From Amycolatopsis sp. 195334CR (GTDB lineage: Bacteria > Actinomycetota > Actinomycetes > Mycobacteriales > Pseudonocardiaceae): a DNA stretch of 64,000 bases. The notes under the pieces were generated by a model that was given only the letters and a program-made list of their open reading frames with translations, made no database searches and was not told the origin of the DNA. Both the position numbers and the translations under genes were made by a program. The stretch is taken from positions 930,001 through 994,000 of the forward strand of contig NZ_JAFJMJ010000002.1 of assembly GCF_017309385.1 (NCBI RefSeq). Reading direction: 5' to 3'. Shown one piece after another: positions 1 through 64,000 of the stretch; position 1 is the first letter of the stretch; the number at the start of each line of letters is the position of its first letter.

Positions 1-354
1 TGGGCGGTGCGCGGCTGGCTGGACCGGCTGGCGGGCGGGGTCGGCCTCCGGCGCGGACGCCGTGACCAGCAGCGGCTGCACCTCGGCGAGGCGCTCGACT
101 GGTGGCGGGTGGAGGCGATCGAACGCGGCGAGCTGCTGCGGTTGCGCGCGGAGATGAAGGTGCCGGGGCAGGCGTGGCTGGAGCTGGCGGTGGAGCCTTC
201 CGAGTCGGGCTCGACCTACCGCCAGCGGGCGGTCTTCGTGCCGAAGGGCCTGGCCGGGCACCTGTACTGGTGGTCGGTCGCGCCGTTCCACGGGCTGGTG
301 TTCGGCGGCATGGTCCGCAACATCGTGCGGACCGCAGAACGCCCGAAAGAGTGA
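1..354 (+). CDS. DUF2867-type protein, C-terminal part (cut by window start)
   Basis: The reading frame is open from the first base, so the gene begins outside the window. The visible 117 residues match the C-terminal DUF2867 region found at the end of some NAD(P)-binding SDR proteins: a basic start, the segment ALDWWRVEAIERG, the strand RLRAEMKVPGQAWLEL, and the aromatic end LYWWSVAPFHGLVFGGM. DUF2867 has a START/SRPBCC-like fold, and no catalytic residues can be assigned. The GTG at position 7 is unlikely to be the true start because the domain has an upstream Rossmann part in most relatives. No partner gene is visible on this side. Confidence 0.65.
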   Translation, partial: WAVRGWLDRLAGGVGLRRGRRDQQRLHLGEALDWWRVEAIERGELLRLRAEMKVPGQAWLELAVEPSESGSTYRQRAVFVPKGLAGHLYWWSVAPFHGLVFGGMVRNIVRTAERPKE

Positions 355-457
355 ATGTTCAAATATTCCGACCTTCGGGGGTAACAGGCCAACGCGATTA
401 AGCGAGTATTAGACAGCGTGCCCGACCTGGGGCGCGGTGACGTGGGGAGCGGCACCT

Positions 458-949
458 GTGACAGCGACCGAGGACCCCGAAGCGGCGAAGCTGCGTGCCG
501 AGCGCCGAGCGCGCCGGTTGCTGGGCGGGGTGTCCCTGGTGCTCGGCGTGGCCGTGGTCGGCGCCGCCAGCATCGTGCTGCAGGTGACCGCCGGGGAGCG
601 GCCGGCCAGGTCGAACCAGCAGCAGCCGCGCGTGCGCGCCGACCACGTGGCGCCCGTGGTGCCGCCGACGCCGTCGAAGTACGTCACCTACGAGCTCAGC
701 GGGGACAACGGCGCGCGGAACATCACCTACGTGGGCAACGAGCTGACCGTGGCGCAGGAGATGAGCGCCGAACTGCCGTGGTCGCGCACGCTGGAGCAGC
801 TGACCCCCAGCTCGGGGTACTTCAGCATCTCGGCGCAGAACCCGGCGGCGGGCAGTCTCACCTGCCGCATCGTGGTCGACGGCCAGGTGGTCTCGCAGAA
901 GTCGACGACAGTGGCCAAGAACGTGGTTACCTGCTCGCACAGCCGGTAA
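458..949 (+). CDS. MmpS-family membrane protein
   Basis: This is a small protein of 163 residues with one N-terminal membrane segment (about residues 20-43, rich in V, L, G and A), a short proline-rich linker and an extracytoplasmic beta-rich domain. The second half (YVTYELSGDNGARNITYV, the LTCRIVVDG strand and a late cysteine pair) is typical of MmpS proteins. These serve as accessory subunits of MmpL lipid exporters in mycobacteria and relatives. No mmpL gene is adjacent, so the partner is unknown. The start is uncertain: GTG 458 is preceded by a GGGGAG at a suitable distance, while GTG 437 would add seven residues. A perfect hairpin follows the stop. Confidence 0.7.
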   Translation: MTATEDPEAAKLRAERRARRLLGGVSLVLGVAVVGAASIVLQVTAGERPARSNQQQPRVRADHVAPVVPPTPSKYVTYELSGDNGARNITYVGNELTVAQEMSAELPWSRTLEQLTPSSGYFSISAQNPAAGSLTCRIVVDGQVVSQKSTTVAKNVVTCSHSR

Positions 950-960
950 CCACTTTCCGA

Positions 961-1001
961 GCGCCGCATGCCGTGAGCGCCGCCAGCACGGCATGCGGCG
1001 C
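961..1001 (+). terminator. Hairpin terminator after mmpS-like gene
   Basis: A perfect 15-bp stem (GCGCCGCATGCCGTG at 961-975 pairing with 987-1001) encloses an 11-base loop. It starts 11 bases after the stop of the MmpS gene. There is no T-run, as is usual for actinobacterial terminators. Confidence 0.55.
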
Positions 1002-1033
1002 ACCCAGCCCGCGTCCACACCGCCCGATGTGCG

Positions 1034-1080
1034 GTGAATGTGGCTTTCACTGCCGAATCCGCTGTGAAAGCCACATTCAC
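1034..1080. repeat. Intergenic inverted repeat, GTGAATGTGGCTTTCAC family
   Basis: The arms GTGAATGTGGCTTTCAC (1034-1050) and its exact reverse complement (1064-1080) surround a 13-base spacer. The flanking GCG and CGC extend the symmetry. The same arm sequence recurs at 50867-50913, and a variant with the shared core TGGCTTTC occurs at 38391-38447. It lies between the MmpS terminator and the FetB-like gene. It may act as a transcription terminator or be a dispersed repeat. Confidence 0.75.
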
Positions 1081-1121
1081 CGCGGGCGGCGCCGGGCGCC
1101 GGTGTCCGGCAGGATCACCTT

Positions 1122-1859
1122 GTGAACGCAGCCATCGAGGCGGGACCCCTGCTCGCCGTCGTGCTCGGGTTCTTCGTGCTGGTCGCGGCCGCCGTGGTGT
1201 GGCGCGGCGGGCTCGGGTCCGGCTGGTCGGTGCTGATCGCGGCGGTGCGCGCGGTGGTCCAGCTGGCCGCCGTCTCGCTGGTGATCACCGCGATCCTGCG
1301 TTCCGGCTGGTGGACGGCGGGTTTTGTGCTGTTCATGTTCGCCGTGGCCTCGTTCACCGCCTACCGGCGCGTGGCGGCGCCCGGCGGCTGGCCGTGGTTC
1401 GCCGCGGCCATCGCCGCCGGGGTGGTGCCGGTGCTCGCCCTGGTGCTGGCGACCGGCGTCGTCCCGTGGAAGCCGATCGTGGTGGTGCCGATCGCCGGCA
1501 TCGTCATCGGCGGCGCGATGACCGCCACCGCCCAGGCCGGCCGCCGCGCGCTCGACGAGCTCAAGACCCGCCACGGCGAGTACGAGGCGGCCCTGGCGCT
1601 CGGGTTCATGCCGCGCGCCGCCGCGCTGGAGATCTGCCGCCCGTCCGCGGGCCATGCCCTCATCCCCGGCCTCGACCAGACGCGCACGGTCGGCCTGGTC
1701 ACCCTGCCCGGCGCGTACGTCGGCATGCTGCTCGGCGGCGCGAGCCCGGTGCAGGCCGGCGTGGCGCAGCTGCTGGTGCTGATCGGCCTGCTCGCCGCGC
1801 AGTCGGTCGCCGTGCTGGCCACCGTGGAGTTCGTGGCGTTCGGGCGGATCAGCTGGTGA
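1122..1859 (+). CDS. FetB/UPF0014-family ABC transporter permease (orphan)
   Basis: This 245-residue integral membrane protein has about seven hydrophobic segments. It matches the UPF0014/FetB family, whose E. coli member works with the ATPase FetA in iron (or other metal) export. The family signature is clear in the second half: a small-residue-rich helix (IAGIVIGGAMTATAQAG), an amphipathic ELKTRHGEYEAALALG loop that would contact the ATPase, and the VGLVTLPGAYVGMLLGG helix. Length agrees with the family. No ATPase gene is next to it, so it must borrow one or be a remnant. The GTG start lies 41 bases after the inverted repeat. Its 3' end overlaps the convergent phosphatase gene by 11 bases. 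Confidence 0.7.
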   Translation: MNAAIEAGPLLAVVLGFFVLVAAAVVWRGGLGSGWSVLIAAVRAVVQLAAVSLVITAILRSGWWTAGFVLFMFAVASFTAYRRVAAPGGWPWFAAAIAAGVVPVLALVLATGVVPWKPIVVVPIAGIVIGGAMTATAQAGRRALDELKTRHGEYEAALALGFMPRAAALEICRPSAGHALIPGLDQTRTVGLVTLPGAYVGMLLGGASPVQAGVAQLLVLIGLLAAQSVAVLATVEFVAFGRISW

Positions 1860-2523
1860 GGTGCGCGATGTCGTTGTACCGCCGGACGATCCACTGCGGA
1901 CCGTGCACCACGAGCTGCGAGATCGACCCGTTGTCCGCGCCGACGAAGGCGAACGGCCTCGACCGCGCCGCCAGCGCGAGCGCCTGCCCGATCACGCCCC
2001 CGTGGGTGAACACCGCGACGCGCTGACCGGCGTGCTCGGCGGCGATGCGCTCGATCCCCGTCCGCACGCGCGCGGCGAACGCCTCGTCGTCCTCCGCGCC
2101 GGGCGCCACGCTCCAGCGCTCCTCGGCCCACAGCCGTTCGGCCAGCGGGTCGCGCTCGGCCACCTTCTGCCGGAACACCCCGCCCTCCCACTCGCCGAGG
2201 AAGACCTCCCGCAGCTCGGGGCACACCCGCGGGGTCAGCCCCAGCCGCGCGGCCAGCGGTGCCGCGGTCTGCGCGGTCCGCTGCAACGTCGTCACGTACA
2301 GCGCGTCGAAGTGCTCGTCGCCGAGCCGTTTCGCGATCAGTTCGGCCTGCGTCAGCCCGTCCGGCGCGAGTTCGGGGTCGCCCTGGCCGTCGACCAGCGG
2401 GAACGGGCGGCTCGCGCGGGCGGGCGCGGATTCGCCGTGGCGGATCAGCAGCAGGTCGGCCGCGCCCGGCGGGGCGGTGAAGCGGCGCTGGCGGTACTCG
2501 GGCTCGGCGGGTTCCTCGGGCAT
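1849..2523 (-). CDS. Histidine phosphatase family protein
   Basis: This 224-residue cytoplasmic enzyme belongs to the phosphoglycerate-mutase-like superfamily. The catalytic RHG motif appears as LLIRHGESAPA near residue 26. The second catalytic region is present as TLQRTAQTA, an acidic E-x-x-x-GEWEGG stretch follows, and the late histidine is in VFTHGGVIGQ. Members use a phosphohistidine intermediate to hydrolyse phosphoesters; the substrate cannot be told from sequence. A PGM-type mutase role is less likely because the mutase-specific insertions are absent. ATG 2523 is the chosen start; GTG 2529 two codons upstream is an alternative. It is convergent with the permease gene and divergent from csxA. 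Confidence 0.8.
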   Translation of the reverse strand: MPEEPAEPEYRQRRFTAPPGAADLLLIRHGESAPARASRPFPLVDGQGDPELAPDGLTQAELIAKRLGDEHFDALYVTTLQRTAQTAAPLAARLGLTPRVCPELREVFLGEWEGGVFRQKVAERDPLAERLWAEERWSVAPGAEDDEAFAARVRTGIERIAAEHAGQRVAVFTHGGVIGQALALAARSRPFAFVGADNGSISQLVVHGPQWIVRRYNDIAHLTS

Positions 2524-2585
2524 CGTCACGGTGCCGAAGGTAGCCCGGGCGGCCGCTTGCACGGAAATCGGAAAGTGTTCCAGGG

Positions 2586-2597
2586 TGGTTTGGACCA
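2586..2597 (+). promoter_or_regulatory. DasR-box-like palindrome upstream of csxA
   Basis: TGGTTTGGACCA keeps both TGGT/ACCA arms of the DasR consensus TGGTCTAGACCA and differs at two central positions. It lies 20 bases before the csxA start codon. DasR is the GntR-family repressor of amino-sugar and chitin genes in actinomycetes, which fits the function of csxA. The match is moderate and binding is inferred. Confidence 0.4.
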
Positions 2598-2616
2598 ATG
2601 ACTCCCGGGAGCAGCC

Positions 2617-5283
2617 ATGCGCCGTTTGCCGAAGTTGCTCGCCGCACTGGCGGTGTTCGTCCCCCTCCTGTCCGCCCAGACGGCCGTCGTACCGGCGCCC
2701 GCGGGCGCCCCGATGTCCGCGCCCGCCGCGCCCGGGCAGACCACCACCGTGCCCGACTGGCGGTTGCAGACCAGCAAGGTGGTCACCGCCGGCGGTGACG
2801 CGCTCTCGCAGCCCGCATACGACGACAGCGGCTGGTACCCGGCGCCCGCCCGCTCCACCGTGCTGGCCGGACTGGTCGCGAACGGCAAGTACGGCGACGT
2901 CAACTACGGCACCAACCTGCAGAAGGCGGCGCGCTCGGAGTTCACCGTGCCGTGGTGGTACCGCAAGGCCTTCACCGCCGATCCGCAACCCGGCGCGCAC
3001 ACCTTCCTCAAGCTCAACGGCGGCATCATCGCGCGCGGCGAGGTCTGGCTCAACGGCGTCAAGGTCGCCGGGACCGATCAGGTCATCGGTGCCTACCCGA
3101 CCCACGAGTTCGACGTGACCTCGTTGCTGCGCAAGGGGAACAACGCGATCGCGATCAAGGCGATGCCCGCCGACCCGCAGCAGGACCTGGCGATCCACTT
3201 CATCGACTGGGCGCAGCTGCCGCCGGACCGCAACCAGGGGCTGTTCCGCGACGTGCAGCTGACCCGCAGCGGCGCGGTTTCCCTGCGCGACCTCCGTGCC
3301 GACGGCGACCTGCCGCTGCCGGACCTCGGCAGCGCGGACGTCACCGTCAGGGCCGAAGTCCGCAACAACACCGCGCAACCGGTGACCACCGAGATCACCG
3401 GCAAGGTCGGCACGATCCCGCTCAGCCGCGCCCTTTCGCTGGCACCTGGCGAAACGCGGACGATCACCTTCTCACCCGCCGACACGCCCGCGCTGAAGAT
3501 CGCGCAGCCGAAGGTCTGGTGGCCGTTCACGATGGGCGGTCAGCCGATGTACGAAGCGAGCTTCGACGCCACCGTCGGCGGCGAACTCTCCGACGCGGTG
3601 AAGACCAAGTTCGGCATCCGCGAGGTGACTTCGCGGTTGAACCAGGGCGCGCGCGAATTCTCCGTCAACGGCAAGCCGTTCCTCGTGCGTGGTGGCGGCT
3701 GGGCCTCGGACCTGTTCCTGCGCACCGATCTGCGGCGCATCGGTGACCAGCTGAACCTGGTGCGGTCGATGGGGATGAACACCATCCGGCTCGAAGGGAA
3801 GCCGGAGAACGACGAGTTCTACGAACTGGCGGACCAGCTCGGCATCATGCTGCTCACCGGCTGGGAATGCTGCTCGAAATGGGAGAACTACGGTTCGTTC
3901 GACGCGGAGGACAACCTCGTCGCCGGAAAGTCCGCCGAAAGCGAAGCGAAACGCGTGCGCAACCACCCGAGCATGCTGGGCTTCATGATCGGCAGTGACG
4001 CCGCGCCCGGCGCCGGGCTGGAGAAGATCTATCTCGACGCGTTGAACCGGGCGGAGTGGAAACTGCCGGTGATCTCCTCGGCGAAGGCGATCAGCTCGCC
4101 GCAGCTGGGCAGTCCGGGAATGAAGATGGACGGCCCGTACTGGTGGGAGCCGCCGAACTACTGGTACCACGAGCAGAAGGGCGGCGCGTTCGGGTTCGCC
4201 TCGGAAATCGGGCCCGGGCCGACCATTCCGGAAATGGCGGAGCTGAAGAAGTTCCTCACCCCGGAGGACATCGGCAAGCTCACCGACTACACCGCCACGC
4301 AGTACCACCTGTCGCCGAGCACCACCTTCAACAAGCTGTCGTTCTGGGGTACCGCGCTGGACCGCCGCTACGGCAAGCCCGCGAACCCGGAAGACCTGGT
4401 GCGCAAGGCGCAACTGGCCAACTACGAGACGAACCGCGCGCAGTTCGAGGCGTTCGGGCGGGACTGGTCGGACCCCGCGAAACCGGCCACCGGGGTCATC
4501 TACTGGATGCTCAACAACGCCTGGCCGACCGTGTACTGGCACTTGTACGACTACTACCTCGACACCGCCGGTTCCTATTTCGGCGCGAAGACCGCGTTGC
4601 GCCCGTTGCACGTCCAGTATTCCTATGACGACAAATCGCTGGCTGTGGTCAACACCGGGCTCGAAGCGGTGCCGGGGCTGCGCGTGGAGGTGACCGTCTT
4701 CAACGCGGACGGCACGCGGAAGGCGAAGGAGGTCCGCCCGGTCGACGCCAGGGCGAACGGTTCGGTGCGGGTGGGTTCGCTGCCGCAGCCCGCCGGGTTG
4801 TCCACCACCTACTTCACCCGCCTGCTGCTCACCGACAGCGCGGGCAAGGTGCTCGACCGCAACGTGTACTGGTTGTCCACCAAGGCGGACACGCTCGACT
4901 ACGCCGGTTCCACCTGGTACCACACACCGCAGTCGGGGTACGCCGACCTCACCGGGCTGAACGCGTTGCCCCAGGGCACGATCAGCGCGCAAGCGAAGTC
5001 CACTGTGGAGGGTGATCGGACGCGGACCGACGTGACGCTGACGAACACCGCCACGGGCGGGCAGGTCGCCTTCTTCGTCAAGGCGACCGTGCGCAAGGGG
5101 GCGGGCGGGCCGGAGGTCCTGCCGACGGACTGGTCGGACAACTACGTGACGCTGTGGCCGGGGGAGACGCTGCGGTTGTCGGGCACGTACCGGACGGCTG
5201 AGTTGGGTGGTGTCGCACCGGTGGTCGAAGTGGCCGGGCACAACGTGGACCCGGTGGTGGTGGCGGCGCCGGGCCGGTACTGA
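2617..5283 (+). CDS. csxA: Exo-beta-D-glucosaminidase, GH2 (CsxA type), secreted
   Basis: This 888-residue secreted enzyme removes glucosamine from the non-reducing end of chitosan oligosaccharides. A signal peptide spans about residues 1-30. The rest follows the CsxA layout: jelly-roll domain (about 55-225), Ig-like domain (226-335), TIM barrel (336-625) and two further beta-domains. The acid/base Asp of the GSD motif is D461 and the nucleophile Glu of ASEIGPG is E530, spaced as in A. orientalis CsxA. The protein stops after the last Ig-like domain, so the C-terminal CBM35 of A. orientalis CsxA is absent. It is monocistronic, with a DasR-like palindrome just upstream, which suggests control with chitin and chitosan genes. 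A mannosidase or ordinary beta-glucosidase is unlikely given the GSD motif in place of NE. Confidence 0.88.
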   Translation: MRRLPKLLAALAVFVPLLSAQTAVVPAPAGAPMSAPAAPGQTTTVPDWRLQTSKVVTAGGDALSQPAYDDSGWYPAPARSTVLAGLVANGKYGDVNYGTNLQKAARSEFTVPWWYRKAFTADPQPGAHTFLKLNGGIIARGEVWLNGVKVAGTDQVIGAYPTHEFDVTSLLRKGNNAIAIKAMPADPQQDLAIHFIDWAQLPPDRNQGLFRDVQLTRSGAVSLRDLRADGDLPLPDLGSADVTVRAEVRNNTAQPVTTEITGKVGTIPLSRALSLAPGETRTITFSPADTPALKIAQPKVWWPFTMGGQPMYEASFDATVGGELSDAVKTKFGIREVTSRLNQGAREFSVNGKPFLVRGGGWASDLFLRTDLRRIGDQLNLVRSMGMNTIRLEGKPENDEFYELADQLGIMLLTGWECCSKWENYGSFDAEDNLVAGKSAESEAKRVRNHPSMLGFMIGSDAAPGAGLEKIYLDALNRAEWKLPVISSAKAISSPQLGSPGMKMDGPYWWEPPNYWYHEQKGGAFGFASEIGPGPTIPEMAELKKFLTPEDIGKLTDYTATQYHLSPSTTFNKLSFWGTALDRRYGKPANPEDLVRKAQLANYETNRAQFEAFGRDWSDPAKPATGVIYWMLNNAWPTVYWHLYDYYLDTAGSYFGAKTALRPLHVQYSYDDKSLAVVNTGLEAVPGLRVEVTVFNADGTRKAKEVRPVDARANGSVRVGSLPQPAGLSTTYFTRLLLTDSAGKVLDRNVYWLSTKADTLDYAGSTWYHTPQSGYADLTGLNALPQGTISAQAKSTVEGDRTRTDVTLTNTATGGQVAFFVKATVRKGAGGPEVLPTDWSDNYVTLWPGETLRLSGTYRTAELGGVAPVVEVAGHNVDPVVVAAPGRY

Positions 5284-5290
5284 TCCGTTG

Positions 5291-5779
5291 TCAGGGCAGG
5301 GTTCGGCGGAAGCGGGTCTCGTTGACCGTTGCGCCGAACATCTGCTCGGTGCGCGTGGTTTTCTCCTCGGTCCAGCCGTCGGCGAGGTAGAAGCGGTGGG
5401 CCTGGTCGTTGCCGATGAGCACCCACAGGATCGCGCTGCGGTAGTGCTGGGCGAGGAGGCGGCGTGCTTCGGTGATGAGGGCCCGGCCGTGGCCGCCGCC
5501 CCAGTGGTCGGGGTGGACGTAGATCGCGTACAGCTCGCCTTCGTTGTCGCTGTCTCGTGAGGGCCCGAACGCGGCGAATCCGCGGACGCTGTCTTCGTCG
5601 ACGGCCACGATCGGCCTGGTCCGGCCGGACGTGAAGTTGTACTGGGCGGCCCGGTCCTCGGGGCGCAGCCCGTCGAGGAAGTCGTCGGGCAGGAGGCCGC
5701 GGTAGGCGGCCTGCCACGAGCGGACGTGCACGGTGGCCACGCCGAGCTCGTCCCCGGCGGCGGCTGGTCGGATCGGCAT
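5291..5779 (-). CDS. GNAT family N-acetyltransferase
   Basis: This 162-residue protein has a complete GNAT fold. The N-terminal strand reads MPIRPAAAGDELGVATVH. The acetyl-CoA-binding motif A is ELYAIYVHPDHWGGGHGRAL (an R/Q-x-x-G-x-G/A variant, here HWGGGHG). The C-terminal FYLADGWTEEKTTR strand is the usual motif B end. GNAT enzymes transfer an acetyl group from acetyl-CoA to an amine; the acceptor is unknown. The ATG at 5779 is favoured because the domain begins at once after it. It is convergent with csxA (7-base gap) and divergent from the small gene at 5891, sharing a promoter region with a LexA-like box. Confidence 0.85.
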   Translation of the reverse strand: MPIRPAAAGDELGVATVHVRSWQAAYRGLLPDDFLDGLRPEDRAAQYNFTSGRTRPIVAVDEDSVRGFAAFGPSRDSDNEGELYAIYVHPDHWGGGHGRALITEARRLLAQHYRSAILWVLIGNDQAHRFYLADGWTEEKTTRTEQMFGATVNETRFRRTLP

Positions 5780-5815
5780 GGGGCCAGCCTGGCACAACCC
5801 GGGCTCGCGTCCCGA

Positions 5816-5831
5816 TCGAACATGTGTTCTA
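5816..5831. promoter_or_regulatory. LexA/SOS-box-like site
   Basis: TCGAACATGTGTTCTA matches the Gram-positive and mycobacterial LexA box TCGAAC-N4-GTTCGA at 11 of 12 defined positions, and the spacer ATGT fits the purine/pyrimidine preference of the Bacillus-type box. It sits in the divergent promoter between the GNAT gene (37 bases from its start) and the small gene at 5891 (60 bases from its start). LexA control is an inference from the match. Confidence 0.5.
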
Positions 5832-5890
5832 CTGTGCGGGCCGGCTCCGATGGGGAAGATCGGGGCCGGCTCCAGCTTCGGGAGGGCGTC

Positions 5891-6157
5891 ATGGCGGTCG
5901 AGATCACCAGCCGCATCACCAGCCAGCGGGTGCGGTTCCGCAGCAGGCTGGCCGCCGAGCGCTACGCCGAGATCATCGGGGGCGGGGTGGCGAACTGGGA
6001 GTTCGCCGCGGTCGATGCCGAGGCCGAGGTGCCGGTGGAGATCCCGGTGCAGGCGCGCCGCGTCGTCCACCTGGTCCTCGACGACTGGCGACGCCGCGGC
6101 GGCTCGGGGCGCCCGCCCGCCACCTCCTGCGCCCGCCGCGGGGAGGCGATCGACTGA
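5891..6157 (+). CDS. Small protein of unknown function, possibly SOS-controlled
   Basis: The 88-residue product is not recognised. It starts MAVEITSRITSQRVRF and has a short alpha/beta pattern. A basic C-terminal half (RRVVHLVLDDWRRRG) ends in a flexible glycine/proline/arginine tail with one cysteine. There is no signal peptide or membrane segment. The ATG at 5891 has a GGGAGGG ribosome site eight bases upstream. Coding is supported by strong third-position GC bias and by its own promoter region with the LexA-like box. It is followed by a 280-base spacer that carries the promoter of the next operon. The function cannot be inferred. Confidence 0.55.
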   Translation: MAVEITSRITSQRVRFRSRLAAERYAEIIGGGVANWEFAAVDAEAEVPVEIPVQARRVVHLVLDDWRRRGGSGRPPATSCARRGEAID

Positions 6158-6362
6158 GGTAGCCGCACTGCTGCCGTCGGCACGACAGGCCGACGGGGTG
6201 CCCCTCTGGCCTCTGGTCGCCGATTTCGGCCCGGCTTTGGCTGCGGGCCCGGCTGCTTGCCGCGGGCTGTGGCCTGTCGGCTGCGGTGCCGGGCCGCCGG
6301 GCCTGTCGCGGGCTGCTGGCCACCCAGCCATCAGCCGCGGGGACTGCGGACAGGGCAATTTC

Positions 6363-6401
6363 AACTCTTGGTTGACGTCTTCAACAACGAGTTGTAGCGT
6401 C
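6363..6401 (+). promoter_or_regulatory. Promoter with large concentric dyad operator
   Basis: A TTGACG (6373-6378) and a TAGCGT (6396-6401) are separated by 17 bases, giving a sigma-70-type promoter 37 bases before the transporter start. Overlapping it is a 33-base dyad centred on 6379: CAACTC/GAGTTG (6363-6368 with 6390-6395) outside and GTTGA/TCAAC (6372-6376 with 6382-6386) inside, 13 of 16 pairs matching. This looks like a repressor operator. The regulator could be the HTH-bearing fusion protein at the end of the same operon. The remainder of the 6158-6437 spacer is GC-rich and shows no gene. Confidence 0.6.
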
Positions 6402-6437
6402 CTGCTCCAGCATTTCCCCTGGTCGCGGAGGTGGCCC

Positions 6438-7388
6438 ATGCCCGCTCGAAAACTCGTGCCTGCGTTCGCGCTGCTCGCGCTGGTCCTGACCGCCTGTGGC
6501 GGCGGACCGGATGGCGCCGGCGGCGGCGAAGCCCAGCAGCCCGGCGCCGGCGTCTCGGCAGGCGTGCCGGACACCGCCCCGGTGCTCGCCAAGATCACCA
6601 AGGACGAGCAGCTCAACGCGGCCCTCCCGGCCGCCGTCAAGCAGTCCGGCACCCTGCGGCTGGGCTCCTACCTGCAGTCCGCGCCCAACAACTTCTACGC
6701 CGCCGACGGCAAGACCCCGGTCGGCTACGAGGTCGACCTGGCCAAGGCGATCGGCGCCAAGCTCGGCCTCACCGTCGCCCACCAGGACATGGCGTTCAGC
6801 TCGCTGATCACCAGCCTGCAGTCCGGCCGCATCGACCTGACCATGGCCGCGATGAACGACACCGCCGAGCGCCAGCAGCAGATCGACTTCGTCGACTACT
6901 TCACCTCCGGCATCACGATCATGGTCCGCAAGGGCAACCCGGACGGGGTGAACGGCCCGGAGACCCTGTGCGGCAAGGCCGTCGCCGTGGTGCAGGGCAC
7001 CAGCCACCAGAAGTTCGCCACCGAGCAGAGCGAACAGTGCAAGCAGGGCGGCAAGCCCGAGGTGACGGTCACCGCCACCGACAGCGACACGCAGAACCAG
7101 AACCAGCTGCGCACCGGCCGCGTGGCCGCGGTGCTCAACGACCTGCCCAGCGCCGTCTACATCTCGAAGACCGCGGGCGAGGGCGAGTTCTTCGAGGTCA
7201 TCCCCGGCGAGCCGATCAACGGCGGCCCTTACGGCATCGGCGTCAACAAGGGCAACGCCGAACTCGCCCAGAGCGTGCAGAAGGCGCTGCAGGCGCTCGT
7301 CACCGACGGCACCTACAACGAGATCCTGCGCGCGTGGGGCGTCGAGCAGGGCGCGGTCGGCGAGGTGAAGCTCAATGGCGGCGGATAA
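6438..7388 (+). CDS. Amino acid ABC transporter substrate-binding lipoprotein
   Basis: This 316-residue solute-binding protein (SBP_bac_3, polar amino acid type) has a lipoprotein signal peptide ending in LVLTAC, so it would be anchored outside the membrane. The PBP2 fold begins around residue 70 (GTLRLGSYLQSAPNNFY) and contains the usual GYEVDLAKAIGAKLG and DFVDYFTSGITIMVRKG segments. Substrates of the family are glutamate, glutamine, arginine, cystine and similar amino acids; which one cannot be decided. It opens an operon with permease, ATPase and a PLP/HTH fusion protein. The ATG at 6438 is followed directly by a good signal sequence. A long hairpin starts eight bases after its stop and may allow higher expression than the downstream genes. 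Confidence 0.85.
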   Translation: MPARKLVPAFALLALVLTACGGGPDGAGGGEAQQPGAGVSAGVPDTAPVLAKITKDEQLNAALPAAVKQSGTLRLGSYLQSAPNNFYAADGKTPVGYEVDLAKAIGAKLGLTVAHQDMAFSSLITSLQSGRIDLTMAAMNDTAERQQQIDFVDYFTSGITIMVRKGNPDGVNGPETLCGKAVAVVQGTSHQKFATEQSEQCKQGGKPEVTVTATDSDTQNQNQLRTGRVAAVLNDLPSAVYISKTAGEGEFFEVIPGEPINGGPYGIGVNKGNAELAQSVQKALQALVTDGTYNEILRAWGVEQGAVGEVKLNGGG

Positions 7389-8454
7389 GCGGTCACGATC
7401 GGACGCTCGCCGAGGGTCTCGGCGGCCCAGCTTCCCGCTGGACGCACGGCCGGAAGACCCGAGTACGACTCCGGTACGCAGGTCTCCCGGCCGCACGCCC
7501 AGCGGAAACCTGGATCCACCGAATACCCCCGACGAGCGTCCGATCGCAACCACTGAGCTGCCGATAGTCCGGCTCCGCCACTGGGGCCGGTGGGTCAGCG
7601 GCGCGATCATCCTGGCACTGCTCGCGGCGCTCGGCGTGGCGCTGGCCCAGGCGAAGATCGACTACGAGTCGGTGCCGGAGTTCCTCTGGTACCGGGTGAT
7701 GGCCGTCGGCCTGCTGAACACCGTGCTGCTGGCGGTGATCTCGCAGGGCCTGGCCATCGTGATCGGCATCGTGGTCGCGCTGATGCGCCGCTCGGCGAAC
7801 CCGGTGGCGCGCTGGTTCGCCGTGGTCTACATCTGGCTGTTCCGCGGGCTGCCAGTGCTGCTGCAGATCCTGATCTGGTACAACCTGGCGCTGGTCTTCG
7901 AGTTCATCTCGATCCCGCTGCCGTTCACCGGCGGCTACCTGCTGCACGAACCGACCAACGTCCTGGTCAGCGCGTTCGTCGCGGCCCTGCTCGGGTTGAC
8001 GCTGAACGAAAGCGCCTACATGGCCGAGATCGTGCGCGCCGGGCTGAACAGCGTGGACGGCGGGCAGACCGAGGCGGCCAAGGCGATCGGCATGACCCCG
8101 GCCACCACGCTGCGCCGGGTGGTCCTGCCGCAGGCGATGCGGGTGATCATCCCGCCCACCGGCAACGACTTCATCAACATGCTCAAGGCCACCTCGATGG
8201 CGTCGGTGATCGGGGTGACCGAGCTGATCCACGCCTCGAACAACATCTCGTCGAACAACCTGCTGGTGATGGAAACCCTGCTGGCGGCCGCGATCTGGTA
8301 CATGGTGGTGGTCACCGTCGCCGGGATCGGGCAGCACTACCTGGAACGCGCGTTCGGCGCCGCCGACCGGGCGGGCGTCGCGGCGGGGCCGTGGTCACGG
8401 GCGGCGCGGGCGTTGCGCGCGGTGCCGCTGCGGAGGGGGAAAGATGCCATCTGA
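7375..8454 (+). CDS. Amino acid ABC transporter permease (HisM/GlnP type)
   Basis: The inner-membrane permease of the transporter has about five to six membrane helices and the ATPase-contact EAA loop ([20 protein letters not shown], then AKAIGM). The conserved part begins at about 7560 ([13 protein letters not shown]). The in-frame ATG at 7375 overlaps the previous gene by 14 bases and adds some 60 low-complexity residues, all encoded by a 151-base imperfect palindrome. No ATG, GTG or TTG occurs in frame between 7375 and the first helix, so either this extension is real or a near-cognate codon (ATC 7543 or CTG 7558) is used. The 3' end overlaps the ATPase gene by 11 bases. Confidence 0.85.
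7396..7546. repeat. 151-base imperfect palindrome at the SBP/permease junction
   Basis: The outer arms CGATCGGACGCTCG (7396-7409) and CGAGCGTCCGATCG (7533-7546) match perfectly. The inner part continues to pair almost to the centre (7467-7473), for example CGGCCGGAAGACC with GGTCTCCCGGCCG. By hand I count about 50 pairs in some 65. The palindrome fills the space between the lipoprotein stop and the conserved start of the permease, and is read through by the permease frame without a stop. It could be an mRNA-stability hairpin or a small inserted palindromic element. Confidence 0.7.
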
Positions 8455-9217
8455 GGACCCGTTGCTGCGCGCGGTCGGCGTGCGCAAGCGGTTCGGCTCG
8501 GCCGAGGTGCTGCGCGGGATCGACCTGTCCGTCCGAAAAGGACAGGTGGTCTGCCTGCTCGGCCCGTCCGGCGCGGGCAAGAGCACCTTCCTGCGCTGCG
8601 TCAACCACCTGGAGCCGATCGACGGCGGCCAGGTGTGGGTGGACGGCGAGCCGATCGGCTTCCGCGAGCGCCACGGCAAGCTGTACGAACTGCGTGAGCG
8701 CGAGGTGGCCAAGCAGCGCCGCGACATCGGCATGGTGTTCCAGCGGTTCAACCTGTTCGCGCACCGCAGCGTGCTGCAGAACGTGGTGGAGGGCCCGGTC
8801 CGGGTGCGCGGCGTCGACCCGGCGGAGGCGCGGGAGACCGCGCTCGCGCTGCTGGACCGCGTCGGGCTCGCGGATCGCGCTGGCGACTACCCCGCGCAGC
8901 TCTCCGGCGGGCAGCAGCAGCGCGTGGCGATCGCGCGGGCGCTGGCCATGCGCCCCAAGCTGATGCTGTTCGACGAGCCGACCTCCGCACTGGACCCGGA
9001 GCTGGTGGGGGAGGTGCTCGAGGTGATGCGCGGGCTGGCCGAGGACGGGATGACCATGCTGGTGGTGACGCACGAAATGGCCTTCGCCAAGGAAGCCGCC
9101 GACGAGGTGGTGTTCATGGCCGACGGTGCCGTGGTGGAGACCGGCCCGCCGGACCAGGTGCTCAGCGATCCGCGGGAGCAGCGCACCCGGCAGTTCCTGG
9201 CGCGGGTGCTGCCGTGA
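8444..9217 (+). CDS. Amino acid ABC transporter ATP-binding protein
   Basis: This 257-residue ATPase subunit powers the polar amino acid importer. All nucleotide-binding motifs are present: Walker [10 protein letters not shown] (residues 40-48), a Q-loop in [11 protein letters not shown], the signature LSGGQQQR, Walker B LMLFDEP and the switch histidine in VVTHEMAF. The insert [20 protein letters not shown] between Walker A and the Q-loop is common in actinobacterial GlnQ-like proteins. It starts inside the permease gene and ends by sharing GTGA with the next gene, so the four genes are translationally coupled. Confidence 0.93.
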
Positions 9218-10938
9218 ACCGGATCTCCGCGCGCTACCTGGTGCAGTTCGACGAAACGCCCGGCTACCTGGACTTCGCCCGGTTCGGCCCGCCCTCGCAC
9301 GCGGTGCTGGACACCACCGCCACCCTGCTGGACCGCTCGGTCAAGGCCGGTCAGTCCACTGTGGACGACCTGATGCTGCAGGAGGTCAGGGCGAAGGCGG
9401 CGGTGGCGCGGTTGTGCGGCACCGACACCGACCACGTGGTGCTGGTGCCGAACACCAGCACCGGGTTGTTCCAGGCTGCGTTCAACGCCACCGGCGAGGT
9501 GCTGGTGTCCGCGGGCGAGTTCCCGGCGAACACCTACCCGTGGGCCCGTGCGGAACAGGGCGGCCGGGCGAAGGTGCGCTGGTTGCCCCCCGGGCACGTC
9601 ACGCCGGAGGCGGTCGCCGAGGCGCTGACGCCGGAGATCACCGTGGTCTCGGTGAGCGCGGTCGACTACCGCACCGGCTATCGCGCGGACCTCGGCGCAC
9701 TGCGGGAGGCGGTCGGCGACCGGCTGCTGGTGGTCGACGGCATCCAGGGCTTCGGCGTGGTCGAAGCGCCGTGGGAGGTGGCCGACGTCCTGGTGGCCGG
9801 TGGGCAGAAGTGGCTGCGCGCGGGCTGGGGCACCGGGTTCGCGGTGCTGTCGGACCGGGCGCGCGAGCGCATGGACCCGCTGCTGTCCGGGTGGACCGGG
9901 GCCCGGGACCCCGGCCTGTTCGACAACGAGATCCACCCGGCGGCCGACACCGCGGCTTCGTGGTCGATCAGCAACCTGAGCCCGGTCACCTCGGGTGCCT
10001 TCGCCGCCGCGCTGGAACTGGTCGAGGAGGCCGGGGTCGGCGCGATCGAGGCGCGGATCGCCGAACGGGTCGGCGAGCTGGAGGAGGTGATCCGGTCGTG
10101 CGGCGGGGAAATCGTCTCCGCCACCGAACGCCGTGGCGGCATCCTCGCGTTCACCCTCGGCGACGTGCCGAGCGAACGCGTCGGCGCGGCGCTCAAGGCG
10201 GACGGGATCACCGCGACCGTGCGCCCGGAGCACGTCCGCCTCTCCCCGCACGCCTCGACGCACGCCGGTGCCGCCGAAGCGTTGCGGCTGACCCTTTCCC
10301 GGCTGGCCCGGCCCGCGGTCGCGGTGGGCGGTCCGCCATCGCGGGTCGCGGGTGAGGTGGACGACGTGCTCTCGGCGCTGATCCCGGCGGTGGACGGGCT
10401 CGCCGCGATGCTGGGGCCGGGCAACGAGGTGGTGCTGCACGACCTGTCACGGCTGCCGGATTCGATCGTGGCGATCGCGGGCGGGCTGACCGGCCGGGAC
10501 GCCGGCGGGCCGATGACCGACCTGCTGCTCGGCCTGGTGCGCCGCGGTACCACGCAGGACCTGATCAACTACGAGACGCACGGCCCGGATGGGCGGCCGA
10601 TCCGGTCGTCGACGATGTTCCTGCGCGACGCGAGCGGCACCGCGGTCGGCTGCCTGTGCGTGAACAGCGAAACCACCGGCGCCGAGGACACCGCGGCGGT
10701 CCGGCGGGAGAGCTTCCCGCCGGACGTCGACAGCCTGCAGCGGTTCCTGATCGAGCGGGCGGTGGAGAAGGTGGCCATCCCGGTCGAGCTGATGAAGAAG
10801 CCGCACAAGGCCGCGGTGGTGCGCGAGCTGGACGAGGCGGGGTTCTTCCTGATCAAGGACTCGGTGGACTTCCTGGCCGCCGAGCTGGAGGTGACCAGGT
10901 ACACGATCTACAACTACCTCAACGAAACCCGCAAATGA
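9214..10938 (+). CDS. Fusion of class V aminotransferase-like PLP enzyme with YheO-type PAS and HTH domains
   Basis: This 574-residue protein joins two functions. Residues 1-365 are a fold-type I PLP enzyme of aminotransferase class V (cysteine desulfurase/kynureninase/epimerase superfamily). The probable Schiff-base lysine is K199 in [10 protein letters not shown], preceded by the VVDGIQGFG Asp/Gln segment. Residues 378-495 resemble the YheO-like PAS domain ([18 protein letters not shown]), and 505-574 the HTH_22 domain that follows it in DauR/DguR-type regulators ([17 protein letters not shown]). Known YheO-HTH regulators respond to D-amino acids. As the last gene of an amino acid importer operon, it may sense and convert the imported compound and control the dyad at 6379. 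Enzyme activity and ligand are unknown. The fusion is the unusual feature. Confidence 0.8.
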
Positions 10939-10951
10939 GCCACGGTGGCGT

Positions 10952-10967
10952 GTGACCTTTCGGTCAC
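10952..10967. promoter_or_regulatory. Palindrome upstream of the arsR-type gene
   Basis: GTGACC-TTTC-GGTCAC is a perfect 6-bp inverted repeat ending 14 bases before the ArsR-family start codon, next to a TATCCT that could be the -10 element. Its position suggests an autoregulatory operator. Confidence 0.45.
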
Positions 10968-10980
10968 GTATCCTGGTCCG

Positions 10981-11301
10981 ATGACCGACGACGACCGGGT
11001 GTTCAAGGCACTGGCCGACCCGACGCGCCGGTTCCTGCTCGACCTGCTCTTCGCCCGCGACGGGCGCACGCTCACCGAGCTGGAGTCGGAGCTGGAGATG
11101 TCGCGGTTCGGTGTGATGAAGCACCTCAAGGTGCTCGAAGAGGCGAACCTGGTGCTGACCAAGCGGTCCGGCCGGGAGAAACTGCACTTCCTCAACGCGG
11201 TGCCGATCCGGCTGATCCACAACCGCTGGATCGACAAGTACACCGAGCAGCAGATCTCCGCACTGGCCGAGCTCAAGGCCGACCTGGAGACCAACTCCTG
11301 A
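10981..11301 (+). CDS. ArsR-family winged-helix regulator
   Basis: This 106-residue DNA-binding repressor has the single winged-helix domain of the ArsR family. It contains FKALADPTRRFLLDLLFARD, then the recognition helix region (LEMSRFGVMKHLKVLEEANL) and the wing VLTKRSGREKLHFLN. The metal-binding ELCVCDL box is absent, as in the subgroup that controls AHSA1/SRPBCC genes. The nearby SRPBCC fusion gene at 12535 is the likely target, although a K+ channel gene on the opposite strand now lies between them. The start is ATG 10981; an upstream GTG at 10945 would run through the palindrome and is rejected. Confidence 0.85.
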   Translation: MTDDDRVFKALADPTRRFLLDLLFARDGRTLTELESELEMSRFGVMKHLKVLEEANLVLTKRSGREKLHFLNAVPIRLIHNRWIDKYTEQQISALAELKADLETNS

Positions 11302-11304
11302 GCG

Positions 11305-12351
11305 CTAGTCGCTCCCGATCCCGGTGCGCTGTCCGCGCAAGGCGGCACGCAACTGGCTCGCGCTGATCCGGTTCCGGCTCACGAAGTAGAGCACCGTTCC
11401 CGCCGGCAGCGCGGTGTCCCACGACGGGCTGACCAGCAGGCTGTCCGGGGTCCGCGCGGCCAGCACCGTCGCGTTGTGCTGGCGCCCCAAGGCCGTCTGG
11501 CAGTCGCCGAACGCGGTGGCGTCGGGGAGCCGCAGCGAGTACGTGTTCCCGTTGCCGCCGTGGGTCATCAGTTCCTCGTAGACCTGCGTGATCCCGGGGT
11601 CCTGCAGTTCCTCGGTCAGCATGTGCGGGTTGTGCCACTGCACGCAGTGGAGCGCATCGCTGACGTACCGGAAGTGCGCCGCCCGGTCGAGGTCGCGCAG
11701 GGCGACCACCACGTGCGCGCCGGTCTTCAGGTGGTCGACCGTGACCGCCACGGCCAGCGCCTCGTTGTCGTCGCGGGCGTCGATGAGCACGGCCCGAGCC
11801 CGGTGCACGCACGCCCGGCGCAGCACGCTCTCCGCGGTGAGGTCGCCGCGGACGAATTCGACCGTGCGCTCCGGCAGCGGGTTCGCCTCCACCTCCGGCC
11901 ACGCCGCGAGCACCAGCCGGAGCGAGGCGTCGGAGTGCAGTTCGTCGAGGATGCGCTCGGTGCGGCCGGGCGTGTAGCCGAGCACCACCACGTGGCCGTC
12001 CACCTCCAGCGTGCCGGATCCGTGCATGCGGCGGCCCCTCCGTTTCTCGATCATCGACGCCAGCTGGGCGAACAGCGTGGTCAGCGTGGCGATCCCGCCG
12101 ATGATCACGTACCCGCCGACCACGTGGCCCCAGGTGGACTCGGGGTAGAAGTCGCCGTAGCCGACCGTCGACGCGGTGACCACGAACCACCACCAGAAGT
12201 TGGCGGGGTGCACCAGGTCGCTGCCCGCCGGTTCGGCCAGCACCATCAACGGCCAGCTGGTGGCGAAGACGAAGAGCACCACGGCCAGCGGCGGCAGCCC
12301 GACGCGGGAACCGAGGACGCGGCGGATGAGCCGGATCAGGAACACGGGCAT
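11305..12351 (-). CDS. Potassium channel protein with RCK/TrkA-N domain
   Basis: This 348-residue membrane protein has two transmembrane helices (about 18-38 and 78-98) flanking a pore loop with the K+ selectivity filter TVGYGD (residues 62-67). A cytoplasmic TrkA-N/RCK Rossmann domain follows (HVVVLGYTPGRTERILDEL onward), and a TrkA-C-like part may close the chain. Such two-helix channels assemble as tetramers and open in response to ligands bound at RCK domains. Its own GGGGAGG ribosome site lies seven bases upstream of ATG 12351. Its stop is three bases from the convergent ArsR gene stop. Confidence 0.85.
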   Translation of the reverse strand: MPVFLIRLIRRVLGSRVGLPPLAVVLFVFATSWPLMVLAEPAGSDLVHPANFWWWFVVTASTVGYGDFYPESTWGHVVGGYVIIGGIATLTTLFAQLASMIEKRRGRRMHGSGTLEVDGHVVVLGYTPGRTERILDELHSDASLRLVLAAWPEVEANPLPERTVEFVRGDLTAESVLRRACVHRARAVLIDARDDNEALAVAVTVDHLKTGAHVVVALRDLDRAAHFRYVSDALHCVQWHNPHMLTEELQDPGITQVYEELMTHGGNGNTYSLRLPDATAFGDCQTALGRQHNATVLAARTPDSLLVSPSWDTALPAGTVLYFVSRNRISASQLRAALRGQRTGIGSD

Positions 12352-12487
12352 CCGATACCTCCCCTTCGCCTTGTTCCGCCAGGTTCCGGACACCGTAACC
12401 GCGCACTGCTCCATTCGTGGCGCGAATGGCGTCACGGGGTCATCACATCCCAGCCGCGGGTTGACGCCGTGCACGTGGCGGCCTATG

Positions 12488-12521
12488 GTCAACGCAATCG
12501 TTGATAAACAAGTTGGTTGAC
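12488..12521. promoter_or_regulatory. Inverted-repeat operator region before the SRPBCC fusion gene
   Basis: GTCAAC (12488-12493) and GTTGAC (12516-12521) form an outer inverted repeat. CAACG-CAAT-CGTTG (12491-12504) is a second one inside it. The region is A/T-rich compared with its surroundings and ends just before the ribosome site AAAGGAG. It is a candidate target for the ArsR-family protein at 10981. Confidence 0.45.
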
Positions 12522-12534
12522 AAAGGAGCTCGAG

Positions 12535-13611
12535 ATGACCGGTACCACGATCACCGCCCAGCCCGGCACCCCGTTCATCGAGGTGGTCCGCGAGTTCGAC
12601 GCGCCGCCGGCGCTGCTCTTCCGCGCCTCGACGGACCCGGAGCTGGTGGCCCAGTGGCTGGGGCCGCGCGAGGTCGAGATCCGCGTGTTCGAACACGACG
12701 CGCGGCCCGGCGGGCGCTACCGGTACGTGCACGTCGACCGCGAGGGCGAGCACTACTTCAACGGCGTCTTCCACACCGTCGTGGCGGACGAGACCATCGT
12801 CCGCACCTTCGAGTACGAGGGCTGGCCCGGCAACGTCAGCCTGGAGTCGTCCACCTTCGAAAGCCTCGACGGCGGCCGCACCCGGCTGTCCATGCGCAGC
12901 GTCTACCCGACCGTCGAAGCCCGCGACAGCATGGTGGAAAGCGGGATGGAGCACGGCATCCGCGACTCGATGGACCGCCTCGCCGCGCTGGTGGGCCCGG
13001 CCAGGGGGCAGGTCGTGGTGGACATCTCCCTGTCGCTGGACGGCTACGTCACCGGTCCGGACGCCAACGAGCAGCAGGGCCTCGGCGTCGGCGGCGACGA
13101 CCTGCACCTGTGGGCGATGGGCGAGCGCGCGAACGAGCGGGACAAGGAGGTGCTCGACGCCTCCTACGCCCGGTCCGGCGCGGTGATCATGGGCAGGCGG
13201 CTGTTCGACATCATCGACGGGCCGAACGGCTGGAACGACGAGGTCGGCTACGGCGCCGAACGCGACCAGAGCGACGCGCCGCCGGTGGTCGTGCTCACCC
13301 ATTCGGTGCCGGAGAAGGTGCGCCTGTCGCGCCGGTTCATCTTCGTCACCGACGGTCTGGAGAGCGCGCTGGAGCAGGCGCACGCGGTCGCGGGCGGCAA
13401 GGACGTGGTGATCATGGGCGGCGGCGAGACCTGCGGCGCGTTCCTGGACGCCGGGTTGGTGGACGAGCTGGTGCTGCACGTGGCGCCGGTGGTGCTCGGC
13501 GGCGGCACGCGCCTGTTCCCGGACGGCACGCACCTGCGGCTCGACCGGGTCGGCTCGGTTTCCACCCCGGCCGCCGAGCATCTGACCTATCGTGTGCGCA
13601 GGAGTTCCTGA
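12535..13611 (+). CDS. Fusion of SRPBCC (AHSA1) domain and RibD-C/dihydrofolate reductase-like domain
   Basis: Residues 1-152 form an AHSA1/SRPBCC domain (FIEVVREFDAPPALLFRAST, then LVAQWLGPREVEI), a hydrophobic-ligand fold often paired with ArsR regulators. From residue 158 a RibD C-terminal domain follows. It has the typical start VVDISLSLDGYVTGPD and the motifs GAVIMGRRLFD and VVIMGGGETCGAFLDAGLVD, resembling the NADPH-binding site of DHFR-like reductases. The two domains are usually separate proteins. The substrate is unknown. ATG 12535 has AAAGGAG seven bases upstream; the earlier in-frame GTG 12517 lies inside the operator and is not preferred. The gap to the LigD-type gene is 17 bases, so the two may be cotranscribed. 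Confidence 0.82.
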   Translation: MTGTTITAQPGTPFIEVVREFDAPPALLFRASTDPELVAQWLGPREVEIRVFEHDARPGGRYRYVHVDREGEHYFNGVFHTVVADETIVRTFEYEGWPGNVSLESSTFESLDGGRTRLSMRSVYPTVEARDSMVESGMEHGIRDSMDRLAALVGPARGQVVVDISLSLDGYVTGPDANEQQGLGVGGDDLHLWAMGERANERDKEVLDASYARSGAVIMGRRLFDIIDGPNGWNDEVGYGAERDQSDAPPVVVLTHSVPEKVRLSRRFIFVTDGLESALEQAHAVAGGKDVVIMGGGETCGAFLDAGLVDELVLHVAPVVLGGGTRLFPDGTHLRLDRVGSVSTPAAEHLTYRVRRSS

Positions 13612-13628
13612 CCGGACGAGGTGGGCCG

Positions 13629-14579
13629 ATGGCTGCGGAGGAAGAGCGCGACGGGGTGCCGCTGACCAACCTGGATCAGCCGCTCTTCGACGGGTCCGGG
13701 GCGACCAAACGGGACCTCGTCGACTACCTCGACGCCGTGGCGGACCGGATCATCCCCGGGTTGCGCGGCAGGCCGCTGTCGGTGGTGCGGGTGCTGCGCG
13801 GGCGGGCGCCGTTCATGCAGAAGAACGTTCCGAAGAACACGCCGGAGTGGGTGAAGACCGTGGCGCTGTGGGCGGACAGTTCGAAGCGCGAGGTCTCCTA
13901 CGCCCTGTGCGACGACCGGCCGACGCTGCTGTGGTTCGCCAACCAGCGCGCGGTGGAGTACCACCCGCTGCTCAGCCTCGCCGAGCGGCGCGTCCACCCG
14001 ACGCACCTGGTGCTGGACCTGGACCCGCCGGCCGGGGACAACTTCGACGTGGTGGTCCGGGCGGCGTTCCTGGTCCGGGAGGCGCTGGCGAACGACGGCC
14101 TGCGCGGGGTGGTGAAGACCAGCGGTTCGAAGGGTGTGCACATCTTCGTACCGTTGGCCTCGGACCAGGCCATCGACGACGTCGCCGCCGCGACCCGCGC
14201 ACTGGCGGCCCGCGCCGAGCGCATCGACCCGGTGCTCGCCACCACGGCCTTCATCCGCGAAGACCGGGAGGGCAAGGTCTTCCTGGACTCCACCCGCGCC
14301 GGCGGCGCGACGGTCGTCGCCGCGTACAGCCCGCGCCTGCGGGAGGGCACCACGGTCTCGTTCCCGGTTTCCTGGGACGACCTGGATCGCGTGAAGCCCG
14401 CGGATTTCACCGTCCACACCGCACTGAACCTGCTCGGTGATGCCGACCCGTGGGCAGCGCAAATGCCTGAGCCGCAAAGCCTTCCGGCGGATCTGGTGGA
14501 GGAGGGCCACACGATTCCGATCGCCCGAGTGCAGGCCATGCACGAGGGAAAGCGAAGGGCCCGCGCCCGCCGCACCTAG
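13629..14579 (+). CDS. LigD-type polymerase-domain protein (NHEJ primase/polymerase fold)
   Basis: This 316-residue protein corresponds to the stand-alone polymerase domain of LigD, an archaeo-eukaryotic primase-fold enzyme that fills gaps in non-homologous end joining. The catalytic acidic pair is in LVLDLDPPAG, followed by the phosphate-binding KTSGSKGVHIFVPL segment and the late FLDSTR strand. No ligase or nuclease domain and no ku gene are adjacent. Actinomycetes often carry several such LigD2/LigD3-like paralogues, so the role may be in other repair. The start ATG 13629 follows a weak GTGGG site. Its stop overlaps the convergent NACHT-LRR gene by three bases. Confidence 0.85.
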   Translation: MAAEEERDGVPLTNLDQPLFDGSGATKRDLVDYLDAVADRIIPGLRGRPLSVVRVLRGRAPFMQKNVPKNTPEWVKTVALWADSSKREVSYALCDDRPTLLWFANQRAVEYHPLLSLAERRVHPTHLVLDLDPPAGDNFDVVVRAAFLVREALANDGLRGVVKTSGSKGVHIFVPLASDQAIDDVAAATRALAARAERIDPVLATTAFIREDREGKVFLDSTRAGGATVVAAYSPRLREGTTVSFPVSWDDLDRVKPADFTVHTALNLLGDADPWAAQMPEPQSLPADLVEEGHTIPIARVQAMHEGKRRARARRT

Positions 14580-17500
14580 TCGGGAAGGCGCTCGGTGCTG
14601 CTGACCGTAACGGTGCTGGAGACTCCGAGCGCGCTCCCGTTGTAGGCATTGCCGCTGTGCGTGACGATCAGGTCCTGCTTCGGGCCCAACCGCCCGAGAT
14701 CGAGCCGGTGCCCGGTGCGCTGCAGGTTCAGGTAGCGCAGGGACGGGAGCTCGGCGAGCGGGCTGAGATCGTCGATCCACTCGCAGTCGATCACCGCCAG
14801 CGTGCGGAGCTTCTCCAGCCCGGCCAGCGGTTTCAGGCTGTCGATGGTGAGCCCCTGCAGTTGGAGGCTGCGCAACTCGCGCATTTCCCTGAGCGGTTTC
14901 AGGTCGCGCACACCGCCGCACCAGCGCAGGGTGAGTGAGCGCAGGCTGGACGCCGCCAGGTGGGCACCGGAGATGGTGAGTTCCGGGCAGTCCATGAAGG
15001 TCAGCTTGGTCAGCGAAGGCAGGTCGTCCAGACCGGCCAGAGTGGACAGATCGCTGCACGCGTCGAGGTGCAGCCCCCGAAGCTGGTCGTGCGCGCCGAG
15101 GTCGGCGAGCACGCGCATCGCGTGACAGCGCCGGATCCCGAAAGTCTGGAGCTTCGTCAGCTCGGCGAGCAGGGTCTTCGCTTCCCGCAGCGTGTAGTTC
15201 TCCCCGCTGAGCTTCTCGAGGCGCCCGCATTCCAGCAGCGCGTCGATTCCGGTCACCCCCAGGCACGACTCCAGTGCGATGGACCGCAGGGCGGGCATGC
15301 TCGCTATCGCGCTGATGTCGCTCAATTTCGGCGCGTTCCGGACCTGGAGTTCCGCGATGCGCTGGTGGCCGCGGAGGAACGCGAACGATTCAAGCCCTGG
15401 GTTGTCGGTGAGCCACAGCGCCCTCAGCTTCTCGTTGGTGGCGAGGAGGTGCTCCTCGCTTTCGCTCAACGAACCGGTGAAGTCGCCCGAAAAACTGACG
15501 AGGTGGGGAACGAGCGGAACTCCGGGCAGCACCCTGGGATCGGCGACGCGCAGGTCACCGTCCAGCAGCGGGGCGGCGGCCATCACCTTGCCGGCGTAGT
15601 GCTCCGGGTTGAAATAGCTCCACATCCGGACCAGTTCCCGTTCCACCGGCCCGCGTCCGTCGCGGGCAAGGGCGGCGAGCACGGGCAACGCACGCGGTCC
15701 CGCCACCAGACCTGCCGTCTGCACGGTCGCCGCGGCCTCTGCCTCGCTCAGCCGACCGGAGGTCCGGAGCAGGGGAAGTACTTCGTTGCCCATGGCTGCG
15801 AGGGTGCGAGCCTCGTCCGCGGTGCGCGGGGGGGATCACCTCGCGAAGGCGGGCGATGATCTCCTCGTGCAGGGCGGGACTCAGCTGGGTCGTGGTTTCC
15901 AGGCAGGCGATCGTCAGCAACTGCAACCCCTTGCGGCGCTTGGCGGGCAACCCGGGTTTCCGGCTGGCCGCCAGGATTTCGCTGAGCAGCTGTTCCCGCT
16001 CACGCTGCCGCGCGTGCCCGACCGCCATGATGATCACTTCGCGGTACGAGTCCTCGTGAGCGTGGTTCACCAGCATTTCGATCGAGTCGGTGTCCACGAT
16101 CCGCTTGGCGGCCAGGTATTCCTGGAACGTCTTGTGCACGAAGTCGACCTGGCCCGCGCTGAATTCGCGGAGCAGCCCCGAGCGCAGGAGCAGGTGCGAG
16201 TAGACGTGCCCCGCGTCGAGGTCCTTGCCCGGCATCTGGCGCAGGCAGGCCGTCAGCCGGTTGACGACCCGCTCCCGGGAGGCGTTGGTCAGCTGGTTGA
16301 GCGTGTACCAGTGCGCGAGGTCTTCCAGCAGAAGCAGTTTCTCAGACGGGCTGAGCACCACGCGGGTCTCGTCGGGGATCCGCCGTTCGGTGTCCCGGCG
16401 GCTGAGCAACATGTCGAGCGCGGTGCGGTACAGGTCCATCCGGCCGCGGGGCAGCTGCGACCGCCGGTCGTGGTTGAGGGCGCAGACCAGCGCGCAGAGC
16501 AGGGGATTCGTGACCAGCATCCGCAGCGCCTGGTTGCCGTCGATGGCCGCGAGCAGTGAACCCTGGTAGGCGGTGAGGTCGGACTGGTCGCCTGGCGGGG
16601 AGTCCACGCGAATCGCGTCGTGCCAGTGCCGGACGAAGGCGCCGATGTGCGACCGCGACATCGGCTGCAGCGCGGCCGCGGTGAAGCCCTCGCCGTCCAG
16701 CCAGCCGTCGGCGATCGCCGGTGGCCGGGAGGTCACCACGTACCGCGACTTGGGGAACGCGCCGACGAGGTCGGAAAGCCACTCCTGGACCATGCCGCGT
16801 CGCTGCTCCGGCACCTCGTCCACGCCGTCGACGAGCACCAGTCCCCGGCCCGAGGACAGCACGTCCCACGCCCACCGCTGGGGCATGTGGTCCTTGAGCT
16901 GCCAGGCGACCGTCGACAGCAACTCGCCCGGGGTGGGCAGGTCCTTGTCGGCGTACCGGCGCAACTGCACGAAGAACGGAACGAGACCGTTCCAGGACGA
17001 CAGCGAGGATTCCAGTGAGCCCTGGGCGCATTTCACCGCGAGCCACCGCAGCAGGGTCGTCTTGCCCGACCCCGCCTCACCGCGGATCAGCGTCCGCGGG
17101 CTCCCGGCCAGCGCCGCTTCCACGGTTTCGTCGTCCTCGTCGTCGCTGTCACCGGTCGAAGTCATGAGACCGACGTACGCCACGCTCAGCGGATACCGCC
17201 GGGTCGGCCGCGAAGTGGTCACGCCGAACAGCTCGACCTGGTCGAGCTTGCGCGAAACCTCGCGCAGGTATTCGAGTTCGAACTCGGCGGTGTTGTCGGT
17301 GGGAGACAGCGCCCCGCGTTCGGGCATCCGGTCGAGGATCTCGCGCAGGTGGTCGATGATCTCGTTGTCGCGTTCCAGCAGTTCGCTCAACGCCCGGCCC
17401 TGGAAGCTGGGCAGGGTCGAGATCACCTCGGTCAGGTAGGCGATCACCTCCCGCAGCACGAGGTCGAAGAAGCCCTCGCCGGCTTCGCTCAGCCCCAGTT

Positions 17501-17885
17501 GCCTGCGGACCGTGGCGGCGGACGGCGCGACGAGGCGTTCGACCGCGGTCGACGAGACGCCCGCGCCCAGCACGCGCACATCGGACAGGTCCGCCGCGTC
17601 GATCGCCTGAGCCACGCCGTTCAGCGCGGCGGTCCGCTCGTTGTCGTCCAGACGACGGAACTCGGCGAGTACGAGTGGCTGAAGGCGCTCGGCCACCGTT
17701 TCCGCCAGCTGCTCGAGCTGCCGGACGAGCCTGCGTTGCGGCACCAGGCCGAGATGGCGTGCTTCCACGAGCTCGACCAGGCTCAACTTGCGTTCGGCGT
17801 CCGACCGCCGGGTCCGCAGCCAGGCCCCGCCGGCCGACTTGGCGATCGAGGTGCCGATCCGGAGCAATGTCGCCTCGACGCTCAC
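14576..17885 (-). pseudogene. NACHT NTPase with leucine-rich repeats, frameshifted (bacterial NLR-like)
   Basis: Two adjoining frames make one protein of about 1,100 residues. The first (GTG 17885 onward) has a helical N-terminal domain resembling actinobacterial NACHT N-terminal helical domains, then a NACHT ATPase: Walker A GEAGSGKTTLL (about residue 271), Walker B LVLVDGVDEVPE, the sensor VVTSRPPAI and the winged-helix/helical region to about residue 680. The second holds at least nine LRR-like units (LRSIALESC, LRGLHLDAC, LRSLQLQGL) and ends at 14576. Proteins of this architecture protect bacteria from phages. The join fails at a run of seven G (15828-15834); removing one base restores a continuous frame, so a sequencing error or true inactivation is possible. 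It lies 39 bases downstream of the NERD-helicase gene and is probably cotranscribed. Confidence 0.75.
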
Positions 17886-17924
17886 GCACTCTCCTCGTCG
17901 TTGCCAACCCGTCGCCGGGCGAGT

Positions 17925-20160
17925 CTATCGATCGCGCTGGTGCCGTTTCAGCCATTGGGGAGTGCAGCAGAATTCGCAGGGTTCGAGCTCTCCCGGATTC
18001 ACCGAAGCCCAGGCGATCGGGACCTTGTCGTGCACGTTCTTGCCCTGCCGGTGAGACCGGTCCTGCCCCTTCTTCAGCCAGTCGCACCGCGGATCGTTGT
18101 GGTAGGCGTTGCCGCCTTGCGTGCGGTAGCCGTGGGGGAGCGTGCCGAGGGGCGGTTTCTTGCAGGTCGCACACCACTCGATCGGCATTTCGTGCACGCA
18201 TTCGCGCTCGGCGGGTTCCTCGGCGGGGGAGTCCTCGGTGACGACCGCCCACCAGAGGAAATCCCGGGCGCGCGTCGCCGCGACGAGGCGTTGCCGGTTG
18301 CGCAACTGTTCCTGCTCGTCGTCGGCCGCTTCGTCCGTGACTTCGACGACCAGCACGGCTTGGAAGTCCAAGCCCTTGGCGCGGTGGACCGTGCCCACCT
18401 TCAGCGTGTCGTCCGCTTCACCGCGGTACTTGTCGAGCTGGGTCATCGGAATTCCGGCTTCGCGCAACGGTTTGGTGCACAGCGACAGATCCTGGTGGTG
18501 GAAGACCACGACCGCGGTCCGGCCCAGCGGCACGGGAAGCTCATCGAGCCGCGCACGCAGGGCGGCGCCGACGTCCGCCCTCGGCCCGCGCCAGGTCAGG
18601 CTGGTCCCGCCCGAGTTGACCGATTCGACGTCCAGCAGGGCGACGCCGTTGGCGCCGTCGAGATCGTCGACCTGGTTGTTCGCGTCGAAGCGCTGCGCGA
18701 ACTCCAGCACCCCGGCACGGTTGCGGTAGTTGATCCGCAGGACTTCACCGCGGCCCTGAATGGGGATCCCGGCGTCGGAAAGCCGCCAGCCGCCCGGGTA
18801 GACCTGTTGCTGCCCGTCGCCGACGAGCAGCAGCCGGTCCGGACCGTCACCGGCGAGCTGTCGCAGGAACCGCAGCCCGGCCAGGGTGATGTCCTGGACC
18901 TCGTCCACCGCCACCGCCGCATAGGGTTCGGCCAAGGGGCGCTCAGCCAGTTCGGCCGTCGCGATGCCGACCATGTCGTTGTAGTCGTGTATCCCGCGTT
19001 CGGCCAGTTTTTCTTGGTAGGCGAGGTAAAGCTGCCAGATGAGTTCCTTTTGCCCGGCGGTGAGGCGCCCGCGGCCCCGCCGCGAAACACCCACGTATTC
19101 GTCGAATGACGTGATGCCGCGGCCCTTGATGACCCGGTCCACCTCGGTCCGGGCGTACTCCTGGCCGGGGGTCGCCCGCTCCAGTGCCTCGCGGCGCGGT
19201 CCCCACGCGCGGGAGAACGCGGTCGTGATCTGCCCGGAGTCGACGTTGAGCCGATGACCGCGGGCGCTGAGGAACCGGCTCATCCAGGCGTGCAGGTTGA
19301 CGAACTCCACCCGTTCGGCGACCTCCGGTGCCAGGCGCCGGAAGGACGCTTCGATGACCGGGGGCAGGGTTTTCACGAAGGTGGTGAACAACAGGGGGCC
19401 GGTGGTGCGCCGGGCCAGGTGCCGGAGGCGGTGCAGCACGACCACGGTCTTCCCGGTGCCCGCCGGGCCGCTGATCCGGGCCGGGCCGTGGTACCGCCGG
19501 GTCACGATCTCCAGCTGGTGCGGGTGCAGGAAGGTCAGCCAGGAGTCGAACGCCCCGGCCTGGGCCGCCGCCACCTGGTCGGCGGTGAGCTCTTCGGCGA
19601 CCAGCAGCCCGTCGGGCTCGGGTGCGCGTTCCGGCGGGCGGACCTCGAGCGCGGCGTAGTCGGGAAGGCGCTGTGCCGCCTGTGCGGTGATGGTCGACCT
19701 GCCTGCGGGTCAAGTGCGCCGAGTCGCGCCGGAAGAGCTCGTCGAGCTGGGTTTCGCCGAGCTCCCAGTACGGGCGGGCGTTCCGGTGCGAAGGTGCGGT
19801 TCCCCGGCCGGTGCTGATCAGCACCAGGTGGACGGCGGTGCCGGCGACCACCTGGTGGCGGTGGTCGCGGATACCGGCCAGCCGTTCCTCCGCGTGGCGG
19901 CGGATCGCGTGCGTGGCGCTTTCGCCGGGCGGGTGGTCGGTGACCACGATGGCGTAGACCCCGGTGGGGCCGAACAGGAACGCGTCGGCCCTGGTGTCGT
20001 CGTCGGCCGGAAGGGAGCGTCGCAGGAGGAGCGACGAGCTTCGCACGAGCAGTCCTTCGAACACCCGGCGGCGCAGGGGAGAGAGGCCCGGAAGCGCTCG
20101 CTTCAGCCGCTCGGACGCCTCCTGCGCCACCAGCCTGGTGGCGTGCTTGCTCAGATTCAC
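17925..20160 (-). pseudogene. NERD-like domain plus UvrD/PcrA-type helicase, frameshifted
   Basis: GTG 20160 (ribosome site GGGGAGG) opens a frame with a NERD-like domain (DAFLFGPTGVYAIVV), but the usual E-x-K of the nuclease core reads VVT here, so nuclease activity is doubtful. Near 19697-19700 the frame is lost. A one-base skip joins it to the helicase frame, whose longest GTG-started piece is 17925-19574. The helicase has Walker A GPAGTGKTVVV, the DEVQD box, GDGQQQVYPGG, motif V TVHRAKGLDFQAV and motif VI VAATRARDFLWW. A cysteine-rich C-terminus (CATCKKPP, CDWLKK, CEFCC) may bind zinc. It is a superfamily 1 DNA helicase or translocase. With the NACHT-LRR gene downstream it suggests a two-gene conflict locus. 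Confidence 0.75.
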
Positions 20161-20370
20161 GCGGCCTCCCCGAACACCCCGTTCCCGCTCGGCCACGGTA
20201 GGTCGAAGATCGTTCTCCGTGGACCTTTCGGCGGAATTACCCTCCGGATGCCGCAGCCGGTGCGCCGATCCCTGCACTCGGTGCAACCGTCACCTGGGTG
20301 GGTAGTCCGCCGTCACCGGTTAGGGGGCTTTTCGGCGCTGCTCGGGGTTCGTGGTGCTGCACTTCTGATC

Positions 20371-20796
20371 ATGAACCGATCGACGAAGTTCTCCCGCAGA
20401 CTGATCACGCTGGTGGCCGGGTGCCTCCTGCTCGCAGGCGTCCCGGCGACCGCCGCCGCGGCGGCGCCGCTCCACCCGGCCGGAGCCGAGGTGCTCAAGG
20501 GGGTGAAGGTCCACGCGAAAGCCGACAAGGACAGGGTCAAGGTCAACGAGAAGGTTCGCGTCCGTGGCTCGCTGGAGATACCGGCCCGCGCGGAAACGGC
20601 CGAGACGGTCATCATCCAGAGCCTGCAGGCGGGGGTGTGGGTGGACCTGCGCTCGACCTCGTGCCGGCCGAACAGCTCGTTCTCGCTGAGCCTGTCGTTC
20701 AGCGTTTCGGCGCAGTTGACGCTGCGCGCCTACCACCCGGCCACCACGCTGTACGCGAGCGCGGTGTCGGAAACCTTCCTGCTGCTGGTCGTCTGA
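20371..20796 (+). CDS. Small secreted protein of unknown function
   Basis: The 141-residue product has a clear Sec signal peptide (MNRSTKFSRRLITLVAGCLL, cleavage likely near residue 32 after the TAAAAA run). A predicted all-beta domain follows, with lysine-rich KADKDRVKVNEKVRVRG, paired strands and a single cysteine (STSCRP). The shape is that of an Ig-like or bacterial beta-sandwich extracellular domain. I do not recognise a named family. The ATG at 20371 was chosen because the signal peptide begins there; the frame is open far upstream but that part looks non-coding. It is divergent from the NERD-helicase gene. Confidence 0.65.
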   Translation: MNRSTKFSRRLITLVAGCLLLAGVPATAAAAAPLHPAGAEVLKGVKVHAKADKDRVKVNEKVRVRGSLEIPARAETAETVIIQSLQAGVWVDLRSTSCRPNSSFSLSLSFSVSAQLTLRAYHPATTLYASAVSETFLLLVV

Positions 20797-21348
20797 CCGA
20801 CGGGGCTGGCGGGGTCGCCTCATGGCGGCGGAAACTCATCGGCGATGTCGGCCGCGTCGTGCACGAGTTGCTCGTCCGTGCGGCCGGCGCCGCCTCGGCG
20901 ACCACCACCAGCGCCCCGTCCCGCCGGGAGTCGTAGTAGCGCCCGGTGAACTCGATCCCCGCGAGCCCGACCAGCCCGCCGCCGGCGGCGACACGTTCCC
21001 CGTGCCGCCGACGTCGACCAGCGAATTGAACTCCGCGGTCTTCGCCATGCGCACGCAGGCAATGGAGATCGCGATGTCGTTGCCCTGCTCGTCAGGAATG
21101 AAGCCCTGGACGTCACCGAAGGAGTGCCGGGCTAAGTTCAGTCCGCGCCGGGCATTCTGCTTCGGTTCAACCAGTTGAACTGAAGCGTTGTGCTGTTCCG
21201 CTTTGCTACCTCCTTAACGTTCGGCTTCCGTGGCGATAGTGGACACCCCGCCGATTCCCGAAAACGCGACCACGCAAGGTCATCAACCCTCGAACAGAGC
21301 ATTCGGCGGGTGCAAAACTGCACTCGGTCGACCGCGAATTCCGCGGGT
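20797..21348. other. Non-coding stretch with a degenerate gene fragment
   Basis: No intact gene is seen in these 552 bases. On the minus strand, 21120-20840 encodes peptide pieces that look once-coding (FGDVQGFIPDEQGNDIAISI, then KTAEFNSLVDVGG). After a shift of frame near 21000 they continue as GLVGLAGIEFTGRYYDSRRD, suggesting a decayed gene I cannot name. GTTCAA/TTGAAC (21165-21170 with 21175-21180) is a short inverted repeat near the end. The DNA from about 21130 onward is visibly richer in A and T than its surroundings. Confidence 0.35.
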
Positions 21349-22587
21349 TCAGTCGATCCTGATCGCGAAGATCGATCCATCCGCGGTGGCCGAGTACGAC
21401 TCTCCGCTGCCGGCTTCCACGGGGCGGTCCTGTTGGGACAACCGCCTCGCGAACGCCGCTTGGGCTTCGGTGATGGTTCCGGCGCTGCCGTTGCTGAGTT
21501 GCCGGTCGATGGCGGCGTCGATCCCGTACCTGACCGTGAAACTCCGCCCGGCGAAGGTGAAAGTGACCCTGGTGCCGCGTGCCAGCCCGTATGGGGTGTC
21601 GAAGTCGGTGCGATCCCGTGACTGGCGGTCGAGGCGGTCGAGCATGACCGTCGGCGCCCATTGCTCGAGCGCCCCCAGATTGCCCCCGAAGTCCGCGAGG
21701 GTCGCCCAGGCCGCCCGCACCGACGCGGCGGCCAGTGCGGTCGGCGACCAATCCGCCACGTCGTCAGTGAGCCGGAAACCGCGGGATTGCTCGATGGTGG
21801 CCGGATCGACCACGTGCGAAAGCTCGTCTCCCTCATCGGGGTCGAGCGCGAGATAACTCATTCGATCGTTCGGGATGACGCTCGTCGCGAGGCCGGTCGG
21901 CACCCGTCCGCCGACCGAGACGCCGCCGAGTTGGGTAAGTGCCTTCGCGATCTGTTTCACCGCGTGACTCCGCGTCTTGGTCCCTTTGCACTCCAAGGTT
22001 CGAATCACGAACCGGTGCGTTGCCGAAGGATCCTGGGCGATGAGGAGGTAGTCGGGACGCGTCGTGGCCACCTTCCGCACCACCTGCCGCGCGCCGCCCG
22101 CGTAGATGACCCGATCGTCGAGCGCGGCGTCGATGTCGACGATGCTGATCGGAACTCTGGCGCCGACGGTCCGTTGGAGCCAGCGGGTGGCCAGCACCGC
22201 GCCGAACGCGATTCCCATCTCTTCCGACGTCACCCGCCGCTGATTACCCACGATTCGCCGACCGGCTTCACTCACCGTGAGCCCCGGCGGGATGGACTTG
22301 TCCGCTTCTTCGTGGTCGAAGAAACCCACGTAACGCGTGAGGGCCCATTGCGCGTAGAAGTCGAGCAGGTTGGCGTGGTAGCGCGGTTGGGTCACGTAGG
22401 ACAGCTGGTGCAAAGCTTCCGCGGGCCGGAGGCGGATTCCGCCGTGCAGGCCGCGTGCTGGTGACAGGGCCTTGTCGGAGGGGACGAACTCGGCTGCTTC
22501 GGTGACCCGGTGTAGAAGTGCATCATCGCTCTGCCCGCGCAGGAGGGCAGGTGAGTCGATGATCGACAGCGCCCGGTTAAGATCCAC
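21349..22587 (-). CDS. Unknown protein with PD-(D/E)XK nuclease-like motif
   Basis: This 412-residue protein is not recognised as a whole. A restriction-nuclease-like core is visible: acidic helix SEEMGIAFGA (residues 121-130), then RPDYLLIA with D179, and a strand RTLECKGTK with E199 and K201, spaced as in PD-(D/E)XK enzymes. It has no signal peptide or membrane segment. The N-terminal part could mediate partner binding, and the C-terminal third has beta-rich segments. GTG 22587 is the start. A divergent hypothetical gene follows, and the NERD-helicase and NACHT genes lie beyond the decayed spacer, so a defence or conflict role is plausible. Base composition is less GC-rich than in neighbouring core genes. 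Confidence 0.55.
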   Translation of the reverse strand: MDLNRALSIIDSPALLRGQSDDALLHRVTEAAEFVPSDKALSPARGLHGGIRLRPAEALHQLSYVTQPRYHANLLDFYAQWALTRYVGFFDHEEADKSIPPGLTVSEAGRRIVGNQRRVTSEEMGIAFGAVLATRWLQRTVGARVPISIVDIDAALDDRVIYAGGARQVVRKVATTRPDYLLIAQDPSATHRFVIRTLECKGTKTRSHAVKQIAKALTQLGGVSVGGRVPTGLATSVIPNDRMSYLALDPDEGDELSHVVDPATIEQSRGFRLTDDVADWSPTALAAASVRAAWATLADFGGNLGALEQWAPTVMLDRLDRQSRDRTDFDTPYGLARGTRVTFTFAGRSFTVRYGIDAAIDRQLSNGSAGTITEAQAAFARRLSQQDRPVEAGSGESYSATADGSIFAIRID

Positions 22588-22782
22588 AATTCAGTGTTTC
22601 AGCCCGCCTCGGTCTGACCAATCAGATTCACGCTATCCAGCGTGCCGGTGCTTCGGTACCGTGGTCGGTCAGGTAAGGAGCCCGGGATCGGACCTGGGCC
22701 ACCGCCGACTTCCTTGGCATGGAGCGCGGGAAAGCACCTGCGCCACCGCCCCCTGTTCTCGGGACTTCTGAGGGGCGTACCT

Positions 22783-23739
22783 ATGACCATTTACTCGCAG
22801 CACGCCAATCGCGGGAAGCAGCAGATCCTGGCCACGTACCGCGGATCGAACGGTGTCGTGTCGCTCACCGTCACCAGTGTGGAGGACGCGGCGCTCGCCG
22901 CCCCGATCGTCGACGCGCTGAACCGGATTTCCGCCTGTGCCACCGTTCCCGTCAGCGTGTGGGACGAGCGGGGCGGGCACTTTCGTAGCTACCCGGCCGG
23001 CCACCTCGCCGCGTTGACCGATCCGGGTGCCCGCCGTCACCTGATCGAGGGTGCGCACAGCCTTTGGTACGAGCAAGCCATGGCGCTCCTGCACCGCGCC
23101 CTGGCCGATCTCGACACCGCCCTCGCCGCCGTCCCGGCGCCCGTGCGGACCGCGGTCGGGGCGGAGTTGGCCGCCGAATCTCGTGCGCTGCAAGAAGAAC
23201 TGGCCGAGTACACCGACGGAATCGAGCCGTCGGAACCGGAGAAGCGTCGGTTCTGGGAGTTCCAGGCTCCGCTCGTGGAGGCCATCCTCGACCCAGCTGA
23301 TCGCGAAGCCCTGGACAACCTGGAGCGAGAGCTGGACCGAACCCAGCTGGCGCGCGCCATCGCCGATCTGCGCCTGCTCCTCGACGCCCACGCGGAAACA
23401 TCCAACGGCGAAGCGCAGTTGCTCATCGACAGGTTCGAGATCAGCGACGACCCCTACAGCGACGGCGGATACTTCCTCAACGTCCAGGCCCCGATCCCGG
23501 ACCGGCCCGCCTGGAACGTCGAGCTGTGCCGATGGGTGCCGGACAACCGGACCGACGGCGACACCGGCGAACCGGTGCTCGACTGCGCCCGGTCCGATCC
23601 ACCCGCCGTCGAGGAAATCGTCGCGCTGCTGGACCGGAGTGACGGGCAGGCCGACGTGCTGGCCGCCTGGGCCGCAACCCCGGTCGGCGACGCGCTCGCC
23701 GGAACGGCTTTTGTTGTCACCCAACGATATGGAGACTGA
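22783..23739 (+). CDS. Hypothetical protein
   Basis: The 318-residue product is not recognised. After MTIYSQHANRGKQQILATYR it shows a mixed alpha/beta N-terminal part and a central helical, coiled-coil-like region rich in A, E, L and R (about residues 95-200). The C-terminal part carries an acidic segment DRFEISDDPYSDGG. It has no membrane segment or signal. ATG 22783 was chosen because the upstream in-frame extension is proline-rich and lacks coding character. It is divergent from the PD-(D/E)XK-like gene, suggesting the pair share a promoter region (22588-22782). Confidence 0.5.
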   Translation: MTIYSQHANRGKQQILATYRGSNGVVSLTVTSVEDAALAAPIVDALNRISACATVPVSVWDERGGHFRSYPAGHLAALTDPGARRHLIEGAHSLWYEQAMALLHRALADLDTALAAVPAPVRTAVGAELAAESRALQEELAEYTDGIEPSEPEKRRFWEFQAPLVEAILDPADREALDNLERELDRTQLARAIADLRLLLDAHAETSNGEAQLLIDRFEISDDPYSDGGYFLNVQAPIPDRPAWNVELCRWVPDNRTDGDTGEPVLDCARSDPPAVEEIVALLDRSDGQADVLAAWAATPVGDALAGTAFVVTQRYGD

Positions 23740-23910
23740 CCGACCGGCCAAAGCGCTACGGAATGGGGAAGGCGCACCCAGCCGACGCATCGAAACGAGT
23801 GACTCGGTCGCCTCGCACCACGATCCTGGAGGGCTTGTTGCCGAAGGTGCCTGACGCAGGGCGAGAACCAGCACGTCACGTTCACCCAGGCGGGTGAGGT
23901 CACCGGCGAC

Positions 23911-25125
23911 ATGGTCAAGATCCAGGTCAAGGGCGGCCGTTCGTGGCGCAGGGCCGAGGGGTACGCCGTGCCGGTCGGTGACCACGGCGGCGTCTGGGCC
24001 GATGGCAACCTCCCGGTGCTCTGCGTTGTGCACGACCCGGACACCGACGGTCTGTACTGGGCCAATGTCACCAAGCAACTGCTGTTCGCGCGGCGCCACG
24101 GCGAGGTGCTCAAGACGATCACCATCAGCCAGGACCAGAAACTGGACGACGAGTCCCTGGCGGACTTCGTCGCCGAGGTCAGAAGCTATCTGAGCCGCTA
24201 TCGGGGCAACCGGATCATCCAGGCCCAGTTGGGCGACATGGCGGGCGTCGAGTTCGGTCCGTCGGACATCGTGCAGCACCACGTGAACGTGTACGGCGAG
24301 GATCTGATCTTCTGGCAGCGCCGGGGTGAGGGATTCGCCACCCTGCTCCACAGCGACCTTGACTGGCACCCGGAGTACATCGGCCCGGAAAACTTCCACC
24401 CCCAGGGCCGTCCAGGCCTGCTTCCCGGCATGTCCGTGGTGGCGGACACGATACTGAGCACAGCGGAGGCCCAGTGGCTGGCGGCTTGCTTCGACGCGGC
24501 TCAGTGGGCTCGCGAACCCGCCGTCGGCGATCCGCCGCTGAACACCAACATCGACGCCCGAGACCACTATGTGGCCAGACGAGTCGAACACCACCTTCGG
24601 ATCGAACCCGACGCGTTGACCCGGTCGATCGAGAAGCTCCGCACCCAAATGGCGACCGACCACGAGCTGGCCATCCTCGCCAAGGAACTGGAGGCCGGGA
24701 CATGCGCCGAAGCGCTCTCGAAACCGTGGCGGGAGATGTCGGACGAGGCACGTCGGCTCGTCACGTTCTACCTGGTCGAAGAAGTACACGCGGGCGCACC
24801 CGCGCTGCCGATCGATGAGCAGTTCCGGATCGTCTGGCGATGTCCCCGGCCGGCCGCGGAATACGGTTTCGACGCGCGGGTCGGGCGCCCGAGTACCCGC
24901 CGGTCGTCGAACCGGGAGGTCGTACCGGCTTCCCAGCTCAGGGCGGGTGACAGGATCTACTGGCTGAGCCGGCAGGGGAACGAACGCGGCCGGACCGTGT
25001 CGGCCGTCTGGGATTCCGAGGACACCCCCGGAACCGTCTGCGTGCGTTTCGATCAGCTGACGTTGGGTGACACCTTCTGGCCCGAGGAATGGTTCGCCCG
25101 GAAGGTGTCCACCAAGCCGCGGTGA
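23911..25125 (+). pseudogene. DUF4365-type protein, N-terminally truncated
   Basis: The 404-residue frame begins within a DUF4365 domain. KIQVKGGRSWRRAEGYAVPV holds the Q-V-K part of the predicted Mrr/PD-(D/E)XK-like core, and NLPVLCVVHDPDTDGLYWAN is the typical continuation. The preceding half of the domain, with the catalytic aspartate, is missing. A possible original start lies at ATG 23763 in another frame (MGKAHPADASKRVTRS), so part of the N-terminus seems deleted. The C-terminal 280 residues are unrecognised, ending with a small beta-domain (VPASQLRAGDRIYWLSRQG). DUF4365 proteins often occur in defence or toxin settings. A shorter functional protein starting at ATG 23911 cannot be excluded. 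Confidence 0.5.
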
Positions 25126-25159
25126 TGGAGGCTTCAGGCACTGACGATCGGAAGCAGCG

Positions 25160-25801
25160 ATGACCACGAACCACCGCGGCGCCACCCTCGTGGCCACGAT
25201 CGGCGCGCCCGGCGCCGGCAAGAGCACGTGGCGCACGCGCTGGTGCGAGGCAAATCCGCACGCCGTGGTGGTCAACCTCGACCGGATGCGCGCCGCCGTG
25301 TCGTGGTGTGGGTGCCTGATGAACCAGGCCGCCTCGCCCTATGCGCTGGAACTTGCCACCGTTGCGGCGAGTGCCGCGCTGGCCGCCGACAGGGTCGTGC
25401 TGTGGGACGCCACCTCAGCCGACGTCGCAGCCCGTCGGCGGCTGCTGGTGCTCGCCGCCGAGCATGGTGCGCGCACGGTCGCCGTCGTGCATCAGCCGCC
25501 GGTTGCCACCGTGCTCGCCCGCAACGCCGCTCGATCGGCGAAGCGGTGCGCCTGCGGCCACGCGCGCCGCGTCCCCACCGACGTGGTGCTCGACAAGCAC
25601 GCCGCGATCGAGGCCGCCGTGCCGTCGCTCGCCGAGGAGGGGTGGCACGTGGTCACCATCGCGCAGAACCGCCGCGGCGAGGAACCGGCCTTCCCAGTCG
25701 AATGGGGGGCTCCGGTGACAGCTCACCAGCCGCGGGAACGCCACTCCTCCAGGTGCGGGCGCTGTTCGCCGAGCGTGGAGTCGTCGCCGTGGCCGGGGTA
25801 G
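25160..25801 (+). CDS. P-loop ATPase/kinase-like protein (AAA_33 type)
   Basis: This 213-residue cytoplasmic protein has Walker A GAPGAGKSTW (residues 15-24) and the LDRMRAAV segment that follows a strand, as in AAA_33 and polynucleotide-kinase-like P-loop enzymes. VVLWDATSADVAARRRLL resembles the second core strand, and a basic RNAARSAKRCACGH lid-like region holds clustered cysteines. A kinase acting on a nucleic-acid end or small molecule is possible; the substrate is unknown. ATG 25160 is 34 bases after the DUF4365 stop. Its last 79 bases overlap the 3' end of the convergent MBL gene, so the final 25 residues may be poorly conserved. Confidence 0.65.
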   Translation: MTTNHRGATLVATIGAPGAGKSTWRTRWCEANPHAVVVNLDRMRAAVSWCGCLMNQAASPYALELATVAASAALAADRVVLWDATSADVAARRRLLVLAAEHGARTVAVVHQPPVATVLARNAARSAKRCACGHARRVPTDVVLDKHAAIEAAVPSLAEEGWHVVTIAQNRRGEEPAFPVEWGAPVTAHQPRERHSSRCGRCSPSVESSPWPG

Positions 25802-26400
25802 AACCACGTCTCGTCGGGCAGCTCGTCGAAGATCCGGGACGACACGTCGTTGATCAACGACTCGAAATCCGACGGCGAGCCCGTCTTGCCGACCCCACCG
25901 GGGAACAGCGAATCCCCGGTGAAGAGGTGCGGGTGGCCCGAGGGGTCCCGGTAGAGCAGGGCGATCGAGCCCGGCGTGTGGCCCCGCAGGTGGATGACCT
26001 CCAGCTCGCACTCGCCCACGGTCAGCTTGTCCCCGTGCTCGACCAGGAAGTCGGGCGGGACCGGCAGCGGCGAGGCGTCAGCGGGGTGGGCGGCGGTGTT
26101 CGAGCCGTTGGCCCCGGCCACCGCGCCCAGCGCCTGCCAGTGGTCGGCGTGCTGGTGCGTGGTCACTACCGTGCGTAGCGCCGGGCGGTCGGGACCGTGC
26201 CCGATCAGGTCCGAGATGCGCTCCGGGTCGTTGGCCGCGTCGATCAGCAGGGCCTCCCCGCTGGACCGGCAGATCAGCAGGTACGCGTTGTTGTCCATCG
26301 GCCCGACGGACAGCTTCGTGATGGTCAGCTTCGGCAGCGTCCGGCGGGCGGCGTCGCCGCCCGGCTCGACATGGCCGGTGTAGGTGTCCACGACGTTCAC
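25723..26400 (-). CDS. MBL-fold metallohydrolase
   Basis: This 225-residue metallo-beta-lactamase-fold hydrolase resembles glyoxalase II. The zinc motif THQHADH is followed at proper distances by the GHTPGS histidine, the metal-bridging aspartate of LFTGDSLFPG and the final histidine of YPGHGDDS. Glyoxalase II-type enzymes hydrolyse thioesters. The true substrate is open, since actinomycetes use mycothiol instead of glutathione. GTG 26400 is favoured over ATG 26424 because the strand pattern begins with VDTYTGHVEPG. It is divergent from uvrA, an arrangement common in actinomycetes. Confidence 0.85.
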   Translation of the reverse strand: MNVVDTYTGHVEPGGDAARRTLPKLTITKLSVGPMDNNAYLLICRSSGEALLIDAANDPERISDLIGHGPDRPALRTVVTTHQHADHWQALGAVAGANGSNTAAHPADASPLPVPPDFLVEHGDKLTVGECELEVIHLRGHTPGSIALLYRDPSGHPHLFTGDSLFPGGVGKTGSPSDFESLINDVSSRIFDELPDETWFYPGHGDDSTLGEQRPHLEEWRSRGW

Positions 26401-26403
26401 GGC

Positions 26404-26419
26404 TCGAACTCTAGTACGA
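26404..26419. promoter_or_regulatory. Weak LexA-box-like site between MBL gene and uvrA
   Basis: TCGAACTCTAGTACGA matches TCGAAC-N4-GTTCGA except for one base in the right half. uvrA belongs to the SOS regulon in many bacteria, which fits, but the distance to the uvrA start (172 bases) is long and the spacer does not follow the usual purine/pyrimidine pattern. Confidence 0.3.
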
Positions 26420-26591
26420 ATCACCTCACCCGATCGAAACCGCCGCGCGGGGGCACGTACTCTCGAACCCGGCGCGAATTCGCAGCCCCACCAGGCGGGA
26501 CCTCGAGTGTCCGAAACTGTCGGTGGTGCGACCTAGCATGACGGCGGCCGCCTCATACCCGGCCGTTCCGAATCCAGTGAAGGGACCTCGC

Positions 26592-29453
26592 GTGGCTGAT
26601 CGCCTCGTTGTTCGCGGTGCCCGTGAGCACAACCTCCGCGGTGTCGACATCGACCTGCCGCGGGACAGCTTGATCGTGTTCACCGGCCTGTCCGGTTCGG
26701 GCAAGTCGAGCCTTGCCTTCGACACGATCTTCGCCGAGGGCCAGCGGCGTTACGTGGAGTCACTCTCGGCCTACGCCCGGCAGTTCCTCGGCCAGATGGA
26801 CAAGCCCGACGTCGACTTCATCGAGGGCCTCTCGCCCGCGGTGTCGATCGACCAGAAGTCCACCTCGCGCAACCCGCGCTCGACGGTGGGCACCATCACC
26901 GAGGTCTACGACTACCTCCGCCTGCTCTACGCCCGCGCCGGCAAGCCGCACTGCCCCAAGTGCGGCGAGGCGATCAGCAAGCAGACCCCGCAGCAGATCG
27001 TCGACCAGGTGCTCGACATGGAGGCCGGGGTCCGCTTCCAGGTGCTGGCGCCGGTGGTCCGCGGCCGCAAGGGCGAGTACGTCGACCTGTTCGCCAACCT
27101 GCAGCAGCAGGGCTACTCCCGCGTGCGCGTGGACGGCGCGGTGCACTCGCTGACCGACCCGCCGAAGCTGAAGAAGCAGGAAAAGCACGAGATCGGCGTG
27201 GTGATCGACCGCCTGACCGTGAAGACCAGCGCCAAGCAGCGGCTCACCGACTCGATCGAGACCGCGCTGCGCCTGGCCGACGGGCTGGTCGAGCTGGAGT
27301 TCGTCGACCTCGACGAGAACGACCCGCATCGCATCCGCGGCTTCTCCGAGCACCTGGCCTGCCCCAACGGCCACCCGCTGGCCGTGGAGGACTTCGAGCC
27401 GCGCTCGTTCTCCTTCAACTCGCCCTACGGCGCCTGCCCCGAGTGCACCGGCATCGGCATCCGCAAGGAGGTTGACCCGGAGCTGGTGGTGCCGGACGAC
27501 GAGCTCTCGCTCGGCGAGGGCGCGGTCGCGCCGTGGGCGGGCGGCCAGAGCGCCGAGTACTTCCAGCGGCTGCTCGAATCGCTGGCCGAGACCATCGGCT
27601 TCCGGATGGACACCCCGTGGCGCCGCCTGCCTGCCAGGGCGCAGAAGGCGGTGCTGCACGGCGTCAACGAGCAGGTGCACGTCCGCTACCGCAACCGCTA
27701 CGGCCGCCAGCGCTCCTACTACGCCAACTTCGAGGGCGTCATCCCGTTCCTCGAACGCCGCCAGGAGCAGACCGAGTCCGAGTACATGCGCGAGCGGTAC
27801 GAGGGCTACATGCGCGAGGTGCCGTGCCCGGCCTGCCAGGGCACCCGGCTCAAGCCGGAGATCCTCGCGGTCACCCTGGAGCACGGCAAGCACGGCCCGC
27901 GCTCGATCGCCGAGGTCTGCGCGCTCTCGGTGGACGAGGCCTCGGAGTTCCTCAACGGCCTGTCGCTGGGCAAGCGCGAGTCGATGATCGCCGGCGCGGT
28001 GCTCAAGGAGATCCAGGCCCGGCTGCAGTTCCTGCTCGACGTCGGGCTGGACTACCTCTCGCTGGACCGCGCCTCCGGCACGCTGTCCGGCGGCGAGGCG
28101 CAGCGCATCCGGCTGGCCACGCAGATCGGCTCCGGCCTGGTCGGCGTGCTCTACGTGCTGGACGAGCCGTCGATCGGCCTGCACCAGCGCGACAACCACC
28201 GGCTGATCGAGACGCTGACCCGGCTGCGCGACCTCGGCAACACGCTGATCGTGGTCGAGCACGACGAGGACACCATCCGCTCCAGCGACTGGGTGGTCGA
28301 CATCGGCCCCGGCGCGGGCGAGCACGGTGGCCACATCGTCCACAGTGGACCGTACAAGAAGCTGCTGAAGAACAAGCAGTCGCTGACCGGGGACTACCTG
28401 TCCAAGCGCCGCGAGATCGACATCCCGGAGATCCGCCGCCCGATCGACCGCAAGCGCCAGCTCACCGTGGTCGGCGCGCGCGAGCACAACCTGCGCGGGC
28501 TGGAGGTGTCCTTCCCGCTGGGCTGCCTGGTCTCGGTCACCGGCGTCTCCGGCTCGGGCAAGTCCACCCTGGTCAACGACATCCTGGCCACCGTGCTGGC
28601 GAACAAGCTCAACGGCGCCCGCCAGGTGCCCGGGCGGCACACCCGGATCAAGGGCCTGGACAACGTGGACAAGCTGGTGCGGGTGGACCAGTCGCCGATC
28701 GGCCGCACCCCGCGGTCGAACCCGGCCACCTACACCGGTGTCTGGGACCACGTGCGCAAGCTGTTCGCGGCCACCACCGAGGCGAAGGTGCGCGGCTACC
28801 AGCCGGGCCGGTTCTCCTTCAACGTCAAGGGCGGGCGCTGCGAGGCGTGTGCCGGCGACGGCACGATCAAGATCGAGATGAACTTCCTGCCGGACGTCTA
28901 CGTGCCGTGCGAGGTGTGCAAGGGCGCGCGGTACAACCGCGAGACGCTCGAGGTGCACTACAAGGGCAAGACCGTCTCGGACGTGCTGGACATGCCGATC
29001 GAGGAGGCCGCGGAGTTCTTCGAGCCGATCAAGGCGATCCACCGGCACCTGGCCACCCTGGTCGACGTCGGCCTCGGCTACGTCCGGCTCGGGCAGCCGG
29101 CGCCGACGCTGTCCGGCGGTGAGGCGCAGCGCGTCAAGCTGGCCAGCGAGCTGCAGAAGCGGTCGACCGGCAAGACGGTCTACATCCTCGACGAGCCGAC
29201 CACCGGCCTGCACTTCGAGGACATCCGCAAGCTGCTCGGCGTGATCAACGGCCTGGTGGACAAGGGCAACTCGGTGATCGTGATCGAGCACAACCTGGAC
29301 GTGATCAAGACCTCCGACTGGCTGATCGACATGGGCCCCGAAGGCGGGTCCGGCGGCGGCACGGTGGTCGCGCAGGGCACGCCGGAGCAGGTGGCGGCGA
29401 CCGAGGGCAGCTACACCGGGGAGTTCCTCCGGGAGATCTTGCCGGTGGTCTGA
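26592..29453 (+). CDS. uvrA: Excinuclease ABC subunit A
   Basis: This 953-residue UvrA is the damage-recognising ATPase of nucleotide excision repair and works with UvrB and UvrC. Both ABC modules are complete: Walker [10 protein letters not shown] and GVSGSGKST, and two LSGGEAQR signatures. The zinc modules are present ([18 protein letters not shown], and CEACAGDG with [10 protein letters not shown]). Length and order agree with bacterial UvrA. GTG 26592 gives the canonical N-terminus [14 protein letters not shown] and follows an AAGGGA site. An upstream in-frame ATG would add 18 non-conserved residues. Confidence 0.97.
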
Positions 29454-29475
29454 TCGTTCCCGCGATAATGGCCGC

Positions 29476-29931
29476 GTGCGGCTGAACGACTACCGCTTCC
29501 GCGACACCTGGCTGGTCGGGGCCCCCGTCCGGCCGGTGTTCGCCACCCTGGTCGATCTCGGGGCCTATCCCGAGTGGTGGCCCGACGTGCGCTCGGTGCG
29601 CCAGGTGGACGAGCAGACCGCGGAGCTGGTCTGCCGCGCGCGGCTGCCCTACGCCCTGACGATCACCATGACCAGGGCCGAGGAGAACGAGCGCGAGGGC
29701 AGGCTGCGGGTGGACCTGCGCGGTGACCTGGTGGGTTCGCTCGGCTGCCTGCTCTCCACCCAGGACGGCGCCACCCGGCTGGACATCACCCAGCACGTGG
29801 TGGCGGCGAAACCGCTGCTGCGCCGGCTGTCGCCGGTGGCCGCGCCGGTGTTCCGGGCGAACCACGCGCTGATGATGCGCCGCGGCAGGCGGGGCCTGGT
29901 GCGACGGGTGGGCGCGCCGCCGAAGAGCTGA
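29476..29931 (+). CDS. SRPBCC family protein
   Basis: This 151-residue START/polyketide-cyclase-like protein begins with RFRDTWLVGAPVRPVFATLV and has the YPEWWPDVRSVRQ segment typical of SRPBCC domains. The core forms a hydrophobic cavity for lipid or aromatic ligands. Function and ligand are unknown. GTG 29476 lies 22 bases after the uvrA stop, so cotranscription with uvrA is possible. The alpha/beta hydrolase gene follows after 13 bases. Confidence 0.75.
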   Translation: MRLNDYRFRDTWLVGAPVRPVFATLVDLGAYPEWWPDVRSVRQVDEQTAELVCRARLPYALTITMTRAEENEREGRLRVDLRGDLVGSLGCLLSTQDGATRLDITQHVVAAKPLLRRLSPVAAPVFRANHALMMRRGRRGLVRRVGAPPKS

Positions 29932-29944
29932 TTGACTGGTTCCC

Positions 29945-30817
29945 ATGGGGAGAATCGGTCATTTCACCACGGTCGGGGGACGGGCCCGCTACTTCGCCGC
30001 GTACGAGGAGGCGATGCGCGAGTGCCCGGGGGAGCGGGTGGAGCTGGACGTGCCGAGCCGGTTCGGCACCGTCCGCGTCTACCGCTACGGCGAGTCCGGG
30101 CGCCCGCCGATCGTGCTGCTGCACGGCTCGCACGCCAGTTCGGCGATGTGGGCGCCCAACCTGCCCGGCCTGCTCGCCGAGCGCACCGTCTACACCGTGG
30201 ACACGCTCGGCGAACCGGGTGCCAGCGTGCAGACCGTGCCGATGCGCGACGGCGCCGATCGCGCGCGGGCGCTGGAGGACGTGTTCGAGGAGCTGGGCCT
30301 GACCGGGTTCCACCTGGCGGGGCTGTCCGCCGGTGGCTGGCAGGTGCTGAACCAGGCGCGGCACTTCCCGGGCAGGCTCGCCTCGATCGCGTTGTTCGAC
30401 CCGGCGAACACGCTGGGCAAGCTCACCAAGCGGTTCTTCGCCGGGGCGACCGTGGCGCACCTGCTGCCCGGTGACGCGGCGATGAAGCGGTTCCTGAGCT
30501 GGACCGCGGGCGGTGTGCCGTGGCTGGACGAGCCTTCGACCCGGGTGCTGCTCACCGGGATGAGCGAGTACCGGTCGGGGTTGCCGTTCCTCGGTTACCC
30601 GGGTGACGAGGTGCTGCGCGCGGTTCAGCTGCCGGTGCTGGCGCTGCTCGGCGGCAGGAGCGTGGTGCACGACGCGGAGGCGGCGGCCGAGCGGGCGCGG
30701 ACGCTGTTCCCCCGCGCCGAAGTCGAGCTGTGGCCGGAGGCGACGCACGCGCTGCTCGGGGAGCAGCCCGAGCGGGCGGTCAAGCGGCTGCTGGAGTTCG
30801 CCGCCGAACACGACTGA
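29945..30817 (+). CDS. Alpha/beta hydrolase
   Basis: This 290-residue serine hydrolase has the oxyanion loop LLHGSHAS (HG at residues 60-61), the nucleophile elbow GLSAGG with S128, and a late histidine in EATHALL with an aspartate on the preceding strand region. A lid subdomain lies between about residues 150 and 220. Related enzymes hydrolyse esters or carbon-carbon bonds; the substrate is not predictable. It is probably cotranscribed with the SRPBCC gene. A strong hairpin terminator follows its stop. Confidence 0.82.
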   Translation: MGRIGHFTTVGGRARYFAAYEEAMRECPGERVELDVPSRFGTVRVYRYGESGRPPIVLLHGSHASSAMWAPNLPGLLAERTVYTVDTLGEPGASVQTVPMRDGADRARALEDVFEELGLTGFHLAGLSAGGWQVLNQARHFPGRLASIALFDPANTLGKLTKRFFAGATVAHLLPGDAAMKRFLSWTAGGVPWLDEPSTRVLLTGMSEYRSGLPFLGYPGDEVLRAVQLPVLALLGGRSVVHDAEAAAERARTLFPRAEVELWPEATHALLGEQPERAVKRLLEFAAEHD

Positions 30818-30823
30818 AAAGGA

Positions 30824-30865
30824 CTGACGCGGTGCGAGCCCTGGGGGAAGCTCGCACCGCGTCAG
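30824..30865. terminator. Bidirectional hairpin terminator
   Basis: A perfect 16-bp stem, CTGACGCGGTGCGAGC (30824-30839) with its complement (30850-30865), has a 10-base loop. It lies between the convergent alpha/beta hydrolase and dctA genes, so it can serve both. Confidence 0.75.
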
Positions 30866-30888
30866 TCGCGGCGGTGTCGGGGGAGGGC

Positions 30889-32268
30889 TTACTTCACCGC
30901 CGCGGGTTCCCGCTCCGGCGTGGCTTCGTCACCGTCGGCGGGTTTGTGGTCGTCGACCAGGGTGGCTTCGTTGAACGGGTCCTGCCCGGCGAACACCCGG
31001 TTGGCCTGGCCGCGGTCGAACTCCTTGGTCCACGAGCCGATCAGCACGGTGGCCACCGCGTTGCCGGCGAAGTTGGTCACCGCGCGGGCCTCGGACATGA
31101 ACCGGTCGATGCCGAGGATGAAGCCGACGCCGTCGACCAGCTCGGGCCGGTGCGACTGCAGGCCACCGGCCAGCGTGGCGATCCCGGCGCCGCTGACCCC
31201 GGCCGCGCCCTTGGACGCGATGATCATGAACACCAGCAGCGAGATCTGCTCGGTCACCGGCAGCGGGCTGCCCTGCGCGGTGGCGATGAACAGCGTCGCC
31301 ATGGTCAGGTAGATGGCCGTGCCGTCGAGGTTGAACGAGTACCCGGTGGGCACGGTGATGCCGACGACCGGCTTGCTCACGCCGAGGTGCTCCATCTTCG
31401 CGATCAGGCGCGGTAGCGCCGATTCCGAGGACGAGGTCGACACGATCAGCAGGAACTCGCGGCCGAGGTAGCGCAGCAGCGAGAACAGGTTGACCCGCGC
31501 GCCGAACCACAGCACCGAGCCGAGCACCACGAACACGAAGAGCAGGCAGGTGGCGTAGAAGCCGAGCATGATCACGGCGAGGCTCTTCAGCGCGTCCCAG
31601 CCGGTTTCCCCGACCACCGCGGCGATCGCGCCGAACGCGCCGACCGGCGCGGCCCACATGATCATCGCCAGGATGCGGAAGACCAGCCGCTGGATGTGCT
31701 CGATGCCGCGCAGCACCGGCTGCCCGGCGCGGCCCATCTTCTGCAGCGCGAACCCGGCGAGCAGGGCGACCAGCAGGGTCTGCAGCACCGAGCCCTCGGT
31801 GAACGCCGAGACCAGGCTCTCCGGGATGATGCCGAGCAGGAAGTCGACCGTGCCTTCGGAGCCCTCGGCCTGCTGCTGCGCCTTCGCGGCGGCCTCCGGC
31901 GACAGGCTCAGCCCCTCACCTGGGTGCAGGATGTTGCCGACCACCAGGCCGATGCCCAGTGCGAAGGTGGACATCGCGAGGAAGTAGACGATGGCCATCA
32001 GGCCGACCTTGCCGACGCTGGCCGCCTTGGCCACCGAGCCGATGCCGAGCACGATGGTGCAGAAGATGATCGGCGAGATCATCATCTTGATCAGGTTCAC
32101 GAACCCGGTGCCGAGCGGCTTGAGCTCCTTGGCCAGATCCGGCGCGGCGAAGCCGACCACCACGCCGAGCACGACGGCGGCGATCACGGCCAGGTAGAGG
32201 TAGTGCATCCGATCCCGGCGCTTGCCGGGCGGAGCCGAGCCGGCGGTGGTCGTCGGTTCTGATGGCAC
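30889..32268 (-). CDS. dctA: C4-dicarboxylate/proton (cation) symporter
   Basis: This 459-residue member of the DAACS family imports succinate, fumarate and malate (possibly also glutamate). It has about eight membrane helices plus the two re-entrant loops. The signatures are STSSSESALPRLI, the substrate and cation segment NLDGTAIYLTMAT, and SKGAAGVSGAG. The closing GIDRFMSEARAVTNFAGNAV is very DctA-like. GTG 32268 has GGAGG five bases upstream; TTG 32280 is less suited. It is transcribed divergently from a DcuS/DcuR-type two-component system, which probably controls it. Confidence 0.88.
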   Translation of the reverse strand: MPSEPTTTAGSAPPGKRRDRMHYLYLAVIAAVVLGVVVGFAAPDLAKELKPLGTGFVNLIKMMISPIIFCTIVLGIGSVAKAASVGKVGLMAIVYFLAMSTFALGIGLVVGNILHPGEGLSLSPEAAAKAQQQAEGSEGTVDFLLGIIPESLVSAFTEGSVLQTLLVALLAGFALQKMGRAGQPVLRGIEHIQRLVFRILAMIMWAAPVGAFGAIAAVVGETGWDALKSLAVIMLGFYATCLLFVFVVLGSVLWFGARVNLFSLLRYLGREFLLIVSTSSSESALPRLIAKMEHLGVSKPVVGITVPTGYSFNLDGTAIYLTMATLFIATAQGSPLPVTEQISLLVFMIIASKGAAGVSGAGIATLAGGLQSHRPELVDGVGFILGIDRFMSEARAVTNFAGNAVATVLIGSWTKEFDRGQANRVFAGQDPFNEATLVDDHKPADGDEATPEREPAAVK

Positions 32269-32401
32269 CGTTGCCTCCAAGTTGCGTCAAGGTTTCCGGT
32301 GACTATGCGGACCCGCGTGAGCGGGGTCACGGTTGTGTTCATTTCGTTCACGAAGCGCGCCACATCGACGGCCCGCGCGGGCGGTGTGCTGGTATGTGGG
32401 C

Positions 32402-33994
32402 GTGTCGAACCGGTGGAGCCTCGCGCGCCAGCTCCTGCTCGTGCAGGTGGTGCTGGTCGCGGCCCTGGTCGGCGGCGGGGTGACGCTGGCCTATGTGGAC
32501 GCCGAGCGGGCCACCGAGGACCGCGCCACCGAGGAGGTCACCACGGTGGCGGTCACCGTGGCGGACTCGCCGAGCGTGCGGACCGCGGTGCTGGGGCCGG
32601 ACCCGAGCGCCGAGCTGCAGCCGTTCGCCGAGCGGGTCCGCGCGGACACCGGGGTCGACTTCATCACGATCATGGACACCGGCGGCATCCGCTACACCCA
32701 CCCGAATCCGGCGCTGATCGGCCAGCCGTTCGTCGGCAACACCGCGGCCGCGCTGCGGGGTGAGGTGTTCACCGAGACCTACACCGGCACCCTCGGACCG
32801 TCCAAACGCGTCGTGGTGCCGGTGACCGCCGAGCCGGGCCGGGTGATCGCGCTGGTCAGCGTCGGCATCACGGTCAGCACGATCAGCGCGGAACTGCGCG
32901 AGCGGGTGCTCACCGTGCTCGCCGTGGCCGGGCTGGTGCTGGCGGTGGGGTTCGCGGGCAGCCTGCTGGTCAGCGCGCGGTTGAAGCGGCAGACACGCGG
33001 GGTGGCACCGTCCGAGCTGAGCGCGATGTTCGACTACCACGAAGCCGTGCTGCACGCCGTGCGCGAGGGCCTGGTGCTGATCGACGCCCGCGGGACCATC
33101 GCGCTGATCAACGACGGCGCGCGGGCGCTGCTCGGCCTGCCCGCCGACGTGCAGGGCACCCCGGTGGCCGAGACCGGGCTGCCGGGCGAACTGGTCGCGG
33201 CGCTGCTGTCCGGGGAACCGCGGTCCGACGAGATCCACGTGACCGACACCGGCGTGCTGCTGCTCAGCGCGCAGCCGGTGCGTTCGCGCGAGCGCTCGCT
33301 GGGCAGCGTGGTGACCATTCGCGACCACACCGAACTGCAGACGCTGACCGGCGAGCTGGACACCGTGCGCGGGTTCGCCGAATCGCTGCGGTCGCAGGCA
33401 CACGAGTCGGCCAACCGGCTGCACACCGTGGTTTCGCTGGTGGAGATGGGACAGCCGGAGGAGGCCGTGCGGTTCGCCACCGCCGAGCTGGAGATCGCGC
33501 AGCAGCTCACCGACCAGGTGGTCGGCGCGGTGTCGGAGCCGGTGCTCGCGGCCCTGCTGCTGGGCAAGGCGGCCGAGGCGAGCGAACGCGGCGCCGAGCT
33601 CACGCTCACCCCGGACACCGCGATGGACTCCGGCACCGGCGAACTGGACACGCGCGACCTGGTGACGATCCTCGGCAACCTGGTGGACAACGCGATCGAC
33701 GCGGCGATCGCCGGCGCGGGCCAGGGCAGGCCGACGGTCTCGGTGACCGTGCGGCAGGAGGACGGCGAGTTGCTGCTGCGGGTCGCGGACACCGGTCCCG
33801 GCATCGATCCGGACCGCGCCGAGGAGGTGTTCCGCCGCGGCTGGTCGAGCAAGCCCGCCGACGGCCCGGCCGGGCGCGGGCTGGGCCTCGCCCTGGTCGG
33901 CCAGGCGGTGCGCCGCCACGGCGGCACGATCGAGGTCAGCCGCGACGTCGGCGCGGTGTTCACCGTGCGCCTGCCCGAGCGGGGTGCCCGTTGA
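32402..33994 (+). CDS. Sensor histidine kinase, DcuS/CitA type
   Basis: This 530-residue membrane kinase has a first membrane helix (about 10-32) and an extracytoplasmic PAS-like (sCache) domain with GVDFITIMDTGGIRYTHPNP and KRVVVPV, as in C4-dicarboxylate and citrate sensors. A second helix lies near 166-190. A cytoplasmic PAS domain follows, then the phospho-acceptor helix RSQAHESANRLHTV and the ATPase domain with NLVDNAIDAA and DTGPGIDPD. GTG 32402 is chosen; GTG 32396 is two codons upstream. The stop overlaps the response regulator start (TTGA). The divergent dctA gene indicates that it senses dicarboxylates. Confidence 0.88.
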   Translation: MSNRWSLARQLLLVQVVLVAALVGGGVTLAYVDAERATEDRATEEVTTVAVTVADSPSVRTAVLGPDPSAELQPFAERVRADTGVDFITIMDTGGIRYTHPNPALIGQPFVGNTAAALRGEVFTETYTGTLGPSKRVVVPVTAEPGRVIALVSVGITVSTISAELRERVLTVLAVAGLVLAVGFAGSLLVSARLKRQTRGVAPSELSAMFDYHEAVLHAVREGLVLIDARGTIALINDGARALLGLPADVQGTPVAETGLPGELVAALLSGEPRSDEIHVTDTGVLLLSAQPVRSRERSLGSVVTIRDHTELQTLTGELDTVRGFAESLRSQAHESANRLHTVVSLVEMGQPEEAVRFATAELEIAQQLTDQVVGAVSEPVLAALLLGKAAEASERGAELTLTPDTAMDSGTGELDTRDLVTILGNLVDNAIDAAIAGAGQGRPTVSVTVRQEDGELLLRVADTGPGIDPDRAEEVFRRGWSSKPADGPAGRGLGLALVGQAVRRHGGTIEVSRDVGAVFTVRLPERGAR

Positions 33995-34662
33995 TCCGGG
34001 TGCTGGTGGTCGAGGACGACCCGGTGGTGGCCGAGGCGCACCGGCGCTACGTGGAGCGCGTCGCGGGCTTCACCGTGGTCGCGGTGGTGCACTCCGGCGG
34101 GGACGCGCTGCGGACCTGCGAGCGGATGCCGGTCGACCTGGTGCTGCTGGACTTCTTCCTGCCGGACAGCCACGGCCTCGCGGTGTGCCGGGCGCTGCGG
34201 GCGGCCGGGGTGGCGGTGGACGTGATCGCGGTGACCTCCGCGCGGGACCTGGCGGTGGTGAAGGCGGCGGTGTCCGTCGGCGTGGTGCAGTACCTGCTCA
34301 AGCCGTTCACCTTCGCCTCGCTGCGGGAGAAGCTGGAGCGGTACGCGCGCTTCCGCGACCGCTTCGCCGAATCCGGTGAGGTCAGCGGACAGGCCGACGT
34401 GGACGGGGTGCTGGCCACGCTGCGCACCCCGGACCACCACGCGCTGCCCAAGGGCATGAGCGCGCAGACGCTGGAGGCGATCACCGAGGCGCTGGCCACC
34501 GCGGCCGAGGGGCTGTCGGCGGGCGCGGCGGCCACCGTGGTCGGGGTGTCGCGGGTGACCGCGCGGCGGTACCTGGAGTACCTGGCCGACAGCGGGCTGG
34601 CGCGGCGGGAACCGCACTACGGGCAGGTGGGCAGGCCGGAGGTCTGGTACCGCCCGGCGTGA
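33991..34662 (+). CDS. Response regulator, CitB/DcuR type
   Basis: This 223-residue regulator has a receiver domain (LVVEDDPVVAEAHRRYV, phospho-acceptor D54 in LLDFFLPDSHG, and K of LLKPFTF). Its C-terminal DNA-binding domain contains AAATVVGVSRVTARRYLEYL, as in DcuR/CitB proteins. The TTG start overlaps the kinase stop by four bases, giving translational coupling. The likely target is the dctA promoter in the 32269-32401 gap. Confidence 0.88.
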   Translation: MIRVLVVEDDPVVAEAHRRYVERVAGFTVVAVVHSGGDALRTCERMPVDLVLLDFFLPDSHGLAVCRALRAAGVAVDVIAVTSARDLAVVKAAVSVGVVQYLLKPFTFASLREKLERYARFRDRFAESGEVSGQADVDGVLATLRTPDHHALPKGMSAQTLEAITEALATAAEGLSAGAAATVVGVSRVTARRYLEYLADSGLARREPHYGQVGRPEVWYRPA

Positions 34663-34743
34663 TGCCGGTCACATCGTTCAACAACCGCGGTGCCCGGCGG
34701 GGTTTCCCGTGCGCCCAGTTCAACCAGGCAGAAGGGAGCTGTG

Positions 34744-35247
34744 GTGCCGGACGGGTTCGACCAGTTCGCCGCCGATCGGCTCGATCGGCTGCTGCGGTAC
34801 GCCACCGCGGTGACCTGTGACCGCCACCTCGCCCAGGACATCGTGCAGGACGTGCTGCTGCGCGCCCAGCGCCGCTGGTCCCGGATCGAGCAGATGGACG
34901 CGCCGTACCTCTACGTCAAGCGCATGGTCACCAACGAGTACCTGTCGTGGCGGCACCGCCGCGCGGCCAGGGACATCGCTTCGTCGCAGCGCACGCTCGA
35001 CGCGCTGACCCCGCCGGTCGGCGACCCGGCGGTCCAGCACGCCGAACGCGACGCGATGCGCGCGCGGATCGCCGTGCTGCCGCGCCGCCAGCGCGCGGCG
35101 CTCGTGCTGCGGTTCTACGAGGACTGCACCGACCAGGAGATCGCCCAGGTGCTCGGCTGCACGGAAAGCACCGTGCGCAGCCACATTTCCCGCGCGCTCG
35201 GCACCTTGCGCGCGGACAGCCGGATTCCCGCGGAGGTGACGCGATGA
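34744..35247 (+). CDS. Sigma-70 family RNA polymerase sigma factor (ECF, SigE-like group)
   Basis: This 167-residue sigma factor has region 2 (RLLRYATAVTCDRHLAQDIV, then VKRMVTNEYLSWRHRR) and region 4 (LPRRQRAALVLRFYEDCTDQ, then GCTESTVRSHISRAL). Length and sequence fit the actinobacterial SigE-family ECF group, whose members often have no classic anti-sigma partner. GTG 34744 follows a GGGAG site; the adjacent GTG 34741 is too close to it. Its stop overlaps the start of the LCP-type membrane gene by four bases, placing that protein where an anti-sigma factor would be expected. Confidence 0.88.
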   Translation: MPDGFDQFAADRLDRLLRYATAVTCDRHLAQDIVQDVLLRAQRRWSRIEQMDAPYLYVKRMVTNEYLSWRHRRAARDIASSQRTLDALTPPVGDPAVQHAERDAMRARIAVLPRRQRAALVLRFYEDCTDQEIAQVLGCTESTVRSHISRALGTLRADSRIPAEVTR

Positions 35248-36203
35248 ACGAGGAACAGCTGATCCGCCAGGCGATCGCCGACGAGGCGGCGCGGGCGGTG
35301 CCCGCCGAGGAGGTGCTGGCCGGGATGCGCTCCCGGCGCGAGCGCCGCCCTCGCCGGCCGGTGCTGCCGGTGGTGGTGGCCGGCCTGGCGGCCGCCGCGG
35401 CGGTGGTGGTCACCGTGGTGGTGGTCCAGCCGTCCGCCGATCCGGTGGCGCCGGTGGCCGCGGCCCCCACCGGGACCGACGTCCTGCTGGTCGGCACGGA
35501 CGAAAACGGGCACGCCGACGCGATCGTGCTGTCCAGGCTCGATGCGGACGGCGTGGTGCGCGGGGTGTCGCTGCCGCGCGACACCTGGACCGGCCAGTCG
35601 AAGCTGAACGCGACCTACGCCGAGCGCGGCATCGAGGGCCTCACCGCGGCGGTGGAGGCGCTGACCGGGGTGAAGCCCGCGCACCACGCCGTCGTCGACA
35701 TGGCGGGCTTCGCCCGGCTGAGCGAAGCGGTCGGCGGGGTCGAGGTCTGCCTGCGGAACGCGACGAGCGATCCGCGCACCGGCGCGTCGTTCCCCGCCGG
35801 TGCGCAAACGCTTTCGGGCGAGCGCGCACTGAACTTCCTGCGCCAGCGGGTGGGCCTGCCGAACGGCGACCTCGATCGCACCACCCGGCAGCGCGCCTTC
35901 CTCGGCAGCCTGGTCGGCAAGCTGTCCGGCGCTCCCGCGGACGTCGCGAAACTGGTGCAGGGCAACGTGCGCACCGACCCGGCGTGGGACGTGGGGGAGT
36001 TCGCCTCGCGGGTCCGGGGCGCCGGTGACCTGGCCGTCATGCCCACGCTCGGCGAGCGGCAGGTCAACGGGATGTCCGTGCTGGAGGCCGATCCGGCCGC
36101 CGTGAAGTCCTTTGTGGACAACCTGTTCCGCGGGGTGCAGGGTGGCGGGCCGGAGAGCGGCCCGGGGACCGGGCCGGGTGGCGCCGCGCCCTGCGTGAAC
36201 TGA
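35244..36203 (+). CDS. LytR-CpsA-Psr (LCP) domain membrane protein in anti-sigma position
   Basis: This 319-residue protein has a short cytoplasmic N-terminus (MNEEQLIRQAIADEAARAVP, like the start of actinobacterial anti-sigma proteins) and one membrane helix (about 40-61). The extracytoplasmic LCP domain carries LSRLDADG, SLPRDTW, SKLNATYAERGI, ALTGVKPAHHAVVDMAGF and AVGGVEVCL. LCP enzymes attach polymers such as arabinogalactan or teichoic acid to peptidoglycan. A glycine/proline-rich tail ends in a cysteine. Coupling by ATGA to the sigma gene suggests the cytoplasmic end may control the sigma factor. That link is inferred from position only. Confidence 0.75.
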   Translation: MNEEQLIRQAIADEAARAVPAEEVLAGMRSRRERRPRRPVLPVVVAGLAAAAAVVVTVVVVQPSADPVAPVAAAPTGTDVLLVGTDENGHADAIVLSRLDADGVVRGVSLPRDTWTGQSKLNATYAERGIEGLTAAVEALTGVKPAHHAVVDMAGFARLSEAVGGVEVCLRNATSDPRTGASFPAGAQTLSGERALNFLRQRVGLPNGDLDRTTRQRAFLGSLVGKLSGAPADVAKLVQGNVRTDPAWDVGEFASRVRGAGDLAVMPTLGERQVNGMSVLEADPAAVKSFVDNLFRGVQGGGPESGPGTGPGGAAPCVN

Positions 36204-37562
36204 TCAGGCCCGGGGCGCGGCGCGCATGCCGGAGTACAGGCAGAGCGTGCCGTCGGGCAGGGTGGCGAACACGATCGGCATCCAGTCCCCGGCGAACGCG
36301 CCGAGCCCCGGGGCGGCGAACACGGTCTCCGAGACCGGCACCAGGTCCAGTTCCATCGGCGGCGCGAAGTGCGCCATGCCGCCGACGAAGGCGTACCGCA
36401 GGTGCGGCTTTCCGTCCACAGAGGACACGGTGAGCTCCACGCCTTCGCGGCGGTAGATCCCGTGGTACTGGGCGAAATCCACGGCAGGCGGCTGCTCGGC
36501 GGGCGCGAACGAGGCGGGCATCCGCGCGCCGGCCAGTTCGCCGAGCAGCTCACCGAGCAGGTCCGCGTACAGGTGCCGGGAGTGGCCGCCGTTGGCCAGC
36601 AGCACGGCGGCCACCCCGGCGTGCGGGAACACCCGCAGGTAGGAGTACTGGCCGGTGGCCGCGCCGTCGTGGCCGTAGCCGGTGACGCCGTCCCAGTCGT
36701 AGAGCGTCCAGCCCAGGCCCCAGCCGTCGGAGCTGACCGTCCACCGGTCCGGCACGTCGACCGCGTGCCGCTGCATCTGGGCCACGCTCGCGGCGCCGAG
36801 CACGCGGGTGCCGTCCGGTGCGGTGCCACCGTCGAGGTGCAGCTTCGCCAGCCGGACCACGTCGGCGGCGGTCGAGCACAGCGTGCCGCCGTACGGGCCG
36901 CCGGAGCGCGGGATCAGCGTCCACGCGGGCATGGGTTCCTCACCCTCGTGGCCCATTGCGGCGCGGAAGCACAGCACGTCCTCGGGCAGGGTCACCGAAC
37001 TGGTCATGCCGAGCGGGGTGAGCAGGCGGTCGCGCAGCGCGTCGTCCCAGCTCTGGCCGGTGAGCACTTCGATGATGCGGCCGAGGATGTTGTACCCGGT
37101 GCTGCTGTAGGAGATCGCGACGCCGGGCGCGACGTCCTGGCCGACCTCGCCGCAGGCGTCGACGTAGCGTTCGAGGCAGTCGTCGTTTCTGCCGGTGTCC
37201 AGGGTGAAATCGCCGCTGATGCCGCTGGTGTGGGTCAGCAACTGGCGCGCGGTCACGGTTTTGGTCGCCTCGGCGTCGGCCACCGCGAACTCCGGCAGTA
37301 CGTCGCGGACCGGGGCGTCGAGGTCCAGCTTCCCGGCTTCGGCCAGCTGCAGCACCAGCGTCGCAGTGTGCACTTTGGACACCGAGCCGAGCTGGAACAC
37401 CGAATCGGTGGTCGCCTCGACGCCAGTGCCGTTGTGCAGCACACCGCTGGCCAGTTCGTGGATCTCGCCGTCGACGAGCACGGCGAGCGTGGCGCCGGGT
37501 ACCTGGTGCGCCGCGCGCAGCTCGTCGAACCGGGTCTGCCAGCGGGTGAGGTCGAAGGTCAT
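36204..37562 (-). CDS. Serine hydrolase, class C beta-lactamase family
   Basis: This 452-residue protein of the beta-lactamase/DD-peptidase superfamily has the SxxK nucleophile motif S60-V-S-K63 (FQLGSVSKVHT), a YSSTGYN region in the place of Y-x-N, and a GHDGAATGQ stretch as a possible third motif. A C-terminal beta-domain follows residue 340. No signal peptide is seen, so it may be a cytoplasmic esterase or peptidase-like enzyme instead of an antibiotic-resistance enzyme. ATG 37562 is chosen. It is transcribed divergently from a TetR gene across a palindromic region. Confidence 0.82.
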   Translation of the reverse strand: MTFDLTRWQTRFDELRAAHQVPGATLAVLVDGEIHELASGVLHNGTGVEATTDSVFQLGSVSKVHTATLVLQLAEAGKLDLDAPVRDVLPEFAVADAEATKTVTARQLLTHTSGISGDFTLDTGRNDDCLERYVDACGEVGQDVAPGVAISYSSTGYNILGRIIEVLTGQSWDDALRDRLLTPLGMTSSVTLPEDVLCFRAAMGHEGEEPMPAWTLIPRSGGPYGGTLCSTAADVVRLAKLHLDGGTAPDGTRVLGAASVAQMQRHAVDVPDRWTVSSDGWGLGWTLYDWDGVTGYGHDGAATGQYSYLRVFPHAGVAAVLLANGGHSRHLYADLLGELLGELAGARMPASFAPAEQPPAVDFAQYHGIYRREGVELTVSSVDGKPHLRYAFVGGMAHFAPPMELDLVPVSETVFAAPGLGAFAGDWMPIVFATLPDGTLCLYSGMRAAPRA

Positions 37563-37598
37563 CGCATGCTCCTGCGTACGTTGTTCCGGTAATGCGAA

Positions 37599-37652
37599 CA
37601 CTGTACGCATCGAGTTCGCCGTACGTCAATGCGCACACCGTGCGCTACAGTG
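37599..37652. promoter_or_regulatory. Divergent promoter with imperfect palindrome
   Basis: CACTGTACGCA (37599-37609) pairs with TGCGCTACAGTG (37641-37652) apart from one inserted base. Inside it are GTACG copies and TGCGCACACCGTGCGC. It covers the space between the serine hydrolase and TetR starts and is a likely operator of the TetR protein. Confidence 0.45.
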
Positions 37653-37658
37653 CGGGCC

Positions 37659-38381
37659 ATGACGGGTGACGAAGTGGTGGCCTCGGTGTGGACGCGGCCC
37701 CGGCGCGGGCGCGAGCAACCGGCGCTGAGCCGGGAGCAGATCGTGGCCGAGGCGGTGCGGTTGCTCGACGCCGACGGGCTGGAGGCGCTGAGCATGCGCA
37801 CGCTCGGCAAGGCGCTGAACGCCGGGGCGACCTCGCTCTACCGGCACGTGGCGAACAAGGACGAGCTGATCGAGCTGGTCGTGGACGAGGTCTACGGCGA
37901 GATCGAGGTGCCCGAGATCGGCGCGGGCGGGTGGCGCGAAGCGGCCGTGGGCTGCGCGCGGAGCGTGCGCGCGATGATCGTGCGGCACCCGTGGATCGCT
38001 TCGGCGCTGGGCAACGTCGGGCTCTCGCACCTCGGCCCGAACGTGATGTCGTTGAACGACGGCATGATCGGCCTGTTCGAGGACGCCGGGTTCTCGTTGC
38101 CGGAGGCGGATCGCGCGCTGGGCGCGATGTTCTCGTTCGTGATCGGCATGGGCATCACCGAGGCGGCGTGGCTGAGCATGCTCGCGCGCAGCGGGAAGAC
38201 CGAGCGGGAGTGGGGCGACATCCTCCGGCCGACGGTGGAAGCCGCGACCGCGCCCTACCCCCGCCTGCACCGGCTGTTCGTCGAATCCACCGCGGACGCC
38301 GACCTGACCGAAGAACGCGAGGACAGCTTCGACTACGGCCTTTCCCGCGTACTCGACGGCATCGAAGCCCGCCTGAGTTAA
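37659..38381 (+). CDS. TetR-family transcriptional regulator
   Basis: This 240-residue repressor has an N-terminal TetR HTH (ALSREQIVAEAVRLLDADGL, then LGKALNAGATSLYRHVANKD) and a TetR_C-type ligand domain. That fold is the one used by TetR proteins with tetracycline-like ligands. ATG 37659 is chosen; the upstream in-frame ATG 37629 lies in the operator. It probably regulates the divergent serine hydrolase gene and itself. Confidence 0.87.
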   Translation: MTGDEVVASVWTRPRRGREQPALSREQIVAEAVRLLDADGLEALSMRTLGKALNAGATSLYRHVANKDELIELVVDEVYGEIEVPEIGAGGWREAAVGCARSVRAMIVRHPWIASALGNVGLSHLGPNVMSLNDGMIGLFEDAGFSLPEADRALGAMFSFVIGMGITEAAWLSMLARSGKTEREWGDILRPTVEAATAPYPRLHRLFVESTADADLTEEREDSFDYGLSRVLDGIEARLS

Positions 38382-38390
38382 CCGAAGCTG

Positions 38391-38447
38391 ATGTCACGAA
38401 GGTGGCTTTCGAGACGCGCGACGTCTCGAAAGCCACCTTCGTGACAT
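38391..38447. terminator. Perfect 25-bp inverted repeat, bidirectional terminator
   Basis: Arms 38391-38415 and 38423-38447 are exact complements with a 7-base loop. The arm contains CGAAGGTGGCTTTCG, which shares TGGCTTTC with the repeats at 1034 and 50867. It sits between the convergent TetR and GH20 genes and would end both transcripts. Confidence 0.75.
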
Positions 38448-38455
38448 GGGCTCGC

Positions 38456-39850
38456 TCAGCGCGGGCGGCCGGGAACCCCGGGCCGGGTCTGCCACGGGTG
38501 CGGCCCGTCCAGTGGGCGGTATTCGACGCCCAATGCGTCCAGCCGGGGCAGGTGGGCCTCGGTGAGCCGGGCCGAGAACTCGTCGAAGTCACGCGGGCCG
38601 CTGGACCACACGACCTCGGCGAAAGCGCACAGCCGCGGGAAAACCGCGTAGTCGACCCGCCGCGCGGTGTCCAGGTGCTCGCTCCACACCTGCGCCTGCG
38701 CCCCCAGCACCCGGGGCCGCGCCTCCTCCGGCATCTCCGCCGGATACGGCTCGTAGGCGTAGAAATCCGCCAGCGTGCGCAGGAAACCGACCGGGATCGG
38801 CTCGTCCGGGTGGTCGGCCTGCCGGTGGTCCAGGTACACGTGCTGCTCCGGGCACATCACCACGTCGTGCCCGGCCGAGGCGGCGACCACCCCGGCCTCC
38901 TCACCCCGCCACGAGCCGATGATCGCCGAGGTGGCCGGCTTGCCGTCGAGGATCTCGTCCCAGCCCAGCGCCCGCCGCCCCCGGCTTTCCAGGTGCTCGA
39001 TCATCCGGTCGACGAACCACGCGTGGCGCTCGGTCACCCCCGGCACCTCGTCACCGCCGATGGCGATCACCTCGCTGGGGAAGATCTCCAGCACCGCGTC
39101 CAGCACCTCGCGGTAGAAGTCCACTGTGGACTCCGTGGGGTCGAGCAGGCGCGGGTTGATCCCCCACGAGGTCCACACCTCGACCGGCTCGCCGCCACCC
39201 AGTTCCGGGTAGGCCGCGATGGCCGCCTGCGAATGCCCCGGCACGTCGATCTCCGGCACCACGGTGATCTGCCGCTCGGCCGCGTAGGCGACGATCTCCC
39301 GCAGGTCGTCGGCGGTGTAGAAACCGCCGTGCGGCCGCCCGTCCCGCTCCGGCCCGTCGTGCCTGCCGACCATCGACCCGTGCCGCCAGCCACCGACCGA
39401 GGTCAGCTTCGGGAACCGCGGGATCTCCAGCCGCCAGCCCTGGTCGTCGGTCAGGTGGAAGTGGAGCACGTTCAGCTTGTGCGCGGCGAGCAGGTCGAGG
39501 AACCGCAGCACCTCGGCCTTGGTGCGGAAGTTGCGCGCCACGTCGAGCAGGCAGCCGCGCCAGGCGAACCGCGGGTGGTCGACGACCACGCCGCAGGGCA
39601 CCGGGTCCGGGGTGAACCCGGCGGCGCGGAACGCGGACGGACCGCGCAACTGCTTGAGCGTCTGCATCCCGTAGAACCGCCCGGCCGCGTCGGACGCGCT
39701 CAGCGTGATCGCGTCCGTGGTGATCTCCAGCCGGTAGCCCTCGGCCGGGATGCCCGCGTCCTCGCGGTGCGTCACGGTATCCACAGTGGACACGCCGGTG
39801 CCGGGGGAGACCGAGACCGGCCGGGGGAGCAACCCGTCGAAGCCGGTCAC
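38456..39850 (-). CDS. Beta-N-acetylhexosaminidase, GH20
   Basis: This 464-residue enzyme cleaves terminal GlcNAc from chitooligosaccharides by substrate-assisted catalysis. It has a small N-terminal GH20b domain (1-90) followed by the TIM barrel. The catalytic pair is D267-E268 in AIGGDEVPG; FHLTDDQGWRLEI and VPEIDVPGHSQAAIAAYPE are typical GH20 segments. No signal peptide is present, so it probably acts inside the cell on imported di- and oligosaccharides. GTG 39850 overlaps the permease stop by GTGA. It ends an operon of sugar-binding protein, two permeases and this enzyme, which has a DasR box in front. Confidence 0.93.
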   Translation of the reverse strand: MTGFDGLLPRPVSVSPGTGVSTVDTVTHREDAGIPAEGYRLEITTDAITLSASDAAGRFYGMQTLKQLRGPSAFRAAGFTPDPVPCGVVVDHPRFAWRGCLLDVARNFRTKAEVLRFLDLLAAHKLNVLHFHLTDDQGWRLEIPRFPKLTSVGGWRHGSMVGRHDGPERDGRPHGGFYTADDLREIVAYAAERQITVVPEIDVPGHSQAAIAAYPELGGGEPVEVWTSWGINPRLLDPTESTVDFYREVLDAVLEIFPSEVIAIGGDEVPGVTERHAWFVDRMIEHLESRGRRALGWDEILDGKPATSAIIGSWRGEEAGVVAASAGHDVVMCPEQHVYLDHRQADHPDEPIPVGFLRTLADFYAYEPYPAEMPEEARPRVLGAQAQVWSEHLDTARRVDYAVFPRLCAFAEVVWSSGPRDFDEFSARLTEAHLPRLDALGVEYRPLDGPHPWQTRPGVPGRPR

Positions 39851-40755
39851 CCCTTCACCGCCCCCGCCATGCCCGAGACCAGTTTCCGTTGCACCAGCAG
39901 GAAGAACACCAGCACCGGAATGGTCATCAGCGTCGAACCGGCCATGATCGCGCCCCAATCGTTCTCCTCGGGTTTGAAGAACACCAGGATCCCCAGCGGC
40001 AGCGTCTGGTTGCTGGTGTCGGAGATGATGAACGTCTTGGCGAACAGGAAGTCGTTCCAGGCGTGGATGAACGAGAGCACGCTGGTCGCCACCAGCCCGG
40101 GCGCCACCAGCGGGAACAGGATCTGCCAGGTGAACCGGAACCGGCTGGCACCGTCCACGGTGGCCGCCTCCTCCAGTTCGGCGGGCACCGCGGCGACGAA
40201 GCCCCGCAGCATCCAGATCGCGAACGGCAGGGTGAAGGCCAGGTGCACCAGCACCAGCGAGCCCAGTTCGTTCAGCCCGAACGCGGGCGCCACGTCCCCG
40301 ACCGAGCGCATCAGGAAGAACAGCGGGATGGTCAGCGCCTCGATCGGCACCATCTGCGCCACCAGCAACATCACCAGCAGCACCGTGCGGCCCTTGAAGC
40401 GGAACCGGGTCAGCGCCACCGCGGCCAGGAACGACAGCAGCATCGACAGCGCGACCACCACCACCGCGACGATCACGCTGTTCACGAAGTACCGGCCGAG
40501 CCCGGCCGACCCCAGCACCCGCTCGAAGCTGTCGAAGCTGGGGGAGAAGGTCCACGGGCGCGGGTTCGCCGACTGGATCTCCCCGGCCGGTTTGAGCGCC
40601 GAGAGCACCATCCAGTACAGCGGGAAGGCCACGATCCCGGCCACCACCACGGTGATGATCTCGGCGATCAGCCTGCCCGGCCGCCGCGGCCGCCGCTTCC
40701 GCGGTGCCCGCGCCGGGGTCCGCACCACCGGCGGCGCGGTCGCCGTCGCCGTCAT
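39847..40755 (-). CDS. Carbohydrate ABC transporter permease (MalG type)
   Basis: This 302-residue permease has six membrane helices and the EAA loop VPAELEEAATVDGASRFRF near residue 190. It resembles the second permease of chitobiose/GlcNAc importers such as NgcG. ATG 40755 overlaps the stop of the first permease (ATGA), and its own stop overlaps the GH20 start. No ATPase gene is in the operon, as is usual where MsiK serves several sugar importers. Confidence 0.9.
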   Translation of the reverse strand: MTATATAPPVVRTPARAPRKRRPRRPGRLIAEIITVVVAGIVAFPLYWMVLSALKPAGEIQSANPRPWTFSPSFDSFERVLGSAGLGRYFVNSVIVAVVVVALSMLLSFLAAVALTRFRFKGRTVLLVMLLVAQMVPIEALTIPLFFLMRSVGDVAPAFGLNELGSLVLVHLAFTLPFAIWMLRGFVAAVPAELEEAATVDGASRFRFTWQILFPLVAPGLVATSVLSFIHAWNDFLFAKTFIISDTSNQTLPLGILVFFKPEENDWGAIMAGSTLMTIPVLVFFLLVQRKLVSGMAGAVKG

Positions 40756-41585
40756 AACAGCCCCGCTTCCCGTTTCTGCGACCGGACGTAGAGCGTGGTG
40801 ATCGACAGCAGCAGCAAGGTCATCACCACCCCGATCGCGGCGCCGAGGCCGTAGTCGGCCCCGGCGAAGGCTTCCTGGTAGGCGTAGACGTTGAGCACCA
40901 GGTTCCGCCCGGCCAGCCCGCCCCCGTTGGTCATCACGTAGATCTGGGTGAACACCTTGAAGTCCCAGATGATCGACTGGATGGTGGCGATCATCAGCAC
41001 CGGCCGCAGGATCGGCAGCATCACCGAGGTGGCGATCCGCGTCCACGACGCACCGTCCAAAGTGGCCGCTTCGAGCACCTCCTCCGGGATCGCCTTGATC
41101 CCGGCGTACATGGTGATCAGCACGAACGGGAAGGAGCACCAGATCACCTCGGCGGCGACCAGCCCGAACGCGCTGTAGGTGTCGAAGGTCCACGAGTGCT
41201 TCGCCATCGACTCGAAGCCCAGCCCGGACAGCACCTCGTTGACCAGGCCGAAGTCGGTGTCGAAGAGGAACAGCCAGATGTAGGACCCGGCCAGCGCCGG
41301 CGTCGCCCAGGCGCCGAGCGCGGCGATGAACAACAGCATGCGCGGCAGCGCGCGCACCCGGCTGGCCAGCACCGCGAGCGTGGTGCCGACCAGCAGGCTG
41401 CCGATCACGCACACCCCGGCGAAGCCGATCGTCTTGACCAGCACGGTCCAGAACTGCGCCTCGCCGAGCAGCTTGGTGTAGTTGCCGAAGCCGATGAACT
41501 CCAGCGGTGCCCGCCCGGCCGCCTGCGCCTGGCCGTAGTCGTAGAACGAGATCAGCACCAGCTGGTAGATCGGGTACGCCAGCAC
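40752..41585 (-). CDS. Carbohydrate ABC transporter permease (MalF type), 5' end uncertain
   Basis: The 277-residue frame contains the EAA loop IPEEVLEAATLDGASWTRI and five clear helices. The nominal GTG 41585 cuts into helix 1. The frame continues upstream as AAAIYLLPAAILLLAVLAYP, the real first helix, but meets no start codon before a stop. A correctly placed ATG (41664, seven bases after the lipoprotein stop) is one base out of frame. A single surplus base in the GC-rich 41615-41661 segment would explain this, by sequencing error or true damage. Function as NgcF-like subunit of the chitobiose/GlcNAc importer is inferred from context. Confidence 0.8.
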   Translation of the reverse strand: MLAYPIYQLVLISFYDYGQAQAAGRAPLEFIGFGNYTKLLGEAQFWTVLVKTIGFAGVCVIGSLLVGTTLAVLASRVRALPRMLLFIAALGAWATPALAGSYIWLFLFDTDFGLVNEVLSGLGFESMAKHSWTFDTYSAFGLVAAEVIWCSFPFVLITMYAGIKAIPEEVLEAATLDGASWTRIATSVMLPILRPVLMIATIQSIIWDFKVFTQIYVMTNGGGLAGRNLVLNVYAYQEAFAGADYGLGAAIGVVMTLLLLSITTLYVRSQKREAGLL

Positions 41586-41671
41586 CGCGAGCAGCAGGAT
41601 CGCCGCGGGCAGCAGGTAGATCGCCGCCGCGCGGGGCCGGGACCGGGAGGATCTGCGTCGCCATCGGGCCC

Positions 41672-42967
41672 CTACGAACCGAACGCGTTGTTCATGCGCT
41701 CGCTCGCCCCGGCCAGCGCGCCGTCGATGTTCTGCTCCCCGGTGACGATCTGCTGCACCGCGGTGGGCAGGATCTTCTGGGCGTCGATCTTGGACCAGGC
41801 CGGGGTGGCCGGCACGAACTTGGTGCCCGCGGTCAGCGTGTCCGCGAACGGCTTGAGGAACGGGTCCGTGGTGGCCAGCTGCTGCTGCACGCTGCCGAGC
41901 GTGGGCAGGTTCCCCATCGCGGTGTACATCTTGGCCTGGTACTTGGCGTTGCCCAGGAGCTGGGTGAACTGCACGGCCAGCGTCTTGCGCTTGGTCGCGC
42001 CGAACACGCCGAGCAGGTTGCCGCCGGCGAAGGCGGGCGCGATCGAGCCCGGGTCCTTGCCCGGCAGCGGCACCACCGCGTACTTGTCCTTCATGCCCTC
42101 TTCGACGGCCTTGCGGTTGAAGTCACCGCCGACGGTCATGCCCGCCTTGCCCCCGGAGAAGGCCTGCACGCTCTGCGTCCCGGTGAGGTTGGCGCACTGT
42201 TCCGGCGGGCAGATGTCCGGCTTGATCAGGTCCGCGTAGGCCTGCACGCCCGCCTTGGCCTCACCCGAGGTGAGCGAGGCGGACCAGCGCTCGCCGTCCT
42301 GGCGGGCGATCTCGCCGCCGTTGGCCCACAGGAACGGCAGCATCGCGTAGGTGTACTGGCCGCCGACCGAGATGCCGTAGAGGTCCGGCTTGGCCTGGCG
42401 GATCTTGCGCGCGGTCTCGGTCAGCTCGGCGATCGACTTCGGCGGCTGCAGGCCGAGTTCGGTGAACACGTCGGTCCGGTAGTACAGCGCGCGGATGCCG
42501 GTGAACCACGGCAGGCCGTAGACCTTGCCGTCCACCTTCGCCGTGTCGAGCACGGTCGGCAGCAGGTCGGCGCCCTCGGCCCAGCCCTGGATGTCCGCGG
42601 TGAGGTCGGCGAAGGCGCCGGTCTCGGCGTAGCTGGCGGCGTCGGTGTTGCCGAACTCGGCCACGTCCGGCGCGTTGTTCGGGTCGTTAAAGGCGCCGGA
42701 GAACTTGTCCGCCCGGCCTTCCACGGCGACCCACTGCACCTCGACCTTGACGCCGGGGTGGGCGGCCTCGAACTCGGCGATCGCCTCGTTCACCACGGCT
42801 TCCTTGGGCTGGCGCTTGGCTTCGTCGAACAACCACACGCGCAGGGGGCCGGTCTGCTCGTCGCCGCCTTCGGCCGGACCGCTGGACTGGGTGGGCGCGC
42901 ACGCGGAGGCGGTGAGCCCCGCGGCCAGCGCCACCGCCGCGACCACGCGGCTGAGTCTTCTGTTCAT
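41672..42967 (-). CDS. Sugar ABC transporter substrate-binding lipoprotein
   Basis: This 431-residue extracellular solute-binding protein (SBP_bac_1) has a lipoprotein signal ending LTASAC. The mature part has LRVWLFDEAKRQPKEAVVNE and the YGLPWFTGIRALYYRTDVF hinge region typical of oligosaccharide binders. It opens the operon with two permeases and GH20, so chitobiose, GlcNAc or related chitooligosaccharides are the probable ligands. ATG 42967 has a GGAG site. Inverted-repeat operators and a perfect DasR core lie upstream. Confidence 0.9.
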   Translation of the reverse strand: MNRRLSRVVAAVALAAGLTASACAPTQSSGPAEGGDEQTGPLRVWLFDEAKRQPKEAVVNEAIAEFEAAHPGVKVEVQWVAVEGRADKFSGAFNDPNNAPDVAEFGNTDAASYAETGAFADLTADIQGWAEGADLLPTVLDTAKVDGKVYGLPWFTGIRALYYRTDVFTELGLQPPKSIAELTETARKIRQAKPDLYGISVGGQYTYAMLPFLWANGGEIARQDGERWSASLTSGEAKAGVQAYADLIKPDICPPEQCANLTGTQSVQAFSGGKAGMTVGGDFNRKAVEEGMKDKYAVVPLPGKDPGSIAPAFAGGNLLGVFGATKRKTLAVQFTQLLGNAKYQAKMYTAMGNLPTLGSVQQQLATTDPFLKPFADTLTAGTKFVPATPAWSKIDAQKILPTAVQQIVTGEQNIDGALAGASERMNNAFGS

Positions 42968-42976
42968 CAAGCACTC

Positions 42977-43016
42977 CGTTGCACTATTCGCAATGGGCGT
43001 TTCGCTATTAGCAACG
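42977..43016 (-). promoter_or_regulatory. Paired TTGC/GCAA operators before the sugar-binding gene
   Basis: TTGCACTATTCGCAA (42979-42993) and TTTCGCTATTAGCAA (43000-43014) are two similar half-symmetric sites, with CGTTGC and GCAACG at the outer ends. They lie just upstream of the lipoprotein start and would bind a LacI-, ROK- or GntR-type regulator besides DasR. Confidence 0.45.
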
Positions 43017-43044
43017 AATCGTAGAACTGTGCCCCCGCCCACAC

Positions 43045-43060
43045 AAGGGTCTAGACCACC
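43045..43060. promoter_or_regulatory. DasR-responsive element (dre)
   Basis: AAGGGTCTAGACCACC contains the perfect palindromic core GGTCTAGACC of the DasR consensus A-C-TGGTCTAGACCA. It lies 78-93 bases upstream of the sugar-binding lipoprotein start. The amino-sugar operon behind it is the kind of target known for DasR. Binding is inferred from the sequence match. Confidence 0.7.
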
Positions 43061-43068
43061 CGGGGATT

Positions 43069-43121
43069 GCTATGAGTGGGGCATTACTAGCGTTCAATGC
43101 AAGTAATGCCCCACTCATAGC
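43069..43121 (-). terminator. Perfect 20-bp hairpin after the lactonase gene
   Basis: GCTATGAGTGGGGCATTACT (43069-43088) pairs exactly with 43102-43121 around a 13-base loop. It starts seven bases beyond the lactonase stop and would terminate the minus-strand operon that begins at 48609. Its sequence differs from the GTGGCTTTC repeats. Confidence 0.7.
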
Positions 43122-43127
43122 GTTCAG

Positions 43128-44255
43128 TTACCGGAAGAGCACGAAGGCGATGTGGTTGACCGCGAGCGAGCCCGCCGGTTTACCGAGCAGGCCGGTCGCC
43201 GGGTCGCGCGGCAGCCAGGTCACCGTGTTCGAGCGCTGGTTCGCCACGTAGACCCACCGCTCCGACGGGTCGAGGGTGAAGTGCCGCGGCCAGGCACCAC
43301 CGGTGGTGGCGTTCTCGCCGAGCCGCTTGATCTCCGCGCCACCCGCGCCGACGCCGAAGGTGGCGATGGTGTCCTCACCGCGGTTCGAGGCGTAGACGAA
43401 CCGGCCGTCCCGCGAGATGGCGATCTCCGCCGGGTACTGGGGGACCGGCGCGGTCGAGGGCACCGTCGGCACCACGGCCCCGGCGGTGAGCTTGCCCGCG
43501 TTCGCGTCCCACGCGGCGACGGTGATCTCCGCGCGCAGTTCACCGAGCACGTAGGCGTACTTGCCGTTGGGGTGGAACACCAGGTGCCGCGGCCCGGCCC
43601 CGGACGGCAGCTTGAGCTGCTGGTTCAGCTTGAGCTTGCCGGTGCCGAGGTCCAGTTTGTACACGTAGACCGAGTCGGTGCCCAGGTCGACCGCGACCAC
43701 CCACTTGCCGCTGGGATCGGTCACCACCTGGTGCGCGTGTGCTTCGCGTTCCCCGCCGCTGTGCTTGACCACGTCGGTCGGCGGACCCGCCTTGCCACCG
43801 CTCTGGATGGGCAGCACGGACACCGTGCCGTCGGTGTAGTTGGCGGTCAGCACGAACTTCCCGCTGGGATGCACCGACAGGTGCGTGGTGCCCGCGCCGC
43901 CGACCGACTGGCTGCCCAGCACCTTCGGCGGGTTCGCCGCGCTCAGCGTGGTCACCTGCCCGTCCGGCACCAGCTCGTTGGTCGAGTACAGCTTGTCCTT
44001 CGACACCGCCAGCCACGAGGCGTCGGGCACCCCGGGCACGGTCGCGCCCAGCTTCAGCGCGGGACCGCTGCCCCGCGTGGCCACCTGCAGGCCGACGCCC
44101 GGCGGCTGGCCCCAGGTGGTGTAACTGCCGAGGTAGACCACGCACCCCGCCCTTTCCGTGCTCGCGGCCGCGCGGCCGGTGAGCATGCCGGTCACGCCGA
44201 CGGCGCCTGCCGCGCCGACGGCCCCCAGGAACTTCCGGCGATCGAACCCCACCAT
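43128..44255 (-). CDS. Secreted lactonase, seven-bladed beta-propeller (Pgl family)
   Basis: This 375-residue protein has a twin-arginine signal (DRRKFLGAVGAAGAVGV), so it is exported folded. The rest is a lactonase-type beta-propeller with repeated blades (THLSVHPSGKFVLTANY, HQVVTDPSGKWVVAV, RHLVFHPNGKYAYVLGE, AEIAISRDGRFVYASNR). Relatives hydrolyse sugar lactones such as 6-phosphogluconolactone. A secreted form could open GlcNAc- or gluconolactones outside the cell. It is the last gene of the operon with GntP permease, deacetylase and PLP lyase, consistent with supplying an aldonic acid to GntP. Confidence 0.82.
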   Translation of the reverse strand: MVGFDRRKFLGAVGAAGAVGVTGMLTGRAAASTERAGCVVYLGSYTTWGQPPGVGLQVATRGSGPALKLGATVPGVPDASWLAVSKDKLYSTNELVPDGQVTTLSAANPPKVLGSQSVGGAGTTHLSVHPSGKFVLTANYTDGTVSVLPIQSGGKAGPPTDVVKHSGGEREAHAHQVVTDPSGKWVVAVDLGTDSVYVYKLDLGTGKLKLNQQLKLPSGAGPRHLVFHPNGKYAYVLGELRAEITVAAWDANAGKLTAGAVVPTVPSTAPVPQYPAEIAISRDGRFVYASNRGEDTIATFGVGAGGAEIKRLGENATTGGAWPRHFTLDPSERWVYVANQRSNTVTWLPRDPATGLLGKPAGSLAVNHIAFVLFR

Positions 44256-44307
44256 CCATCCACTCCTTTTGTTGTGTGAATCGTTGTGGCGGCTTTTGGG
44301 TACTGCG

Positions 44308-45705
44308 TCAGACGAACGCCATGATCAGTGCGGCAACGGCGAAACCGGCGACCGAGAGCACGGTTTCCAGCACTGTCCACGTTTTCAGGGTGTCGGCCAC
44401 CGAGATGCCGAAGTAGCGCGAGACGATCCAGAACCCGCCGTCGTTGACGTGCGAGGCGATGATCGAACCGGCCGCGATGGCCACCACCAGCAGGGCCAGC
44501 TGCACCTGCGAGTAACCGAGTTCGGTGACCGTCGGCGCGATGATGCCGCTGGTGGTCACGATCGCCACGGTGGCCGAGCCCTGGGCGATCCGCATCCCGC
44601 AGCTGATCACGTACGCGGCCAGGATCACCGGCAGCCCGGCGCTGTCCAGCGAACCGGCGACGGCCTTGCCGATGCCGGTGGCCGAGAGCACCGCGCCGAA
44701 GAACGCACCGGCGCCGACCACCAGCAGGATCATCGCCACCGGCCGCAGCGCGGTGGCCGAGAGCTCGCTCAGCTGCTTGCCGGTCATCCCGCGCCGGGTG
44801 CCGAGCAGCCAGGAGGCCAGCAGCACCGCGATGGTCAGCGCCACCGCGGGTGTGCCGATGAACGCGGCGATGCCGGACAGCGTGGTCGAGTCCTTGGGCA
44901 GCCAGATGCTGCCGAACGTGCCGACCAGGATCAGCACCAGCGGGACCGCGATGATGAACGCGACCAGGCCGAGCGACGGCGGGTTCTCGTGCTCGTCGTC
45001 GCCGTTCTCCACCAGCATTTCCTCGGGTACCGGCAGCACGATCTTCTTGCCGATCCACGAGGAGTACAGGACACCGCCGATGAACCAGGCGGGCAGCCCG
45101 CAGATCGCGCCCATCAGGATGACCCAGCCGAGGTCCACGCCGAGCAGCCCGGCCGCGGCCACCGGACCGGGGTGCGGCGGCAGGAAGGCGTGCGTCACCG
45201 AGAGCCCGGCGAGCAGCGGCATGCAGTACAGGATGATCGACTTGCCGCCCTGCTTGGCGGCCACGTAGACCAGCGGCGCCAGCACGAAGATGCCGATGTC
45301 GAAGAACACCGGGATGCCGAAGATCAGCCCGGCCACGCCCATCGCCAGCGGGGCGCGCTTCTCGCCGAAGGCCCGCAGCAGGGTCGCGGTCAGCACCCGC
45401 GCGCCACCGGACTTCTCCAGGATGGCGCCGAGCAGCGTGCCCAGCCCGATGATCGCCGCGATGTGCCCGAGGATGCCGCCGAAACCCTTTTCCAGCAGCG
45501 AATCCGAGGCCTTCTGCGCGGACCCGACCAGGGTGCCCACCGGCACGCCCGCGGCCAGCGCGGTGAGCAGGCCCACCACGATCAACGCGATGAACGGCTC
45601 GAGCTTGAGCTTGATGATCGACAGCAGCAGTACCGCGATGGAGAGCGCGGCGAGGGTGAGCAGGCCGGCCGTGGAGTGCTGCAGCCAGTCGATGAATCCG
45701 GTCAT
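44308..45705 (-). CDS. GntP-family sugar-acid permease
   Basis: This 465-residue membrane transporter of the gluconate:H+ symporter family has some 12-14 helices and the conserved HAFLPPHPGPVAAAGLLGVD segment. Other family marks are FFDIGIFVLAPLVY and the C-terminal IIASHVNDGGFWIVSRYFG. GntP members import gluconate and related aldonic acids or D-serine. In this operon the probable substrate is an amino-sugar acid (GlcNAc-1-oic or glucosaminic acid), or else a D-amino acid. ATG 45705 overlaps the stop of the deacetylase gene by four bases. Confidence 0.9.
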   Translation of the reverse strand: MTGFIDWLQHSTAGLLTLAALSIAVLLLSIIKLKLEPFIALIVVGLLTALAAGVPVGTLVGSAQKASDSLLEKGFGGILGHIAAIIGLGTLLGAILEKSGGARVLTATLLRAFGEKRAPLAMGVAGLIFGIPVFFDIGIFVLAPLVYVAAKQGGKSIILYCMPLLAGLSVTHAFLPPHPGPVAAAGLLGVDLGWVILMGAICGLPAWFIGGVLYSSWIGKKIVLPVPEEMLVENGDDEHENPPSLGLVAFIIAVPLVLILVGTFGSIWLPKDSTTLSGIAAFIGTPAVALTIAVLLASWLLGTRRGMTGKQLSELSATALRPVAMILLVVGAGAFFGAVLSATGIGKAVAGSLDSAGLPVILAAYVISCGMRIAQGSATVAIVTTSGIIAPTVTELGYSQVQLALLVVAIAAGSIIASHVNDGGFWIVSRYFGISVADTLKTWTVLETVLSVAGFAVAALIMAFV

Positions 45706-47300
45706 GTGGTCGTGCTTTCTCGCTTGCGGAGTGAATGCCCGGCGAGCGCGCCGGTGGCGCGGCCGTCGTCGATGGCGGCGACCCCGTTGACGAAGACGTA
45801 CGGGATGCCGTCCGCCCGCTGCCGGGGTTCGTCGAAGGTGGCGGTGTCGGCGACCGCGTCGGGGTCGAACAGCACCAGGTCCGCCGCGTGCCCTTCGCGC
45901 ACCAGACCGCGATCGGCCAGGCGCAGGCGCTTCGCCGCGCGCCCGGTGAGGTGCGCGACGCAGTCGGCGAGGTCCAGCACGCCCAGTTCGCGGACGTACC
46001 TGGCGAGGTAGCGGGGGAAGGTCCCCCAGGCCCGCGGGTGCGGGCGCGCGCCGACGAGCAGCCCGTCGCTGCCGCCGGTGTGCGTGACGTGCCGCATGAT
46101 CGCCTGCACGTTCTCCTCGTGCCCGACGTGCATCAGGCAGGAGGTGCCGAGGCGTTCGGAGATCAGCACGTCGAAGTACAGCTCGGCGGTCGGGCGCCCG
46201 GCGCGGCGCGCGGACTCGGCCACGCTGTGCCCGACCAGGTGCGCGTTGTCGGGGTTGCGCACGCCGTTGATCTCGATGGCCTCCCAGTCGATCGGCACGC
46301 CGTGGGCGCCGTCCGAACCGGTCTCCTCGATCTCGACGCGGATCCGCTCGCGGGTGCCCGGGTCGGCCAGCCGGTTCAGCGTCGCCTCCAGGCCGCCTTC
46401 GGCCGACCAGCTCGGCAGCAGCGCGGACAGGTAGGTGGCGCCCGGCAGGTAGGGGTAGGTGTCGAGCGAGATGTCGCAGCCGTCGGCGAGCGCGTCGTCC
46501 AGCAGCGCCAGCAACTCCGGCGCGCGGCCCTTGTTCACCGAGAAGTTCATCGTGGCGTGCGCGAGGTGCAGCGGGCAGCCCGAGCGCCGCGACACGTCGA
46601 CCATCTCGGCGAACGCCTCCAGCGCACCGGCGCCGTAGCTGCGGTGGTGCGGGCTGTAGTACCCGCCGTGCCGCCCGACCACGGCGCACAGGTCCACCAG
46701 TTCCTCGGTGCTCGCGTACATGCCCGGGGTGTAGGTCAGCCCCGAGGACATGCCGACCGCGCCCTCGTCCAGCCCGGTGACCAGCAGTTCGCGCATCCGG
46801 TTCAGCTCGTCCTCGGTGGCCGGGCGGTCGTCGAAGCCGACCGCCAGCATGCGCACCGAGCCCTGCGGGATCAGGTACGCCGCGTTCACCGCGATGCCCC
46901 GGTCCAGCCGGTCGAGGTACTCGCCGACCGAGCGCCAGTTCCAGTCGAAGCCGGGCGGGTCGTCGTTCCACCCGGCGAGCTGGGCGCGCAGGGCGGCCAG
47001 CGTCGCGTCGTCGACCGGGGCGTAGGACAGCCCGTCCTGCCCGAGCACCTCGGTGGTCACGCCCTGGGACACCTTGGCGAGGTGGTCCGGTTCGGCCAGC
47101 ACCTGGATGTCGGAATGGGAGTGCATGTCGATGAACCCTGGCGAGAGCACCAGTCCGGTGGCGTCGATCCTCCGGCCGCCGCTGAGCGAACCGGGCGCGC
47201 CGATCGCCGCGACGCGGCCGCCGTCGATCCCCACGTCACCGGTTTCGAGTGGTGCGCCGGTGCCGTCGGCGATCCGCGCGCCGCTGATCACGAGGTCCAT
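45702..47300 (-). CDS. N-acyl-D-amino acid deacylase family amidohydrolase
   Basis: This 532-residue metal-dependent amidohydrolase has the first metal ligands H60 and H62 in DMHSHSD and the ELVDLCAVVGRHGGYYSPHH segment, with further histidines in CPLHLAHATM. The C-terminal RLADRGLVREGHAADLVLFD closes the composite beta-domain. The family removes acyl groups from N-acyl-D-amino acids. In the context of GntP, a PLP lyase, a KDG-type kinase and GlcNAc uptake genes, deacetylation of N-acetyl-D-glucosaminate is a good alternative. The gap to the upstream PLP gene is 10 bases. Confidence 0.85.
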   Translation of the reverse strand: MDLVISGARIADGTGAPLETGDVGIDGGRVAAIGAPGSLSGGRRIDATGLVLSPGFIDMHSHSDIQVLAEPDHLAKVSQGVTTEVLGQDGLSYAPVDDATLAALRAQLAGWNDDPPGFDWNWRSVGEYLDRLDRGIAVNAAYLIPQGSVRMLAVGFDDRPATEDELNRMRELLVTGLDEGAVGMSSGLTYTPGMYASTEELVDLCAVVGRHGGYYSPHHRSYGAGALEAFAEMVDVSRRSGCPLHLAHATMNFSVNKGRAPELLALLDDALADGCDISLDTYPYLPGATYLSALLPSWSAEGGLEATLNRLADPGTRERIRVEIEETGSDGAHGVPIDWEAIEINGVRNPDNAHLVGHSVAESARRAGRPTAELYFDVLISERLGTSCLMHVGHEENVQAIMRHVTHTGGSDGLLVGARPHPRAWGTFPRYLARYVRELGVLDLADCVAHLTGRAAKRLRLADRGLVREGHAADLVLFDPDAVADTATFDEPRQRADGIPYVFVNGVAAIDDGRATGALAGHSLRKRESTTT

Positions 47301-47310
47301 GTGCGGCCCC

Positions 47311-48609
47311 TTAGAAGTAGGTGCGGACGAAGTCGACGACCGTGCGGCCGTCGGCGTCCACGACGGGGAGGAGCGGCCATTTGTCGAACACCGTGCACGG
47401 GTGCGAGAGCCCGAACCCGATCCAGTCGCCGACCGCGACCGGGGAACCGGGCGGCAGCGCGAGAAAGGTGTGCTGGTCGTTCATCGCGGTGACGGTGTGC
47501 CCGGTCAGCGCGTCCACCCGGTCGTCGGGGCCGCGGCGGAGCTGGGGCTCGGGCAGTCCTTCGTCGAAGGAGGCGTCGCGCTTGCCCATGGTGAGCAGCG
47601 CCAGTTCGCTCGACGGCTTCGAGGTCACCTGGGCCCAGGCGCGCAACGCGGACCGGAACGGCTCGGCGCCGGTGGTGCGCGGGTGCTCGCCCAGCGGGGA
47701 GATGCCGCGGTAGAAGCCGTCGTCGTGGGTCAGGTAGGCGCCGCTGCGCAACACCGGGCGAACCTTGATCCCGGCCGGCCAGCCGGTGGTGATGCCCTCG
47801 GCGACCTGGTCGAAGTAGGCGCTGCCGCCCGCGGTCACGATGATCTCGTCGACGTCGGCGAACAGCCCGCGTCCGTGCAGGTCCACCGCCAGCTCGCGCA
47901 GGTCGTCCACATAGGACTTCACCCGGGCCTGGCTGGCTTCGCTGGCGTCGTGCGCCAGCGCGCCCTCGTACCCGGCGACCCCGGCCAGGCGCAGCGCCGG
48001 GCTGGCGTGCACGGCCTCGGCCACGGCGATCGCGGTGGCGCGGTCGCGCGCGCCGGTGCGGCCGCCGTCGGCGCCCAGCTCCACCAGCACGTCCACCGGC
48101 CGCGTCCCGTTGAGTGCGGCGCTCATCTGCGCCACCCCGGCGGTCGAATCGGCCCAGCAGGTGAACTCGAACGCCGGGTCGGCGTCCAGTTCGGCGGCCA
48201 GCCAGGCCAGCGCGGCCGGGTCCACCAGCTGGTTGGCCAGCAGCACCCGCGAGACGCCGAACGCGCGGTAGACCCGCAGCTGGCCGGCGTTCGCCGCGGT
48301 GATGCCCCACGCGCCGTGCTCGATCTGGCGGGCGAACAACGCGGGTGCCATCGTGGTTTTCCCGTGCGGTGCCAGTTCCACGCCGTGCCCGGCGCACCAG
48401 GTGGCCATCTCGCGCAGGTTGTGCGCGAGCGCGTCCTCCGCCAGCACCACGACCGGGCCGAGGAAGCCGTCGGTGAACAGGTCCGGTTTGGCCGCCGCGG
48501 CGTCACCGATCCGGCGGCCGGACAACGCGGCCGGGATCGACTTGAATCGCCAGTCGACGGTCTCGTTCCGGGCGCTCCCGAGTGCGGCCTCGTTGATCTC
48601 GCAGCTCAC
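47311..48609 (-). CDS. Fold-type III PLP amino acid deaminase/ammonia-lyase (D-serine dehydratase-like)
   Basis: This 432-residue enzyme has an alanine-racemase-like barrel followed by a D-serine-dehydratase-like beta-domain. The PLP lysine is K84 in LAPHGKTTM, and LVELGADGGRTGARD and ITAGGSAYFD lie in the phosphate-binding region. The metal-site region near the end reads MNDQHTFL with a later cysteine in SHPCTVFDKW. Such enzymes eliminate ammonia from D-serine, D-threonine or related 2-amino-3-hydroxy acids. D-glucosaminate (giving 2-keto-3-deoxygluconate) is a fitting substrate here. RidA across the divergent promoter would handle enamine products. The GTG start opens the minus-strand operon. 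Confidence 0.82.
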   Translation of the reverse strand: MSCEINEAALGSARNETVDWRFKSIPAALSGRRIGDAAAAKPDLFTDGFLGPVVVLAEDALAHNLREMATWCAGHGVELAPHGKTTMAPALFARQIEHGAWGITAANAGQLRVYRAFGVSRVLLANQLVDPAALAWLAAELDADPAFEFTCWADSTAGVAQMSAALNGTRPVDVLVELGADGGRTGARDRATAIAVAEAVHASPALRLAGVAGYEGALAHDASEASQARVKSYVDDLRELAVDLHGRGLFADVDEIIVTAGGSAYFDQVAEGITTGWPAGIKVRPVLRSGAYLTHDDGFYRGISPLGEHPRTTGAEPFRSALRAWAQVTSKPSSELALLTMGKRDASFDEGLPEPQLRRGPDDRVDALTGHTVTAMNDQHTFLALPPGSPVAVGDWIGFGLSHPCTVFDKWPLLPVVDADGRTVVDFVRTYF

Positions 48610-48624
48610 CAGTCAGCCTCCAAG

Positions 48625-48664
48625 CGTTGCATATGTTGCAACGGGCGTTGCGCATATTGCGTGG
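48625..48664. promoter_or_regulatory. Twin operator in the divergent promoter (IclR target candidate)
   Basis: CGTTGCATATGTTGCAACG (48625-48643) is an inverted repeat with 7-bp arms. GCGTTGCGCATATTGCGTGG (48645-48664) repeats the pattern. They lie between the PLP lyase and kinase starts, so one regulator, probably the IclR protein encoded at 49704, could control both operons. Confidence 0.6.
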
Positions 48665-48723
48665 CATAGGTGTAGCATCCGGGTCGCCACTGGTCAACGG
48701 CGAGAAAACGCGGGGAGTCGGGT

Positions 48724-49707
48724 TTGTCCAACCTGCCGGAAGTGCTCTGCATCGGCGAGTCGATGGCGCTTTTTGTCCCTGGTGAAGCCGGGCCACCGCA
48801 CCACGTGCGGACCTGGCAGCGCACGATCGGCGGCGCGGAGTCCAATGTGGCCTGCCACCTCGCCGCACTCGGCCTGCGCAGCCGCTGGGCCAGCGCGGTC
48901 GGCGACGACCCGTTCGGGCGCGCGCTGCTGGAGGAGATCGCGGCCGCGGGCGTGGACGTCGGTGGCGCGGTCGTCGACCCGGCGCGGCCGACCGGGCTGT
49001 ACGTCAAGGAGAGCAGTTCCGGCGGCAGCCCGGTGCGCTACTACCGGACCGGTTCGGCGGCCTCGGCGATGGGCCCGGACCTGCTGGCGGGCCTCGACCT
49101 CGGCGCGGTCGGGGTGATCCACCTGAGCGGGATCACCCCGGCGCTGTCGGCCACCTGCGCCGCGCTCGTGCGCGAGGTGCTGGCCCTGCCGCGGGCGGGC
49201 ACGCGCGTCTCGTTCGACCTGAACTACCGCCCGAAGCTCTGGTCCGGCCGCGACCCCGGCGCCGAACTGGCCGCGCTCGCGCGCCAGGCCGACATCGTGC
49301 TCGCGGGCGACGACGAGGCCGAAATCGTCTGGGGGAGCGGGGATCCCGGGGTGCTGCGCAAGCGCCTGCCGGAACCGGAGACCCTGGTGATCAAGCACGG
49401 CGCGCGTGGCGCCACCCTGCTCGAAGGCGATCGCGAACCGGTGTTCGCGCCCGCGCTGGCGGTGGACGTGGTCGAGCCGGTCGGCGCCGGTGACGCCTTC
49501 GCCGCCGGGTTCCTCGCCGCCACCCTGCGCGGGGAGGACCCGCTGACCCGGCTGCGCTCCGGCCACCTCCAGGCGGCCTCTACGCTGCGCACGCACGACG
49601 ACGTGGGGCCGCCGCTGCCCCGCGACGTGGTCGCCGGCCTGCTCACCGCCGACGAGCGGACCTGGGCGGCGACCCGGCTGACCGACGAGGGAGTGGTGCG
49701 CGCATGA
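48724..49707 (+). CDS. PfkB-family sugar kinase (2-keto-3-deoxygluconate kinase type)
   Basis: This 327-residue ribokinase-fold enzyme has the N-terminal signature region IGGAESNVACHLAALG and the catalytic anion-hole motif PVGAGDAFAAGFLAA. The chain SFDLNYRPKLW is typical of KDG and fructokinase-like members. It would phosphorylate 2-keto-3-deoxygluconate with ATP to KDPG, which fits the divergent operon producing KDG from glucosaminate. TTG 48724 is the start. The stop overlaps the IclR start by four bases (ATGA). Confidence 0.87.
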   Translation: MSNLPEVLCIGESMALFVPGEAGPPHHVRTWQRTIGGAESNVACHLAALGLRSRWASAVGDDPFGRALLEEIAAAGVDVGGAVVDPARPTGLYVKESSSGGSPVRYYRTGSAASAMGPDLLAGLDLGAVGVIHLSGITPALSATCAALVREVLALPRAGTRVSFDLNYRPKLWSGRDPGAELAALARQADIVLAGDDEAEIVWGSGDPGVLRKRLPEPETLVIKHGARGATLLEGDREPVFAPALAVDVVEPVGAGDAFAAGFLAATLRGEDPLTRLRSGHLQAASTLRTHDDVGPPLPRDVVAGLLTADERTWAATRLTDEGVVRA

Positions 49708-50465
49708 GCCAGAGCCTGGACCGGGCGCTCACCCTGCTGGCCGGGATGGCCAAGGAGCACAAGACCCTCGACCAGCTCGCCGAGGAGGTCGGCGTGCACA
49801 AGTCGACCGTGCTGCGGTTGCTGCGCACGCTGGAGCAGCACCACTTCGTCCGCCGCGACGGCACGCGGTACTACCGGCTCGGCACCGCGTTGTTCGACCT
49901 GGCCAACCAGGCGCTGGAGGGCTACGACGTCCGCCGCGCCGCGCAGCCCGCGCTGTCCGCGCTCAACGCGCGCACCGGGCACACCGTGCACCTGGCCAGC
50001 TACGACGACGGCGAGGTGGTCTACATCGACAAGTACGAGGGCCGTCATTCGGTGCGGATGTACTCGCGCGTGGGCAAACGCGCGCCGCTGCACTGCACCG
50101 CGGTGGGCAAGGTGCTGGTCGCCTCGTTCCCCAGGGACCGGCGGCATGAGGTGGCTCACCGCATCGACTACGTGCGGATGACCGCGAATACGATTTCCTC
50201 GGCGGCCGGTTACCTGGCCGAACTGGAGCAGGTCGAACGCCGCGGGTACGCGGTCGACAACGCCGAGCACGAGGACTTCATCCACTGCATCGCCGCGCCG
50301 GTGCGCGGTGCGGGCGGCGAGGTGCTGGCCGCGGCCAGCCTGTCGGTGCCCAAGGTGCTGCTGGACTACGAAGGACTGCTCGCGCTGGTACCGGACCTGG
50401 TCTCGGCCGCCGAGGATGCGTCCATCCACAGTGGATGGACGGGAGCGAGGAACACGGAAGGATGA
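49704..50465 (+). CDS. IclR-family transcriptional regulator
   Basis: This 253-residue regulator has an N-terminal winged HTH (LDQLAEEVGVHKSTVLRLLR, then HHFVRRDGTRYYRLG) and an IclR effector domain (GHTVHLASYDDGEVVYIDKY, KRAPLHCTAVGKVLVA, and the HCIAAPV segment). It is coupled to the kinase gene upstream and followed by RidA. The twin palindromes at 48625-48664 are its likely operators, with a sugar-acid intermediate as probable effector. Confidence 0.92.
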   Translation: MSQSLDRALTLLAGMAKEHKTLDQLAEEVGVHKSTVLRLLRTLEQHHFVRRDGTRYYRLGTALFDLANQALEGYDVRRAAQPALSALNARTGHTVHLASYDDGEVVYIDKYEGRHSVRMYSRVGKRAPLHCTAVGKVLVASFPRDRRHEVAHRIDYVRMTANTISSAAGYLAELEQVERRGYAVDNAEHEDFIHCIAAPVRGAGGEVLAAASLSVPKVLLDYEGLLALVPDLVSAAEDASIHSGWTGARNTEG

Positions 50466-50470
50466 GGCAC

Positions 50471-50857
50471 ATGGGCAAGGTCGCGATCAGCACGGAGAAC
50501 GCCCCCACGCCGGTGGCGAACTTCGCGCAGGCCGTTCGGAAGGGGAACATCCTGCAGCTGGCCGGCCAGGTCGCCTTCGAACCCGGGACGAACAAGATCG
50601 TCGGGGATTCGGTCGGCGAGCAGACCCGGCAGACGTTCAAGAACCTCACCGCCGTGCTGGAGGCGGCCGGGGCGAGCTGGGACGACGTGGTGATGACGCG
50701 GGCGTACCTGACCGACACCGCGCACTTCGCGGAGTTCAACGAGACCTACAACGAACTCATCGGCGAACCCGCCTTCCCGGCCCGCACCACGGTCTACGTG
50801 GGCCTGCCGGCCGGCCTGCTGGTCGAAATCGACCTGCTCGCCGTCATCGGCGACTGA
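50471..50857 (+). CDS. RidA family protein (enamine/imine deaminase)
   Basis: This 128-residue RidA/YjgF protein would hydrolyse reactive 2-aminoacrylate-type enamines released by PLP lyases. The conserved GNILQLAGQVAFEPGTNKIV, the arginine of MTRAYLTD, and FPARTTVYVGLPAGLLVEID (with the catalytic-loop arginine and final glutamate) are present. ATG 50471 has a GGAAGG site nine bases upstream. ATG 50462, which overlaps the IclR stop, is an alternative. Its place in the operon matches the divergent D-serine-dehydratase-like enzyme. Confidence 0.9.
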   Translation: MGKVAISTENAPTPVANFAQAVRKGNILQLAGQVAFEPGTNKIVGDSVGEQTRQTFKNLTAVLEAAGASWDDVVMTRAYLTDTAHFAEFNETYNELIGEPAFPARTTVYVGLPAGLLVEIDLLAVIGD

Positions 50858-50866
50858 GCCAACGTT

Positions 50867-50943
50867 GTGAATGTGGCTTTCACTGCACGTCCCGCAGTGA
50901 AAGCCACATTCACTGCATGTCACGCTGTGAAGGCCACATTCAC
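50867..50943. repeat. GTGAATGTGGCTTTCAC repeat cluster, also terminator
   Basis: A 20-bp arm (50867-50886, GTGAATGTGGCTTTCACTGC) pairs perfectly with 50894-50913 around a 7-base loop. A third, inverted copy with one change (GCTGTGAAGGCCACATTCAC) follows at 50924-50943. The stop codon of the convergent acdS gene lies inside this third copy. The hairpin sits 10 bases after the RidA stop and could end both transcripts. Confidence 0.75.
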
Positions 50944-51938
50944 GGCAGTTCGCTGTACGCGCTCAAAGCGGGCTGCCCGCCCAGGTGCGCGTACAGCACC
51001 TTCGAGTCCTTGGGGATTTCGCCGCGGGCGACCAGATCGATCAGGCCCGCCATCGACTTGCCCTCGTACACCGGGTCGGTGATCATCCCCTCCAGCCGCC
51101 CCGCCGTGCGCATGGCGTCCACAGTGGACTCGTCCGGCACGCCGTAGATCCCGGCGTGGTACCGCTCGTCGAGGATCACCTCGGCCGGTTCGCGCGGGGT
51201 GCCGATCAGCGAGGCGGTCGCCTTCGCGATCCGGTCCACCTGCGCCCGGGTTTCGGCGGGCTTCGCCGAAGCGTCGATGCCGATGATCCGGCGCGGCCGC
51301 TCGCCCAGCGCGGCGCCGGCGATCATGCCCGCCTGCGTGCTGCCGGTCACCGAGCAGACCACGATCGTGTCGAAGTGCACGCCCAGTTCCCGTTCCTGCG
51401 CCTCGACTTCGACCATCCAGTTCGCGAACCCGAGCCCGCCGAGCCGGTGGTCCGACGCCCCGGCCGGGATGGCGTACGGCTTGCCGCCGCCCGCCTCGAT
51501 CTCGGCGATCGCCCGTTCCCAGCTCTCCTTGAACCCGATGCCGAACCCGGCGTCGACCAGCCGGACGTCCGCGCCCATCAGCCGCGAGAGCTGGATGTTG
51601 CCCACCCGGTCGTACCCCGGGTCCTTCCAGTCGACCCAGCTTTCCTGCACCAGCACGGCTTTCAGCCCGGTGCGCGCGGCGGCCGCGGCCACCTGCCTGG
51701 TGTGGTTGGACTGCACCCCGCCGATCGAGAGCAGCGTGTCGGCCCCCGTCGCGAGCGCGTCGGCGACCAGGTACTCCAGCTTGCGCGTCTTGTTGCCGCC
51801 GTAGGCGAGGCCGGAGTTGACGTCCTCGCGCTTGGCCCAGATCTCGGCGCCGCCGAGGTGCGCGGTGAGCCGGTCGAGCCGGTGCACCGGCGACGGGCCG
51901 AACAGCAGCGGGTGGCGGGGGAACGAGTCGAGGGACAT
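50940..51938 (-). CDS. acdS: 1-aminocyclopropane-1-carboxylate deaminase
   Basis: This 332-residue fold-type II PLP enzyme converts ACC to 2-oxobutyrate and ammonia. The PLP lysine is K50 in [12 protein letters not shown]. The two residues that separate true ACC deaminases from D-cysteine desulfhydrases are present: Glu in DPVYEGKS (E292) and Leu in YAHLGG (L319), equivalent to E295 and L322 of the Pseudomonas enzyme. Plant-associated bacteria use it to lower plant ethylene. Its start overlaps the stop of the upstream GntR regulator by one base. The last codon lies in a dispersed repeat. Confidence 0.92.
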
Positions 51939-52597
51939 CAGCTTTCCTCTCCGGCGGCCATCAGGTCGCCGAGTTCGGCCCAGATGCGGCCGGTGATCCG
52001 GGTGGCTTCGGCGGTGTCACCGGCCGCGCAGGCTTCGATGAGCTGTTCGTGCCGCCGGACCGACCGGTGCGCGGGCAGGCTCGCGAACCGCGCGCGTTCG
52101 AGGCGGCGCAGCAGGGGGGTGTAGCGGTCGAGCGTCTCGGCCACCGCGCGGTTCCCGCAGGCTTCGACCGGGACCTCGTGGAACTCGTCGTCCGCCTCGA
52201 TCGCCGCGTCGACCTCACGGGCTTCGATGGCGGCGGCGAACTTCGCGTTGGCCGCGCGCATCCGGTCCAGGTGCGCGGGGCCGAGCCGGGCGGTCCGCAC
52301 GGCGAACTCGTGCAGCGCCCTGGTGAGTTCGAGCGCGTCGCGCACGTCGTCGCTTTCCAGCGGCGCGACCCTGGTGAAGCTCTGCGGCTTCGACTCGACG
52401 AGCCCTTCGGCGGTCAGCCTGGTCAGCGCCTGCCGCACCGGTGCGCGGGAGAGACCCAGCTCGGCGGCCAGGTCGTGCTCGCGCAACTGCTGCCCGGGCG
52501 CCAGCTCCCCGACGATGATCGCGCGCCGCAGGAGCTCATACGCCTCATCGCGCAGCAATACCCGGCGAACCGGCTTCAGGTTGCTCACATCTAACAT
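51938..52597 (-). CDS. GntR-family regulator (FCD domain), probable acdS regulator
   Basis: This 219-residue regulator has an N-terminal GntR winged helix ([20 protein letters not shown], then [20 protein letters not shown]) and an FCD ligand domain with metal-binding-type histidines ([23 protein letters not shown]). It is directly coupled to acdS, so ACC deaminase expression is probably its target, although most proteobacterial acdS genes use Lrp-type AcdR. The first ATG (52597) lies within a palindrome; GTG 52588 ([14 protein letters not shown]) is a plausible alternative start. Confidence 0.88.
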
Positions 52598-52602
52598 GTT
52601 AG
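52591..52602. promoter_or_regulatory. Palindrome CTAACATGTTAG over the gntR start
   Basis: This perfect 12-bp palindrome spans the first ATG of the GntR-family gene. FCD-type GntR proteins commonly bind short A/T-rich palindromes, so it is a likely autoregulatory operator for the gntR-acdS operon. Confidence 0.55.
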
Positions 52603-52645
52603 CTGCCGCGAACAGGGACCACCAGGGTCCCTCGAGGGCTGTGAC

Positions 52646-53020
52646 TCAGTGCACGGGGCCGGTGTACTTCTCGCCGGGGCCCTGACCGGGCGCGTCCGGC
52701 ACGGCCGAGGACTCGCGGAAGGCCTTCTGCAGTGACTGCAGCCCGTCGCGCAGCGGGCCTGCGTGCGCGCCGAGGTACTCCGCCGACGACGTGACCAGCC
52801 CGGCCAGCGCGGTGATCAGCCGCCGCGCCTCGTCGAGGTCGCGGCGCGGGCTGGTGTCCGGGTCCTCGTCGGCGAGGCCGAGGCGTTCGGCGCCGGCCGA
52901 CATCAGCATCACCGCGGCCCGGCTGATCACCTCTACACTGGGGATGGTCTCGAGCTCGCGGATGCCGTCGGCGTCCGTTCCGGGGGAATTCTGAGGCTGG
53001 TGTCCAGCGTTGTCCGACAC
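52646..53020 (-). CDS. DUF1844 domain protein
   Basis: The 124-residue product has a disordered N-terminus and then the DUF1844 core (IPSVEVISRAAVMLMSAGAE, then DLDEARRLITALAGLVTSSA). DUF1844 proteins are widespread in actinomycetes next to infC, and their function is unknown. There is no signal peptide. GTG 53020 gives the compact N-terminus VSDNAGHQ. It is divergent from the infC-rpmI-rplT operon. Confidence 0.85.
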   Translation of the reverse strand: MSDNAGHQPQNSPGTDADGIRELETIPSVEVISRAAVMLMSAGAERLGLADEDPDTSPRRDLDEARRLITALAGLVTSSAEYLGAHAGPLRDGLQSLQKAFRESSAVPDAPGQGPGEKYTGPVH

Positions 53021-53200
53021 GTCTGGTACCCTTCCACGAGCGACCAGCCCCTGAGTGATCGGGGGCGGCAAGTGGAGCCCCGCTCCCACCCGCGTCGCCG
53101 CTCGAGGCGGCCGGGTCCGGTCTCGCGAAACGGTGTGACCCTGTTCGGTCATAGCCGTCGCGAAGGCAGCCGACCACGTGTCGGCGGCCGATCGGACGAG

Positions 53201-53237
53201 GGCCCCGCGGCCGCATGCAGATGCGGAAGCCGGGGCC
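53201..53237 (+). ncRNA. Structured infC leader hairpin
   Basis: GGCCCCG (53201-53207) pairs with CGGGGCC (53231-53237), and inside it CCGCAT-GCAG-ATGCGG (53211-53226) forms a second perfect stem; TTTGG follows. It lies 64 bases before the infC start in the 280-base leader. Its shape and place suggest an attenuator, such as the L20- or IF3-responsive leaders of other bacteria. No peptide gene is evident in the leader. Confidence 0.5.
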
Positions 53238-53300
53238 TTTGGTATGTGGGCACCAGGTCGAACGAGCAGAGCAGAACATTACTCGGACCAAGGAGGCCCC

Positions 53301-53873
53301 ATCAGCTCCGAGACGCGCATCAACGAGCGCATCCGCGTTCCCGAGGTCCGGCTGGTCGGACCCAACGGGGAGCAGGTCGGCATCGTCCGCATAGAGGACG
53401 CACTCCGGCTCGCCCAGGAAGCGGACCTGGACCTCGTCGAGGTCGCCCCGCAGGCACGACCGCCGGTCGCCAAGCTCATGGACTTCGGCAAGTTCAAGTA
53501 CGAGAGCGCCCAGAAGGCCCGCGAGTCGCGCCGCAACCAGCAGCTGACCGTCATCAAAGAGCAGAAGCTGCGCCCGAAGATCGACCAGCACGACTACGAG
53601 ACGAAGAAGGGCCACGTGTCCCGCTTCCTCGCGGCTGGTAACAAGGTCAAGGTCACGATCATGTTCCGTGGCCGGGAGCAGTCCAGGCCGGAGCTCGGCT
53701 TCCGCCTGCTGCAGAAGCTGGCCGACGACGTCCAGGAGCTCGGCTTCGTGGAGTCCTCGCCCAAGCAGGACGGCCGCAACATGATCATGGTGCTGGCGCC
53801 GCACAAGAACGTGAAGCCGCAGAAGGCGCAGGCGAAGGCCAAGGAAGCCGAAGCCGAAGCCGCGGATTCCTGA
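53301..53873 (+). CDS. infC: Translation initiation factor IF-3, AUC start
   Basis: The 190-residue IF-3 binds the 30S subunit and checks initiator tRNA and start codon. The N-domain ([20 protein letters not shown]), linker, and C-domain ([30 protein letters not shown]) are complete, with an acidic alanine/lysine-rich tail. The family N-terminus [11 protein letters not shown] begins at ATC 53301, four bases after a strong AAGGAGG. No ATG, GTG or TTG fits, as the next upstream start (53178) would include the leader. A rare AUC or AUU start on infC is a known autoregulatory device because IF-3 discriminates against such codons. infC leads the operon with rpmI and rplT. Confidence 0.93.
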
Positions 53874-53946
53874 CCTCGCCCCCAGGGCCGGCACAGTCAG
53901 CAGCACACCGTGAATTCGGTGTGCTGCCGCACGAAAGAGGATGAAT

Positions 53947-54141
53947 ATGCCCAAGAACAAGACGCACAGCGGGACGTCCAAGCGAGTCCGCGTCACCGGC
54001 ACCGGCAAGATCCGCCGTCAGAAGGCCGGCCGCCGTCACCTGATGGAGAAGAAGGCCAGCAAGGTGACCCGCCGCCTCGAAGGCACCACCGAGCTGGCCA
54101 AGGCCGACGTCAGCCGCGTCAAGCGCCTCCTCGGCCGCTGA
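53947..54141 (+). CDS. rpmI: 50S ribosomal protein L35
   Basis: The 64-residue basic protein matches L35: [20 protein letters not shown] at the start, then [11 protein letters not shown] and a lysine/arginine-rich end. ATG 53947 gives the family's N-terminus and has AAAGAGG six bases before it; ATG 53941 would add Met-Asn. It lies between infC and rplT in the classic operon. Confidence 0.96.
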
Positions 54142-54204
54142 CCGCACTTGCTCTGAACACCCCGGGGCGCTCCGAGCGCCCCCCGAGATCGACAGGATGG
54201 ACCC

Positions 54205-54585
54205 GTGGCACGCGTCAAGCGGGCGGTGAACGCCAAGAAGAAGCGTCGCACAACTCTCGAACTGGCCAGCGGTTACCGGGGTCAGCGCTCCCGGCTCTAC
54301 CGCAAGGCCAAGGAGCAGACGCTTCACTCCCTGAACTACGCCTACCGGGACCGCCGTGCCCGCAAGGGTGACTTCCGCCAGCTGTGGATCACCCGCATCA
54401 ACGCGGCCGCCCGGGCGAACGGTGTGACCTACAACCGGTTCATCCAGGGCCTCAAGGCCGCCGGTGTCGAGGTCGACCGCAAGATCCTCGCGGACCTCGC
54501 GGTCAACGACGCCGCCGCCTTCACCGCGCTGGCCGAGCTGGCCAAGCAGAACGTGACGACCGGCGAAGAGAAGAAGTCGGCCTGA
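54205..54585 (+). CDS. rplT: 50S ribosomal protein L20
   Basis: This 126-residue L20 is essential for early 50S assembly. It shows [20 protein letters not shown], the [19 protein letters not shown] stretch and the [20 protein letters not shown] core. In other bacteria L20 also represses its own operon by binding the leader. The GTG start follows an AGGATGGA site. Length agrees with the family. Confidence 0.97.
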
Positions 54586-54596
54586 GCACCACCGGC

Positions 54597-55415
54597 GTGA
54601 ACCAGCGACCCGGGGACGGTCCGCCCGCACTGTCGGGCCACAGGACCCCCCGGGTCGTTGCTGCGCGCAGGCTCACTTCCCGCGCCGGCCGCACCGAGGC
54701 GGGCCGGTTCCTCGCCGAGGGCGCCCAGGCGGTGCGCGAGGCGCTCGCGCACGGGACCGTGCACGAGTTGTTCGTCACCGAAGCCGCCGGGGACAAGCAC
54801 CCCGAACTGGTCGCTTCGGCGGCGGACGCGGGTGCGCGGATCTCGCCGATCACCCAGCGCGCGGCCGAGATGCTCTCGGAAACCGTGTCGCCGCAGGGGC
54901 TCGTCGCGGTCTGCGAACTGGTCGACGTGCCGCTCGCCGAGGCGTTGTCGGGCGCGCCACGCCTGGTCGCGGTGCTCGCGGGCATCGCCGACCCCGGCAA
55001 CGCGGGCACCGTGCTGCGGGTGGCCGACGCCGCCGGTGCGGACGCGGTGGTCTTCGCCGGGGACACGGTCGACCCGCACAACGGCAAGTGCGTGCGTGCC
55101 TCCACCGGCAGCCTGTTCCACCTCCCGGTGTCGCGTGAGCGGGACGTCGCCACCGCGATCGAGGCCTGCCGGGCGGCCGGGCTCCGGGTGTTCGCCGCCG
55201 ACGGGTACGCCGAGGCAGGCCTGGAGTCCGCCGACGACCTCGCCGAACCGTCGGCGTGGGTGCTCGGCAACGAGGCGCACGGGCTGTCCGCCGAGGTGCT
55301 CGCGCTCGCCGACCGGGGCATCCGGGTGCCGATCTACGGCAAGGCCGAGAGCCTCAATCTGGCCACCGCGGCGAGCTTGTGCCTCTACGCCAGCGCGATG
55401 GCGGCACACCGTTAG
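54597..55415 (+). CDS. TrmH/SpoU-family RNA 2'-O-methyltransferase
   Basis: This 272-residue enzyme has an N-terminal L30e-like substrate-binding domain (about 20-110) and a SpoU knotted methyltransferase domain. The SAM-binding motifs are present: motif 1 GIADPGNAGTVLRVADAAG, motif 2 WVLGNEAHGLS and motif 3 VPIYGKAESLNLATAAS. It would methylate a ribose in rRNA or tRNA; the site is not predictable. GTG 54597, 11 bases after rplT, is chosen. Such a gene between rplT and pheS is standard in actinomycetes. Confidence 0.92.
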   Translation: MNQRPGDGPPALSGHRTPRVVAARRLTSRAGRTEAGRFLAEGAQAVREALAHGTVHELFVTEAAGDKHPELVASAADAGARISPITQRAAEMLSETVSPQGLVAVCELVDVPLAEALSGAPRLVAVLAGIADPGNAGTVLRVADAAGADAVVFAGDTVDPHNGKCVRASTGSLFHLPVSRERDVATAIEACRAAGLRVFAADGYAEAGLESADDLAEPSAWVLGNEAHGLSAEVLALADRGIRVPIYGKAESLNLATAASLCLYASAMAAHR

Positions 55416-55505
55416 ACTGGGCTGCTGTTGATCTTTCAAGAAATCCGCTTCGAGCAGGGGTTCACCGGCGGAGTGATTCGCCGGTCACCTAGACTCTGCG
55501 GCTGA

Positions 55506-56620
<1,115 letters not shown>

Positions 56621-56621
<1 letters not shown>

Positions 56622-59149
56622 TGCGAGTTCCAGTCAGCTGGCTGACCGAGCACGTCGAACTCGGCGAGGCCGTCGGGCCGCAGGAGCTGGTCGACGCCTT
56701 CGTCCGGATCGGCATCGAGGTCGACGGCGTGCACTCGCTCGACGCGGTCACCGGTCCGCTGGTGATCGGCCGCGTGGTCGAGATCGAAGAGCTCACCGAG
56801 TTCAAGAAGCCGATCCGGTTCTGCCGGGTCGAGGTGGGCGAGGAGCACGCGCCCGAGGAGGAGGACGGGGCCGCCGAGCCGGACCCGACCGCGATCAAGA
56901 CCCGCGGCATCATCTGCGGTGCCACGAACTTCGCCGAGGGCGACCTCGTCGTGGTGGCGCTGCCGGGCGCGGTGCTGCCCGGCGGCTTCGCCATCGGCTC
57001 GCGCAAGACTTACGGCCGGATCAGCGACGGCATGATCTGCTCGGCCCGTGAACTGGGCCTCGGCGACGACCACTCCGGCATCCTGGTGCTGCCGCCGGGT
57101 ACCGCCGGTCCCGGTGACGACGCCGCCGAGGTGATCGGCCTCGCCGACACCGTGCTGGAGTTGGCGCCGACCCCGGACCGCGGCTACGCGCTGTCGATCC
57201 GCGGCCTGGCCCGCGAGCTGTCGAACGCGTTCGACGCGCCGTTCGGCGACCCCGGCCTCAGCGAGGTCCCGGTGGCCGAGGGCGAGGCCTGGCCGGTCCG
57301 CATCGAGGACCCGGAGGGCTGCCCGCGCTTCGTGCTGCGCCGCGTCACCGGCTTGGACGCCTCCGCGCCGACGCCGTGGTGGATGCGGCGGCGGCTGATG
57401 CTGGCCGGGATGCGGTCGATCTCGCTGGCCGTGGACGTGACGAACTACGTCATGCTGGAGCTGGGGCACCCGCTGCACGCCTTCGACACCACCGCGATCC
57501 AGGGTGAGCTGGTGATCCGCCGGGCGAAGCCGGGGGAGAAGCTGACCACGCTGGACGACGCCGAGCGCGAGCTCGACGGCGACGACATCGTCATCGCCGA
57601 CGACTCCGGCGTGATCTCGCTGGCGGGCACCATGGGTGGCGCGAGCACGGAGATCACCCCCGAGAGCACCGACGTGCTGCTCGAAGCCGCGCACTGGGAC
57701 CCGCCGTCGATCAGCCGGACCGCCCGCAGGCACAAGCTGTTCTCCGAGGCGGCCAAGCGGTTCGAGCGGTTCACCGATCCGCTGCTGCCGCCGGTGGCGG
57801 TGGAGCTGGCCGCGCGGCTGCTGCGCCAGTACGGCGACGGCCGCATCCAGCCGGGCCGCACCGACGCCGGTCAGGTGCACCCGAACGCCGAGATCACCAT
57901 GCCGATCAACCTGCCGGACCGGGTGGCCGGGGTGCGCTACGACCGCGGGGTCACCGCGCGCAGGCTCGCCCAGATCGGCTGCAAGGTCGGCATCGCCACC
58001 TCCGACGACGGGGCCGCGCTGGTCACCGCCGTGCCGCCGAGCTGGCGGGGCGACCTGGTGCAGCCCGCCGACCTGGTCGAGGAGGTGCTCCGGCTCGAGG
58101 GGTACGACAGCATCCCGTCGGAGCTGCCGACCGCGCCCGCCGGGGCCGGGCTGACCGAGGCCCAGCGCCGTCGTCGCACGGTTTCGCGTTCGCTCGCCGC
58201 GGCGGGGTACGTCGAGGTGCTGCCCTTCCCGTTCGTGGCGAAGTCGGTCTGGGACGCCTTCGGGCTGCCCGAGGACGACGTGCGCCGCCGCGCGGTGAAG
58301 GTGCTCAACCCGCTGGAGTCCGAAAAGGACGAACTGGCCACCTCGCTGCTGCCCGGTCTGCTGGAAACCTTGCAGCGCAACGTTTCCCGCGGGTTCCGCG
58401 ACGTCGGCCTCTTCCAGATCAGCCAGGTCGTGCTGCCGCCGGAGCGGCCGGTCGCGATGCCCGAGCTGGGCGTCTGGGAGCGCCCGTCCGACGAGGAGCT
58501 GGCCGCGCTGGAGGCCGCCGTGCCCGCGCAGCCGGTGCACGTCGCCGTGGTGCTGACCGGGCACCGCGAACGCCCGGGCTGGTGGGGCAAAGGCCAGGAG
58601 GCCTCGTGGGCGGACGCCGTGCAGGCGGCCCGCACCGTCGCCGCCGCGGCCGGCGTGGAACTGGAGCCGCGGGCGGCGGACCTGCTGCCCTGGCACCCCG
58701 GCCGCTGCGCCCGGCTGTTCGTCGGCGACTGGCCCGTCGGGCACGCCGGTGAGCTGCACCCGAAGGTGATCGAAGCGCTCGGCCTGCCCAAGCGGACCGT
58801 GGCGATGGAGCTGGACCTCGACGCGATCCCGCTGCACGAGCGCCGCCCGGCGCCCGCGGTGTCGCCGTACCCTCCGGTGCTGCTGGACGTGGCGCTGGTC
58901 GCGGACAGCTCGGTGCCCTCGGCCGAGCTGGCCGACATCCTGCGCGCTGGCGGCGGCGAACTGCTCGAGGACGTCGCGCTGTTCGACGTCTACACCGGAG
59001 AGCAGGTCGGCGAGGGCAAGCGGTCGCTCGCCTACAAGCTGCGGTTCCGGGCGCCGGACCGCACGCTCAAGGCCGAGGAGGCCACCGCCGCCCGCGATGC
59101 CGCAGTCGCAGCAGCCGCCGACCGCTTCGGGGTCACCCTGCGCGCCTGA
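56621..59149 (+). CDS. pheT: Phenylalanine--tRNA ligase beta subunit
   Basis: The 842-residue PheT contributes tRNA binding and editing of Tyr-tRNA(Phe). Domains in order are an N-terminal EMAP/OB tRNA-binding domain (40-160), B3/B4 editing domain (215-385: VDVTNYVMLELGHPLHAFD), B5 (410-490), the catalytic-like core and a C-terminal anticodon-binding FDX-ACB domain (745-842: SPYPPVLLDVALVADSSVPS). The GTG start overlaps the last base of pheS. Repeats and a hairpin with T-run (59525-59552) follow the stop. Confidence 0.96.
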
Positions 59150-59156
59150 CCATTCA

Positions 59157-59541
59157 GCTTCCCCGCGCACTCCGCGGGAGGCAGGGCCCAGCGCTCGCTC
59201 AGCTTCCCGCAACCCCGCGGGGAGCCGGGCCCAGCGGTCGTTTGGCTTCCTGCCCATCAGCGGGAAGCAGGGCCCAGCGGTCGCTTTCCGCGCACACGCG
59301 GGGAGCCGGGGCCAGCGATCGCTCAGCTTCCAGCTCCCCCGCGGGAAGCCAGGGGGCCTAGCGGTCGCTCAGCTTCCGGCGCACCAGCGGCAAGCAGGGC
59401 CCAGTGGCCGCACAGCTTCCCGCACCCCAATTGGGGAGCCGGGGGCCAAGCGGTCGTCAGCCTTCCGCGCTCCCGCGGGGAGCCGGGCCCAGCGGTCACT
59501 CGACTTCCCGCGCACCCCGCGGGAAGCCGGCCTCACCGGCT
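59157..59541. repeat. Tandem array of ~43-bp hairpin-forming repeats
   Basis: The core GGGCCCAGCGGTCG recurs, with changes, at 59184, 59227, 59270, 59308, 59353, 59397, 59441 and 59485, a period of 38-45 bases. Between cores each unit carries a stem of the form CTTCCCGC/GCGGGAAG. The last unit ends in AGCCGG-CCTCA-CCGGCT (59525-59541) followed by five T at 59548-59552, a likely pheT terminator. No open frame with coding character is seen. The array lies between the convergent pheT and AlkD-like genes. Confidence 0.8.
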
Positions 59542-59543
59542 GT

Positions 59544-60230
59544 TCAGTTTTTCAGGTGCTTGAGCGCCTCCCTTCGCGACAGCGGGGAGAGGCCGCCGTG
59601 GTTCCCGGCGAAGGCCAGTACCCACTCCGGGTCGGTCTTCGCCAGTTCCCGCAGCGCCCAGCCGATCGCCTTGCGCAGGAAGAAGTCCGGCTCGTCGATG
59701 CTGGCCTCGATGGCCGTGGTGAGCAGCGCCGTGTCGGTGGCGGACTTCGCCCCGATCTGGCAGATGATCGAGGTGCGGCGGCGCCAGTGGTCCTCGTCCA
59801 CGGCCCACCGCCGCAGGATCGGCTCCAGCACACCGGGTTCGGCTCGCAGCAGTGGCCCGACCCGGCGGATGGCCACCTCATCGACGTAGTCCCACCACGC
59901 CCCGGTGACGATCATCTCCTCGTACAGGTCGAGCAGGCCCGGTGACTGCCAGGACCGGTAGGCGCTGTGCCCGGTCAGATCGATGGCCAGGTAGCGCTCC
60001 TCGCGGTAGGTCGCTTCACGCCACAGTTGTAATGCGACCGCGGTGAACTCCGCGACGTCGGCGAGCGGGTGCGCGCGGAAGAGCCGGTTCGCCAGCTTCC
60101 GCCGGGCCGGGGTGGCCACCCCGCGGTAGGGCATCGCCGACTTCATGTACCGCTGCATCTGCGGTGCCTTCTCCGCGTCGGCCAGCTCGGCGAGCCCGGC
60201 CCTGGCGGCCGCCACGAGTTCTGCGCTCAT
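59544..60230 (-). CDS. DNA alkylation repair protein (AlkD-like, HEAT repeats)
   Basis: This 228-residue all-helical protein has the AlkC/AlkD-type HEAT-like repeat fold (RRWAVDEDHWRRRTSIICQI, then FLRKAIGWALRELAKTDPEW). AlkD is a DNA glycosylase that releases alkylated bases without base flipping. The aspartate and tryptophan region WWDYVDEVAIRRVG corresponds to part of the active-site concave surface. ATG 60230 has a strong AAGGAGGGGG site. It is convergent with pheT across the repeat array and divergent from a small DNA-binding-like gene. Confidence 0.85.
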   Translation of the reverse strand: MSAELVAAARAGLAELADAEKAPQMQRYMKSAMPYRGVATPARRKLANRLFRAHPLADVAEFTAVALQLWREATYREERYLAIDLTGHSAYRSWQSPGLLDLYEEMIVTGAWWDYVDEVAIRRVGPLLRAEPGVLEPILRRWAVDEDHWRRRTSIICQIGAKSATDTALLTTAIEASIDEPDFFLRKAIGWALRELAKTDPEWVLAFAGNHGGLSPLSRREALKHLKN

Positions 60231-60271
60231 CCCCCTCCTTCCCCTCGCCCGCCACTGTAAGCACCCCACCC

Positions 60272-60357
60272 GACAGTTTTCCGCCACCGCACCCCGCGAC
60301 CACACGATTACCGCCGGTGTCCGGAAACTGTCGGACCCCGTGGCTAGCGTCCGGCGC

Positions 60358-60370
<13 letters not shown>
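60272..60370. promoter_or_regulatory. Three GACAGTTT(T)CC boxes in a divergent promoter
   Basis: GACAGTTTTCC (60272-60282), its inverted form GGAAACTGTCGG (60323-60334) and GACAGTTTCCG (60360-60370, over the start codon of the plus-strand gene) form a patterned set. The first two make an inverted repeat about 40 bases apart. They suggest an operator, perhaps of the 156-residue protein itself. Confidence 0.45.
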
Positions 60371-63563
<3,193 letters not shown>

Positions 63564-63567
<4 letters not shown>

Positions 63568-64000
63568 CCCCGTCCGAATCGGTGATCAGCGCCGACGAAC
63601 GCCTGGCCACCGCCGCCGAGAAGGCGGGCGTGCTGGTCGAGGCCCTGCCGTGGCTGCAGCGCTTCCACGGTGCCACCGTCGTGGTCAAGTACGGCGGCAA
63701 CGCGATGATCGACGACGAGCTCAAGCGCGCCTTCGCCGAGGACATGGTGTTCCTCCGGCTGGCCGGGCTGCGCCCGGTGGTGGTGCACGGCGGCGGCCCG
63801 CAGATCAGCGCCATGCTCGGCCGCCTCGGCATCGAGGGCGAGTTCAAGGGCGGCCTCCGGGTGACCACCCCGGAGACCATGGACATCGTGCGCATGGTGC
63901 TGGTCGGCCAGGTCAGCCGCGAGCTGGTCGGGCTGATCAACGCGCACGGCCCGTACGCGGTCGGCATCTCCGGCGAGGACGCGCGGCTGTTCACCGCCGA
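63564..64000 (+). CDS. argB: Acetylglutamate kinase, N-terminal part (cut by window end)
   Basis: The visible 145 residues start at GTG 63564 and show the amino-acid-kinase fold of Arg[20 protein letters not shown] holds the glycine-rich ATP site, [19 protein letters not shown] binds N-acetylglutamate, and [20 protein letters not shown] follows. The enzyme phosphorylates N-acetylglutamate and is usually the arginine-inhibited step. The gene continues past the window. Confidence 0.96.

Follow-up and report, generated by a model that had tools for sequence, protein, structure and literature searches.

Does a gene cluster of the soil actinomycete Amycolatopsis sp. 195334CR that resembles a set of D-amino-acid genes encode a route for GlcNAc1A, the C1-oxidised end sugar of chitin? 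The latter is the more likely prediction, and in our reading (probability about 0.8) the cluster is an IclR-linked regulon for this sugar. The analysis shows gene content, conservation, a gene fusion, operator sites and phylogeny.

Gene content and layout

The window, i.e. the whole stretch of 64,000 nt that was analysed, covers positions 930,001-994,000 of the forward strand of contig NZ_JAFJMJ010000002.1 (GCF_017309385.1; GTDB lineage Actinomycetota; Actinomycetes; Mycobacteriales; Pseudonocardiaceae), and the piece under study spans 38,456-50,857 of it. Domain profile searches and open reading frames located all the genes named in the initial annotation about where it had placed them: a GH20 gene and a sugar importer beside an operon of lactonase, GntP permease, amidohydrolase and PLP enzyme on the minus strand, with PfkB, IclR and RidA genes divergent on the plus strand (Table 1). 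Its account of the layout is corrected here, since GH20 is a member of the importer operon, its gene overlapping that of permease 2 via GTGA, since a palindrome, possibly acting as a terminator, parts the two operons, and since both promoters contain a conserved operator that it had lacked.

Table 1. Features of the studied piece (window positions; strand; basis or remark).
Feature	Position	Strand	Basis or remark
GH20 beta-N-acetylhexosaminidase, predicted cytoplasmic	38456..39850	-	PF00728, 329.6 bits
ABC permease 2	39847..40755	-	PF00528
ABC permease 1, start uncertain	40752..41665	-	ORF; homologues adjoin SBP in relatives
Solute-binding protein (SBP), sugar ABC importer	41672..42967	-	PF13416, 137.9 bits; start set after operator 2
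Operator 2 (putative), overlapping sites on both strands, directly upstream of SBP start codon	42978..43015	-	24.7 and 22.4 bits
DasR-type box (dre), core GGTCTAGACCA intact	43045..43060	+	3 mismatches to ACTGGTCTAGACCACT, one consensus variant
53-bp palindrome between operons, dispersed repeat	43069..43121	.	possibly a terminator
7-bladed beta-propeller lactonase, predicted secreted aldonolactone opener	43128..44255	-	PF10282, 310.8 bits
GntP-family permease, predicted GlcNAc1A importer	44308..45705	-	PF02447, 433.6 bits
Amidohydrolase with D-aminoacylase fold, in a clade of its own; predicted GlcNAc1A deacetylase	45702..47300	-	PF07969
Fold-type III PLP lyase at the head of the catabolic operon, predicted ammonia-lyase forming KDG from D-glucosaminate (GlcN1A)	47311..48609	-	PF14031, PF01168
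Operator 1 (putative), YGCAAYnnnnGTTGCRnnATnYGCAAY	48626..48652	-	exact match in own genome
Promoter towards PLP operon, TTGACC-17-TACACC	48669..48697	-	by eye; arrangement recurs in relatives' intergenic regions
PfkB kinase, predicted KDG kinase	48724..49707	+	PF00294
IclR regulator, predicted binder of both operators	49704..50465	+	PF01614, PF09339
RidA-family protein	50435..50857	+	PF01042

The GntP gene overlaps the deacylase gene by 4 bp and its product exceeds the cut-off of the gluconate:H+ symporter model TIGR00791 (395.2 bits against 292.75), as RidA does that of TIGR00004 (112.3 bits against 106.25). By eye, the lactonase starts with a Tat-type RRKFLG, and its second-best solved relative is the periplasmic gluconolactonase PpgL (6IGB, 124 bits); no signal peptide is visible by eye in the GH20 protein, whose start was also set by eye. 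The best PDB match of the kinase is the KDG kinase 1V19 (153 bits); in NCBIfam the kinase stays under every KDG kinase cut-off. The nearest NCBIfam models of the regulator, KdgR (173 bits against 275) and BhcR (166 bits against 350), are likewise matched under their cut-offs.

The das system of Streptomyces consists of DasR-controlled chitobiose importers with an SBP and two permeases and without an ATPase gene. The Amycolatopsis importer is like it in these components and, by an imperfect match, in its DasR-type box, and unlike it in having a second operator, common with the sugar-acid operon. A DasR box beside the importer had been claimed and is indeed present, albeit as an imperfect match; judged by the consensus of PMC4398421, it is the sole match in the window, with 0.13 expected by chance and at least one match in 11 of 100 shuffles.

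Phylogeny and residues of the deacylase and the lyase

The initial annotation proposed that phylogeny be used to tell GlcNAc1A enzymes from D-aminoacylases, and for the deacylase the outcome is divided. Among solved structures the deacylase scores higher against AfDam (1M7J, 294 bits) than against PpOngB (9KB1, 229 bits), whilst the fold scores of its predicted model (pLDDT 90.1, with fold matches) are tied between the two. OngB is a GlcNAc1A deacetylase (Wang et al., 2025, PMC12017989; PDB 9KB1, 9KB3), and the Amycolatopsis protein is 32% identical to OngB of P. shioyasakiensis; a grouping with OngB was ruled out by a 50-row tree and an AU test (p=9.8e-5), and the protein also falls outside the AfDam/BbDam group. 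Of the sugar-hydroxyl-binding residues of OngB, Glu226 is replaced by Tyr, Ser290 by Gly and Ser292 by Thr (Gln298 could not be mapped). With AfDam and BbDam (3GIP) the deacylase has the fold and catalytic core in common, and it differs from them in its sugar-type gene context and in two residues, the Cys metal ligand and the carboxylate-binding Lys, for which it has Asp and Thr. The first of these changes (Cys97 in OngB numbering) occurs in 82/82 actinomycete rows with a letter at the position; the second concerns Lys254, the alpha-carboxylate-binding residue of OngB and the D-aminoacylases, a position that is Thr in 75/83 actinomycete rows and Lys in 17/18 others.

The PLP lyase matches PDB 3GWQ at 279 bits and is 36% identical to OngC of P. 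shioyasakiensis. In an alignment of 32 rows the HGKT motif and Cys405 of SHPC are present in 32/32 and His403 in 31/32. A grouping with OngC was rejected: the OngC rows fall with 3GWQ, and a tree of 32 rows, rebuilt upon removal of a very long partial Azospirillum row covering 42% of columns, gave an AU p=0.00135 when they were constrained to join the actinomycete rows. The recruitment of both enzymes was probably independent of that of OngB and OngC, and the route was apparently built from parts other than those of the marine version.

Conservation, a gene fusion and a common operator

Eighty named actinomycete loci, retrieved through their match to the deacylase, were compared for gene content (tblastn, E<=1e-15, query coverage >=35%, flanks of up to 10 kb). 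PLP genes were found at 73, RidA at 72, IclR at 71, the kinase at 60, GntP at 57, the lactonase at 36, the importer SBP at 33 and GH20 at 29; because it recurs across these loci, the neighbourhood is not due to chance. Next to the deacylase, a gene for KDPG aldolase is present at 7/80 named loci, Arthrobacter and Tsukamurella included, and was not found within the stretch fetched at the other 73; it follows the deacylase in Tsukamurella, Arthrobacter, 4/5 Kribbella loci, Actinosynnema, Herbihabitans, Thermocrispum and the genome G102. The predicted variant route also occurs in Streptomyces.

Elsewhere in the Amycolatopsis genome, where the initial annotation had suggested looking for them, there are a KDPG aldolase and LPMO genes, the latter as six AA10 matches over the cut-off. 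AA10 matches were found in 28/33 deacylase-bearing genomes against 29/163 others, an association owed mostly to one genus (18 of the 33 genomes), so that the count by genus is the fairer figure (7/11 with the deacylase against 16/71, p=0.009, a value that ignores deeper kinship). No AA10 match was seen in 5/33 deacylase-bearing genomes, among them G091.

In G091, deacylase and GH20 form a single open frame of 1103 aa, next to PLP and RidA genes, two ROK-family genes and a glucosamine-6-phosphate isomerase-family gene. This fusion is matched by 257 proteins; among the best 120 of these, 120/120 contain PF07969 and PF00728 and those with organism names are mostly from Microbacterium. The fusion raised our estimate for the GlcNAc1A reading from about 0.75 to about 0.80 and moved a role in D-amino-acid catabolism from unlikely to very unlikely.

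Operator 1 aligns at >=17/27 positions in 57/59 PLP/kinase intergenic regions; the two regions at 16/27 were excluded from the column counts. Merging of identical sites left 36 for the matrix, the reversed form of which scored <=11.8 over 83 sequences. A second copy precedes the importer or GH20 gene both in the window and at 13/33 loci with an SBP or GH20 (reversed control 0/33) and was not found in 20/33. The SBP match begins 16-108 bases past the operator in 9/9 SBP-type loci checked, and at four Actinokineospora loci the operator stands before GH20.

A pre-set pattern with up to three mismatches proved unspecific (4 genome-wide matches against 6 in the reversed control), just the top two matches, both at this locus, standing out. 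A relaxed pattern, composed after the second site was known, gave five matches at <=1 mismatch (two exact and one other in the window, two elsewhere) and none in the reversed control. Within 1.5 kb flanks of the six LPMO and two aldolase-family loci no operator was found (best score 0.2). Two of the LPMO loci (L003 and L006) have an intact TGGTCTAGACCA core close by.

Proposed route, comparison and alternatives

The same GlcNAc1A steps have been demonstrated for the ong cluster of Pseudoalteromonas prydzensis (Jiang et al., 2022, PMC9537276), which is alike by enzyme class in its GH20, D-aminoacylase-like deacetylase, fold-type III PLP lyase, sugar kinase and RidA, with an LPMO in both genomes. 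The ong cluster has an SSS transporter (OngIT) and the RpiR-type OngR whereas the Amycolatopsis cluster encodes GntP and IclR, and Amycolatopsis adds a lactonase and an ABC importer, has a GH20 without signal peptide and draws its deacylase and lyase from other clades. GH20, KDG-type kinase and RidA, assigned by family, are 35%, 26% and 30% identical to their P. shioyasakiensis partners. The ong screen of PMC9537276 used >=4 co-occurring genes at >30% identity and E<1e-5; here four genes reach 31.7, 35.8, 30.5 and 34.8%, with P. shioyasakiensis rather than strain ACAM 620 as reference.

We infer every reaction, the identity of the substrate, the inducer and induction, IclR binding, the role of the lactonase and the direction of transport. 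LPMOs and chitinases would release oxidised chito-oligosaccharides, of which the lactone form may be opened by the secreted-type lactonase; free GlcNAc1A would enter through GntP, and oxidised chitobiose may be brought in by the ABC importer and split by the cytoplasmic GH20 into GlcNAc and GlcNAc1A. The amidohydrolase would then take acetate off GlcNAc1A, the PLP lyase remove ammonia to give KDG and the PfkB kinase convert this to KDPG, which an aldolase, encoded elsewhere in this genome and inside the operon in some relatives, would cleave to pyruvate and glyceraldehyde-3-phosphate.

The pathway logic of the initial annotation is well supported by context, namely the fusion, the aldolase in relatives' operons, the operator common to both operons and the LPMO and KDPG aldolase genes in the genome, but not by the enzyme residues, those of OngB type being replaced. 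That replacement would suit N-acyl-D-amino acid catabolism, in which the amidohydrolase would liberate a D-amino acid, the PLP enzyme would act as a D-serine or D-threonine dehydratase, and the kinase, permease and GH20 would be neighbours serving other purposes. So would the database names and closest solved relatives, which are D-aminoacylases, and a distant relative that adjoins a dipeptide-type transporter together with genes for RidA and a PLP enzyme. A possible orthologue, Sco4986 of Streptomyces coelicolor, is reportedly active on hydrophobic N-acetyl-D-amino acids; a literature search for it gave no match. Such catabolism is nevertheless quite improbable, since it gives no role to the KDG-type kinase, KDPG aldolase and GntP permease, and since the deacylase is fused to GH20, the importer and GH20 have the operator in common with it, and the carboxylate Lys of the aligned D-aminoacylases is lost.

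Pocket residues unlike those of OngB, and clusters in genomes without an AA10 match, could also indicate that the route serves a different 2-acetamido-2-deoxy-aldonic acid, e.g. N-acetylgalactosaminic acid (GH20 enzymes can act on GalNAc too), or aldonic acids from sugar oxidases rather than LPMOs. The association with LPMO-bearing genomes and with an importer that has a DasR-type box, and the GlcNAc-type genes at G091, make this unlikely. It is scarcely credible that two unrelated operons are adjacent by accident: the palindrome lies between them in the window and the importer operon is absent from most of the 80 loci, yet deacylase and GH20 are fused, several genera have the operator in both operons, and at four Actinokineospora loci GH20 is the next gene found past the lactonase.

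GlcNAc1A catabolism is favoured because the best solved relative of the kinase is a KDG kinase, the closest model of the regulator is KdgR and the permease is of the GntP family; because one operator class marks the catabolic and the importer/GH20 promoters; because AA10 LPMO genes occur in the same genome and are linked to deacylase-bearing genomes; and because the steps are those demonstrated in P. prydzensis. The best reading is a variant of the ong pathway that actinomycetes put together separately. With somewhat less assurance, we propose that catabolism of GlcNAc1A had two or more origins; that actinomycetes took their deacylase and lyase from another branch of the N-acyl-D-amino-acid deacylases and PLP lyases, binding the sugar acid in a pocket that has neither OngB's mapped residues nor the usual carboxylate Lys; that IclR also controls a DasR-type chito-oligosaccharide importer; that Microbacterium fused the deacetylase to the hexosaminidase feeding it; and that the route is widespread, Streptomyces included, hidden under D-aminoacylase names.

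Actinomycetes with LPMOs play an important part in breaking down chitin in soil, and no account of their use of oxidised chain ends was found in the accessible parts of the open-access papers listed by our searches. If the proposal is true, a large protein group named N-acyl-D-amino-acid deacylase would need renaming, two sets of parts would have led to a single metabolic logic, and the promoter under operator control could be used to report oxidative attack on chitin.

Gene content and conservation of the cluster

The gene content proposed in the initial annotation was borne out, with genes for a PLP enzyme, a deacylase, a GntP permease, a lactonase, a PfkB kinase, an IclR regulator, RidA, a sugar importer and a GH20 enzyme all present in the window of this 9.93 Mb, 7-contig genome. 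The deacylase, whose best database match is an A. magusensis protein (96% identity), overlaps the GntP gene by 4 bp.

Features of the cluster and its surroundings (window positions)
Feature	Position	Strand	Remark
PLP-deacylase-GntP-lactonase operon	48609 to 43128	minus	
PfkB-IclR-RidA	48724 to 50857	plus	opposite to the PLP operon
Importer operon: solute-binding protein (SBP), two permeases, GH20	42967 to 38456	minus	after the lactonase operon
Second operator site	42978-43015		immediately before the SBP start codon
53-bp palindrome	43069-43121		dispersed repeat
ACC-deaminase-like gene, GntR-type regulator	50940-52597		adjoin the cluster; named by eye
Translation initiation factor IF-3 gene	53178-53873		named by eye

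Conservation was assessed in named actinomycete loci, the best 80 of 503 confirmed stretches found by searching with the deacylase. Near the deacylase, these 80 hold at least 73 PLP, 72 RidA, 71 IclR, 60 kinase, 57 GntP, 36 lactonase, 33 SBP, 33 first permease, 30 second permease and 29 GH20 matches, all lower bounds because flanks did not exceed 10 kb and some contigs ended sooner. Three of these best 80 of 503 (L080, L081 and L085) are Streptomyces by name. Within the class, 33 of 196 genomes encode the deacylase (E ≤ 1e-150), 18 of the 33 belonging to one genus, g21, which looks like Streptomyces; the four fetched g21 loci carry kinase, IclR, RidA, PLP and deacylase genes together with the same operator (31.7-44.1 bits).

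Two Actinoalloteichus loci (L073, L077) have deacylase, lactonase, importer and GH20; neither a PLP nor a kinase match was found in the sequence fetched around them. The ACC-deaminase-like gene and the GntR-type regulator each occur in 18 of the best 80 of 503 loci, and 47 of the 80 have an IF-3 homologue close to the cluster, so that the cluster often occupies one chromosomal place.

A shared operator

The 114 bp between the PLP and kinase genes hold a promoter (TTGACC-17-TACACC) and, just downstream of it, a repeat with the core GCAA..GTTGC..GCAA that is found in 57 of 59 intergenic regions, including that of the window. A matrix built from 36 different sites also found the second, non-training site before SBP (24.7 and 22.4 bits). 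Second sites above 12 bits downstream of the deacylase were found in 13 of 33 loci with SBP or GH20 (three Amycolatopsis, Qaidamihabitans, Actinosynnema, four Actinokineospora and four Saccharopolyspora) and, by the same matrix search, were absent from the other 20; the reversed matrix gave 0 of 33, reaching at most 11.8 bits across all 83 sequences. The SBP match begins 16-108 bases beyond the site in all nine loci of that type, and the GH20 match 96-192 bases beyond it in the four Actinokineospora loci. A relaxed operator pattern, defined post hoc, has two exact matches in the whole Amycolatopsis genome, both at the cluster. The A. orientalis group lacks the second operator and has a DasR-like box directly upstream of the lactonase match, which suggests a different operon layout.

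The 17-base arm of the palindrome matches this genome at 68 forward and 69 reverse sites with no more than one mismatch (reversed control, 0), with a 13-base loop in 8 of 8 different copies read and a fold of -41 kcal/mol (z -9.65). Its 10-base core was not found in 82 relatives' loci, and the element appears REP- or MITE-like.

Deacylase and lyase compared with OngB and OngC

Substrate residues of OngB, the GlcNAc1A deacetylase of the marine ong pathway, are named in the main text of PMC12017989. Y194, H222, H252, D368 and R379 are kept in 83/83 aligned actinomycete deacylases, and H68 and H70 in each of the 82 rows that are not gapped at those positions. Elsewhere the residues are replaced: Cys97 by Asp (82 rows, one gap), Glu226 by Tyr (83 of 83), Lys254 by Thr (75), Ala256 by Asn (80), Ser290 by Gly (81) and Ser292 by Thr (83). 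Glu226 is Glu also in most D-aminoacylase rows, so that only Ser292 and Gln298 are named in that text as distinguishing OngB; Gln298 falls in an insertion and was not mapped. At the compared positions the enzyme thus resembles neither OngB nor a standard D-aminoacylase. The tree places OngB in one group with the solved D-aminoacylases AfDam and BbDam and with Pantoea and Comamonad proteins (support 99/93), and the actinomycete clade (100/100) apart from it. Holding this clade with OngB was rejected (p=9.8e-5). OngC, the PLP lyase of the ong pathway, clusters with the solved PLP enzyme 3GWQ (97/99), and holding it with the actinomycete PLP rows was rejected (AU p=0.00135). An AlphaFold model of the deacylase (pLDDT 90.1) matched the OngB and D-aminoacylase groups equally.

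PDB 9G5M from Klebsiella pneumoniae, deposited as an N-acyl-D-amino-acid deacylase, has SSS at the OngB Ser290-292 stretch and on this basis may be a GlcNAc1A deacetylase. Two Comamonadaceae plasmid loci (L099, L100) carry a PLP gene, an RpiR regulator and a D-aminoacylase, ordered as in the ong cluster of L094 and adjoining a dipeptide-type ABC transporter, which may show what the ancestral ong genes looked like.

Substrate and pathway

In one genome (G091) deacylase and GH20 matches share a single 1103-aa open frame without a stop (L121:6542-9853, minus strand), with Pfam Amidohydro_3 at 83-549 and GH20 at 582-684 and 692-1027; by eye, the deacylase part still carries the actinomycete-clade stretches GQDG and HATMN. 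A database search with the fusion returned 257 proteins, and PF07969 and PF00728 were both present in 120/120 of the matches listed, nearly all of those with an organism name being Microbacterium. Its neighbours are PLP, RidA, two ROK-family genes and a glucosamine-6-phosphate isomerase-family gene. A hexosaminidase and this deacylase in a single chain point to an amino-sugar substrate.

Plain D-amino-acid breakdown does not fit the aldolase, kinase and lactonase findings. Downstream of the deacylase lies a KDPG aldolase gene in Tsukamurella, Arthrobacter and genome G102, and in seven of the best 80 of 503 loci (L025, L031, L039, L068-L070 and L072). A KDPG aldolase gene also lies elsewhere in the Amycolatopsis genome, at C3, overlapping a dihydroxy-acid/6-phosphogluconate dehydratase-family gene, the pair being probably edd-eda. 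The best solved relative of the kinase is a KDG kinase, and the periplasmic gluconolactonase PpgL is among those of the lactonase; together these fit conversion of 2-amino-2-deoxygluconate to KDG and then KDPG.

AA10 LPMOs were present in 28 of 33 genomes with the deacylase versus 29 of 163 others, and by genus in 7 of 11 versus 16 of 71 (p=0.009). In five of the 33, among them the fusion-bearing G091, AA10 was not matched, so the cell cannot always draw on LPMOs of its own.

The pathway has been reported in Gammaproteobacteria and one Betaproteobacterium (Jiang et al., 2022; PMC9537276), in a main text that mentions neither Actinobacteria nor Streptomyces; 'Actino' and 'Streptomyces' are likewise absent from the main text of PMC12017989. 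An Aeromonas paper (PMC11653859) states that the GlcNAc1A route could not be confirmed there. Chitin induces LPMO-type genes in S. venezuelae according to PMC12370203, where a term search found no aminoacylase, oxidized, oxidised, gluconate or deaminase. Among the papers listed by further literature searches, none showed an actinomycete version.

The GlcNAc1A reading of the initial annotation is partly supported: it gains in its logic from the fusion, the KDPG aldolase and the shared operator, but the deacylase and lyase fall outside the OngB and OngC groups. The most probable reading of the cluster is an ong-pathway variant that was assembled separately, with a chemistry that is predicted.
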